From Bacteroidales bacterium (GTDB lineage Bacteria; Bacteroidota; Bacteroidia; Bacteroidales; UBA932), in NCBI GenBank assembly GCA_017555965.1, contig JAFZFH010000096.1, forward strand, positions 1-45,795: DNA of 45,795 nt. The letters run 5' to 3'. Positions 1-45,795 of this stretch are shown one piece after another. Below the pieces are notes generated by a model that had not been told where the DNA came from, searched no databases, and saw only the letters and a program-made list of their open reading frames with translations. Each line of letters opens with the position of its first letter. Within the stretch, counting starts at the first letter, position 1. The translations under genes were made by a program, and so were the position numbers.

Positions 1-1232
<1,232 letters not shown>

Positions 1233-1300
1233 TTATGTTGTATTTATTTGAATTTCAACATTTTGCGTTTTTCGTGTCCGCGCACGAGGACGCAATCATA

Positions 1301-1341
1301 CAAAATTACGGATTTTTGACGAAAAATCGTGCAAAAATCCG
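1301..1341 (-). promoter_or_regulatory. Predicted nifJ promoter with overlapping inverted repeat
   Basis: Read on the minus strand, TAATTTTG at 1308-1301 matches the Bacteroidetes -7 consensus TAnnTTTG. Directly upstream lies a perfect 10-base inverted repeat (CGGATTTTTG at 1309-1318 and CAAAAATCCG at 1332-1341). Its inner bases can add four more pairs (ACGA/TCGT) around an AAAA loop, with one bulged G. The repeat occupies the space where the -33 element and spacer would be, so it could be an operator. It could also end fabD transcription, but no T-tract follows it, which makes a classical terminator less likely. The rest of the 1218-1368 gap is AT-rich leader. Confidence 0.45.
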
Positions 1342-1368
1342 TAAAAATATATTCTGTCTTATGTGTTT

Positions 1369-2256
1369 TTAAAGCGACTGTATGCTCTCCGCTGTGACGC
1401 CCTCTCCGGCAGTCTTGTTGATAAGACCCTGGAGTACTTTTCCTGGCCCCACTTCGACAAAATGTACTGCTCCGTCGGCTACCATGTTCCTTACGATCTG
1501 TGTCCATCTGACCGGTGAGGTAAGCTGGGTGAGCAGGTTTGCCTTGATCTCTTCCGGATCAGTAGAAGGTGCTGCTGTAACATTCTGATATACAGGACAT
1601 GATGGGGTCCTGAAGGTGGTGCTTTCAATTCCTGCTGCAAGCTCTGAACGTGCCGGCTCCATCAGAGGAGAATGGAACGCTCCGCCAACAGGGAGGGGGA
1701 GTGCCCTCTTTGCGCCGGCTTCCTTCATCTTGACGCATGCTGCTTCGATTGCGGACTTCTCTCCTGAAATCACGATCTGTCCCTCACAGTTGTAGTTTGC
1801 CGGTACGACAACTCCTTCGCATGATGAACATACCTCCTCGACTTTCTCTGACTGCAGTGCAATGACTGCCGCCATCGTTCCTTCGGTAAGGTCACATGCC
1901 TTCTGCATTGCCTGAGCTCTGATCGACACCAGTCTGAGTCCGTCCTCAAAGTCCATCGCTCCAGCTGCCACGAGAGCTGAAAATTCGCCCAGCGAATGGC
2001 CTGCGACCATGTCTGGAGCAAAGTCAGGAAGGCATTTTGCCAGAACTGCAGAATGCAGGAAAATGGCTGGCTGAGTGACCTTTGTCTGCTTAAGGTCATC
2101 AGCACTTCCTTCGAACATTATGTCTGTTATTCTGAATCCGAGAATCTCATTCGCCCTCTCAAGCATCTGCTTTGCGAGTTCGTTGTTCTCATAAAGGTCT
2201 TTGGCCATGCCCGTAAATTGCGAACCCTGGCCAGGGAATACATATGCTTTCTTCAT
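1369..2256 (-). CDS. fabD: Malonyl-CoA:acyl carrier protein transacylase
   Basis: This 295-residue protein transfers the malonyl group from coenzyme A to acyl carrier protein, supplying extender units for fatty acid synthesis in the cytoplasm. It has the family hallmarks in order: the N-terminal VFPGQGSQFTGM oxyanion segment, the nucleophile elbow GHSLGE near residue 92, a histidine in the GAFHSPLM segment near residue 200, and the C-terminal FVEVGPGKVLQGL motif. The length is normal for FabD, and the start MKKAYVFPGQGSQ is the conserved one. It lies upstream of nifJ on the same strand, 151 bases away. No other fatty acid synthesis gene is nearby. Confidence 0.95.
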   Translation of the reverse strand: MKKAYVFPGQGSQFTGMAKDLYENNELAKQMLERANEILGFRITDIMFEGSADDLKQTKVTQPAIFLHSAVLAKCLPDFAPDMVAGHSLGEFSALVAAGAMDFEDGLRLVSIRAQAMQKACDLTEGTMAAVIALQSEKVEEVCSSCEGVVVPANYNCEGQIVISGEKSAIEAACVKMKEAGAKRALPLPVGGAFHSPLMEPARSELAAGIESTTFRTPSCPVYQNVTAAPSTDPEEIKANLLTQLTSPVRWTQIVRNMVADGAVHFVEVGPGKVLQGLINKTAGEGVTAESIQSL

Positions 2257-2260
2257 TCTG

Positions 2261-2268
2261 CAAATTTA
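2261..2268 (-). promoter_or_regulatory. Possible fabD -7 promoter element
   Basis: Read on the minus strand this is TAAATTTG, a full match to TAnnTTTG. Its 3' end is only four bases from the fabD ATG, so transcription would begin at or next to the start codon, giving a leaderless or nearly leaderless message. No clear -33 element is seen, so the match could be chance in AT-rich DNA. Confidence 0.25.
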
Positions 2269-2279
2269 CAAAAAATATC

Positions 2280-2287
2280 TATCTTTG
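2280..2287 (+). promoter_or_regulatory. tRNA-Arg(CCG) promoter, -7 element
   Basis: TATCTTTG matches the Bacteroidetes -7 consensus and lies 10 bases before the mature tRNA 5' end, the usual arrangement for a tRNA gene. A weak -33 match (TCTG) sits 19 bases upstream, at 2257-2260. Confidence 0.5.
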
Positions 2288-2297
2288 TGTCCGATTC

Positions 2298-2369
2298 GCC
2301 CTTATAGTTTAATGGATAGAATTTCAGATTCCGGTTCTGACGGTTGCGGTTCGATTCCGCATGAGGGTA
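2298..2369 (+). tRNA. tRNA-Arg (anticodon CCG)
   Basis: A full cloverleaf can be folded by eye. The acceptor stem is GCCCTTA with TGAGGGT (a G-U pair at the first position). The D arm starts at 2307. The anticodon stem is TCAGA/TCTGA around the loop TTCCGGT, with CCG at the anticodon. The T stem is TGCGG/CCGCA with loop TTCGATT. The discriminator base is A at 2369, and CCA is not encoded. The stop codon of the convergent HTCS gene begins at the very next base, so neither gene has room for its own terminator. Confidence 0.93.
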
Positions 2370-5300
2370 CTAACCGAACAGTTTGTTCAGAATCTCTTCG
2401 TCAGTACAATTCATGTACTGTGCCGTAAATTCCTTCGGTGTCATTCCGAAATAATCATGGAACGAATTCGAGAAGTACGAGTGGGTTGAAAATCCCACCT
2501 TGTATGCTACCTCCGAAATGTTTACTTTATTGTTAATCAGCAGGTAAGCCGCCTGTTTCAATCTGATGGACTTGATCAGATTGCTTGGCGATATATTCAT
2601 TGTCTCCTTGAGTTTTCTGTTCAGGTGTACGCGGCTCATGCCCACTTCGTGGCTGAGCTCTTCGACGCTGAAATCAGAATTCTCGATATTTTTTCTTATG
2701 ATGCTGATTACTTTAGCAGCCAGCTGGCTGTCTGAATTTGTCATCTTGATGTCACCGTAGCCATAGTCTATGTCGCGGCTGTATTTGCTCTTTATCGCAT
2801 CGCGTGTGGCGATGGCGCTTGCTAATGCACTCTTGAGGATTTCAAGAGATATAGGTTTCGTAAAGAATCTGTCCGCTCCGCTTTCTATGCACCTCTGCTG
2901 GCTCTGTTCGTCAGTTGATGACGTCAGGAGAATCACAGGAATGTGGTTTGTTCCAGGGTTCTTCTTCATCTTCTCACAAAGCTCTGCTCCATCCATCTTG
3001 TCCATGACAAGGTCAGTGATGACCGCATCCGGAATGCTGGTGGAAATCTTTGCCCATGCTTCTTTTCCGTTTGCACATACTTCGACATTATATATGTTCT
3101 GGAGTTCCAGCTTGAGGTAGGCCCTCATTTCGTTGTCATCGTCCACAAGGACAATGTTCTTTTTCTTGGATTGTTTTGTCACTTTTTCCGCGATTTCTGT
3201 GTCGGAGTATGTAACGTCTTCTATATCACTGATTTCTCTTGTGGCTCCAATAGGGTTTTTTGTGTAAAGATCTTTGTGGTTTTCTGGCTTGGTCATTTCT
3301 TCATATGTGAGGTGACTGCAGCCGACAGGGATTCTGACTCTGAATGCAACGCCTATTTCCGTATTGTATGCGGAGATCTCACCGTGGTGAAGGTCGACCA
3401 GCATCTTCGCAAGGTTCAGGCCAACACCGGAACCCATTGCGGCATCTCTTATGGTTACCTGATAGAAACGGTCAAACAGTTTGTCAAAGTGCTTGTCTTC
3501 AATGTGTTCTCCAGTGTTTTCAATGATAAATTCAACATACTCTGCAATGTTCTGATCGAGTGTTCCGTTGTTTGGTTTCGGATTGCTGACAGAAACCTTC
3601 ACCTCACCGTTATCAGGGGTGTATTTGAATGCATTCGAAAGAATGTTGAATATGATCTTGTCAAAATTGCCCTGGTCAATCCATAGATTCACAATCTCGT
3701 CCTCTGATGCTAACTGAAAATCAATATTCTTGCTCGTTGCGAGATTGTCAAAAGACTGCATGATGTCCCTGATGAAATATACAACATCAGTTTCAAGGAA
3801 ATGGAGCTTCATCTGGCCGTTATCCACCTTCCTTATGTCAAGAAGCTGGTTTACGAGTCTCAGGATACGTAAACTGTTTCTGTACATGAGATTGTACAGC
3901 TCCTTCTGTCTCGGATCCTGCTCGTTTTCCCTCATCTTCTTCAATGGGCTCATCACAAGAGTGAGAGGTGTTCTGATCTCGTGTGAGATGTTTGTGAACA
4001 TCATTAGCTTCATCTCTTTGATTTCGGATTCTTCCTGCTGGATCCTGAGGGCTGTTCTTCTGTTCCTGTATTCCAGAACAGCCATTGCCAGCATTACGAA
4101 TGCGATACCGTATGCAATCCACGCCCAGATACCGAGATACCATGGCGGGAGCATTCTGATCCCGATTTCTCTGTATGAAAATATATCAGGCTTTCCTTCA
4201 TAGAACGCCTTGATCTTGAATTTGTATCTGCCTGCGGGAAGGTTAGTATAAGTGGCGCTGTGTGAACCTGGCAATGTCGTGTTCCATGATTTGTCCAGTC
4301 CCTCCATCATATACTCATACACAATCTTTCTCGGGTTAGTATATTCAAGTACCGAGAAGTTGAGTGAAAATATGCTGGCGCTGTTTGGGAGCGTGATCAT
4401 GGTTGCTTCAGAGATCTGTCTGTCAATCAGATTGTTATCTCCTTCACGCGGATCGTATTTGATGTCCTTGTTCATCACATTGAGGTTGGTCAGATACAGC
4501 GGAGGTACCGGCATATCTCTTTTATCTACTCTTTCCGTTCTGAATGCGGTGAGACCGTTGATGCCGCCGAAATACATTCTTCCGTCATCCGCCTTGAAAG
4601 ATGCCCTGATGTTGAACTCGTTTTCCTGAAGACCGTCGTGCTGATGGAAATTCATGAACGTGTCGTCTTCTGTATTCAATCTGGACAATCCGTTCAGAGT
4701 GGAGATCCAGAGTGATCCCTTGTCATCTTCAAGGATGCTTGATACGGAGTTGTTTGCAAGTCCGTCCTCTTCTGTGTAAATCTTCTGCTCCTTTGTTGCT
4801 CTGTCCATGCGGACCAGACCTTCTCCTGTGCCTATCCAGATGTTGCCGTCCTTGCTTTCAAAAATGGTGTTTACGCGTATCGATCTGTCTTCTGCAAGTT
4901 CATACTGGATGAATGAATCGATTTTCCTGTCATAAGCCATTATGCCGTCGTATGTTCCGATCCATAGCAGACCTGCGCTGTCGAGCGTCAGATTGCTTAT
5001 CCATTTATAATTGTCTTCATCCCAGATCTTCAGTATGGATTCGCCATCTGTGTCCACCATTGCAAAACCGTTTCCGTGTGTGCCCACGTACAGAATGTCC
5101 TCGTCCTTGCTGTATGCCAGACTGTAAACCTTGTCTGTGTTAAGCAGGTTCTGTTCTCTGAATCTTCTGAAACCGTTTTCCGGGGTATATGTGTAAAGTC
5201 CTCCAAGGTACGTCGCAACCCAGATCGTGCCTCTCTTGTCCATGACCAGCGACATGATCGAATTGTTGGAAATCCCTGAATTCTCGGCAGTCAGGTTCGT

Positions 5301-6503
5301 GCTGTTTCCCTGTGGATCGGTGCGGAATATACCGCCACCGTCGGTACCTACCCACAGATAGCCTCTGTCGTCGTCGGAGATGACGGAGGTCACGCTGATG
5401 TTGCCGATGTTCTCGTCAGTGGTCTTGTTGAAGTCTATGTGTCTGAATCCGAACATGGATTTCGGAATGATCATGATTCCTGTCTGAACGGCTCCGACCC
5501 ATACGTTGCCCTGGTTGTCTTCCATCAGGCTGTGCACCTTCCATCTGGAAGTGTTGAACGGTACATTCGCAAAATGTATGTCCCTGATGCTTTCCGTGTC
5601 TGCATCATAAAGCTTGATTCCATGATTTTCCAGGCCGATCAGATAGGTGTGGTCTCCGCTTCTTGGGGCTATGTTGTTGGGAATCATCGACATTATGCTG
5701 TATCCCTCTTTTTTTTCACCTTTCGACCTTCTGATCTTTCCGGTCTGAGCATCCCAGACAAGGATTCCGCTGTTCATCGTTCCTATATAGATGTTTCCTG
5801 TAGACGCGTCCTCGGCGAAAGCTGTGACGATGCTTCCGGATTCTGTGGGATGCCCGGGAGCCCAGATGCCGGTGATTTCTTCAAGTCCGGCAATGTCAAT
5901 GATATTCACTCCACCCTCATCCGTTGCAATCCACAGGCGGTTCTGGCTGTCCTTGAATGTCCTGGATATGAATTTTGACGGCAGTATCCTGTTTATGGCG
6001 TTCTGGCTGTCGTGGTCAATGGCATGACTGTCAGCATCTAGTATGTATAGTCCGTGTCCCGAAGACGAGGCGATGATCTGCCTCTTTCCATTCCTCATGA
6101 TCTCCATGATGGATATTATGTGCTGGTCAGAATCCGGGACACTCCAATCCTCCAGATTGATCTTTATGAAGGTGTTGTATTGTGTGTTGAAAATCTGCAG
6201 GCCGGCAGATGTGCCTACCCATAGCGCACCGTTACTGTCTTCAAATACGGTTCTTGCAATGTTGCTGGCAATGGGGTTCTTCTTTGTTCTGTCGAACCGT
6301 GCGGTAGAAAATCTGATTCCGTCGTATTTTGACAATCCGTTCTCTGTAGAGATCCAGATGAAGCCTTTGCTGTCCTGGAATATGTTGTGGATATGGCTGT
6401 TCGCAAGTCCTTCTGCGGATGTATATAGTCTCGCCCTTTGAGCGCAGACGCTGATGGAGATAAGACTTAGGATTGTAACGGTTATTAGTTTGAAATGTTT
6501 CAT
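2370..6503 (-). CDS. Hybrid two-component system (HTCS) sensor-regulator of the xylan locus
   Basis: This 1,377-residue protein fuses sensor kinase and response regulator in one chain. A signal peptide (residues 1-22) is followed by about 12-14 Reg_prop propeller repeats of the type LWxGTxxGL (about 25-690) and a Y_Y_Y domain (about 700-775). One membrane span follows (about 788-810), then HisKA with phosphoacceptor His841 in SHEIRTPL. The HATPase domain has NILSNAFKYTPDNG and GSGVGLNLAK (about 905-1040). The receiver domain carries Asp1164 in ITDLVMD, and a C-terminal AraC-type helix-turn-helix ends the protein (about 1270-1370). Such proteins sense oligosaccharides in the periplasm and activate the adjacent PUL. 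It is divergent from xusA across 222 bases, as expected for the xylan regulator. All catalytic residues I looked for are present. Confidence 0.95.
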   Translation of the reverse strand: MKHFKLITVTILSLISISVCAQRARLYTSAEGLANSHIHNIFQDSKGFIWISTENGLSKYDGIRFSTARFDRTKKNPIASNIARTVFEDSNGALWVGTSAGLQIFNTQYNTFIKINLEDWSVPDSDQHIISIMEIMRNGKRQIIASSSGHGLYILDADSHAIDHDSQNAINRILPSKFISRTFKDSQNRLWIATDEGGVNIIDIAGLEEITGIWAPGHPTESGSIVTAFAEDASTGNIYIGTMNSGILVWDAQTGKIRRSKGEKKEGYSIMSMIPNNIAPRSGDHTYLIGLENHGIKLYDADTESIRDIHFANVPFNTSRWKVHSLMEDNQGNVWVGAVQTGIMIIPKSMFGFRHIDFNKTTDENIGNISVTSVISDDDRGYLWVGTDGGGIFRTDPQGNSTNLTAENSGISNNSIMSLVMDKRGTIWVATYLGGLYTYTPENGFRRFREQNLLNTDKVYSLAYSKDEDILYVGTHGNGFAMVDTDGESILKIWDEDNYKWISNLTLDSAGLLWIGTYDGIMAYDRKIDSFIQYELAEDRSIRVNTIFESKDGNIWIGTGEGLVRMDRATKEQKIYTEEDGLANNSVSSILEDDKGSLWISTLNGLSRLNTEDDTFMNFHQHDGLQENEFNIRASFKADDGRMYFGGINGLTAFRTERVDKRDMPVPPLYLTNLNVMNKDIKYDPREGDNNLIDRQISEATMITLPNSASIFSLNFSVLEYTNPRKIVYEYMMEGLDKSWNTTLPGSHSATYTNLPAGRYKFKIKAFYEGKPDIFSYREIGIRMLPPWYLGIWAWIAYGIAFVMLAMAVLEYRNRRTALRIQQEESEIKEMKLMMFTNISHEIRTPLTLVMSPLKKMRENEQDPRQKELYNLMYRNSLRILRLVNQLLDIRKVDNGQMKLHFLETDVVYFIRDIMQSFDNLATSKNIDFQLASEDEIVNLWIDQGNFDKIIFNILSNAFKYTPDNGEVKVSVSNPKPNNGTLDQNIAEYVEFIIENTGEHIEDKHFDKLFDRFYQVTIRDAAMGSGVGLNLAKMLVDLHHGEISAYNTEIGVAFRVRIPVGCSHLTYEEMTKPENHKDLYTKNPIGATREISDIEDVTYSDTEIAEKVTKQSKKKNIVLVDDDNEMRAYLKLELQNIYNVEVCANGKEAWAKISTSIPDAVITDLVMDKMDGAELCEKMKKNPGTNHIPVILLTSSTDEQSQQRCIESGADRFFTKPISLEILKSALASAIATRDAIKSKYSRDIDYGYGDIKMTNSDSQLAAKVISIIRKNIENSDFSVEELSHEVGMSRVHLNRKLKETMNISPSNLIKSIRLKQAAYLLINNKVNISEVAYKVGFSTHSYFSNSFHDYFGMTPKEFTAQYMNCTDEEILNKLFG

Positions 6504-6531
6504 TTGTTTGCGTCTCTTGAGTGTCTTGTTG

Positions 6532-6557
6532 CAAAATTACAACTTTTTTCAAATTTA
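6532..6557 (-). promoter_or_regulatory. Candidate HTCS gene promoter elements
   Basis: On the minus strand two -7-like boxes lie upstream of the HTCS start: TAATTTTG at 6539-6532 and TAAATTTG at 6557-6550. Neither has a convincing -33 element at 19 bases, so I cannot choose between them. The whole 6504-6725 gap is AT-rich and must also hold the HTCS binding site for xusA. I see no convincing pair of direct repeats in it by eye. Confidence 0.3.
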
Positions 6558-6633
6558 CTTGCATAAATGATACATTAAGTTTGAAAAACGTCCGCTTTGT
6601 TTCGTCGTTGCAATCATTGTTATCAAATGGCGC

Positions 6634-6662
6634 TTGGGGGGGGCAGTAAATGAGTAAATTTG
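6634..6662 (+). promoter_or_regulatory. Predicted xusA promoter with a G8 tract in the spacer
   Basis: TAAATTTG at 6655-6662 is a full match to the -7 consensus. A weak -33 core, TTG at 6634-6636, lies 18 bases upstream. Eight consecutive G residues (6636-6643) fall at the junction of the -33 core and the spacer. The predicted start near 6669 gives a leader of roughly 57 bases before xusA. A weak -33 element is normal for promoters that need an activator, here the divergent HTCS. Confidence 0.45.
6636..6643 (+). repeat. Homopolymeric G tract (8 G)
   Basis: An uninterrupted run of eight G residues stands out in an otherwise AT-rich intergenic region. It lies inside the predicted xusA promoter, between the -33 and -7 elements. 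Confidence 0.9.
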
Positions 6663-6725
6663 TAATATCAAAAGAATGTACATAGTTACAAATAAATCCT
6701 AATTATTAATTAAAACTAACCCGTA

Positions 6726-9700
6726 ATGAAAACAAAACTAAATCGAAAGATTCCTGCGCTTGTTTTCTGTCTGTTGTTCAGTTGCTTCATGGCGTCTGCG
6801 CAGCAGTTTACAGCGAAGGGAGTTGTCGTGGACAGCAATGGCGAACCTGTCATTGGTGGCGGTGTTGCTCTTAAGAGCGATGCGACTGTGGGTACAGTTA
6901 CCGATCTTGACGGTAATTTTGAACTTACAGTTCCAGGTGACAATGCAGTACTGGTTGTTTCCTTCATCGGAATGGAGACTGTTGAGGTCCCTGTTTCGAG
7001 AACGGCTATGAGAATCGTCCTTAAGGATGACTCCCTCATGCTCGAGGAGACTATCGTGGTCGGTTATGGCCAGCAGAAGAAAGCTTCTGTTGTCGGCGCG
7101 ATCACACAGACTACAGGAGAGGTGCTCGAAAGAGCTGCCGGTGTAACCAGCGTCGGTGCTGCGCTTACAGGTAACCTTCCAGGTGTCGTTACAACTCAGA
7201 GTACCGGTATGCCAGGAGAAGAGGACCCTAAGATCACTATCCGAAGCGGTAGCTCATGGAACGGTAATGACCCTCTCGTTCTTGTCGACGGTATCGAGCG
7301 TCCTATGACATCAGTGGACATTTCGTCAGTTGAGAGCATCTCAGTTCTTAAGGATGCTTCCGCAACTGCGGTCTATGGTGTGAAGGGTGCGAACGGTGTC
7401 ATCCTCGTGACTACAAAGCGTGGTCAGGAAGGTAAGGCAAGAATCGACGTCGGTTTCAACGCGACAATGAAGGCACCTTCAAAACTTCCTAACAAGTTGG
7501 ACTCTTATGATGCTTTGATGGCAAGAAACGTAGCTTTGGAGCACGAGCTCGCACTTATGGGCGCTGACTCTTGGGCTTATGTGAAGCCACAGTCTTTCAT
7601 CGAGAACTACCGCAACCAGACTACAGTCGAGCAGATGGAGCGTTATCCTAATGTTGACTGGCAGAAGGCTCTCTTCAATGACTTTGCGATGTCTTATCAG
7701 GCAAATGTCAATGTAAGCGGTGGTACAAAGTTCGTGAAGTACTTCGCATCTGCTGACTACACCAACGAGGGTGACCTCTTCAAGGTTTATCCTAACAACC
7801 GTGGTTATGAGTCAGGATATGGTTACGACCGTATCAACGTACGAAGCAACCTCGACTTCAAGATCACAAACACAACTACACTGAAGGTTAACCTTTCAGG
7901 TTCAAGTGCAAGAAGAACAGCTCCTACAATGAACTCTACCAACGATATCTGGCAGATTCAGCAGCAGTGGGCAGGTGCTTACAACATTGCACCGGACGTA
8001 TTCCTTCCAGTCTATTCAGACGGTGCTTGGGGATACTATCCTATCATCTCTAACGTAACTAACTCTGCTCAGAACCTTTCTGTCGGAGGTCTTTACGAAA
8101 CTACTACAAACCGTATCAACACTGACTTCACACTCGAGCAGGATCTCAGCTTCATCACTGAAGGCCTCAGCGCAAGAGCGATGATTTCTTGGGACAACCA
8201 GTTCGTTGAGTCAGGACGTGGTGTAAGCGACATGTACAACGACCCTGTTGTAAAGTGGATCGATCCGGAGACAGGTAACGTTACATACAAGACACCTCAG
8301 ACTCCTTATCACAACTTCGACTATCAGCAGCCTATCAAGTGGACTACAGGTGGTGGATCAGTAAACAACTGGTCAACTATGCGTAACCTCTACTACCAGG
8401 GCCAGGTCAACTGGGCCCGCACATTTGCTGAGAAGCACGATGTTTCAGCCATGGGTCTCTTCAGCCGTCAGGAGAACGCTACAGGATCAATGATTCCTAT
8501 GTATCGTGAGGACTGGGCTTTCCGTCTCACATACTCTTGGAACGGACGTTACCATGCTGAGTACAACGGTGCTTACAACGGTTCTGAGAAGTTCGCTGAC
8601 GTCAACCGTTTCGCATTCTTCAATTCAGGTGCTATCGGTTGGACAATCAGTGAGGAGCCTTTCATGAAGTGGTTCCGCGAGAAGAGACTCATCGAGGTCC
8701 TCAAGGTACGTGCTTCATATGGTCAGATCGGAGACGATAACGTAGGTCAGCGTTGGCTTTACATGTCACAGTGGGCATATGGTGGAGCAACCACAATGGA
8801 CCCTACTTTGGCAACAAGTATCTATGAGTGGTACCGCGAGTCTGCAATCGGTAACCCTGACGTACAGTGGGAGACTGTTACAAAACTCAATGTCGGTATC
8901 GACTACTCTATCCTCAAGGGTCTCTTCGCCGGTACTCTCGAGTTCTTCCAGGATGACCGTACAGACATCCTCGTGAACGGTAGCGACCGCTCGGTTCCTG
9001 CATATTATGGTGGTACACCTCCTACAGTGAACCTCGGTAGAGTACGCGCAAGCGGTTATGAGCTCGAACTCCGCGTGAACAAGTCGTTCGCAAACGGTCT
9101 TCGTCTCTGGGGTAACTTCAACATGACTCACGCGAAGAACATCATTCTCCAGAAGGATGACCCTCAGTTGCGTCCATCATATCAGAAGGATGCCGGCTTC
9201 TCGATCGGTCAGTACAAGTCTCATATCGATGCTGGATTCCTCCAGACTTGGGACCAGGTTTACGGATCTCCTGCACATGATACAAATGATGCACAGAGAC
9301 TCCCTGGTGACTATTATATCGTAGACTTCAACGGTGACGGTGTCGTTGACAGCAAGGACTCTGCTCCTTACGGATACACAGGTACACCTGAGAATACATA
9401 CAATGCTACTGTCGGATTCGAGTGGAAGGGCTTCAGTGCATTCGCACAGTTCTACGGAGTCACAAACGTAACACGTGACGTTCCTCTCCAGAGCTTCGGC
9501 AGCAAGCTTAACACAGTATACGACATGGGTACATGGTGGTCACCTCTGACTCCAAATGCTGATGTTGTAGTGCCTAGCTTCAACAGAACTCCAAGCTACA
9601 ACAGCGGTACTCAGTATCTCTTCGACGGTTCTTACATCCGTCTCAAGAACCTTGAGATCGCTTATACTGCAGCAGGTGGTTGGGTAAAGAAGATCGGTCT

Positions 9701-9854
9701 TGATTCATTCAAGGTCTTCTTGAACGGTAACAACCTCTGGCTCTGGACACGCATGCCAGACGACCGTGAGTCTAACCTTTCTGGTTACAGCGGTGGCGGT
9801 GGTGCATATCCTACAGTGCGTCGTTTCAACCTTGGTGTAAAGATCACCCTTTAA
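6726..9854 (+). CDS. xusA: SusC-like TonB-dependent xylo-oligosaccharide transporter
   Basis: This 1,042-residue outer membrane protein has a signal peptide ending at ASAQ (about residue 26). A carboxypeptidase-D-like beta-sandwich follows (about 27-110: VVVDSNGEPVIGG, TDLDGNFEL), then the SusC signature region around EETIVVGYG. The plug domain (about 120-235) contains PLVLVDGIERP and YGVKGANGVILVTTKRG, and the rest is beta-barrel. A DFNGDGVVDSKDS loop near residue 880 resembles the calcium loop common in SusC proteins. It imports oligosaccharides bound by its SusD partner, powered by TonB. Its stop is three bases before xusB. The name rests on matching the xusABCDE-xyn10C order known from Prevotella and Bacteroides. 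Its codon use is strongly biased, suggesting high expression. Confidence 0.93.
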   Translation: MKTKLNRKIPALVFCLLFSCFMASAQQFTAKGVVVDSNGEPVIGGGVALKSDATVGTVTDLDGNFELTVPGDNAVLVVSFIGMETVEVPVSRTAMRIVLKDDSLMLEETIVVGYGQQKKASVVGAITQTTGEVLERAAGVTSVGAALTGNLPGVVTTQSTGMPGEEDPKITIRSGSSWNGNDPLVLVDGIERPMTSVDISSVESISVLKDASATAVYGVKGANGVILVTTKRGQEGKARIDVGFNATMKAPSKLPNKLDSYDALMARNVALEHELALMGADSWAYVKPQSFIENYRNQTTVEQMERYPNVDWQKALFNDFAMSYQANVNVSGGTKFVKYFASADYTNEGDLFKVYPNNRGYESGYGYDRINVRSNLDFKITNTTTLKVNLSGSSARRTAPTMNSTNDIWQIQQQWAGAYNIAPDVFLPVYSDGAWGYYPIISNVTNSAQNLSVGGLYETTTNRINTDFTLEQDLSFITEGLSARAMISWDNQFVESGRGVSDMYNDPVVKWIDPETGNVTYKTPQTPYHNFDYQQPIKWTTGGGSVNNWSTMRNLYYQGQVNWARTFAEKHDVSAMGLFSRQENATGSMIPMYREDWAFRLTYSWNGRYHAEYNGAYNGSEKFADVNRFAFFNSGAIGWTISEEPFMKWFREKRLIEVLKVRASYGQIGDDNVGQRWLYMSQWAYGGATTMDPTLATSIYEWYRESAIGNPDVQWETVTKLNVGIDYSILKGLFAGTLEFFQDDRTDILVNGSDRSVPAYYGGTPPTVNLGRVRASGYELELRVNKSFANGLRLWGNFNMTHAKNIILQKDDPQLRPSYQKDAGFSIGQYKSHIDAGFLQTWDQVYGSPAHDTNDAQRLPGDYYIVDFNGDGVVDSKDSAPYGYTGTPENTYNATVGFEWKGFSAFAQFYGVTNVTRDVPLQSFGSKLNTVYDMGTWWSPLTPNADVVVPSFNRTPSYNSGTQYLFDGSYIRLKNLEIAYTAAGGWVKKIGLDSFKVFLNGNNLWLWTRMPDDRESNLSGYSGGGGAYPTVRRFNLGVKITL

Positions 9855-9857
9855 TCG

Positions 9858-11804
9858 ATGACAGCAATGAACAGAATATTTAAAAATTATATTTTGCTAG
9901 GTTTGTCCTTGATGCTTGGTATGTCACTCGCTTCTTGTGCGTCATATCTTGACAAAGAGCCTGAATCTACCATTTCTGAGGCAACAGCTTTCGTAAACTT
10001 CAGAAATTTCCAGGGCTTCATCGAGGAAATCTACAACTGTATTCCTGATAAGGAGAAATGTAACTGGTGTCCTTCATGGAACTGGGGAGATGATGAGGTA
10101 TTCAATACCAACGCAAACGACCGTATGACAAACCAGGTCGACCTCGGTAACTTCCGTGCATGGATGCAGACTGGTAACTGGCTCTACAAGAGCGGTAGCA
10201 GCTCTACTTCTACAGACAAGTTCGCTCACTCACTCTGGCCACATTCATGGTATTGTATCCGTAAGGCCAATGTAGGTCTTAAGGCTCTTGAGGACGGTAA
10301 GCTTGTAAATGCAACTCAGGAGGAGCGTGATCTTCTCGCAGGTCAGCTTTACTTCTTCCGCGCATGGTGGCATTTCGAGCTCATCAATTGGTTCGGTGGC
10401 CTTCCTTATATTGATAAGGCTTTCGAAGCAAACGATCCGCTCGACCTTCCACGTCTTACTTATCAGGAGTGCGCGGCAAAGGCTGCTGAGGACTTCAAGA
10501 AGGCTGCTGAGCTTCTCCCTATCAACTGGGACAACACAGCAGCAGGTAAGGCAACATTCAATAAGAATGAGCTCCGTATTAATAAGGTAATGGCTCTTGC
10601 TTACCTCGGTAAGTGCTACCTCTGGGCTTCTTCTCCTCTTATGGAGCACGGCGCACAGACTGGTGGAGCCAATACATATAATTATAATACAGAGCTTGCA
10701 CAGAAGGCTGCTGATGCATTAGGTGAACTTCTTGATCTCGTAGAGTCTGGTCAGACTCAGTATGCTCTCGCAGAGTTCAACTATTCTGACATCTACAACC
10801 ACACTAAGGCTGCAGGTGCCGCTAACTCTTATTCTGACAACTTCTATACAAGAAAGCAGAACTGGAGACAGCCAGGTACAGTTGAGGCTATCTTCCGTGG
10901 TCCTTCACCTGACTACAACGGTTCAAACTGGAATACTACAAAGGTATTCGGACCTAAGGTCAAGGGTGTCGTAGGACATGACGTCGTTATCCACCAGCCT
11001 ACTGCAAATGCAGTTGAGATGTACGGTATGGCTAACGGTCTCCGTCTTGATGACCAGAACGGAGAAGGTGCATACGATGAGAAGTTCCCATTCAAGGATC
11101 GCGACCCTCGTTTTTACCATGATATCGTATTTGACGGCTTCAAGTATCTGAACGGTGAGCCTAAGGATTGGCCGGAGCTTCAGTATTGCGAGCTTTATAC
11201 TGGCGGTAACATGCGTGACGTATCAACAGGTAGTAGAACAGGTTACTTCATCCAGAAGCTCGTTCCTCATACTTGTAATGAGGTTGACCGTGAGTATGAC
11301 TGGGGTTCTGCTCTTCACACTTACCTTCCTTACATGCGTCTTGCTGATGTTTACCTCATGTATGCAGAGGCTACAGCAGTTCTCGGAGGTGCTAACGGCA
11401 AGTCTACAAAGTGTTCACTCACATCTGTAGATGCAATCAACAAACTTCGTGACAGAGTAGGTATGGCTCATGTACATGAGAACTATCTTTCTGGTACTAC
11501 ATATATGGACGAGGTTCGTCGTGAGCGTGCAGTTGAGCTCATGTTCGAGGGTCACCGTTTCAATGACCTCCAGCGCTGGCTCCTCCTCACCGAGGCTCCA
11601 TACACTGAGAAGTACTCACACGAATTCACACGTGTACATGATGCTGACTGGTACAAGTCTAACGACCCTAAGGATGCTGAGGTTATCGGTATGACCAGAT
11701 CAAAGATCCTTACCAGAGCATTCGACACTAAGCATTACTGGTTCCCACTTCCTGACAGCGAGGTTTATCTCTATGAAGACTTCCCACAGAACCCAGGTTG
11801 GTAA
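9858..11804 (+). CDS. xusB: SusD-like xylan-binding lipoprotein
   Basis: This 648-residue surface lipoprotein pairs with XusA. The N-terminus has a signal peptide II with lipobox LASC, the lipidated cysteine being residue 27, or 24 if the in-frame ATG at 9867 is used. The latter gives a more standard signal peptide. SusD features are the helical TPR-like core with FFRAWWHFELINWFGGLPY near residue 160, and the C-terminal RRERAVELMFEGHRFNDLQRW segment typical of the RagB/SusD fold. It ends in WFPLPDSEVYLYEDFPQNPGW, the usual SusD C-terminal pattern. It captures xylo-oligosaccharides and acts as the lid of the XusA channel. It is co-transcribed with xusA and followed after 39 bases by the second SusC gene. 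Confidence 0.92.
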   Translation: MTAMNRIFKNYILLGLSLMLGMSLASCASYLDKEPESTISEATAFVNFRNFQGFIEEIYNCIPDKEKCNWCPSWNWGDDEVFNTNANDRMTNQVDLGNFRAWMQTGNWLYKSGSSSTSTDKFAHSLWPHSWYCIRKANVGLKALEDGKLVNATQEERDLLAGQLYFFRAWWHFELINWFGGLPYIDKAFEANDPLDLPRLTYQECAAKAAEDFKKAAELLPINWDNTAAGKATFNKNELRINKVMALAYLGKCYLWASSPLMEHGAQTGGANTYNYNTELAQKAADALGELLDLVESGQTQYALAEFNYSDIYNHTKAAGAANSYSDNFYTRKQNWRQPGTVEAIFRGPSPDYNGSNWNTTKVFGPKVKGVVGHDVVIHQPTANAVEMYGMANGLRLDDQNGEGAYDEKFPFKDRDPRFYHDIVFDGFKYLNGEPKDWPELQYCELYTGGNMRDVSTGSRTGYFIQKLVPHTCNEVDREYDWGSALHTYLPYMRLADVYLMYAEATAVLGGANGKSTKCSLTSVDAINKLRDRVGMAHVHENYLSGTTYMDEVRRERAVELMFEGHRFNDLQRWLLLTEAPYTEKYSHEFTRVHDADWYKSNDPKDAEVIGMTRSKILTRAFDTKHYWFPLPDSEVYLYEDFPQNPGW

Positions 11805-11843
11805 TCGTAAGGAGAAAAGTGTATAATTTTAAAAGAATTGAAA

Positions 11844-14681
11844 ATGAAACACATAAAATCAAGATTCATTCTTTATGCAATGCTGCTCGCTTCTCCTTTT
11901 ACGATGAGCGCTCAGACTGCAGAGGATGATACATTAAGCAACGAACCGCTTGTCAATGTCGCATACCGACAGGTAGAGCAGAGCGACATCTTGGGAAGTG
12001 TTGCTGTTCTTGACTATGAGAAGTTGACCGATAAGAACTACAATACATACAGCCTTGACAACATGCAGGCTTATGTAAGCGGTTTCAACGGTAACTCTCT
12101 TTGGGGTATGGACGGCGATAACGATCAGGGATATCTTGTTCTCGTTGACGGAGTTCCTCGTGATGCCAATAATGTTCTTCCTACAGAAATCGCACAGGTA
12201 ACATTCCTTAAGAGCGCACAGGCTGTAGTTCTCTACGGTAGCCGTGCTGCCAAGGGTGCTATCCTCATTACTACTAAGCGTGCTACAAATGAAGGCCTCA
12301 GCGTAAGCGTACGCGCTAACACTGGTGTTCATGTAGCAAAGGCTTTCCCTGAGTACCTTGGTGCTGCAGAGTACATGACTTACTACAATCAGGCTCTTGC
12401 AAACGACGGTCAGGCTCCTCTCTATTCTGAGCAGGAAATCTACAACCACGCTGCAGGTCTCAATCCTTACCGTTTCCCTGATATCAACTACTATTCATCA
12501 GAGTACATCAACAAGGCTTATAACCGTACTGACGTAACTGCTGAGATTTCAGGTGGTGGACAGCGTGCTCACTTCTACAGCAACGTAAGCTACTACAACC
12601 AGGGTGACTTCCTTAAGGTTGGTGAGGCTGCAAACAACAACACAAGCCGCTTCAGCGTACGTGGTAATGTAGACGTTCAGATCAGCGACTACATCAAGGC
12701 TCACATCAATGCAAGCACAACATTCTATGACTCAAACTCTGCAAAGGGTGACTATTGGAATATTGCTGCTACAATGCGTCCTAACTATCCGCAGCATGCT
12801 GCACCTCTCATTCCGATCGATATGATCGACCCTAACGCTCTTGGCGCATGGGATCTCATCAATGCATCGGGCAACATCATCGACGGAAAGTACTTCCTTG
12901 CAGGTACACAGCAGAATACAACAAACGTATTCGCTGACATGTATGCAGCAGGAAGAAGCAAGTGGACAAGCCGTCAGTTCCAGTTCGATACAGGTGTTGA
13001 CATTGACCTTCAGAACGTATTGAAGGGTCTTACTTTCAAGACAAACTTCGCAATGGACTACGCTACTTCTTACTCGACTTCATATGACAATACATATGCG
13101 ATCTATACTCCTATCTGGTCTAACTACAATGGTAAGGATGTAATCGTAGGTCTTACTCAGGAGGGAGTTGACGAGAAGTCTGGTAACCAGAACATCAGTG
13201 GAAGTACAGCGAACATGACTATCCTCTTCAATGCTATGTTCGATTACAACAGAACATTCGCTCAGAAGCACAATGTAAGCGCTATGCTCGTTGCTGCAGC
13301 TTTCCAGCAGACTCTTACTGGCGAGTACCACCGCATTTCAAATGCAAACCTCGGTATTCAGGCTGCTTACAACTATGACAAGCGTTACTATGTTGACTTC
13401 AGCGGTGCTGTCGTACACTCTGCAAAGTTTGCTGAGGGTCATAGAAATGCATTCTCTCCATCAGTAACTTTGGGATGGAGACTCAAGAATGAGTCTTTCC
13501 TCAAGGATGCTGAGGGTGTAGATGATCTCCTCGTTTCAGTATCAGGTAGCGTTCTTAACCAGGATATCGACGTGGCTGACTACTATCTCTACGCACCTAT
13601 CTGGAAGACTGACAACTATGGTTATGAGTGGAATGACGGTAACCTTTCACAGTTTGTAACGTCTACACGAGGTGAGAACAACCTCCTTACTTACGTACAG
13701 CGTAAGGAGATCTCAGCTAATGTAAAGGGTTCATTCTATGACAAGGCCCTCACAGTTGATGCATCGGTATTCTTTCAGTCGATGGAGGGTTATCCTATCA
13801 CCAACTCTACAACATGGCCTTCACACCTTGCAACAGGTTATCCATCTCAGTCATTTGTCCCTTACCTCAACTATAACGCTAATTATCGTCAGGGTGCTGA
13901 TATCAGCATCAATACTTACAAGCAGGTCGGTGACTTCGAGTTCAACCTTGGTGCAAGCCTTACATACTATGAAACACTTGCTTCAAAGCGTGACGAGGTT
14001 TACACAGATCACAGACAGCGCGAAGGAAAGCCTCTCGACGGTATCTGGGGTTATGAGTGCCTCGGCATATTCCAGTCACAGGAGGAAATCGATGCATCTG
14101 TACCACAGAAGCTCGGTAGTACAGTTCGCCCTGGTGACCTCAAGTATGTGGATCAGAACGGTGACGGCGTAGTAAACTCTGACGACCAGGTATACCTTGG
14201 CAAGGGCGGTTGGTACGGAAATCCATTCACAATGGGTCTCAACTTCTCAGTAAGATACAAGAGCTTCACTCTCTTCGCTCTCGCAACTGCAGGTACAGGT
14301 GCTTACGGCGTGAAGAACAGCTCTTACTACTGGATCGACGACCAGGACAAGTACTCTGCAGTCGTTCGTGACGCGTGGACACCTGAGACAGCAGCGACTG
14401 CCAAATATCCACGTCTTACAGTTTCAGAGGGTGCAAACAACTTCGTTACTTCTGACTTCTGGATGTACAGCACAGACCGTATCGATCTTGCAAAGGTACA
14501 GTTGACATATGATATGCCTCAGTCAGTACTCAAGGGTAATAAGGTAGTAAAGGGATTCTCAGCATACATCAGCGGAAGCAACCTCCTCACTATCTCTCCT
14601 GAGTGGAAGCATATGATTACAAATGTAGGTTCGGCTCCTCAGACCCGTTTCTACAATCTTGGAGTTAAGGTGGTATTTTAA
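11844..14681 (+). CDS. xusC: SusC-like TonB-dependent transporter, second pair, short form
   Basis: The ATG at 11844 is the likely start; the open frame begins six bases earlier at a TTG. The signal peptide is MKHIKSRFILYAMLLASPFTMSAQ. The protein, about 945 residues, is roughly 100 shorter than XusA because the carboxypeptidase-D-like domain is absent. The mature chain goes almost at once into the plug (YLVLVDGVPRD, YGSRAAKGAILITTKR). The barrel follows, with a DQNGDGVVNSDD loop near residue 770 and a normal C-terminus ending in VVF. No clear ETVVVGYG-type segment is seen; NEPLVNVAYRQV stands in its place. As XusC it should work with XusD on longer or decorated xylo-oligosaccharides; that substrate split is inference. 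Confidence 0.9.
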   Translation: MKHIKSRFILYAMLLASPFTMSAQTAEDDTLSNEPLVNVAYRQVEQSDILGSVAVLDYEKLTDKNYNTYSLDNMQAYVSGFNGNSLWGMDGDNDQGYLVLVDGVPRDANNVLPTEIAQVTFLKSAQAVVLYGSRAAKGAILITTKRATNEGLSVSVRANTGVHVAKAFPEYLGAAEYMTYYNQALANDGQAPLYSEQEIYNHAAGLNPYRFPDINYYSSEYINKAYNRTDVTAEISGGGQRAHFYSNVSYYNQGDFLKVGEAANNNTSRFSVRGNVDVQISDYIKAHINASTTFYDSNSAKGDYWNIAATMRPNYPQHAAPLIPIDMIDPNALGAWDLINASGNIIDGKYFLAGTQQNTTNVFADMYAAGRSKWTSRQFQFDTGVDIDLQNVLKGLTFKTNFAMDYATSYSTSYDNTYAIYTPIWSNYNGKDVIVGLTQEGVDEKSGNQNISGSTANMTILFNAMFDYNRTFAQKHNVSAMLVAAAFQQTLTGEYHRISNANLGIQAAYNYDKRYYVDFSGAVVHSAKFAEGHRNAFSPSVTLGWRLKNESFLKDAEGVDDLLVSVSGSVLNQDIDVADYYLYAPIWKTDNYGYEWNDGNLSQFVTSTRGENNLLTYVQRKEISANVKGSFYDKALTVDASVFFQSMEGYPITNSTTWPSHLATGYPSQSFVPYLNYNANYRQGADISINTYKQVGDFEFNLGASLTYYETLASKRDEVYTDHRQREGKPLDGIWGYECLGIFQSQEEIDASVPQKLGSTVRPGDLKYVDQNGDGVVNSDDQVYLGKGGWYGNPFTMGLNFSVRYKSFTLFALATAGTGAYGVKNSSYYWIDDQDKYSAVVRDAWTPETAATAKYPRLTVSEGANNFVTSDFWMYSTDRIDLAKVQLTYDMPQSVLKGNKVVKGFSAYISGSNLLTISPEWKHMITNVGSAPQTRFYNLGVKVVF

Positions 14682-14700
14682 CGACTAAAACTACAGAACA

Positions 14701-16485
14701 ATGAAAATTAAAAATATATTGGTTCTTGCGATTTTGGCTGGTACATTCTGCTCATGTGCGGATCTTATCACTCCGTCAGTAGAGAATGCTCAGACAGAGG
14801 AACAGATGTTCAAGGACCCGGCATCTGCTCAGGGTATCCTTGGTTATGCATATGGTAACCTCCCGTTCGAGACAAAGAGTACCACTGATATCGCTACAGA
14901 TGACGCTGTTACAAATGACCTTGCTAGCAGCTACAGATCAATGGCACAGGGAACATGGACTGCCAACAATGACCCTGTTTCACAGTGGCAGGCACGTAAG
15001 ATCACTATTCAGTACATGAATATCTTCCTCAACCACGTTGATGAGGTTCAGTGGTCTGACAATCCTAAGCGCCAGGCAATGTTCGTAGACAAGCTTCGTG
15101 GTGAGGCTCTTGCTCTTCGTGCATTGAACATGTACTACCTTCTCAGAAACCATGCAGGATGGACACAGAGCGGTGAGCTCCTTGGAGTTCCTATCATTCT
15201 TGAGCCAGAGGGAATGGGTTCTGACTTCAACCAGCCAAGAGCAACATTCAAGGCATGTGTAGAACAGATCTATGCTGATGTTGATGCAGCTATGGAACTC
15301 CTTCCTTTCGACTATGCGAAGCCGGCAAGCGATGCTGATGTTCCTAAGAAATATCAGGATCTCGGCGTAACAAGCGCAGAGGAGTATTCAGTAGTATTCG
15401 GTGACACTTTCAGCGGACGTATCAGCGGCCGTATCGCTCAGACAATCAAGGCTTTCACAGCACTTCTTGCTGCCAGCCCTGCTTATGCTGAGGGTTCAGG
15501 CGTGACTTATGCTGAAGCAGCAGATGCTGCAGCTGCAGTCCTCAACACAATCGGAGGCGTTGCTGGTGTTGACCCTACAGGTTACAAGTGGTTCATGGAG
15601 AAGAAGACTCTCGACGCTCTCGGATCAGGCGCATGCCCTCCGGAGATTCTTTGGAGAGGTTCTATGAACAAGGGTACTGAGGATTATGCATTCGGTATTT
15701 CGCAGGAGAAGGATAACTTCCCTCCAACTCTCTACGGAAGCGGACGCATCAACCCTACTCAGAACTTCGTAGATGCATTCCCAATGGCAAACGGTTACCC
15801 TATCACAGATCCTGAAAGCGGTTATTCTGCTTCTGATCCATATGCTGGCCGTGACCCACGTCTTGCTGAGTATGTGATCTACAATGGTGCTACTTATAAG
15901 GGTACACAGATCATTACAGGTGCTTATTCGACAGATAACAACGGTATCAACAAGATTTCTACATCTACACGTACCGGTTACTATCTCCGTAAGCTCCTCC
16001 GTGATGACTGCGATCCTAATCCATCTGCAACAAATGCTCAGTACCACTACCCGGTTTATATCCGTTATACTGAACTCTTCCTTGCTTATGCAGAGTCTGC
16101 TAACGAGGCTTGGGGACCAGACGGAAAGGGTACTCACGGTTACAGCGCATATGACGTGATCAAGGCTCTCCACGACCGTGCAGGCGTAGGTAACGACTAC
16201 CTTGATTCAATCAAGGGTAACAAGGAGAAGATGCGTGAACTTATCCGCAACGAGCGCCGTATCGAGCTCAGCTTCGAGAACAAGCGTTTCTGGGATATGC
16301 GCCGTTGGAAACTTGACCTTAATGAATCAGCAAAGGGTGTGAGAATCGAGCAGGTAGGTGGCGCTCTCAAGTTCAATAAGTTTGAGGTTGAGCCACGCAA
16401 CTATCAGCCATATATGTATTACGGTCCTATTCCTGAGTCTGAGGTTCTCAAGTGGAGCAACCTTGACCAGAACAAGGGATGGTAA
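14701..16485 (+). CDS. xusD: SusD-like xylan-binding lipoprotein, second pair
   Basis: This 594-residue lipoprotein starts 19 bases after xusC. The signal peptide is MKIKNILVLAILAGTFCSC, with Cys19 as the lipidation site. The SusD fold is recognisable from KLRGEALALRALNMYYLLRNHAGW near residue 125, TRTGYYLRKLLRD near 425, and the C-terminal RELIRNERRIELSFENKRFWDMRRWKL. It ends in YYGPIPESEVLKWSNLDQNKGW. It belongs to the SusD/RagB superfamily and should be the surface partner of XusC. It is only distantly similar to XusB, consistent with an old second pair and not with a recent tandem duplication. Confidence 0.92.
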   Translation: MKIKNILVLAILAGTFCSCADLITPSVENAQTEEQMFKDPASAQGILGYAYGNLPFETKSTTDIATDDAVTNDLASSYRSMAQGTWTANNDPVSQWQARKITIQYMNIFLNHVDEVQWSDNPKRQAMFVDKLRGEALALRALNMYYLLRNHAGWTQSGELLGVPIILEPEGMGSDFNQPRATFKACVEQIYADVDAAMELLPFDYAKPASDADVPKKYQDLGVTSAEEYSVVFGDTFSGRISGRIAQTIKAFTALLAASPAYAEGSGVTYAEAADAAAAVLNTIGGVAGVDPTGYKWFMEKKTLDALGSGACPPEILWRGSMNKGTEDYAFGISQEKDNFPPTLYGSGRINPTQNFVDAFPMANGYPITDPESGYSASDPYAGRDPRLAEYVIYNGATYKGTQIITGAYSTDNNGINKISTSTRTGYYLRKLLRDDCDPNPSATNAQYHYPVYIRYTELFLAYAESANEAWGPDGKGTHGYSAYDVIKALHDRAGVGNDYLDSIKGNKEKMRELIRNERRIELSFENKRFWDMRRWKLDLNESAKGVRIEQVGGALKFNKFEVEPRNYQPYMYYGPIPESEVLKWSNLDQNKGW

Positions 16486-16518
16486 TGACATGTTTGTTGA
16501 ATTTTAATTTTGAGAAAA

Positions 16519-18054
16519 ATGAAATTAAATAATATTGTTAAAATTGTGCTTGCCGGATCTGCCTTGTCATTTCTTGCTTCCTGCCATAATGCAGAGCAGG
16601 TATTCCCTGACTATGATGGCGGTATCACTACATACTTCGCGTATCAGTATCCGGTAAGAACCATAGTGCTTGGTGAGTCAGAGACATTTGACACATCTCT
16701 TGACAATGAAGGCAAGTTCATTATCTATGGTACAATGGGTGGTGCATATACAGGTAAGGACATCGTTGTCGATATCGAAGTTGATGAGACATTGACAGAC
16801 AATCTTTACTTTGATGCTGACTGCACAAAGCCTGTACAGGCTCTCCCATCAACTTACTACAAGCCTATCGCAGGTCAGATTGATTATGCAGGTACACACA
16901 TGGGCGGTGTAGAAGTTGAACTTACTGATGCATTCTTTGCAGATCCTGAAGCAATCAAGACAACTTACGTTCTTCCTGTGAAGATGACTAAGATCGTCAA
17001 GGGTGCTCAGCAGATCCTTGCAGGAACTCCTGCAGTGGAGGGTGAAACTCCAGTCAGAACTGATGCTTCTGCTTGGAAGGTTCTTCCAAAGGACTATACA
17101 CTTTATGCAGTGCAGTACATCAACAAGTATGACGGTAGCTGGCTTCGTCGCGGTATCGACAAGATTACTGACGTTGCTACAGGCGAGGTTTCAACAGACG
17201 TACGTCACAAGCAGTATGTTGAGAATGACGAGGTGATGTTCCTTACAACTCAGTCTCTCAACTCTGTTACTTTCCCTATGACAATCAACGTTGAGACTGT
17301 CGTACCTCCTCCAACACAGTATTCTATGTCCGTTATTAACGGCGTTGCTGGTGATCCATGGGGACAGCAGACTCAGTATTCATTCGCTACTCCACTCAAG
17401 GGCGGTACAACATATGTTCTTAAGTGCGTTGTGAAGGGTACAGTTGAAGCGGAGGCTCCTATCTACATGAATGATTCAGATGGTGGACAGACTTATGGCT
17501 ATCCTGCTATTCCTATTACAACTGAATGGACTCCTGTGACTTTGGAGGTAACTCCTAACGGAAACGATGCAGCTACAATGCTTATCAATACCGGAGGTCT
17601 CGAGGGAACATTCTGGTTTGACGATTTCTCTTTGATTGAAAAAGGTAAGACTGATGAACTTATAGTTGACGGTGGCTTCGCTACAGGAGTTCGTCCTGAC
17701 GCTTGGAACGGTTGGGGTAGCGGTACACCGGCTCACATCGTTCCTGAGGGATACTCAGCAGTTGAGCTTCTGCCTACTATCGAGGTCGTTCCTGTTGCAA
17801 CTGACCTCGTGATCACATTCGCTGAGGATGGTTCTTGCACAGTTTCTTCAGCAACAGACGGAATCACAGCTGCCGGAACTGGTAAGTTCGTTCAGGACGG
17901 TGAGAAGAAGGCTTGGGGTAACAAGGATCGCGACGGTATCTATCTTGAGTACGAAGTTGACTTCGGTGCCAAGGTATATGCTATCAAGGATACTCTCGTG
18001 TCTCGTAGCCGCGAGGTAACTATGGAGACTTACTCTCCTACCTATAAGAAATAA
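16519..18054 (+). CDS. xusE: Surface glycan-binding lipoprotein with DUF1735 and a CBM4/22-like module
   Basis: The ATG at 16519 is preferred over the upstream TTG at 16510. It gives a clean lipoprotein signal, MKLNNIVKIVLAGSALSFLASC (Cys22). The mature protein starts with a DUF1735-like domain (about 30-170: GGITTYFAYQYPVRTIVLGE, then LPVKMTKI). A jelly-roll region follows (about 265-385) with the W-x-PVTLEVTP and FWFDDFSLIEKGK pattern of CBM4/CBM22 modules. A C-terminal beta domain (about 425-511) resembles the end of BT_3987-type proteins. It sits at the XusE position between xusD and the GH10 gene, so it probably tethers xylan at the cell surface. Binding specificity is inferred from context. 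Confidence 0.82.
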   Translation: MKLNNIVKIVLAGSALSFLASCHNAEQVFPDYDGGITTYFAYQYPVRTIVLGESETFDTSLDNEGKFIIYGTMGGAYTGKDIVVDIEVDETLTDNLYFDADCTKPVQALPSTYYKPIAGQIDYAGTHMGGVEVELTDAFFADPEAIKTTYVLPVKMTKIVKGAQQILAGTPAVEGETPVRTDASAWKVLPKDYTLYAVQYINKYDGSWLRRGIDKITDVATGEVSTDVRHKQYVENDEVMFLTTQSLNSVTFPMTINVETVVPPPTQYSMSVINGVAGDPWGQQTQYSFATPLKGGTTYVLKCVVKGTVEAEAPIYMNDSDGGQTYGYPAIPITTEWTPVTLEVTPNGNDAATMLINTGGLEGTFWFDDFSLIEKGKTDELIVDGGFATGVRPDAWNGWGSGTPAHIVPEGYSAVELLPTIEVVPVATDLVITFAEDGSCTVSSATDGITAAGTGKFVQDGEKKAWGNKDRDGIYLEYEVDFGAKVYAIKDTLVSRSREVTMETYSPTYKK

Positions 18055-18073
18055 CACTAAAACAGACTAAGAC

Positions 18074-20296
18074 ATGAAATACTATAGAATATTATTTCTT
18101 GCTGCGGCTTTGACAGGACTCTCGTCATGTGCGATCGATCCTGTTAAGGAGTTCGAGGTTGAAAAACCAAAGGATATTGCGCAGTATGAGTATCTCAATG
18201 GTTATGATGTGCTGAAGAGCTATGTTGACCGTACGGCTTCTCCTGACTTTAAGTTGGGAGCAGCCCTTACGGCTAGCGAATTTACAGCAAAGGGTCAGGT
18301 ATATGCTCTTGCAGTCTCAAACTTTGATGAGATGACTGCCGGCAATGCTATGAAGTACGCTTCAGTTGTCGGAGACAAGGGTGATATGTCATTTGATGCT
18401 GTAAGAGATTTCGTAAACACTGCCGCAGAATCTGGTATGACAGTTTACGGACACACTCTTGCTTGGCACTCACAGCAGAACAACAAGTATCTCAACTCTC
18501 TTATCGCCGATAAGGAAATTGAGATCGAGGAAGGTGCAACTCAGACTGTAGTTGACGCTGAATTCGATTATTCGACATTCACAGGATGGTACTATTGGGG
18601 AGCTGGTCCTGATGGATCATCAAGAGGCATTGTAGACGGCGTGTTCCAGAGCTACAACCCTGAGGTTATTCCTAACTTCTGGGAGTTCCAGTACCACGTT
18701 GCTGACGGTATTCCTTGGGTAGCAGGAAGAACATACGACATCACTATGATGATCCGTGCTTCTGAGGAGACTTCATTCACGCTTGCTGCCGGTACATGGA
18801 GCGGCCAGGCTGGTGGCGACGTTAAGGTCGGTACAGAGTGGCAGGAAGTTAAAGTCAGCCGTACAGTAAGTGTTGACGGTAACGGATTCGTAATGTTCCA
18901 GTCCGGTAACTTCGCCGGTACTATCGAAATGCAGTGGCTCAAGGTTTCTCATGAAGAAGCTCTCGCAGTTTCATGGTGGACAGACCTCATTGCAAACGGA
19001 GATGCTGAAGGTGACGACTGCACAAACTTCGTGTCAACTCATATCGGTGCGACAAATGGTCCTGCTGATATCGTAGAGGGCGCAGGTGTAGACGGTACAA
19101 GAGCATTTGTGGTTTCTTCTGCAGGTGGTGGAGTTAACTCATGGGATACTCAGTTCTTCGTATACACTGAGCGCAAGCTTGTGGACGGAGATAAGATCAA
19201 GCTCGCTTTCGATTATCGTGCTGATGTTGATAACAATGCTGAATCACAGGCTCACGGTACTCCAGGAGGTTATATCCATTGGGATGCAGGTGCAGCTGTA
19301 AGCTTCACTACTGAATGGAAGCACTTCGAAAAGACTATCGTTGTCAACAGCACTATTTCTCCATCTGACAACTTCCAGACATTTGCTTGGAACCTTGATG
19401 TTGGAGCACCTGAGGCACCGGTAAACAAGTATTATTTCGATAACATCACATTTGCTATCGAGGAGTCAGGAAACACTATCCCTCTTACCCCTGCAGAAAA
19501 GAAGGAAGTTCTTACTGCAGCTATGGATACATGGATCAAGGGTATGATGGAAGCTACTGCAACTAAGGTTTCTGCTTGGGATGCAGTCAACGAGCCAATC
19601 TCAGGAAGAGATGGCGACGGTGACGGTTTCTATGACCTTTGGTCAGCAGACAACGGCGATGCAAGCTCGAACTTCTACTGGCAGGATTACCTCGGTGATG
19701 AGGAGTATGTACGCTTCGTTGTAGCCAAGGCACGCGAGTACTATGCTGAGTTCGGAGGTACTGAGCCTCTCAAGCTCTTCATCAACGATTATAATCTTGA
19801 GTCTGACTGGGATCAGAACAAGAAGCTCAAGAGCCTTATCCACTGGATTGGCGTCTGGGAGTCTGACGGCGTTACTCAGATTGACGGTATCGCAACTCAG
19901 ATGCACGTTTCATGCTATGAGAATCCACAGACTCAGGCAAGCAAGAAGGCTGCAGTAGTCGAGATGTTCAAGCTCATGGCTAAGACAGGTAAGCTTGTGA
20001 AGATTTCAGAACTTGATATGGGTTATGTAGATGCCAACGGCAATACAGTACCTACTACAAGCATGACTGAGGCTCAGCATCAGGCAATGGCAGAGTACTA
20101 CGAGTTCATCGTAAGCGAGTACTTCAAGAACGTTCCTGCAGCTCAGCGTTACGGTATCACTCAGTGGTGCCTCACTGACGCATCAGGTGAGCTTGGTACC
20201 GGTTGGAGAGGCGGCGAGCCTGTAGGTCTTTGGGATCAGAACTACAACCGTAAGCATACTTATGCAGGTTTTGTAGAAGGTCTTAGAGCTGAGTAA
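18074..20296 (+). CDS. xyn10C: Endo-1,4-beta-xylanase, GH10 with two inserted carbohydrate-binding modules
   Basis: This 740-residue lipoprotein (Cys19 in LTGLSSC) has a GH10 catalytic domain split by a large insertion. The first part (about 40-150) contains NFDEMTAGNAMKY and GHTLAWHSQ. Two tandem jelly-roll modules of CBM4/22 type fill about 155-297 and 300-465. The barrel then resumes (about 475-740) with acid/base Glu507 in DAVNEP and nucleophile Glu646 in KISELDMGY. A DGDGDGFYD loop just after the acid/base looks like a calcium site. This architecture is known for xylanases of Bacteroidetes xylan loci. It ends the xus operon, 19 bases after xusE, and is followed by a terminator. A role as surface endo-xylanase generating substrate for XusA-D is well supported. 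Confidence 0.95.
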   Translation: MKYYRILFLAAALTGLSSCAIDPVKEFEVEKPKDIAQYEYLNGYDVLKSYVDRTASPDFKLGAALTASEFTAKGQVYALAVSNFDEMTAGNAMKYASVVGDKGDMSFDAVRDFVNTAAESGMTVYGHTLAWHSQQNNKYLNSLIADKEIEIEEGATQTVVDAEFDYSTFTGWYYWGAGPDGSSRGIVDGVFQSYNPEVIPNFWEFQYHVADGIPWVAGRTYDITMMIRASEETSFTLAAGTWSGQAGGDVKVGTEWQEVKVSRTVSVDGNGFVMFQSGNFAGTIEMQWLKVSHEEALAVSWWTDLIANGDAEGDDCTNFVSTHIGATNGPADIVEGAGVDGTRAFVVSSAGGGVNSWDTQFFVYTERKLVDGDKIKLAFDYRADVDNNAESQAHGTPGGYIHWDAGAAVSFTTEWKHFEKTIVVNSTISPSDNFQTFAWNLDVGAPEAPVNKYYFDNITFAIEESGNTIPLTPAEKKEVLTAAMDTWIKGMMEATATKVSAWDAVNEPISGRDGDGDGFYDLWSADNGDASSNFYWQDYLGDEEYVRFVVAKAREYYAEFGGTEPLKLFINDYNLESDWDQNKKLKSLIHWIGVWESDGVTQIDGIATQMHVSCYENPQTQASKKAAVVEMFKLMAKTGKLVKISELDMGYVDANGNTVPTTSMTEAQHQAMAEYYEFIVSEYFKNVPAAQRYGITQWCLTDASGELGTGWRGGEPVGLWDQNYNRKHTYAGFVEGLRAE

Positions 20297-20317
20297 TTCA
20301 ATCCGATCAATACATTT

Positions 20318-20351
20318 GTCGGAGGTCCTGTAAGGGGCCTCCGACTTTTTT
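20318..20351 (+). terminator. Rho-independent terminator of the xus operon
   Basis: An 11-pair stem (GTCGGAGGTCC with GGGCCTCCGAC, one G-U pair) and a short loop are followed directly by TTTTTT. It lies 21 bases after the GH10 stop and separates the two large operons. Confidence 0.9.
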
Positions 20352-20357
20352 ATATGC

Positions 20358-20388
20358 TTGACTATGTGGGAATAATTGCTTATTTTTG
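20358..20388 (+). promoter_or_regulatory. Predicted promoter of the second xylan operon
   Basis: TTG at 20358-20360 and TATTTTTG at 20381-20388 are separated by 20 bases and match the Bacteroidetes -33/-7 pattern. It lies just after the upstream terminator. Because it overlaps the first codons of the longest open frame, it supports the ATG at 20415 as the start of the next gene. Confidence 0.5.
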
Positions 20389-20414
20389 TAGGATTAACAC
20401 TACGAATTATAACC

Positions 20415-21881
20415 ATGAGCATATATATAAGGAAGTCTCTGTCACAGCTGCTTTTATCTTTCGTATCAGTTCTTGCTGTGTCATGTTCTTCATGGATGAA
20501 TCCGGAATCTGTTCTGGATGTTGAACCGGATGTTTTTCCGGATTATAAGGGAGTGACCATCCCGTGCAATATTGCACCGATGAATTTTATGGTAGAAGGC
20601 GCCGACAGGATCCAGACTGTCATTTCTGTTGATGGGCAGGAGAAGATAAAGGTGGCCGGCAAGGATGGCGTCATCAACATTCCGTTAAAGGAATGGCGTG
20701 CTCTGATGGAGCATAATCGTGACTCCAGACTCGAAGTTCAGGTATCTGTGTGGACAGAGGAATTCCCTCATGGAGCCACATACAGACCGTTTGTCATGAA
20801 TGTCGTCAAAGATGAAATCGATCCATGGATTTCTTATCGTCTGATTGAGCCGGGTTATGTCGGCTGGCGACAGTTGGGAATCTATCAGAGAGAGCTTGCT
20901 TCTTTTGATGAATCTGCAATCGTTTCTAACCATGCCTCTAATACGACATGCATAAACTGTCATAATTATCCGTCATATTCTTCCGAAAGCATGATGTTTC
21001 ATGCCAGAGGAGCGAACGGAGGTACTATTATCTATACCGACGGTGAGTATAAGAAGGTAGACTTCAAGAGCATCGGCCCAAAGAAGAATGCCACATATCC
21101 GGCATGGCATCCGGAAGGCAGATTCATTGCCTTTTCTTCAAACACAACCCATCAGATCTTCTTTGCTGAGGGAAATCATCCTATTGAAGTGTTCGATACA
21201 GCTTCAGACCTCATGTTATATGATATAAAGACGGGAGAAGTCCTGACTGATCCTAGATTCATGACAGAGGAGTCATTGGAAACTTTCCCTTCGTGGTCTC
21301 CTGACGGCAGATATCTGTACTTTGTGTCATATAAGGCGAAGTCGCTTCCGGTTCATTTTAACCCGTCGATCAGATATGATCTTTATAGAGTGTCTTTCGA
21401 CCCGATGACAGGAATGTTCGGAGATGAGATAGAGACTCTCTACGACTCATCAGTTCTGGGTGGAAGTGTTTCATATCCACGCGTATCTCCTGATGGCAGC
21501 AAGCTTCTATATACGTGGGCGGAATATGGAACATTCCCGATCTGGCATGCTGAAGCCGAGCTTCAGATGCTCGATCTGGAGACAAGCGAGCAGGTAGACC
21601 TCTCGGTGTGGAATGATCCTGCTGAGGCCGACAGCTACCATTCATGGTCTTCCGACGGAAGATGGGTGATATATGGAAGCCGCAGAATCGATGGCAGACA
21701 CACTCGTCTGTATATAGCTTATTATGACCATGAAGGAAATCCTCATAAACCGTTCCTGTTGCCACAGGAAGATCCGCGATATAATTTCTGGAGATTGAAG
21801 TCGTACAACGTTCCGGAATTCATCTCCGGTAAAGTGAGCCTTCCGGATGAGGTTGCCGACCTTTTTTATTCTGAAGATTAA
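20415..21881 (+). CDS. PD40/TolB-like propeller lipoprotein with a CxxCH motif (copy 1)
   Basis: The longest frame starts at a TTG (20376), but the ATG at 20415 gives a lipoprotein signal, MSIYIRKSLSQLLLSFVSVLAVSC (Cys24). The 488-residue protein has an N-terminal domain with VFPDYKGVTIPCNIAPMNF and the motif CINCH at residues 179-183, as in haem c attachment sites. A propeller with four PD40-type repeats follows: AWHPEGRFIAFSS, SWSPDGRYLYFVS, RVSPDGSKLLYTW and SWSSDGRWVIYGS. No function is established that I know of. The gene at 24782 is a clear paralogue with the same layout and a CVNCH motif. It is the first gene of an operon that also encodes GH5 and GH10 enzymes. An envelope location is certain from the signal; haem binding is only a possibility. 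Confidence 0.8.
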   Translation: MSIYIRKSLSQLLLSFVSVLAVSCSSWMNPESVLDVEPDVFPDYKGVTIPCNIAPMNFMVEGADRIQTVISVDGQEKIKVAGKDGVINIPLKEWRALMEHNRDSRLEVQVSVWTEEFPHGATYRPFVMNVVKDEIDPWISYRLIEPGYVGWRQLGIYQRELASFDESAIVSNHASNTTCINCHNYPSYSSESMMFHARGANGGTIIYTDGEYKKVDFKSIGPKKNATYPAWHPEGRFIAFSSNTTHQIFFAEGNHPIEVFDTASDLMLYDIKTGEVLTDPRFMTEESLETFPSWSPDGRYLYFVSYKAKSLPVHFNPSIRYDLYRVSFDPMTGMFGDEIETLYDSSVLGGSVSYPRVSPDGSKLLYTWAEYGTFPIWHAEAELQMLDLETSEQVDLSVWNDPAEADSYHSWSSDGRWVIYGSRRIDGRHTRLYIAYYDHEGNPHKPFLLPQEDPRYNFWRLKSYNVPEFISGKVSLPDEVADLFYSED

Positions 21882-21893
21882 AACTGCATTGAG

Positions 21894-23297
21894 ATGAGGA
21901 AATACATATACATACTGTTTTTTGTTTTCTTGTGGGCAATGTGGTATTTTGCCTACCCATACTTCCTTATATGGTTGGAGGGATTCAGCTGTTTTTCTAC
22001 AGTTCCTGACTTTACAACGATATATTTTGACCTTCCGGAGGATATTTTCAGATACATGGGAGCGTTCCTGCTTCAGTTTTATGCACATCCGGTCATAGGT
22101 GCAGCCATTCAGGCTATGTTGCCGGTGCTGTTTGTGCTCTGTGTGTCTTCAGTCATCAGACGATTGTTCAAAGAATCTGAAGGAATGCTGTGGATAGCTT
22201 TTGCTGCCCTTCCTGTATATGTCCATTATCAGATGAGTGACCTGACGCTCACAAGATCTTTGACAATATTGTTCGCAGCGGTTGCTGTGTCATTGATTGT
22301 ATGGCTGTCTGCACTTGCCGGAAAACCTTTCAGGAAAGTGCCTGAAATCATCCGCAACAGATATGTCTCTCTGGTCCTTCTGATTGTTTCGGCTGTGACA
22401 ACTTTCTTTGTCATCACTGACTCAGGATCCATGGGACGTGAATATGAGGATATTGCCCATCTTGAGTACCTTGCAGAAAATGGTGAATGGAATGAGATCC
22501 TGGAAATCGTTTCCGCTCAGGATGCTGTCAGGAATGAATACAAGCGCAAGTATGTGCTTCTTGCATTGGTTCAGACCGGCAAGTTGCCTGATTATGCATT
22601 CAGCTACGGACTTTCATCGTCGGAAGACTTTATGTTCTACACTGTTCAGGAACCATTCTGTCTGGCCTTCAATGTGCTGTTCTACCGCAGTCTGGGCATG
22701 AATAATCCGGCAGTCTATCATCTGTATCAGCAGGCAATACAGTCGTTTCCGGGTATGAGCTTTGATGTTTTGAGGAATCTGGCTGACATCTATCTTGAAC
22801 AGAAGGATTATGATCTGGCCAGAAAGTATATGGATATCCTTGCTCATTCCTCATGTCACGGAAAATGGCTTAAGGAGCGCCTTCCTGTACTTGAATCCAT
22901 TCGAGATGAAGAACCTGTATCACACATCACAGGAGCGCCATTTATTCTGGAGTCATTCCTTCCCGATATTTCATCCATGGTAGACAGGTATCCGAATGAT
23001 AATAGATTTTCGGACTATCTCCTGTGTGGTGTGCTTGCTGAAAAGGACGGAAATACATTCTATAACATATTCAATATCGTAGCAAATTCTCTTTATTCCA
23101 GTGGAAAACAGATTCCTGTCCTTTACCAGGAAGCCCTTCTGCTGATTGCGAGCAAGGAACCGGATATCTTGAATATGTACAGGATAGACGAGGAAGTCTG
23201 GAAGAAATTTTCAGATTTTACAAACCTGATGAGCAGCGGAAAGACATCACAGGCCAAAAGGAAATATGCCGGTACTTACTGGGCTTATGTATACTAA
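21894..23297 (+). CDS. Polytopic membrane protein, DUF6057-like (copy 1)
   Basis: This 467-residue protein starts 12 bases after the preceding lipoprotein gene. The first 180 residues hold about five hydrophobic segments, beginning with YIYILFFVFLWAMWYFAYPYF and including LPVLFVLCVSSVI and YVSLVLLIVSAVTTFF. The remaining 290 residues are soluble and helical, with LEYLAENGEWNEILEI and LADIYLEQKDYDLARKY segments that look like tetratricopeptide repeats. The overall pattern resembles the Bacteroidetes family DUF6057, as best I can recall; I cannot check the assignment here. The next gene has the same layout. It has no known reaction. Its tight spacing with lipoproteins carrying propellers suggests an inner-membrane partner for them. 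Confidence 0.65.
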   Translation: MRKYIYILFFVFLWAMWYFAYPYFLIWLEGFSCFSTVPDFTTIYFDLPEDIFRYMGAFLLQFYAHPVIGAAIQAMLPVLFVLCVSSVIRRLFKESEGMLWIAFAALPVYVHYQMSDLTLTRSLTILFAAVAVSLIVWLSALAGKPFRKVPEIIRNRYVSLVLLIVSAVTTFFVITDSGSMGREYEDIAHLEYLAENGEWNEILEIVSAQDAVRNEYKRKYVLLALVQTGKLPDYAFSYGLSSSEDFMFYTVQEPFCLAFNVLFYRSLGMNNPAVYHLYQQAIQSFPGMSFDVLRNLADIYLEQKDYDLARKYMDILAHSSCHGKWLKERLPVLESIRDEEPVSHITGAPFILESFLPDISSMVDRYPNDNRFSDYLLCGVLAEKDGNTFYNIFNIVANSLYSSGKQIPVLYQEALLLIASKEPDILNMYRIDEEVWKKFSDFTNLMSSGKTSQAKRKYAGTYWAYVY

Positions 23298-23300
23298 CCG

Positions 23301-24785
23301 ATGAAGAAAAACTTTAAAATAATAATACTATGTGCTGTCATCCTCTGTATGGCGGCAGGAATCCATTTTACCCAGGAATTCCGCTTCTATAACATCGAGA
23401 GCAACGACCTCTTTCTGTATGACTGGCCGGACATCCTGGCTAAGCTGATGAATACTGGAGGACTGGCTTCAATGACCGCATCCTTCCTTACCCAGTTCAT
23501 GAGGATCCCGTTTGCAGGAACCGTAATAGTTTCTGCTATATATGTGCTTGCGGCATTTCTTCTCTATAAGACTCTCGTCCGCATCGCAAAGACAAAGTCC
23601 ATGGCAGGATTCTCCCTGCTTCCGGCAGCCTTCCTTTTCCTCTGCATGGAAAATGACTATTACAGATTCCAGGGACATGTCGCATTTGTCATGATGCTTG
23701 CGGCACTGTATGCATATGTGTCTGTAGACAAGGAAAAATTACGTTACATTGCAGGAATAATCATCGTTCCCTCGCTCTACTATCTCGCTGGTAGCGTGTC
23801 CATGGTCTTCGCCGTATCAGCTCTTGTCTATGAAATAGTTACGACAGGCGTGAAGGGATTCAAGGCTCTTGCGTATCCGGTCGTTTTCGGTGCGACTGCA
23901 TTGATCTGCGTCAAGACTTCGATGGTCAGCAGTTGGGAACATGCGATATCGCCGTTCATGTATTATGACTGGCCGTCAACATATTATTTCCCGATATATG
24001 CATGGGCCATCGTGCCTATACTGATTCTTGCCGCATGGGTGGTGTCACGTATGGATATGAAGGAATCCTTCATCAAGGTCCTGATCGGAACAGGAATCTT
24101 CTTTTCGTTCTTTGTCGCAGGAAATCTCTATTCGCAGGTTCACAACAGAACCTTCTATCGTCTTATCCAGGAACAGTATTGGGCTGAAAATGAGGATTGG
24201 GACAGAATCATAAGTACAGCTGACCGCAGGCAGCCTACCTTCCTTGTCAGCTATCTGAACCTGGCACTTGCAAATAAAGGACAGCTTGTCCAGAACTTCA
24301 GATACTACAATCCGCAGGATCTGTCCAGCCTGATGTATCCGACCCCGAATCTCAAGACAGGACTTTCGCTCCAGAGTACCGTATACCAGGCATGGGGTTA
24401 TCTCGGCTCTGCCCGAAAGGCAGCCTTTGACGGAAACGTCGTGACCCCAGGTTCGAGACATCCGCGTCAGCTTCAGTCGCTCATCAGGATAAATCTGGTG
24501 CTGGGAGCACATGATGTCGCTGAAAAATATATGAACCTCCTTGAAAAGACCCTGTTCTACAGAGGTTGGGCTGTCGATATGAGGAAATATCTCGGCGACG
24601 TAGAGGCGATCAAAGGAGATAAGGTGATGGGAATGATGTACGCATCCATTCCTCTGACAGACGAATATGCGAGATATGAAGGAGTCGTGGGAGATATGAG
24701 GGACATCTTCGAGGCATGTCCGTCGAATGTCATCCTGTCTCAGTTCTATGAGTTGTACAAAATATTGGAGGAGGCGCAGCGATGA
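23301..24785 (+). CDS. Polytopic membrane protein, DUF6057-like (copy 2)
   Basis: This 494-residue protein begins three bases after its neighbour, so the two are probably translated together. It has about eight hydrophobic segments in the first 280 residues, among them IIILCAVILCMAAGIHF, TVIVSAIYVLAAFLLY, YYFPIYAWAIVPILILAAWVV and VLIGTGIFFSFFVAGNL. A soluble helical tail of about 210 residues follows, with TPR-like pieces (WAENEDWDRIISTADRRQPTFLVSYLNLALANKGQL, in part). Copy 1 and copy 2 share layout and the LFLYDW/FYNIE style of N-terminus only loosely, so they are diverged relatives. The stop overlaps the start of the next gene by four bases. Function is unknown. Confidence 0.65.
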   Translation: MKKNFKIIILCAVILCMAAGIHFTQEFRFYNIESNDLFLYDWPDILAKLMNTGGLASMTASFLTQFMRIPFAGTVIVSAIYVLAAFLLYKTLVRIAKTKSMAGFSLLPAAFLFLCMENDYYRFQGHVAFVMMLAALYAYVSVDKEKLRYIAGIIIVPSLYYLAGSVSMVFAVSALVYEIVTTGVKGFKALAYPVVFGATALICVKTSMVSSWEHAISPFMYYDWPSTYYFPIYAWAIVPILILAAWVVSRMDMKESFIKVLIGTGIFFSFFVAGNLYSQVHNRTFYRLIQEQYWAENEDWDRIISTADRRQPTFLVSYLNLALANKGQLVQNFRYYNPQDLSSLMYPTPNLKTGLSLQSTVYQAWGYLGSARKAAFDGNVVTPGSRHPRQLQSLIRINLVLGAHDVAEKYMNLLEKTLFYRGWAVDMRKYLGDVEAIKGDKVMGMMYASIPLTDEYARYEGVVGDMRDIFEACPSNVILSQFYELYKILEEAQR

Positions 24786-26254
24786 AGAAAATGTTGATGC
24801 TTGTCATGATCTTGAGCGGAATCATCTGTTCCTGCTCTCATGATATCACAGTCGAAGAATATAAGTCCATATCTCCGGTCGTATTCCCGGACTACAAGGA
24901 TGTGGTCATACCGTCGAATGTCGCACCGATGAACTTCGTGGTCGAAGCACCGGCAGGAAAGATGGTCCTGAAGCTCGAGCACGGTGGGGAAGTGGATTAT
25001 CTTGCAGTCAAAGATGGAGAAGTGTCTTTCGGAAAGCGCTTCTGGAACTCGTTGATGGAGAAGTCTCGAGGCGGCCGCATCACGTTTACACTTTGTGTGA
25101 AGGAGGACGGCAAGTGGATAGGATATGAACCTTTTACCATGACAGTCGCAGAGGAAGACATGGATCCGTACCTTGCGTACAGACTCATACCTCCGGGATA
25201 TACGATGTGGAAGGAGATGAGCATCTGTCAGAGAAACCTCGAGAACTATAAGGAAAGCCGTATATACAGTAATCTTCAGGGACGAGGAAACTGTGTGAAC
25301 TGCCATTCTTTCAGAGACAGGGATCCGGACTACATGCTTTTCCATCTGCGTTCTGAACTTGGCGGTACTTATATCTTCCGAAACGGCGTCAAGGAAAAGC
25401 TTGACACAAAGACAGATAATACCATTTCTCCACTTGTATATCCTTACTGGCATACCACAGGAAACTATGTGGCCTTTACAGTAAACACTACAAATGAGGT
25501 CGTACATACCAAGAACATAAATGTCGTGGAAGTGGTGGATGAGGTGTCGGATGTAGTTGTGTATGACGTGAACGCACACGAGATTGTGACAGCTGATGTC
25601 CTCAGCTCCGATGATTCATTCGAGACCTTCCCGACATTCTCGCCAGACGGCAGAAGTCTCTATTTCTGCAGTGCTGCATCTGTGGCACCTATGCCTGCGA
25701 AATTCAGGGGAGCAAAATACAGCCTCTGCAGAGTGGACTTCAATCCTGAAGACTGCTCGTTCGGTACTCAGGTGGACACTCTCTATAATGCCCGAATTGA
25801 AGACAGAAGCGTATCCTTCCCAAGAATCTCTCCGGACGGAAGATTCCTTGTGTTCGCCTTGAGCAACTACGGCAACTTCTCGATCTGGCATAAGGATTCA
25901 GACCTTTATTCTGTAGATCTTACGACCGGAGAAGTGTCTCCGATGACCGCGCTGAACAGCGACGATGTGGAAAGCTACCACTCTTGGAGCAGCAACAGCA
26001 GATGGCTGGTATTCAGCAGCCGAAGAGACGACGGATTGTATACAAAACCTTATTTCTCCTATATTGACCGCGAAGGAAATGCTCATAAGCCGTTCCTTCT
26101 GCCACAGAAGAGTCCCCGCAGATACTATGATTCTCAGATGTATGCCTACAATATTCCTGAGTTTGTCAGCGGAAAGGTGGGAGTGAACGGAAGCGAAATA
26201 GCAGAATTTGCGCGTGAGGGCAAGGCGATGAAGTTGGGTTACAGAAGAAAATGA
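24782..26254 (+). CDS. PD40/TolB-like propeller lipoprotein with a CxxCH motif (copy 2)
   Basis: This 490-residue lipoprotein (signal MKKMLMLVMILSGIICSC, Cys18) is a paralogue of the gene at 20415. Both share VFPDYKxVxIPxNxAPMNF near the N-terminus, PWISYRLIEPGY versus PYLAYRLIPPGY, a CxxCH motif (CVNCH at 171-175 here), PD40 repeats (TFSPDGRSLYFCS, RISPDGRFLVFAL, SWSSNSRWLVFSS) and an HKPFLLPQ segment close to the end. It overlaps the genes on both sides by four bases (ATGA), which indicates translational coupling. Its biochemical role is unknown. Conservation of the cysteine-histidine motif between diverged copies suggests that the motif matters. Haem attachment would require a cytochrome c maturation system, which is not in the window. 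Confidence 0.8.
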   Translation: MKKMLMLVMILSGIICSCSHDITVEEYKSISPVVFPDYKDVVIPSNVAPMNFVVEAPAGKMVLKLEHGGEVDYLAVKDGEVSFGKRFWNSLMEKSRGGRITFTLCVKEDGKWIGYEPFTMTVAEEDMDPYLAYRLIPPGYTMWKEMSICQRNLENYKESRIYSNLQGRGNCVNCHSFRDRDPDYMLFHLRSELGGTYIFRNGVKEKLDTKTDNTISPLVYPYWHTTGNYVAFTVNTTNEVVHTKNINVVEVVDEVSDVVVYDVNAHEIVTADVLSSDDSFETFPTFSPDGRSLYFCSAASVAPMPAKFRGAKYSLCRVDFNPEDCSFGTQVDTLYNARIEDRSVSFPRISPDGRFLVFALSNYGNFSIWHKDSDLYSVDLTTGEVSPMTALNSDDVESYHSWSSNSRWLVFSSRRDDGLYTKPYFSYIDREGNAHKPFLLPQKSPRRYYDSQMYAYNIPEFVSGKVGVNGSEIAEFAREGKAMKLGYRRK

Positions 26255-27366
26255 CAGGAATGAGATATAACAGATCAGAATATGACACAGCCTCAGTGCA
26301 GGTCTCCTCGTTTGAGACTGCAGGAGGTACAGGTGAGTACCACATGATGGTGCATGTCGCTGCAGAAGGTTCATTCGAAGAACAGCTGCAGGCGCTTCAT
26401 GCATCTTATGATGATGTGGCCTCAAAAATTAATGCGACCCCGATATTCATCAGATATTTTCTGAGCGATGCAGCAAATCAGGCAGAGGCCCTGAAGAGTG
26501 CATCTGAAGAACGTTGGAACTGTGCGGTGTCCGTAATCGGCCAGCCGCCGCTCGATGGCAGCAAGGTGGCGATGTGGGCCTACCTTGTATCTGACGTCAC
26601 TGATGTACGCGAAACGGACGGAATCTGGTCTGCGGACTACCTTGGTTGCAGACATCTTTGGTTCAGCAATGGATGTCATTGCGGAGGGGATTCGAAGGCG
26701 CAGACCGAAATGATATTGGATTCATATGCGCAGAAGATTGAATCAAAGGGATGCAGTATTCCGGATAATTGTCTGCGTACATGGTTCTTTGTGCAGGATG
26801 TGGATACGAACTATATGGGAGTCGTGGTCGGAAGAAAGGAACGTTTCCAGCAGATGGGCCTGACTGAGAAGACCCATTATCTTGCAAGCACCGGAATCGC
26901 CGGAACGAACGGATATAAGGATTCTCTGGTTTCGATGGATGCATATGCGGTCGAAGGCATCCCTGCCGAAAAGGTTACGTACCTGAAAGGATCCACCCAT
27001 CTCAACCCGACCCACGAATACGGCGTGACCTTCGAAAGAGGTACGGTGGTGGATTTTGCAGATAGAAGACATGTCCTCATTTCTGGAACGGCAAGCATCG
27101 ACAACCGTGGACAGATCGTCCATCCGGGAGATGTAAGGAAGCAGACCCTCCGTATGTGGGAGAATGTCGAGGTGCTTCTGGCAGAGGCCGGATGTGCATA
27201 TGAGGATGTCGTGCATATGATTGTGTATCTGAGAGATATCGCTGATTATGCTTCAGTCAGGTCGATGTATGAAGAACGTTTCCCTCAGCATCCGAAAGTA
27301 TTCGTGTGGGCACCTGTATGCCGCCCGGGCTGGCTTGTCGAGATGGAATGTATAGCTATTAAATGA
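26251..27366 (+). CDS. YjgF/Rid-superfamily protein, chorismatase (FkbO/Hyg5)-like layout
   Basis: This 371-residue protein has no signal peptide and should be cytoplasmic. The C-terminal 120 residues are a YjgF/Rid domain: HVLISGTASID, an amphipathic WENVEVLLAEAGCAYEDVVHM helix segment (in part), and the closing motif CRPGWLVEMECIAI. Arg358 is placed like the RidA substrate-binding arginine. The N-terminal half looks like a second, degenerate YjgF fold, and the linking segment TWFFVQDVDTNYMGVVVGRKE with LASTGIAG recalls chorismatases of the FkbO/Hyg5/XanB2 group, which have this length. It could therefore be a chorismate-cleaving enzyme, or a Rid-type deaminase acting on another small molecule. 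It overlaps the preceding gene by four bases and precedes the GH5 gene by ten. Why it belongs to a xylan operon is unclear. Confidence 0.7.
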   Translation: MTGMRYNRSEYDTASVQVSSFETAGGTGEYHMMVHVAAEGSFEEQLQALHASYDDVASKINATPIFIRYFLSDAANQAEALKSASEERWNCAVSVIGQPPLDGSKVAMWAYLVSDVTDVRETDGIWSADYLGCRHLWFSNGCHCGGDSKAQTEMILDSYAQKIESKGCSIPDNCLRTWFFVQDVDTNYMGVVVGRKERFQQMGLTEKTHYLASTGIAGTNGYKDSLVSMDAYAVEGIPAEKVTYLKGSTHLNPTHEYGVTFERGTVVDFADRRHVLISGTASIDNRGQIVHPGDVRKQTLRMWENVEVLLAEAGCAYEDVVHMIVYLRDIADYASVRSMYEERFPQHPKVFVWAPVCRPGWLVEMECIAIK

Positions 27367-27376
27367 CACTCATACT

Positions 27377-29365
27377 ATGAAGACCTTGCTTGAAAGATTT
27401 CTGGTAGCCCTTATGGTCGTCTTTGCACTTTGTTTTACTGCCTGCTCTCCGGATGATATACCGGAAACGGATAAGGAGGAGGAGAAGGGTGAGGTGAAAC
27501 CGCCATGGCACGATAAGGAGAACAATGAAGAGACTCCTGTCGATCCGGAACCGGAACCGGAGGATAACACACCTCTGGAACTGAATGTAGTCGGAAGGTA
27601 TCTCAAGGATGCTCAGGGCAATATCGTGAACCTCCACGGATTCGGACAGACATACAGTCCGTTCTTCAACAATAATGCATGGGGTAACTATGATGTGGAG
27701 GCATGTCTGCGCCATAACAAAGCCATGATCGACCAGCTGCTGGCAGCAGGATGGAGGATGAATTTTGTCCGAATGCATATGGACCCGTACTGGAGCGACG
27801 ATACATCAAAGCCGTCAGTCAGATACGAAGGGCATGAGCGCTTCTCCGAGGTGCGTTTCAGAAATTATCTTGACAAGGTATTTGTCCCTATGGCTGAATA
27901 TGCTATCAGCAAGGGACTTTATGTAGTCATGCGCCCTCCTGGAGTATCTCCGGATCTGATTGCGGTGAATGATGACTATCAGACTTTCCTTGAAAAGGTC
28001 TGGGATATCGTTTCGAAACATCCTAAACTCAAGAATAACGGTAAGGTCATGTTCGAGCTTGCCAACGAGCCGATCAACATCAAGGGTACAGACGGTACTG
28101 TGGGAAGCAGCGGTGATGCACACTTCCAGAGTGCTCAGATGTTTTTTCAAGCTGTGATTGACAAGATCCGCGGTAACAAGGCGCGTAACATCATCTGGGT
28201 GCCGGGTCTGGGATACCAGTCTCAGTATGCAGGATATGCGACACATCGCTTTACAGGAGAGAATATCGGATTTGCGATCCATGTGTATCCGGGATGGTAT
28301 AACAGTGATGCCGAAGTCGATCCTAACGAAAATGTCGGTGGCATCAGAGGCGGCGGATATGACGGTTTCCAGAGAGGTTGGGACGCTCAGATCAAGCCTG
28401 TGGCAGATTATGCTCCGATAATGGTGACCGAAATGGACTGGGCGCCAGCGAAATATGATTCATCATGGGGAAAGAGCGTAACCGGTATTGCAGGTGGTGA
28501 AGGCTTCGGTGCCAACTTCAAATACATTGCAGACAACTCAGGTAATGTAAGCTGGATGATCTTTACAAGCCAGGAACTTCTAGTGAATTTCAAGGATGTA
28601 CCCGGAACTCCTGGCAACTATACCTTCCTGAACGATCCTGAAGCATGTCCGTGGCCTGTATATCACTGGTTCAAGGAGTATGCAGGAGAAACTGTGTCAG
28701 AAGGAACTCTGACCGGTCTCGAGATAACAGGAGTCGGTGCTTCTCTTGACCTTAGACTTGGTGACAGCAGGAATCTTGTCGTAAAGGCATCGTATGCTGA
28801 CGGTTCTGCTGCAGCAGTCACTTCGAAGGCTGTGCTGAAAGTTGCTGATGAGAGTGTAGCAGTAATAGCCGGAAGCAAGCTCGTTGCAAAGAAGGAAGGC
28901 TCCACCAAACTGACTGTCTCATATACTTCGCAGGGTGGTGTGACCAAGACTCTGGAGGTTGCAGTAAGGGTGATAACTCCATTCCCTCTGACCAATGCGA
29001 TGTTCAATCCCTCGATATGGGAGACAGGCTCATTCGATGAAGCGACAAGGACTTTGATAACAGGTCAGTACGGTTTCGGAGGATGGCTGTATTCGGAAGG
29101 ATTGGATCTTTCTTCGTTCAAGACCTTGACTGTCGAACTCGGAAATGATAATGACAGTGCAGTATCGTTCAGACTGTTCGATAAGAACAACTACTGGAGC
29201 AATCCTGCAATGTATGATTTCGGAGATTCAAAGAAGGTTACAATTGACCTCCATAATATGAAGGATAAGGACGGAAACAAGATCAGTCCGGCACACTTGT
29301 ATATTGTGGGCTTCTGGTCATACGGTAACAAACCTATCATCATAGATAAGATAACCCTTCAGTAA
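27377..29365 (+). CDS. GH5 endo-glycanase (probable xylanase) lipoprotein with Ig-like domain
   Basis: This 662-residue lipoprotein has Cys23 in CFTAC, followed by the acidic stretch SPDDIPETDKEEE that should send it to the cell surface, then a Pro/Glu linker to residue 72. The GH5 barrel (about 72-440) has LKDAQGNIVNLHGFG, FVRMHMDPYW, acid/base Glu231 in FELANEP and nucleophile Glu352 in VTEMDW. A bacterial Ig-like (BIG2) domain follows (about 445-535), and a C-terminal jelly-roll (about 537-662) may bind carbohydrate. Family GH5 includes cellulases, mannanases and xylanases; the setting makes xylanase (for example subfamily 21) most likely, but I cannot assign the subfamily. The N-terminal 60 residues closely resemble those of the next gene. 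Confidence 0.85.
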   Translation: MKTLLERFLVALMVVFALCFTACSPDDIPETDKEEEKGEVKPPWHDKENNEETPVDPEPEPEDNTPLELNVVGRYLKDAQGNIVNLHGFGQTYSPFFNNNAWGNYDVEACLRHNKAMIDQLLAAGWRMNFVRMHMDPYWSDDTSKPSVRYEGHERFSEVRFRNYLDKVFVPMAEYAISKGLYVVMRPPGVSPDLIAVNDDYQTFLEKVWDIVSKHPKLKNNGKVMFELANEPINIKGTDGTVGSSGDAHFQSAQMFFQAVIDKIRGNKARNIIWVPGLGYQSQYAGYATHRFTGENIGFAIHVYPGWYNSDAEVDPNENVGGIRGGGYDGFQRGWDAQIKPVADYAPIMVTEMDWAPAKYDSSWGKSVTGIAGGEGFGANFKYIADNSGNVSWMIFTSQELLVNFKDVPGTPGNYTFLNDPEACPWPVYHWFKEYAGETVSEGTLTGLEITGVGASLDLRLGDSRNLVVKASYADGSAAAVTSKAVLKVADESVAVIAGSKLVAKKEGSTKLTVSYTSQGGVTKTLEVAVRVITPFPLTNAMFNPSIWETGSFDEATRTLITGQYGFGGWLYSEGLDLSSFKTLTVELGNDNDSAVSFRLFDKNNYWSNPAMYDFGDSKKVTIDLHNMKDKDGNKISPAHLYIVGFWSYGNKPIIIDKITLQ

Positions 29366-29373
29366 TCTGAACC

Positions 29374-31185
29374 ATGAGACTGTTCCTTGAAAGACTTTTG
29401 TCTGCGATGCTGATTTTCGCATTGCTATGCTTTGCTGCATGTACTCCTGAAGATATTCCTGAAAATGATAAGGAAGATGATAAGGAAGATGTGAGACCGC
29501 CTTGGCATGACAAGGAAGAAAATGAAGGTCAGGACCCCGGGCCGGAACCTGATCCGGAGCCGGCTCCGGAACCGGACAATTCGCCGTCCTATAACAACCT
29601 TGATGCATACGATCATCTGAAGAATTATGTGAACCGCTCGGTATCTCCGAACTTCAAGTTAGGTGCAGCCATCCCTGTCGATGACTTCTTCAAGAAATCC
29701 TCAAGGTATGAAATGGCTGTCAACAACTTCGATGAGATGACTCCGGAGAATGCGTTCAAGCACGCTTCAGTAGTCCGTGCAGACGGTACGATGGACTTCT
29801 CCCGTGTGAAGCGTACACTTGACGAGGCTGAGAAGGCGGGCATGTCTGTTTTCGGACATACTCTTGCATGGCATGCCCAGCAGACTGCCTACCTGAACTC
29901 CGTCATAAAAGGAAAGAAGGTGGAACTGCCTTCGGGTGAGACTTCTGAGGCGGTGCTTCTGGAGGCTGATTTCAATAATGGAGAAAGTCCGTTCATGGGA
30001 TGGGGCAACAATTCGACACGCTCGGTCCAGAACGGTGCGCTCAAGGTTTCCAATCCGTCGGTGGTCCAGAGTTGGGAGGCTCAGTTCGCGTATGATATGG
30101 CTTCTCCGTTTGAGGTGGGAAAGATCTATGCTCTGAGATTCAGAATCAAGGGATCATCGAAAGGAAAACTGAGCGCAGGTCTTCAGATAACCGACGGTTA
30201 CAAGTCCGCAGGTGAGTACCCTGCAGTTGAGTTCGATACAGCATGGAAGAATGTCGAGATCAAGTGCGAATGTACTGCTGCCGGAGGTAACCGCCTGATC
30301 TTCAGTTTCGGAGAATTTGCAGGAGATATCTATATCGACGATTTCTATTTTATCGATACTGCATCCACATATGAGTATCTCCCTCTGACCGACGCAGAGA
30401 AGAAGGAGGTGCTGATCGGAGAGATGGACCGTTGGATCAAGGGTATGATGGAAGTTACTGCGACCAGAGTCTCGGCCTGGGATGCTGTCAACGAGGCTAT
30501 TTCCGGATGGGACGGAAACGGTGACGGATATTATGATCTCGAATCTGGCAAGGGTGGAAGTTCAAGCAACTTCTACTGGCAGGACTATCTGGGAGATATC
30601 GATTATGTACGTATAGTATTTGAAAAAGCCCGCAAGTATTACGCTGAATGTGGCGGAACTGCACCTCTGCGACTTTTCATCAACGACTATAACCTCGAGT
30701 CGGACTGGGATGACAACAAGAAGCTCAAGAGCCTTATCAATTGGATCCAGAAATGGGAAGCTGATGGTGTGACCAAGGTCGACGGTATCGGTACTCAGAT
30801 GCATATCTCATGTTATGCCGACCAGAATACTCAGAGAAGCAAGGAAGAACATATCGTGAAGATGCTTCAGCTGATGTCGAATACAGGTAAACTTGTCAAG
30901 ATCTCCGAACTCGATATGGGATATGTGGATATTCATGGCAATTCCCTTAAAGTTTCGCAGATGACAGACGCCCAGCACAGGGCGATGGCGGACTTCTACG
31001 AATTCATCATCCGCAAATACTTTGAAATCGTTCCTCCTGCCCAACAGTATGGCATCACCCATTGGGCGCCGGTGGACCCTCCGACAGGTGCATGGAGAGG
31101 CGACGAGCCTGCCGGCATATGGGACGGTAACTACAACCGAAAATACGCCTACGCAGGCTACGCAAACGGTCTGATGGCATATTAA
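29374..31185 (+). CDS. Endo-1,4-beta-xylanase, GH10 with one inserted carbohydrate-binding module
   Basis: This 603-residue lipoprotein (Cys23 in CFAAC, then TPEDIPENDKEDD) is probably surface-exposed. After a Pro/Glu-rich linker, the GH10 domain starts near residue 72 (DHLKNYVNRSVSPNFKLGAA, NFDEMTPENAF, GHTLAWHAQ). It is interrupted by a single CBM4/22-like jelly-roll at about 187-328. It resumes with acid/base Glu374 in DAVNEA and nucleophile Glu512 in KISELDMGY. Compared with the xylanase at 18074, it has one inserted module in place of two and NEA in place of NEP, a common variant. The catalytic halves of the two enzymes are otherwise very alike, including the DGNGDGYYD loop. It lies nine bases after the GH5 gene. 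Confidence 0.94.
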   Translation: MRLFLERLLSAMLIFALLCFAACTPEDIPENDKEDDKEDVRPPWHDKEENEGQDPGPEPDPEPAPEPDNSPSYNNLDAYDHLKNYVNRSVSPNFKLGAAIPVDDFFKKSSRYEMAVNNFDEMTPENAFKHASVVRADGTMDFSRVKRTLDEAEKAGMSVFGHTLAWHAQQTAYLNSVIKGKKVELPSGETSEAVLLEADFNNGESPFMGWGNNSTRSVQNGALKVSNPSVVQSWEAQFAYDMASPFEVGKIYALRFRIKGSSKGKLSAGLQITDGYKSAGEYPAVEFDTAWKNVEIKCECTAAGGNRLIFSFGEFAGDIYIDDFYFIDTASTYEYLPLTDAEKKEVLIGEMDRWIKGMMEVTATRVSAWDAVNEAISGWDGNGDGYYDLESGKGGSSSNFYWQDYLGDIDYVRIVFEKARKYYAECGGTAPLRLFINDYNLESDWDDNKKLKSLINWIQKWEADGVTKVDGIGTQMHISCYADQNTQRSKEEHIVKMLQLMSNTGKLVKISELDMGYVDIHGNSLKVSQMTDAQHRAMADFYEFIIRKYFEIVPPAQQYGITHWAPVDPPTGAWRGDEPAGIWDGNYNRKYAYAGYANGLMAY

Positions 31186-31191
31186 TTGACA

Positions 31192-31226
31192 TTTCATGGT
31201 GCTGATTAATTGTTAGTACCATGAAA
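31192..31226 (+). other. Stem-loop covering the start codon of the HdeD-like gene
   Basis: TTTCATGGT at 31192-31200 is perfectly complementary to ACCATGAAA at 31218-31226. Six more pairs (three of them G-U) extend the stem to about 15 pairs around a five-base loop (TAATT). The right arm contains the ATG at 31221. In RNA this would hide the start codon, so it may lower or control translation of the last gene of the operon. No T-tract follows, so it is not a classical terminator. Confidence 0.6.
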
Positions 31227-31811
31227 CGTCATTTTGAAAATCTGGCCGACAGAGCCGGCCGTGCTGTCCATCATTGGTGGCTGCTGATGCTTGCAGGCAT
31301 CTTCTGTGTTGCCTTGGGCATTTCTGTGTTTGTCTTTCCGATGGAAAGCTATATGGTCCTCAGTATCCTGACAGGAATAATAATGCTGTTTGTGGGAGCT
31401 TCCCAGCTCATTCTGGCATCCACCAGCGGGAACTATATCGCAATGCGCGGATATATGGTGATCGGTGGAGTCCTCGATTTCCTGCTGGGTATCTTCCTAT
31501 GTGCATATCCTGGAGGCGCTGCGGCATTTCTCCCGTTCATGCTAGGAATCTGGATGATGTATCATGCCTTCATGACCATAGCATTCGGAGGCGATCTTGA
31601 GACCTTCAGGATAAAAGGCTTCGGCTGGACCATTTTCGGCGGAGTGCTCCTTCTCATTCTGTCTTTGATCATCCTTGCCAATCCATTCAGTGTCGGAATC
31701 GCGACAATAGTCCTTATGACAGGAATCGGACTCATCCTCTTTGGCTTCCTGCTTTGCTGGATGTCAGTGATTTTAAGGGATGTCGACAAGAATATTATAA
31801 AGGATTACTGA
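31221..31811 (+). CDS. HdeD/DUF308-family membrane protein
   Basis: This 196-residue protein has six evenly spaced hydrophobic segments, the hallmark of the HdeD (DUF308) family: LLMLAGIFCVALGISVFVF, LSILTGIIMLFVGASQLIL, GYMVIGGVLDFLLGIFLCAY, FMLGIWMMYHAFMTIAF, TIFGGVLLLILSLIILANP and IATIVLMTGIGLILFGFLL. The short ends are charged. HdeD of E. coli is an inner-membrane protein linked to acid resistance, but the biochemical role of the family is not settled. It is the last gene of the operon starting at 20415, 35 bases after the GH10 stop. Its start codon lies inside a strong predicted hairpin. No direct link to xylan is known. Confidence 0.85.
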   Translation: MKRHFENLADRAGRAVHHWWLLMLAGIFCVALGISVFVFPMESYMVLSILTGIIMLFVGASQLILASTSGNYIAMRGYMVIGGVLDFLLGIFLCAYPGGAAAFLPFMLGIWMMYHAFMTIAFGGDLETFRIKGFGWTIFGGVLLLILSLIILANPFSVGIATIVLMTGIGLILFGFLLCWMSVILRDVDKNIIKDY

Positions 31812-31851
31812 AATATCTAAGTGAAACAGTATCTTTCTCTTGTGTATTTTG

Positions 31852-31859
31852 TATATTTG
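31852..31859 (+). promoter_or_regulatory. Predicted promoter -7 element of the GH95 gene
   Basis: TATATTTG matches TAnnTTTG and lies 24 bases before the ATG at 31884. A clear -33 element at the usual spacing is not seen; TTTC at 31834-31837 is five bases too close. The 72-base gap after the HdeD-like gene has no terminator, so readthrough from the upstream operon is possible. Confidence 0.4.
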
Positions 31860-31883
31860 TAGAATACTAAATACTGATACGCT

Positions 31884-34343
31884 ATGAGAAAGATACTGTT
31901 CGCCGCAATGTTGCTTGTTGTGGCATGTACACAGGAAAAGACAACTGACCTGAAACTTTGGTATGATGAACCTGCCGCACGATGGGTTGAGGCCCTTCCT
32001 GTAGGTAACGGAAGACTTGGAGCGATGGTCTTCGGTAATCCTGCAAAGGAGCAGCTTCAGCTCAATGAGGAGACCGTATGGGCTGGTCAGCCTAACTCGA
32101 ACGCCAATCCGGCAGTCGAAGCCGGAGCAATCGACGAGATCCGTGACCTGATCTTCGACGGCAAATACAGAGCAGCTCAGGATATGGTCGACCAGAAGAT
32201 CTTCTTCAAGGTAAACCACGGCATGTCATATCAGGCCGTAGGTGACCTCTTCCTCGAATTTCCGGGACATGAGAATTTTACAGACTATTACCGCGACCTC
32301 GATATATCTGATGCGACAGCAGCTGTGAGATATACGGTAGACGGCGTCGTTTATGAAAGGGAAGTGATCTCTTCATTCGCCGACGATGTTGTGGTTGTAA
32401 GATTGACCGCCTCAGAAAAGGGAAAACTCACATTCAATGCATCCTTGGCTTCGCCTCATAAGAAGCAGACCATCGCGGTGGAGGACGGCGATGTCGTGCT
32501 GAGAGGAATCACAGGCGACCAGGAAGGTCTTGAAGGAAAGGTGCAGTTCACAACAAGAGCACGTGTACTCCATAAGGGCGGTTCAATCTCCGCTTCAGAT
32601 GCAGAACTCTCTGTTTCAGGCGCTGACGAAGCCTATGTCATCGTTTCTACAGGTACAAACTTCACTGACTATAAGTCTTTGACTGCAGATGCAGACAAGG
32701 AGGCTCTTGATATCCTCAATGCTGCAGCCAAGAGGAATTACAAGTCCATGAAGAAGGATCATGTAGCAGAATACAGCAGTTATTTTGACCGCGTGACCCT
32801 CGATCTCGGAACTACTCCTGCAGCTGCTGCTACAACAGACCAGAGAGTCCGCGACTTTGCTGCAGGCGACGACCCTCAGCTTGTCGAGCTCTATTTCCAG
32901 TTCGGCCGTTATCTTCTTATCTGCAGTTCGCAGCCTGGCGGCCAGCCTGCTAACCTCCAGGGAATCTGGGCGGAAGGTCTGAATCCTGCATGGGACAGCA
33001 AATACACGACAAACATCAATGTCGAGATGAACTACTGGCCTGCAGAGATCGCAAATCTCTCGGAAATGCATGAGCCGTTCATCAAGATGGTAAAGGAAGT
33101 GGCTCAGACAGGTGCCCAGACCGCGAAGACAATGTACGGCACCCGCGGATGGGTACTCCACCATAATACAGACATCTGGAGAATCACAGGTCCGGTGGAT
33201 TTCGCAGCATCGGGAATGTGGCCTACAGGAGGAGCATGGTTCTGCCGTCACCTTTGGGAACACTATCTCCATACAGGAGACCAGGCATTCCTTGCCGAGG
33301 TCTATCCGATCATGAAGGGCGCTGCAGAATTCTTCGTCGACTTCATGATTCCTGAGCCTGACCACGGATGGATGGTCGTTGCTCCATCTAACTCTCCTGA
33401 AAACGCATTCATGCGCGATCCGGGCGATGTGACCGTATGTGCCGGAACAACCATGGACAACCAGATGGTTTCTGAACTTTTCACAAACATCATCACTGCA
33501 TCTGCGCTCTTGGGTGAGGACGCAGCTTTTGCAGACACTCTTGCTGTGCTGAAATCGAAGATGGCTCCTATGCAGATAGGTAAGCATGCGCAGCTCCAGG
33601 AGTGGATGTATGATTGGGACAACCCTGACGACCACCATCGTCACGTATCTCATCTTTATGGACTCTTCCCAGGCAACCAGATATCTCCTTGGAGAACACC
33701 TGAACTCTTTGCAGCTGCACGCAACTCGCTCAACTACAGAGGCGACCCTGCAACAGGATGGTCAATGGGATGGAAGGTGTGCCTTTGGGCAAGACTTCTT
33801 GACGGTAACAGAGCGTACAAGCTCATTACAGACCAGTTGAGCCCTGCCGGAAGTACTGGCTTCTGGGGCAAGGGCGGTACATATCCTAACCTTTTCGATG
33901 CTCATCCGCCGTTCCAGATCGACGGTAACTTCGGCTGTGCTGCCGGAGTTGCGGAGATGCTCCTCCAGAGCCACGACGGTGCCGTGCATGTGCTCCCTTC
34001 TGTACCGGACAGATGGCAGGACGGTAAGGTTACAGGCCTTGTGGCACGTGGAGGCTTTGTTGTCGACATCGAGTGGAAGGATGGAAAGATCGTCATGCTG
34101 AAGGTGAAGTCCCAGCTTGGCGGAAACCTCCGCATAAGGACTGCAGGTGAACTTGCCATGAAGGGCGGTGCGGCTCTCGACGAGGCGGCAGGGGAGAACC
34201 CTAATCCTTATTTCGCAGTTCCTGAAGTTGCAAAGCCTCTGATCTCTGAGGCAGCGGCATTGGAGGTCCAGCAGGTTGCAGCTACAAATTTATATGATGT
34301 TCCGACAGTTGCGGGCAAGGAATACGTCTTTGTAGGAAAGTAG
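31884..34343 (+). CDS. Glycoside hydrolase family 95 (alpha-L-fucosidase or alpha-L-galactosidase)
   Basis: This 819-residue lipoprotein (Cys15 in VVAC) lacks an acidic stretch after the cysteine, so it may face the periplasm. The GH95 N-terminal beta domain opens with [19 protein letters not shown] and [10 protein letters not shown]. The alpha/alpha barrel contains [13 protein letters not shown], where Asn377 and Asn379 match the catalytic asparagines of GH95, and QIDGNFG with Asp680 at the third catalytic position. The family inverts alpha-L-fucosides and alpha-L-galactosides. In a Bacteroides ovatus xylan locus the GH95 enzyme is an alpha-L-galactosidase acting on complex glucuronoarabinoxylan, which fits this setting better than fucosidase. 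It heads an operon with the Nudix regulator seven bases downstream. Confidence 0.93.
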
Positions 34344-34350
34344 TTCCGGG

Positions 34351-35115
34351 ATGGATAATGTTCAGACAAATTCGGCGATATCGGTCGACTGTGCGATATT
34401 CGGGTTCGATGGAACGAACCTGAAGACTCTTCTTGTCAGAAGAAGGACGGTCGACCCGCTATATCACGAAAAGGAACTGAAGCTGCCCGGAGGTATGATC
34501 AGGGAAAACGAGACCCTGCCGGAAGCTGCCTCGCGAATTGCTGAAGGAGCGACCGGACTCAGAGACCTCTATCTCAAGCAGACCTCGATCTTCTCGGATC
34601 CGGAACGTGTCGACGAAGATGAGTTGAAATGGATATGCCAGTACCACGGCATACATACCGACCGAGTGGTTACTGTGGGATATTATGCCCTGGTGAAGCT
34701 TGATCAGGGAATGACCCGATATACGAAGAGCAAGGGTGCGGTCTGGGTGAATGTCGATGATATCCACTACCTTATCATGGACCATATGGACATCCTTTCC
34801 GATGCCCTGTCAGTTCTTCAGAAGGATATCGTATGGTCGCCTGTCGCGTTCAAGCTTCTGCCGAAGAAGTTTACCGTGCGACAGCTGCAGAACCTTCTCG
34901 AAGCCGTGTTCGGAATTGAGATAGACAACAGGAATTTCCGTAAGAAACTCTTCGCTTCAGGCATCCTTCTGGAGACCGAAGAGATGGAAGATAACGTAAA
35001 TCACAAGCCTGCAAGACTCTATACGCTGAATAAAAGTGCTTTCGGAAAGAAAGGAAATAGGATGGATATAGTAAATTTATCCTTGTTTTCTGGTCTTTTA
35101 AGTGTCAGAAAATAA
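34351..35115 (+). CDS. Nudix-type transcriptional regulator (NrtR/AraR class), probable xylose regulator
   Basis: This 254-residue protein joins an N-terminal Nudix domain (about 8-145) to a C-terminal winged helix (about 165-240: LPKKFTVRQLQNLLEAVFG, then NRNFRKKLFASGILLE). In the Nudix box the first Gly48 and Glu54 and Arg62 are kept. The catalytic glutamates of the consensus REUxEE are replaced (Ile63, Gly66, Ala67), so hydrolase activity is very unlikely. That is the pattern of NrtR-type regulators, including the Bacteroides arabinose regulator. In B. thetaiotaomicron a similar Nudix gene precedes the xylulokinase, xylose isomerase and symporter genes, the same order as here. It probably represses or activates xylBAE in response to a pentose ligand. 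That last step is inference. Confidence 0.88.
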   Translation: MDNVQTNSAISVDCAIFGFDGTNLKTLLVRRRTVDPLYHEKELKLPGGMIRENETLPEAASRIAEGATGLRDLYLKQTSIFSDPERVDEDELKWICQYHGIHTDRVVTVGYYALVKLDQGMTRYTKSKGAVWVNVDDIHYLIMDHMDILSDALSVLQKDIVWSPVAFKLLPKKFTVRQLQNLLEAVFGIEIDNRNFRKKLFASGILLETEEMEDNVNHKPARLYTLNKSAFGKKGNRMDIVNLSLFSGLLSVRK

Positions 35116-35155
35116 GTAATTTAAACATTTAGTTAGCGTATTTTTGGTACAAACC

Positions 35156-35186
35156 TTTCGTAGATTGGAAAAATCTGCTAATTTTG
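35156..35186 (+). promoter_or_regulatory. xylB promoter with a possible operator in the spacer
   Basis: TTTC at 35156-35159 and TAATTTTG at 35179-35186 are 19 bases apart, a good Bacteroidetes promoter. Between them lies AGATT-GGAAA-AATCT (35162-35176), a perfect 5-base inverted repeat with a 5-base centre. This is a natural place for a repressor such as the Nudix regulator encoded just upstream. The leader is about 40 bases long. Confidence 0.6.
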
Positions 35187-35232
35187 CATTGATGTATTAA
35201 CGTCACATATAGGAATAACTAAAATTAAAAAC

Positions 35233-36705
35233 ATGTATCTATTAGGTTACGATATCGGAAGCTCGTCAGTTAAAGCGAGCATCGTGGATGCACAGAGCGG
35301 AAAGTGCGCTGCATCAGCATTTTATCCAAAGTCAGAAGCTCCTATCATCGCTGTAAAGAAGGGATGGGCAGAGCAGGAACCATCATCATGGTGGGAGTAT
35401 CTCAAGCAGGCAACTGCTGACATTCTTGCTACTTCAGGAGTTGATCCGAAGGATATCAAGGCAATCGGTATCTCTTATCAGATGCACGGTCTTGTTTGCG
35501 TAGACAAGGACATGAACGTTCTTCGTCCGTCAATCATCTGGTGCGACTCTCGCGCAGTGCCTTACGGTCAGAACGCATTCGACACACTCGGACACGAGAA
35601 CTGCCTCCAGCATCTTCTCAACTCTCCAGGTAACTTCACAGCTTCAAAGCTCGCATGGGTTAAGGAGAATGAGCCGGAGCTCTACGCTAAGATCTACAAG
35701 ATCATGCTTCCAGGTGACTACATCGCAATGAAGCTCAGCGGTGAGATCTGCACAACAGTTTCAGGTCTTTCAGAGGGTATGTTCTGGGATTTCAAGAACA
35801 ACGAGGTTTCAAAGATGCTTCTCGATTACTACGGAATCGACAGCTCTCTCATCCCAGAGATCCGTCCTACATTCTCAGAGCAGGGTAAGGTAAGCGCAGC
35901 AGCTGCTGCAGAGCTCGGCCTTGCAGAGGGAACACCTATCACTTACCGTGGTGGTGACCAGCCTAACAACGCACTCTCACTCAACGTGTTCAACCCAGGT
36001 GAGATCGCTTCTACAGCAGGTACTTCAGGCGTTGTTTACGGTGTCCTCGGAGATGTAAACTATGACCCTAAGTCACGTGTGAACACATTCGCACATGTTA
36101 ACCATACAGCTGAGCAGACTCGTCTCGGTGTACTTCTCTGCATCAACGGTACAGGTATCCTCAATTCATGGATGAAGAGAAACGTTGCTCCAGAGGGCAT
36201 CTCTTATGCAGACATGAACGACCTCGCAGCTCAGGCTCCTATCGGTAGCGCAGGCGTAAGCATCCTCCCATTCGGTAACGGTGCTGAGCGTATGCTCGAG
36301 AACAAGGAGGTTGGTGCTTCTATCCACGGAATCAACTTCAACGTACACAACAAGTCACACCTTGTACGTGCAGCTCAGGAGGGTATCGTATTCTCATTCA
36401 AGTACGGTATCGAGGTTATGGAGCAGATGGGTATGAACGTAAGCAAGATCCACGCTGGTCACGCTAACATGTTCCTCAGCCCTATCTTCAGAAATACTCT
36501 CGCAGGTGTAACAGGCGCAGTCATCGATCTTTACGATACTGACGGTTCTGTAGGTGCAGCTAAGGGTGCAGGTATCGGAGCAGGTATCTACAAGGATAAC
36601 AACGACGCATTCTCAACTCTTGAGAAGCTCGCTGTAATCGAGCCTTCAGCAGCTGACGCACAGGCATACGCTGATGCATACGAGACTTGGAAGTCAAGAC
36701 TTTAA
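35233..36705 (+). CDS. xylB: Xylulokinase
   Basis: This 490-residue FGGY-family kinase phosphorylates D-xylulose to xylulose 5-phosphate for the pentose phosphate pathway. The N-terminal ATPase motif GYDIGSSSVKASIVD is followed by the substrate loop ISYQMHGLV, the segment IIWCDSRA, catalytic Asp242 in YRGGDQPNNA, and the phosphate-binding TAGTSGVVYG. The C-terminal FGGY motif region contains HAGHANMFLSPIF. The length is normal for XylB. It starts the xyl operon, and xylA follows after 46 bases without a terminator. Codon use is strongly biased towards preferred codons, which suggests high expression. Confidence 0.95.
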   Translation: MYLLGYDIGSSSVKASIVDAQSGKCAASAFYPKSEAPIIAVKKGWAEQEPSSWWEYLKQATADILATSGVDPKDIKAIGISYQMHGLVCVDKDMNVLRPSIIWCDSRAVPYGQNAFDTLGHENCLQHLLNSPGNFTASKLAWVKENEPELYAKIYKIMLPGDYIAMKLSGEICTTVSGLSEGMFWDFKNNEVSKMLLDYYGIDSSLIPEIRPTFSEQGKVSAAAAAELGLAEGTPITYRGGDQPNNALSLNVFNPGEIASTAGTSGVVYGVLGDVNYDPKSRVNTFAHVNHTAEQTRLGVLLCINGTGILNSWMKRNVAPEGISYADMNDLAAQAPIGSAGVSILPFGNGAERMLENKEVGASIHGINFNVHNKSHLVRAAQEGIVFSFKYGIEVMEQMGMNVSKIHAGHANMFLSPIFRNTLAGVTGAVIDLYDTDGSVGAAKGAGIGAGIYKDNNDAFSTLEKLAVIEPSAADAQAYADAYETWKSRL

Positions 36706-36751
36706 TAACTGAAAATTCATACTAACAACTTTTATTTATTTCACTAAAATT

Positions 36752-38068
36752 ATGGCAACAAAAGAATTTTTCCCTGGTATCGGTAAGATCCAGTTCGAAG
36801 GCAAGGAGAGCAAGAACCCAATGGCTTTCCGTTATTATGATGCAAACAAGGTAGTCCTCGGCAAGACTATGGCTGAGTGGCTCAAGTTCGCTATGGCTTG
36901 GTGGCACACACTCTGCGCTGAGGGTGCTGACCAGTTCGGTGGCGGTACAAAGTCATTCCCTTGGAACGCAGCTACTGATCCAGTAGAGGTTGCTAAGGCT
37001 AAGGTTGACGCAGGTTTCGAGTTCATGCAGAAGATGGGTATCGAGTACTACTGCTTCCACGATGTTGACCTCGTTGACGAGGGTGCAAACGTTGAGGAGT
37101 ATGAGGCTAACCTTAAGGCTGTTGTAGCTTATCTTAAGGAGAAGCAGGCTGAGACTGGTATCAAGCTTCTTTGGGGAACAGCTAACGTATTCGGTAACAA
37201 GCGTTACATGAACGGTGCTGCTACTAACCCTGATTTCGACGTAGTTGCTCGCGCTGGTGTTCAGATCAAGAACGCTATTGACGCGACTATCGAGCTCGGC
37301 GGTCAGAACTATGTATTCTGGGGTGGCCGTGAGGGTTACATGAGCCTTCTTAACACAGACCAGAAGAGAGAGAAGGAGCACCTTGCACAGATGCTTACTC
37401 TCGCTCGTGACTACGCTCGTTCAAAGGGCTTCACAGGTACATTCCTTATCGAGCCTAAGCCAATGGAGCCTTCAAAGCACCAGTACGATGTTGATACTGA
37501 GACTGTAATCGGCTTCCTTAAGGCACACGGTCTTGAGAACGACTTCAAGGTGAACATCGAGGTTAACCACGCTACTCTCGCAGGTCACACATTCGAGCAC
37601 GAGCTTGCAGTTGCTGTTGACAACAACATGCTCGGTTCTATCGACGCTAACCGCGGTGACTACCAGAACGGTTGGGATACTGACCAGTTCCCTTGCGACA
37701 ACTACGAGCTCACTCAGGCTATGATGCAGATCATCCGTGGTGGCGGTCTCGGAAACGGTGGTACTAACTTCGACGCTAAGACTCGTCGTAACTCTACTGA
37801 CCTCGAGGACATCTTCATCGCACACATCGCTGGTATGGACGCAATGGCACGTGCTCTTGAGAGCGCTGCTGCTCTTCTCGAGGAGAGCCCATACAAGAAG
37901 ATGCTTGCTGAGCGTTATGCTTCATTCGATTCAGGTAAGGGTAAGGAGTTCGAGGAAGGCAAGCTTACTCTCGAGGACGTTTACGCTTACGGAAAGCAGG
38001 TTGACGAGCCTAAGCAGACTTCAGGAAAGCAGGAGCTTTACGAGGCTATCCTCAACATGTATTGCTAA
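36752..38068 (+). CDS. xylA: Xylose isomerase
   Basis: This 438-residue cytoplasmic enzyme interconverts D-xylose and D-xylulose using two divalent metals. Conserved features are [17 protein letters not shown] near residue 50, the catalytic pair His103 and Asp106 in [13 protein letters not shown], the metal-binding [13 protein letters not shown] near residue 235, [17 protein letters not shown] near 270, and [20 protein letters not shown] near 300. Length and motifs place it in class II xylose isomerases, the type found in Bacteroidales. It lies between xylB and xylE. The gene is rich in preferred codons. A short hairpin and a set of palindromic repeats follow it. Confidence 0.97.
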
Positions 38069-38073
38069 TTAAG

Positions 38074-38093
38074 ATTGCCGGATTCCCGGCAAT
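38074..38093 (+). other. Short stem-loop after xylA
   Basis: ATTGCCGG at 38074-38081 pairs perfectly with CCGGCAAT at 38086-38093 around a four-base loop, six bases after the xylA stop. No T-tract follows, so it may protect the 3' end of xylBA mRNA or weakly attenuate xylE instead of terminating. Confidence 0.5.
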
Positions 38094-38105
38094 GACATAG
38101 AATAA

Positions 38106-38229
38106 TGTCATCCCCGGTTGCAGTGTGGATCATCCCATACCCGACCGGGGATCTTCATGACACCAATGTCATCCCCGGCTTGACCGGATTTTCATGACAA
38201 TAATGTCATCCCCGGCTTGACCGGGGATC
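38106..38229 (+). repeat. Three REP-like palindromic units between xylA and xylE
   Basis: The block TGTCATCCCCGG occurs at 38106-38117, 38167-38178 and 38204-38215. In the third unit it is followed by CTTGA and CCGGGGATC, making an 8-pair stem with a five-base loop. The first unit has the same ends but its arms are split by extra sequence. The second has lost part of its right arm. Fragments of a spacer (TTCATGACA) recur between units. The arrangement resembles repetitive extragenic palindromes; other genomic copies cannot be seen here. Confidence 0.75.
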
Positions 38230-38233
38230 TTAT

Positions 38234-39748
38234 ATGAATCATCGTAACTTTAAATTAATGACTATGACTAATGCAAATGACAAAGGAAGCAAGAGTTATC
38301 TTCTTTCGATAGTGCTTGTGGCTGTACTCGGAGGTCTTCTCTTCGGATACGATACAGCTGTTATTTCAGGTGCTGAGAAGGGACTCCAGGCATTCTTCCT
38401 CGGTGCAAAGGACTTCGTTTATTCTGACTTCTTCCACGGTGTGACATCTTCAAGCGCATTGCTCGGATGTATCATCGGTGCTGCTCTTTCAGGATATCTG
38501 GCTTCAAAGTTCGGACGTAGAAAGTCGCTCATCATGGCGGGTATCATGTTCTTCCTTTCAGCTCTCGGTTCTTTCGCTCCTGAGTTCCTTTTCTTCCCAA
38601 AGGGTCAGCCAACTTTCTCGCTTCTCGTGGCGTTTAACTTCTACCGAGTGCTCGGTGGTGTCGGTGTAGGTCTTGCATCTGCAATCTGCCCTATGTACAT
38701 CGCTGAGGTGGCTCCAAGCAACCTTCGTGGTACTCTCGTATCATGGAACCAGTTCGCTATCATCTTCGGTCAGCTCGTAGTTTACTTCGTGAACTTCCTT
38801 ATCCTCGGCGACCACATTGCACCTGCAATCGAGAAGATGGCAAACGGTATCTATCAGATCGTAAACCCAGGTGAGGCAGAATGGATGATCGCTACAGGTT
38901 GGAGATATATGTTTGTAAGTGAGGCAGTTCCTGCAGGACTCTTCACGCTCCTTCTTTTCTTTGTACCTGAGACTCCACGCTACCTTGCTATGGTAGGTAA
39001 GGATGAGCAGGCTCTTACTATCCTTTCTAAGATCAACGGTAAGTCAAGAGCTGCTGAGATCCTTTCTGAGATCAAGGCTACAACTACCGAGAAGACTGAG
39101 AAGCTCTTCACTTACGGATGGCTTGTCATCTTCGTCGGTATCATGCTCAGCGTATTCCAGCAGGCTGTAGGTATCAATGCGGTTCTCTACTTCGCACCTC
39201 GTATTTTCGAGTCGCTCGGTATGGGTAACCCAATGATGCAGACTGTGCTTATGGGTGTTGTGAACATCTCATTCACGCTCGTTGCAATCTTCACTGTCGA
39301 GAAGCTCGGCCGTAAGCCGCTCCTTATCGTCGGATCGCTCGGTATGGCTCTCGGTGCTGCAGGTGTTGCAATCACAAGCGTATCTGCTGCTCTTCCACCA
39401 GTTGTTGCTGTCATCAGCATCATGATTTACAGCGCATCATTCATGTTCAGCTGGGGTCCTATCTGCTGGGTACTTATCTCAGAGATCTTCCCTAACACTA
39501 TCCGTGGTGCTGCTGTTGCTATTGCTGTTGCATTCCAGTGGATCTTCAACTTCATCGTTTCTTCTACATTCCTCCCAATGTACAATATGAGCCTCGGCTC
39601 AATGGGAGAGAACTTTGGACATGCGTTTACATACGGCCTCTATGGTGTCATCTGTATTCTCGCTGCTCTCTTCGTATGGAGACTGGTTCCTGAGACTAAG
39701 GGTAAGACTCTCGAGGATATGTCTAATCTTTGGAAGAAGGAGAAGTAA
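38234..39748 (+). CDS. xylE: D-xylose:H+ symporter, MFS sugar porter family
   Basis: This inner-membrane transporter of about 500 residues has 12 predicted spans and the sugar-porter signatures: GGLLFGYDTAVISGAE in span 1, SKFGRRKSLI between spans 2 and 3, PETPRYLAM before the central loop, QQAVGINAVLYFAPRIFE in span 7, EKLGRKPLL, and PETKGKTLEDM at the C-terminus. Context after xylBA indicates D-xylose. The coordinate given is the first ATG. That codon touches the palindromic repeats, and the in-frame ATG at 38258, preceded by an AT-rich stretch, is at least as likely. No promoter is evident in the repeat region, so xylE is probably transcribed with xylBA and ends at the terminator at 39784. 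Confidence 0.92.
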   Translation: MNHRNFKLMTMTNANDKGSKSYLLSIVLVAVLGGLLFGYDTAVISGAEKGLQAFFLGAKDFVYSDFFHGVTSSSALLGCIIGAALSGYLASKFGRRKSLIMAGIMFFLSALGSFAPEFLFFPKGQPTFSLLVAFNFYRVLGGVGVGLASAICPMYIAEVAPSNLRGTLVSWNQFAIIFGQLVVYFVNFLILGDHIAPAIEKMANGIYQIVNPGEAEWMIATGWRYMFVSEAVPAGLFTLLLFFVPETPRYLAMVGKDEQALTILSKINGKSRAAEILSEIKATTTEKTEKLFTYGWLVIFVGIMLSVFQQAVGINAVLYFAPRIFESLGMGNPMMQTVLMGVVNISFTLVAIFTVEKLGRKPLLIVGSLGMALGAAGVAITSVSAALPPVVAVISIMIYSASFMFSWGPICWVLISEIFPNTIRGAAVAIAVAFQWIFNFIVSSTFLPMYNMSLGSMGENFGHAFTYGLYGVICILAALFVWRLVPETKGKTLEDMSNLWKKEK

Positions 39749-39783
39749 TATTCCTTTTTTGGTATAAAATCTGAATTTGATGT

Positions 39784-39818
39784 CCCGGTTGCGGACTAGA
39801 CCGCAACCGGGATTTTTT
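39784..39818 (+). terminator. Rho-independent terminator of xylBAE
   Basis: A perfect 11-pair stem (CCCGGTTGCGG with CCGCAACCGGG) and a six-base loop are followed by ATTTTTTAT. The end of its T-tract touches the ATG of the next gene, so the same hairpin would also form in the leader of that gene if a promoter lies upstream. Confidence 0.9.
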
Positions 39819-40277
39819 ATGCGTAAGAGTTTGACAATAATCATATTGCTGCTGGTTTCTGTGGTGAGCCTGCATGCGCAGACGCCGGTGGAAGATGTCA
39901 TCCTTAATTATGAGGGTGCCAAAGGTGCCAGAAGTTTCATCGCACAGGGCGTGCGTATGGCTTTGGCAAGACAGCTGATGAAGGCGACTCAAGTAGCACC
40001 TGTCGCATCTGATGTGGACAGGCTGTATGTGCTGAAGATGGATAATGCAGATTCCGATGCGCGCTCGGAGTTTGTCCATGATCTGTATCGAGCTTTGGCG
40101 GATTACCGCTACTATGGACAGTGCCCTTCGAAGAACGGGGAAGTGGATGTGTATTATATGTCCAATGGCAAAGACAATGTTCAGGAGCTGGTGATCTATA
40201 ATCCTGCCACCTTTTCTCTCAACAGCCTTTATGGTGATTTTACCTACAAGCAGCTTGTTGCTCTGGACACAGAGTGA
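39819..40277 (+). CDS. Small secreted protein of unknown function
   Basis: The open frame extends upstream to a TTG at 39777 through the terminator hairpin. The ATG at 39819 is the sensible start because it gives a clean signal peptide, MRKSLTIIILLLVSVVSLHAQ. The mature protein, about 130 residues, has no membrane segment and no cysteine-rich pattern apart from one CPSKNG. It includes VDRLYVLKMDNAD and a C-terminal VQELVIYNPATFSLNSLYG. Its size and style recall small Bacteroidetes envelope families such as DUF4252, but I do not recognise it with confidence. It is convergent with the LacI gene, eight bases apart. I see no clear promoter. Confidence 0.6.
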   Translation: MRKSLTIIILLLVSVVSLHAQTPVEDVILNYEGAKGARSFIAQGVRMALARQLMKATQVAPVASDVDRLYVLKMDNADSDARSEFVHDLYRALADYRYYGQCPSKNGEVDVYYMSNGKDNVQELVIYNPATFSLNSLYGDFTYKQLVALDTE

Positions 40278-40285
40278 TCCTGCGA

Positions 40286-41328
40286 TTACATGTAGTAGTC
40301 GCAGTTAATCTTGTTGAGGATATCCATCTGGGTGAAATTGTCTTTCTTCACCACATCCTTACCCAACACGAACTTATCCGTCAGAGACAGGACTGCAGAT
40401 GCGGCCTGACGGTCTGAATGCTGAGCTATCAGCAGCTGTACCAGGTCCTCCTTCAGTGCAGCGACGTTTCTGTCAAGAAAATCGAAACCCACAACACGGC
40501 AGCCCTCTGCCCCTCTTTCCTTGAGGTATGCGGCCACAAGGTGGATTCTCGAATTGAACATCACTATAAGCTTTCTGCCCTTATCCTGGCCGAGCGTCTC
40601 GTCCAGACGTGAGTGGCGGCTGCCCTTGTCCTTCGGGTCGATGAAAATGTTAATGATCTCGGTCTGGGGATAATTCTCGGCCATATATTTCATGAAGCCG
40701 GCTCTTCTTGCGGCGGTCGGGTCAGACTGTCCGGTCTTGTCTCGTTCGATCCTGACCACATAAAGCCTTTCTGCCTGACTTCCGTTCATAAGGATGTCCG
40801 CGCAAAGATATCCGCTCTGGAACATAGGCATGCCGAAATATGCCATGTATCCCTCATCTTCCTCAATCTTGGAGTCAATATATACATATGGGATGCCCTT
40901 GCCGGCAAGCGCGTTGACGAACAGGAGGGTTTCTGCACGGAATACGGGCGCTACTATGACTCCTGAAGGATTGTTGTCGAGTACATTGTGACAGACCTCT
41001 CTGAAGGACTCGATCTCATACTGGTCGTATGTCACGATTTCTACAGTGATACCGTAGCGGGACGCAGTTTCTCCAGCCTCAAGCAGGCCTTTGCAGTCAG
41101 AGACCAGAAATCACCTTCCACATATTCAGGAATGACGCAGCAGATGGTGCGTTTCTTCTGAGATGCGAGCATCGACGCATATACGTTCGGTTTGTAGCCG
41201 AGCTCCTCTATGACGCGAAGGACTTTCTCGCGACTTTTTGACGAGACTTCGCCGCGGTTGTGAAGCACACGGTCGACTGTTCCTTTGGAAACTCCTGCCG
41301 CTTTTGCTACGTCGTTGATCGTTATCAT
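40286..41328 (-). pseudogene. LacI-family transcriptional regulator split by a frameshift
   Basis: From the ATG at 41328 the frame reads MITINDVAKAAGVSKGTVDRV, a textbook LacI helix-turn-helix and hinge, then IEELGYKPNVYASMLAS. After GDFWSLTAKA it runs into a wrong frame and stops near 41041. The ligand-binding domain continues in another frame: GLLEAGETASRYGITVEIV can be read just upstream of the second open frame, which runs to 40286 with SGVIVAPVF and GFDFLDRNVAALKEDLVQ. Restoring one base, most simply a G in AAGGCC at 41087-41093, gives a continuous protein of about 348 residues, normal for LacI regulators. The divergent hexuronate transporter is the likely target. The lesion may be a real recent mutation or an assembly error. 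Confidence 0.85.
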
Positions 41329-41372
41329 GTCTGTGTCTGATGTCTTGATGTTTACTGACTTTCGAACCAAAA

Positions 41373-41380
41373 CAAAGATA
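41373..41380 (-). promoter_or_regulatory. Predicted LacI-gene promoter, -7 element
   Basis: Read on the minus strand this is TATCTTTG, a full -7 match, 45 bases before the ATG at 41328. It supports that ATG over the longer frame starting at 41403, which would begin upstream of the promoter. The -33 region overlaps the palindrome at 41390-41405. Confidence 0.45.
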
Positions 41381-41389
41381 GGTATTTTC

Positions 41390-41405
41390 CCGTGCTCGTA
41401 CACGG
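41390..41405 (+). promoter_or_regulatory. Candidate LacI operator palindrome
   Basis: CCGTG and CACGG form a perfect inverted repeat with a six-base centre (CTCGTA). It lies between the divergent LacI and hexuronate transporter genes, next to both predicted promoters. Size and symmetry fit a LacI-family site, although such sites more often have an odd or CG centre. Confidence 0.35.
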
Positions 41406-41423
41406 ATTGTCGGAAATTATTGT

Positions 41424-41431
41424 TAGTTTTG
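41424..41431 (+). promoter_or_regulatory. Predicted promoter -7 element of the hexuronate transporter gene
   Basis: TAGTTTTG matches TAnnTTTG, 47 bases before the ATG at 41479. The -33 element is weak (ATTGT around 41406-41410). Confidence 0.4.
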
Positions 41432-41478
41432 CGATTGATTGATAATTTTTGGTCTGAAAATCATATAAATAAATACAA

Positions 41479-42927
41479 ATGAACAAGAACACTAGTAAAG
41501 AACTGATGACGAACTGGCGCTGGTGGATGGTGGTTCTGCTTTTCGTTGCAACTACTGTAAACTATATGGACCGCCAGGTGCTTTCGCTCACATGGAAGGA
41601 ATTCATTGCGCCTGAGTTCCACTGGTCAGACAGCCAGTATGGTGTCATCACTTCCGTATTCTCAATCTTCTACGCGGTCTGCATGCTTTTCGCAGGAAAG
41701 TTCGTGGATTGGATGGGAACAAAGAAAGGATATCTCTGGGCTATCGGAGTGTGGTCGTTCGCGGCATGTATTCATTCTGTCTGCGGATGGGCTACAATGC
41801 ATATCGAAGGATTCGAGTCGATCGAGGCAATGAAGGCTGTGGAGACCGGTTCGAATGCGGCCCTCGGAGTAGCGACAGTCAGCGTATGGCTTTTCATCGC
41901 AGCACGCTCGATCCTTGCACTCGGCGAGGCCGGTAACTTCCCTGCAGCAATCAAGACTACTGCGGAGTACTTCCCTAAGAAGGACCGTGCATTCGCGACT
42001 TCAATCTTCAATGCCGGTGCGTCTGTTGGTGCCCTTATCGCCCCTGTGACCATTCCGCCGCTTGCATCTGCTTTCGGATGGGAGATGGCCTTCGTGATCA
42101 TCGGTGCCCTCGGTTTCCTCTGGATGGGATTCTGGGTATTCATGTACGACAAGCCGCAGAACTCGAAGCATGTTAACCAGGCAGAGCTCGATTACATAAG
42201 CCAGGATGAGGATGATAAGACAGCTGCAGCTGATGAGCAGGAAGCAAAGTCAATACCGATCCTCAAATGTTTCACATATCGTCAGACATGGGCGTTCATT
42301 ACAGGTAAGTTCTTTACTGACGGAGTGTGGTGGTTCTATCTTTTCTGGGCCCCTGCATACTTCCAGGATCAGTTTGGCTACAAGGCATCTTCAGGTATGG
42401 GAATGGCCCTTATCGTGACCCTCTATGCGATCGTGACTGTCATTTCGATCTTCGGAGGATATCTTCCTAAGATGTTCGTTGAGAAGAAGGGAATGCACCC
42501 GTACAACGGCCGTATGCTCTCGATGCTCATCTTTGCATTCTTCCCGCTCTTTGCTCTTTTCGCACAGCCTATGGGACAGTTCTCGGCGTGGTGGCCTGCA
42601 ATCATCATCGGCCTTGCAGGAGCCGGACATCAGGCATGGTCTGCCAACCTCTTCTCGACAGTCGGCGACATGTTCCCTAAGTCGGCGATTGCGACCGTTA
42701 CCGGAATCGGCGGTATGGCAGGTGGTGTGAGCTCGTTCATCATCAACCTCAGTGCGGGTAAGCTCTTTGACTATTCGGACAGCATGGGTGCGGCCTTTAC
42801 ATTCCTCGGATTTGAAGGCAAGGAAGCCGGCTATATGATCGTCTTCTGCATCTGCGCGGTTGCATACATCATTGCATGGACAATCATGAAGACTCTCGTT
42901 CCTAAATATAAGAAGATCGAGGAGTAG
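41479..42927 (+). CDS. exuT: MFS hexuronate transporter (ExuT-like, anion:cation symporter family)
   Basis: This 482-residue inner-membrane protein has about 12 spans. It opens with WRWWMVVLLFVATTVNYMDRQVLS, the usual start of the ACS/ExuT group, and carries DWMGTKKGYLWAIGVWS after span 2 and ALGEAGNFPAAIKTTAEYFPKKDRAFATS in spans 4-5, the signature of glucuronate/galacturonate transporters. The central loop contains a stretch of acidic residues (DEDDKTAAADEQEAKS). In a xylan-degrading genome it may import glucuronate released from xylan side chains, but galacturonate from pectin is equally possible. It is divergent from the LacI-type gene and ends in a terminator at 42947. No uronate catabolic genes lie in the window. 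Confidence 0.88.
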   Translation: MNKNTSKELMTNWRWWMVVLLFVATTVNYMDRQVLSLTWKEFIAPEFHWSDSQYGVITSVFSIFYAVCMLFAGKFVDWMGTKKGYLWAIGVWSFAACIHSVCGWATMHIEGFESIEAMKAVETGSNAALGVATVSVWLFIAARSILALGEAGNFPAAIKTTAEYFPKKDRAFATSIFNAGASVGALIAPVTIPPLASAFGWEMAFVIIGALGFLWMGFWVFMYDKPQNSKHVNQAELDYISQDEDDKTAAADEQEAKSIPILKCFTYRQTWAFITGKFFTDGVWWFYLFWAPAYFQDQFGYKASSGMGMALIVTLYAIVTVISIFGGYLPKMFVEKKGMHPYNGRMLSMLIFAFFPLFALFAQPMGQFSAWWPAIIIGLAGAGHQAWSANLFSTVGDMFPKSAIATVTGIGGMAGGVSSFIINLSAGKLFDYSDSMGAAFTFLGFEGKEAGYMIVFCICAVAYIIAWTIMKTLVPKYKKIEE

Positions 42928-42946
42928 TCTTCGGAATCATGATATC

Positions 42947-42983
42947 AAGGGCTGACCAAACGACATTTGGCCAGCCCTTTTTT
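42947..42983 (+). terminator. Rho-independent terminator after the hexuronate transporter gene
   Basis: AAGGGCTG pairs with CAGCCCTT; the stem continues CCAAA/TTTGG after one A-C mismatch, around a CGACA loop. A run of six T follows inside 42978-42983. Confidence 0.85.
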
Positions 42984-43000
42984 CTGCCATATTGTCAGTA

Positions 43001-43032
43001 TTTTTCGGATGGCAGATTATTTGTTATCTTTG
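43001..43032 (+). promoter_or_regulatory. Promoter of the grpE-dnaJ operon
   Basis: TTTTC at 43001-43005 and TATCTTTG at 43025-43032 are 19 bases apart, a good match to the housekeeping Bacteroidetes pattern. A second -7-like box (TAATTTTG, 43051-43058) lies downstream. No CIRCE-type inverted repeat is seen. Transcription from here would include the small ORF at 43073. Confidence 0.6.
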
Positions 43033-43072
43033 CGACGGCTTGGCTGGATCTAATTTTGGCCAGAGCATTGAA

Positions 43073-43219
43073 ATGTTGATAACAATGACAATTGCGATAT
43101 TGATCGCATTGCTATTAGGTAAGATTACGATAAAGGAGATAAAGGAATATGTCAAGAAAATCAAAAAAGGACCAGGAGCAGATAAAGGAGCAGGATGTGG
43201 AAATGGAAAAGTCGCTTGA
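43073..43219 (+). CDS. Small single-span membrane protein overlapping grpE
   Basis: A 48-codon frame begins with ATG at 43073: a hydrophobic helix (MLITMTIAILIALLLGKI), then a basic amphipathic stretch ([12 protein letters not shown]). The last 18 codons overlap the start of grpE in a different frame and are rich in Gly. It lies directly after the predicted grpE promoter. The hydrophobic-then-basic pattern is what a real small membrane protein would show, but length is too short to be sure. It could instead be an upstream frame that tunes grpE translation. Confidence 0.4.
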   Translation: MLITMTIAILIALLLGKITIKEIKEYVKKIKKGPGADKGAGCGNGKVA

Positions 43220-43703
43220 GCAGGAGGAGGTAGATCAGACAGCAGAGCTCGAGAAGAAGATTGCGGAGCTTGAGGAGAAGGTGGCGAAGGATAAGGATGA
43301 CTACATCCGTCTCATGGCAGAGTTCGAGAACTTCCGCAGACGTACATCTCAGGAGAAGCTTGAACTCGTAAGCATGGCTTCTGTTGACACTATCAAGGGA
43401 CTGCTTCCGGTGCTTGACGATTGTGAAAGAGCGCTTGCTGTTCTTAAGGATTCAAACGACAGCGAAGCGGCAAAGGAAGGTACAGAGCTCATCTATCATA
43501 AGCTCATAGCATACCTTCAGAGCAAGGGTCTCGCGGTGATCGAGGCAAAGGATCAGGTTTTTGACACAGACCTTCATGAAGCGGTTGCACAGTTCCCTGT
43601 ACCTGAGGAAGACAAGAAGGGAAAGGTATTCGATGTCGTACAGACAGGATATACACTCAACGGTAAGGTTATCCGTTTCGCGAAAGTAGTTGTAGGTATC
43701 TAG
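43149..43703 (+). CDS. grpE: GrpE, nucleotide exchange factor of DnaK
   Basis: This 184-residue protein has the GrpE layout: a charged N-terminus, a long coiled coil (about 25-70: [20 protein letters not shown]), the conserved [16 protein letters not shown] segment, [12 protein letters not shown], and a small C-terminal beta domain with [13 protein letters not shown] and [17 protein letters not shown]. It drives ADP release from DnaK in the heat-shock chaperone cycle. dnaJ follows after 17 bases, while dnaK is not in the window. Its start overlaps a small out-of-frame ORF, so translation may be coupled. Confidence 0.95.
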
Positions 43704-43720
43704 ACTCAAATAAAGTCACA

Positions 43721-44896
43721 ATGGCAAAAAGAGATTATTATGAGGTGCTGGGCGTTGCAAAAGGCGCAACAGCTGAGGAAATAAAGAAGGCCTACAGAAA
43801 GATGGCTGTCAAGTACCACCCTGACAAGAATCCAGGCGACAAAGAGGCTGAGGAGAAGTTCAAGGAGGCGGCTGAGGCTTATTCGATCTTGAGTGACCCT
43901 GACAAGAAGGCTCGTTACGACCAGTTCGGTCATGCCGGTGTCGAGGGAGCAGGTCCTGACTTCAGCGGTGGATTCGGCAACCTCAATGACATATTGAACG
44001 ACATACTCGGCGGCTTTGGCTTCGGCGGAGGTTTCGGTGGAGGCTTCAGTGGCTTCGGAGGCGGCTTTGGCGGCGGAAGAGGCGGTCAGCAGCAGCGTGT
44101 ACATAGAGGACGTGACATCAGGGTACGTGTGAAGCTCACTCTTGAGGAAATCGCCAATGGAGTGGAGAAGGAGATCAGTATCGAGAAGAGTGTTCCATGT
44201 ACAGAGTGTGGCGGAAAAGGTGCAAAGAACAGTTCTGACATAAAGACATGTCCGGGCTGTAACGGAACAGGTCAGGTGCAGAGAGTCGTGAACTCATTCC
44301 TCGGCCAGACGGTGACCTATTCTACCTGCCAGCAGTGTGGGGGAGAGGGCAAGGTCATCAGCAACCCATGCCGCAGCTGTAACGGAACAGGTCTTGTCCG
44401 CAAGAGAGAGACCATCAAGGTCAAGATTCCTGCAGGAGTTGAGGCTGGAATGCAGCTTACCGTACAGGGCGAAGGAAATGCAGCTAAGAATAACGGAATC
44501 AACGGAGACCTTCTTGTAGTGATCGAGGAACAGGAGCATCCAAACCTCAAGAGGGACGGCAATAACCTTTATTATACTAAGATCGTATCATTGCCGGATG
44601 CTATTCTCGGAGCAGAGACAGAGGTTCCATGCCTCGACGGTCCATATAAGATCAAGGTTGATCCGGGCACACAGTCAGGAACTGTCGTGAAACTTCGTGG
44701 CAAGGGACTTCCTACACTCAACGGATACGGCGGAACCGGCGACATGTATGTGAAGATTGCTGTGTGGATTCCTAAGAAACTCAACAAGGATGAGAAGGCT
44801 GTAATCGAGTCTCTCAGACATAATGATTCATTCAAACCGGACCCTACAAAGGAGGATAAGAGCTTTTTTGACCGAATTAAAGACTTATTTGACTAA
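43721..44896 (+). CDS. dnaJ: DnaJ, DnaK co-chaperone
   Basis: This 391-residue class I J-protein has the J domain with the HPD motif in [10 protein letters not shown] (residue about 33), then a glycine/phenylalanine-rich linker (about 80-125). Four CxxCxGxG zinc-binding repeats follow ([32 protein letters not shown], about 160-225), then the substrate-binding C-terminal domains with [13 protein letters not shown] and [12 protein letters not shown]. It stimulates DnaK ATPase and delivers unfolded clients. It is in an operon with grpE. All class I features are intact and the length is normal. Confidence 0.97.
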
Positions 44897-44921
44897 TTTT
44901 TGTAAAAATTTCTCAAAAAAG

Positions 44922-44952
44922 TTTGGAGGTTTAGATTTTATTACTACCTTTG
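44922..44952 (+). promoter_or_regulatory. rplS promoter
   Basis: TTTG at 44922-44925 and TACCTTTG at 44945-44952 are separated by exactly 19 bases, the best consensus promoter in the window. It gives a leader of about 70 bases before rplS, in line with strong expression of a ribosomal protein gene. Confidence 0.8.
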
Positions 44953-45029
44953 CAATCCCAAATCAAAGCAACCTCTCGCGCTGGGTGAAAAAAACGTGAT
45001 GTTGCCCAATAATTTAATTTAATATAGAA

Positions 45030-45401
45030 ATGGATCTTATTAAAGTAGTAGAGCAGGCTTTCGCAAACGAGAAGAGAGCTTCATACCCAAAATTCAAGGC
45101 CGGTGACACAATCACCGTTACATACAGAATCAAGGAGGGTGATAAGGAGAGACTTCAGAAGTTCAGAGGAACAGTTATCCAGCTTCGTGGAGCATCAGCA
45201 AACACCAGAACATTCACAGTACGCAAGGTTGCTAGCGGTGTAGGTGTTGAGAGAATCTTCCCATTCGAATCACCATTCATCGATTCTATCGAGCTCAACA
45301 AGATTGGTAAAGTACGTCGCGCACGCATCTTCTATCTCCGCGATCTTACAGGTAAGAAGGCTCGCATCAAGGAAAAGAAGGGCGCTAAGGTTAGCGAGTA
45401 A
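45030..45401 (+). CDS. rplS: 50S ribosomal protein L19 (bL19)
   Basis: This 123-residue protein sits at the 30S-50S interface of the large subunit. Family motifs are [28 protein letters not shown] (in part) near residue 20, the [26 protein letters not shown] segment near 52, and a C-terminal [22 protein letters not shown] tail. Length is within the bL19 range. It is monocistronic here, with its own promoter, and is followed by a tRNA gene 24 bases later. The usual trmD-rplS grouping of other phyla is not present. Confidence 0.97.
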
Positions 45402-45424
45402 AGAATAGCAGGAAACTGCATCAC

Positions 45425-45501
45425 GGCTCCGTAGCTCAACTGAATAGAGCATCTGACTACGGATCAGAAGGTTACAGGTTTGAATCCTGTCGGAGTCACC
45501 A
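45425..45501 (+). tRNA. tRNA-Arg (anticodon ACG)
   Basis: The acceptor stem pairs GGCTCCG with CGGAGTC (one G-U). The anticodon stem TCTGA/TCAGA carries the loop CTACGGA with ACG in the anticodon position. The T arm is ACAGG with loop TTTGAAT and CCTGT. The discriminator is A at 45498, and CCA is encoded (45499-45501), unlike the tRNA at 2298. It probably shares transcription with rplS and ends at the terminator starting at 45506. Confidence 0.95.
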
Positions 45502-45505
45502 AAAT

Positions 45506-45538
45506 CGGCATTCTAGATATCTAGGATGCCGGTTTTTT
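45506..45538 (+). terminator. Rho-independent terminator after tRNA-Arg(ACG)
   Basis: CGGCATTCTAG (45506-45516) pairs with CTAGGATGCCG (45521-45531) through 11 pairs including one G-U, around an ATAT loop. G and six T follow. Confidence 0.92.
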
Positions 45539-45542
45539 ATTA

Positions 45543-45564
45543 TTTGCTCCAAATTTGCTCCAAA
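45543..45564 (+). repeat. Tandem repeat of TTTGCTCCAAA (two copies)
   Basis: Two exact, directly adjacent 11-base copies (45543-45553 and 45554-45564) lie just after the terminator behind tRNA-Arg. Short tandem repeats at such a place can be recombinase arm sites or part of an attachment site. Confidence 0.7.
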
Positions 45565-45581
45565 AGTTTGCATGATGAATG

Positions 45582-45617
45582 AAAAAAGCCTCCCGATCTC
45601 AAGAAAGAACCGGGAGG
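45582..45617 (-). terminator. Rho-independent terminator on the minus strand
   Basis: Read on the minus strand, CCTCCCG and CGGGAGG form a 7-pair stem with a 15-base loop, followed by a C and six T. It would stop transcription coming from genes to the right of the window. Confidence 0.6.
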
Positions 45618-45744
45618 AAGTCATCAGGATGATTGTCAGAGAGATCGGACTACAGGATCAGTAAAGGAAGCTGGGCTCAGGTGCAAAAGTATGTGTTTCG
45701 ATAAATAAGTGATACCTTTGTGCAGATATATAAATACAAAGGTT

Positions 45745-45795
45745 ATGACAGACGAACAGAAGATACTTTTAGCATTAGTCAAGTTGATGTTTCCA
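45745..45795 (+). CDS. Partial ORF at the window edge, possibly a transposase-associated protein
   Basis: Only 17 codons are visible: MTDEQKILLALVKLMFP, starting at an ATG with a -7-like box 25 bases upstream. The short acidic-then-hydrophobic opening reminds me of the small N-terminal proteins of ISAon1-type insertion sequences in Bacteroidetes. So little sequence cannot decide this. The gene continues outside the window. Confidence 0.35.
   Translation, partial: MTDEQKILLALVKLMFP

Follow-up and report, generated by a model that had tools for sequence, protein, structure and literature searches.

Polysaccharide loci of gut Bacteroidota are mainly interpreted as sets of genes for binding, import and hydrolysis. 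In this paper we looked at a window, that is, the whole stretch of 45,795 nucleotides of Bacteroidales DNA that was analysed, which shares with the xylan utilization loci (PULs) of Bacteroidota an HTCS-type regulator, two SusC/SusD pairs, GH10 and GH5, and is further similar to them in having an FGGY kinase and a xylose isomerase-like gene. The difference is an insert of the order A-B-B-A-E (Table 1), for which our literature search, conducted largely at the title and abstract level, gave no report; the literature on DUF6057, Bacteroidota chorismatases, PD40 and cytochrome c, and PULs, searched at the same level, contained nothing on such a module.

The A proteins share PD40 repeats with the β-propeller of TolB (Tol-Pal), but they are predicted lipoproteins with a CxNCH motif and score 40.6 and 40.8 against TIGR02800, below its 343-bit cut-off, so that an identity with TolB was rejected. 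With the propeller c-type cytochromes cd1 nitrite reductase and hydrazine synthase alpha they have in common a propeller and a CxxCH motif, yet A has no sequence match to them and the CxxCH of the A2 model is located on a strand; a relationship to hydrazine synthase alpha was unsupported by sequence search. The CxxCH of ordinary c-type cytochromes sits on a helix. The B proteins are similar to GT-C glycosyltransferases (PMT_2) in their predicted topology and in a remote profile match, a likeness that is known from sequence and model and lacks Foldseek support. TMTC-like proteins are GT-C glycosyltransferases that carry TPRs. The closest described system to E is the Hyg5/CH-II chorismatase, a 3-hydroxybenzoate synthase (PDB 5ag3 and 5a3k), which the E profile matches better than FkbO and with which it shares key residues; E differs in its divergent N-terminal part, its score below the TIGR04444 cut-off and its propeller lipoprotein neighbours, and its activity is only predicted. 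In Nat-hyg5, Glu325 is described as catalytic and Cys318, Gly231 and Gly164 as CH-II residues (PMC7170507).

Gene arrangement in the window

Table 1. Positions of the genes and putative regulatory elements in the window.
Feature	Position	Strand	Description
Upstream-unit GH10 xylanase	18074-20296	+	5′ of the terminator-like hairpin
Intrinsic terminator-like hairpin	20318-20345	+	Between upstream GH10 and A1; -24 kcal/mol, z -5.5
TANNTTTG element	20381-20388	+	Putative promoter of the A1 unit; 3′ of the hairpin
A1	20415-21881	+	488 aa counted from ATG; PD40 β-propeller, predicted lipoprotein, CINCH motif
B1	21894-23297	+	DUF6057 membrane protein; TPR-like tail, short membrane part; partner of A1
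B2	23301-24785	+	DUF6057 membrane protein; ~9 predicted TM helices followed by helical repeats; partner of A2
A2	24782-26254	+	Predicted lipoprotein; strand-rich N-terminal domain and PD40 propeller; CVNCH motif
E	26251-27366	+	Chorismatase-like, Hyg5/CH-II type; predicted 3-hydroxybenzoate synthase
GH5-family protein	27377-29365	+	Starts 10 bp past E
GH10 xylanase with CBM4_9	29374-31185	+	Unit probably shared with E and GH5
DUF308 (HdeD-like) membrane protein	31221-31811	+	Family match

All five ORFs of the insert are present on the forward strand, and by their coordinates the spacing of A1/B1/B2/A2/E is 12, 3, -4 and -4 bp, the last two being overlaps, as was read in the preliminary description. 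Family matches also support the GH5, GH10 and HdeD-like (DUF308) genes that it placed after E. Its proposal that the module is embedded in a xylanase operon is probably right for the 3′ side, where these three genes follow; at the 5′ side a hairpin and a promoter-like element part A1 from the upstream GH10. We take TANNTTTG to be a Bacteroidota-type -7 element. It recurs at the aligned place in two other loci, L053 and L054, where counterparts of the hairpin with sequence changes can be recognised by eye. The stricter pattern TTTG-N17..23-TANNTTTG was not matched upstream of A1, where no -33 TTTG is found at the tested spacing. As the hairpin and TANNTTTG lie between the upstream GH10 and A1 and recur in both loci, A1 may be the first gene of a second transcription unit, and from the sequence the module probably has its own promoter.

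The mirrored quintet that was suggested earlier does not hold as a repeating unit. Among 101 loci, which include the best 80 of 589 A-profile matches, a check for A-B-B-A neighbourhoods found none outside the window, L053 and L054, which also led us to reject the quintet as the ancestral unit. In L054 the order is that of the window (A1-B1-B2-A2-E-GH5-GH10-HdeD) and in L053 it is A-B-B-A-GH10-GH5-HdeD; since synteny is kept in both, the gene order of the window is not a matter of chance. In the window's own genome (86% complete) a further A or B pair was not detected.

Pairing of A and B

The unit that does repeat is a DUF6057 protein, B, followed by a CxNCH/PD40 protein, A. In the 101 loci a same-strand B gene precedes 118 of the 128 A genes, with a median gap of 3 bp, and lies within 400 bp of 122 of them. 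Of these loci, L053-L132 are the best 80 of the 589 A-profile matches and therefore contain A by construction, while L033-L052 were hand-picked from DUF6057 matches; many loci end at contig edges and the family scan covered few neighbours. Co-evolution is evident between neighbouring partners (126 pairs, r 0.77, against a maximum of 0.12 in 1000 permutations), the own partner fits better in 30/32 same-locus comparisons of A and B, and the pairs of the window have a co-evolution score of 1.51 vs. -0.23 when partners are swapped. Adjacency of A and B in other genomes is supported. A1-B1 falls in a clade of its own in which the order is reversed to A then B (a monophyletic group of six, support 0.995), which explains the mirrored arrangement. 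We rejected a recent tandem duplication of a single A-B pair, because A1 and A2 are distant from each other in the tree, where the A-B order is monophyletic; the A-then-B places G044:C22, G080:C10 and G135:C64, seen as coordinates, were left out of this tree.

The two A proteins of the window are 40% identical, carry a single CxxCH each and match PD40 repeats (Pfam; 4.5e-20 for A1 and 4.2e-14 for A2), in agreement with their earlier description as paralogous CxxCH/PD40 propeller lipoproteins. A Pfam scan of both showed no cytochrome family and a PDB sequence search with A gave no haem protein resembling it. CxxCH is found in 128/128 A genes of the locus set (including the best 80 of 589) and in all 148 A proteins with 330 aa or more, 146 of which have the form C.NCH. 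C18 is invariant in the alignment (83/83), giving A the conserved Cys after the signal peptide that is characteristic of lipoproteins, and a loose lipobox pattern matches 85 of 114 A proteins. In these 85 the mean number of acidic residues at +2 to +6 is 0.58, as compared with 1.74 in 19 of 21 SusD proteins; given this weak acidic signal for surface export, A is probably facing the periplasm.

DUF6057 (PF19529, gathering score 29.8) is matched by both B1 (7e-55, 187 bits) and B2 (4e-88, 297 bits). The TPR-like tails ascribed to these membrane proteins are in part supported by the AF2 model of B2 (pLDDT 93.9), which ends in C-terminal helices, but TPR matches in B1 are all under the Pfam cut-offs and the Pfam scan of B2 gave none.

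The chorismatase-like protein E

The fifth gene was originally placed in the YjgF superfamily. The window E does match Ribonuc_L-PSP, but it is not a generic YjgF protein; it is chorismatase-like, of the Hyg5 type, with a weak match to the FkbO/Hyg5 chorismatase model. A profile of 18 E proteins matches Hyg5 (5ag3) at profile positions 122-364 with 4e-41, and FkbO with 5e-32. A housekeeping RidA deaminase was rejected because every RidA-type structure listed scores lower than the chorismatase structures against this family profile. E364, C357, G279 and G215, invariant in 18/18 aligned relatives, align with Glu334, Cys327, Gly240 and Gly173 of Hyg5 (5ag3), the Nat-hyg5 numbering having been converted with an offset of 9. 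Among 50 E proteins with a length of 290 aa or more, the motifs [AS]TG[IV], CR..L..E.E and SGTA[SG] are found 50, 47 and 46 times, respectively. The TIGR04444 scores of the window E (47.6), L109 E (161.5) and L190 E (93) are under the cut-off of 325 bits, and E is therefore filed as chorismatase-like and not as a TIGR04444 member. Altogether, E appears as a Hyg5-type chorismatase-like protein and a predicted 3-hydroxybenzoate synthase, probably located in the cytosol, with no signal peptide visible by eye.

In the window's family, A occurs in 29 of 149 genomes and E in 26 of these 29 (three are without a detected E) vs. 7 of the 120 A-negative genomes, in Fisher tests that ignore genome relatedness. 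In a phylum sample of 392 genomes, with at most four candidates scored per genome, A was found in five, from five families including the window's; E is present in all five and in 4 of the 387 A-negative genomes, and adjoins A or B in three distant genomes. E lies in the same gene stretch as A in 19 of the 101 loci (best 80 of 589 included), and often it is encoded elsewhere in the genome, usually as a single copy. With A and B as co-evolving neighbours, E linked to A, and a distant relative, L185, in which a fusion protein combines an A-like propeller with TPRs, the earlier wording of an outer lipoprotein, a membrane protein and a cytosolic enzyme is a fair description. In one genome, tandem E genes adjoin imelysin and a di-haem oxidoreductase.

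Possible functions of the module

The question of haem in A can be approached from its gene neighbours. In L129 a gene for cytochrome c assembly (ResB-CcsA) comes 1 bp after B-A-E. The window's genome encodes a tri-CxxCH protein and, as its cytochrome c maturation system, CcsA and ResB. PF01578 was found in 26/29 A-positive vs. 57/120 A-negative genomes of the window's family and in the other four A-positive genomes of the phylum sample; the A-positive genomes in which it was not found, G081, G125 and G128, are 81, 90 and 82% complete, and the A of G081 is a fragment. This association of CcsA with A is confounded by the relatedness of the genomes. A CcsBA relative was called in only one of the 101 loci, in a one-sequence query that undercounts because ORFs under longer antisense ORFs were left out. 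One E paralogue (L190) lies with CcsBA and multi-CxxCH proteins, and another in the same genome (L189) beside a di-haem oxidoreductase. Compared with c-type cytochromes, A has the CxxCH and its genome the maturation system, while a helical CxxCH, a cytochrome fold and a cytochrome Pfam match are missing. Haem in A is favoured by the genomic context and opposed by the predicted fold.

The best reading of these data is an envelope module, probably redox, that uses a chorismate-derived aromatic by a still unproven mechanism. The window would contain two co-evolving envelope pairs, A1/B1 and A2/B2, and one cytosolic chorismatase-like E, which would convert chorismate into 3-hydroxybenzoate and pyruvate. 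At the envelope, the A-B units would make use of this aromatic or a derivative, with B in the inner membrane and its repeats in the periplasm, touching the periplasm-facing propeller lipoprotein A. A may be a redox protein whose CxNCH most likely carries covalent haem (or another cofactor). The pairs of the window would have been recruited to a xylan locus and co-expressed with GH5 and GH10, and we propose that the envelope reaction is consequently on during xylan growth. This explanation as a whole, co-evolving redox or haem A-B pairs with E's aromatic recruited to a xylan locus, is our tentative preference, somewhat short of an even chance.

Another option, possible but on the unlikely side, is that A binds no haem and that C171, N173 and H175 together with H188 and R190 form a metal or catalytic site in the propeller, with the E product as ligand, chelator or substrate; iron handling would be one example. 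The AF2 model of A2 (pLDDT 94.5) has CxNCH on β strand 171-177 (pLDDT ~93), where by strand alternation its two Cys would face opposite sides, and H188 and R190, both invariant in 83/83, are on the neighbouring strand; the best Foldseek matches of this model are peptidase propellers, with cd1 nitrite reductase (NirS) at rank 14. The neighbours of the tandem E genes agree with this option, and SusC/SusD enrichment near the module would suit chelate uptake. Yet, the module is accompanied by genes for cytochrome c assembly, a CxxCH conservation this high is unusual at a non-haem site, and H188 is Tyr in 4/18 members of the other A alignment and not aligned in L185. If B is instead a GT-C-like glycosyltransferase with periplasmic repeats, the module might glycosylate or remodel an envelope substrate, with A as acceptor or chaperone. 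By hhalign the B profile (columns 87-191) has a remote collinear match to 11 PMT_2 proteins with 50-74% probability, against below 1% for five membrane families of 3-6 sequences each, a small control set; the B2 model begins with a TM helix, two short helices and a TM helix, as in GT-C folds, and an acidic residue after TM1, E33, is near-invariant. Nevertheless, in a Foldseek search the B2 model had no significant structural match (best E 0.14), and such an enzyme leaves E and CxNCH unexplained; we regard this reading as quite improbable.

The redox reading also includes the suggestion, already made in the preliminary description, that the module works alongside xylan degradation. The five nearest relatives of A2 are all in GH10 loci (GH10 confirmed by Pfam), and no GH10 was called in the other 95 loci using the window's two GH10 proteins as queries, with ORFs under longer antisense ORFs left out. 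Against this, L129 is a mannan-type locus holding a pair, and SusC/SusD was called in 33 of the 80 named loci and in none of the other 47 (best 80 of 589, many ending at contig edges). The xylan link of the module is real, but it is not xylan-specific. SusC/SusD density drops from 1.11 to 0.34 per 10 kb away from the module, a within-locus gradient that is a better control than the background of 0 in 281 kb (18 E loci) and 0 in 186 kb (14 loci, of which L145 has the module), as these loci are from the window's family, unmatched, and ORFs under longer antisense ORFs were left out. One could argue that the A-B pairs are mobile or reshuffled general envelope genes whose position in a xylan locus is irrelevant to xylan use; the patchy distribution of A, the 33/80 loci with SusC/SusD and the module's own promoter-like element would fit. 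The GH10 of A2's nearest relatives, the GH5/GH10/HdeD synteny kept in L053 and L054 and the SusC/SusD gradient speak against such hitchhiking, which we consider unlikely.

An extension of the redox reading, which we regard as rather doubtful, is an undescribed Bacteroidota redox system in which chorismate-derived hydroxybenzoate, usually from one chorismatase per genome, would serve as cofactor or mediator for haem propeller lipoproteins with dedicated GT-C-like, repeat-tailed partners; recruitment of copies to individual polysaccharide loci would link glycan breakdown to electron transfer or an oxidative reaction at the envelope. A chorismatase, an enzyme of secondary-metabolite type, and CxxCH propeller lipoproteins (with cytochrome assembly in one case) tied to glycan loci would point to an unlooked-for chemical function, and give DUF6057 and its partner A a testable role.

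As a side observation, an HZS_alpha-domain protein is encoded in the same gene run as the distant E paralogue of L190.

Co-evolving pairs and the mirrored gene order

The five genes A1-B1-B2-A2-E were found at the positions assigned to them in the preliminary description and with the gaps it reported. The predicted lipoproteins A1 and A2 each have a PD40 propeller and one CxxCH, the membrane proteins B1 and B2 both belong to the DUF6057 family, and E gives a YjgF domain match and a weak match to the FkbO/Hyg5 chorismatase model. On the 5' side of the module are an HTCS-type regulator, two SusC/SusD pairs, a BT_3987-like protein and a GH10, while on its 3' side are a GH5, a GH10, a DUF308 protein, a GH95, an NrtR/AraR-type regulator, an FGGY sugar kinase, a xylose isomerase-like gene and a sugar transporter. 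Judged by its gene content, this is a xylan locus.

We compared 101 loci, comprising 20 stretches of relatives, the best 80 of 589 A-profile matches (the named loci) and the window. With all ORFs kept, these contain 128 A genes, of which 118 have a same-strand B within 400 bp on the 5' side. The B-to-A gap has a median of 3 bp, is at most 30 bp in 110 of these 118 and is exactly -4 in 25. Six of the 128 A genes lack such a B, two of these standing where a locus ends, and the A-B order occurs for four, in the window and in loci L053, L054 and L051. With two additional short loci, the six A proteins in A-B order form a single clade in a tree of 141 (support 0.995), and because of this the mirrored order of the window is, as judged from the sequences, two different subfamilies placed side by side. 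Distances among A and B proteins correlate with r 0.77 over 126 pairs, a value reached by none of 1000 permutations (maximum 0.12), and in same-locus comparisons the adjacent partner was the better fit in 30/32.

The preliminary description took the five genes as one envelope complex; the observation of the module holds, and we recast this interpretation as co-evolving B-A pairs with a chorismatase-like enzyme, recruited to the xylan locus. The way in which they would work is a proposal. No description of such a system was found in the papers searched; the combination is what would be new, and every single protein falls in a known sequence family.

From hydropathy and charges, B2 would have its N-terminus inside, followed by about nine transmembrane helices, and its helical repeats would lie on the far side of the membrane from the cytoplasm. 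B2 has a confident AF2 model (pLDDT 93.9), for which Foldseek gave no significant match. In hhalign, B scored 50-74% against 11 PMT_2 proteins along a collinear stretch, and below 1% against five other membrane families; GT-C kinship of B is a lead only.

The chorismatase-like protein E

In a search with a profile of 18 E proteins, Hyg5 (5ag3, 4e-41; 5a3k, 6e-39) and FkbO (4bps, 5e-32) rank above every RidA protein. The catalytic Glu334 of Hyg5 and its CH-II residues Cys327, Gly240 and Gly173, converted from the Nat-hyg5 numbers in PMC7170507 (offset of 9), align with E364, C357, G279 and G215, which are invariant in all 18 E proteins. Hyg5 and E have SGTAS in common, where FkbO has SATAG. There are 50 E proteins with a length of 290 aa or more; CR..L..E.E is found in 47 (the exceptions are two with CRDELLFEID and one cut at an edge), and SGTA[SG] is missing from four.

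E is present in 33 of the 149 genomes examined from the window's family, namely 26/29 with A and 7/120 without. In the phylum sample of 392 Bacteroidota genomes A occurs in five and E in nine, including all five with A. Its place varies, with E-B-A in genome G187, B-A-E in G226 and E-DUF4369-like-B-A in G521. Since E mostly gives a single match per genome (31/33 family genomes with E) and A gives several (up to 11, some of which are fragments of one gene), the counts suggest that a single E may act for more than one A-B pair.

Haem or a non-haem site at CxNCH

Several findings favour haem. CxxCH is found in 148/148 A proteins. PF01578 is present in 26/29 family genomes with A vs 57/120 without, in all four further A-containing genomes of the phylum sample, and in 5/7 family genomes with E and no A. 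The arrangement B-A-E-CcsBA was seen at L129 and in no other of the 101 loci, in a search with one query sequence. In the window's genome, L137 encodes a tri-CxxCH protein (haem-binding domain and CCP_MauG) adjoining CcsA- and ResB-like genes. L190 has an E paralogue, CcsBA, a 1331-aa HZS_alpha and FGE protein and a 591-aa two-CxxCH propeller in one same-strand run, and L189, in the same genome, has two nearby E genes close to an imelysin, a di-haem oxidoreductase and a small CxxCH protein. Against haem count the AF2 model of A2 (pLDDT 94.5, pTM 0.92), which places CxNCH on a strand, the lack of any cytochrome match for A, and three A-containing genomes in which PF01578 was not detected. On balance, we favour haem slightly over a non-haem site in A.

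Carbohydrate setting and transcription signals

Features and their positions in the window and in compared loci
Feature	Locus	Position	Setting
Hairpin, 12-bp stem and T run	window	20318-20345	between upstream GH10 and A1
TATTTTTG	window	20381-20388	3' of the hairpin, 5' of A1
TANNTTTG copy	window	31852	directly 5' of GH95
TANNTTTG copies	window	35139/35179	directly 5' of sugar kinase
Nudix/NrtR-AraR-type regulator region	window	34351-38068	regulator adjoining sugar kinase and xylose isomerase-like gene
Tri-CxxCH protein	L137 (G000:C35)	6763-9752	
E paralogue run	L190 (G485:C2)	932-11296	Bacteroidota genome; gene set looks hydrazine-synthase-like
Two E genes	L189 (G485:C60)	4058-13807	
A-like CANCH propeller fused to C-terminal TPRs	L185 (distant family)	2608-4716	E adjacent, divergent orientation
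E-like protein fused to CutC domain (Pfam 1.7e-66)	L174	9847-11598	
Lipoprotein-like and DUF4369-like proteins	L109	3186-4719	between SusD and B-A pair

The five nearest relatives of A2 in the tree (L053-L057) all have a GH10 gene in their locus by Pfam, together with GH5, GH43, GH8, GH31, GH97, GH95 or esterase genes; no GH10 was called in the other 95 loci when the two GH10 proteins of the window served as queries. The order A1-B1-B2-A2-E-GH5-GH10-HdeD is complete in L054. Elsewhere, L129 has its pair within a mannan-type locus (GH3, GH26, GH130), and pairs lie 3' of SusC-SusD-lipoprotein-DUF4369-like genes, as in L101, L107 and L109. At distances of up to 2.5 kb from the module, SusC/SusD genes have a density of 1.11 per 10 kb, which drops to 0.34 by 7.5-10 kb, and no SusC/SusD was called in 47 of the 80 named loci.

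In the orthologous gaps of L053 and L054 the hairpin is retained with sequence changes, together with a TANNTTTG element. Given the hairpin and the TATTTTTG that follows it, with their counterparts in these gaps, A1 to DUF308 is probably a transcription unit of its own, headed by the module. A stricter two-part promoter pattern has no match 5' of A1, and TANNTTTG is frequent in the window, with 35 sites vs 20 expected (0/100 shuffles reach 35); copies stand directly 5' of several genes, examples of which are in the table. The Nudix/NrtR-AraR-type regulator region probably forms the part of the locus that senses xylose.

Two further proteins recur, often in the interval from SusD to the B-A pairs: a lipoprotein-like one of about 278 aa in 13 loci and, in 12 loci, a stand-alone DUF4369-like one of about 199 aa.
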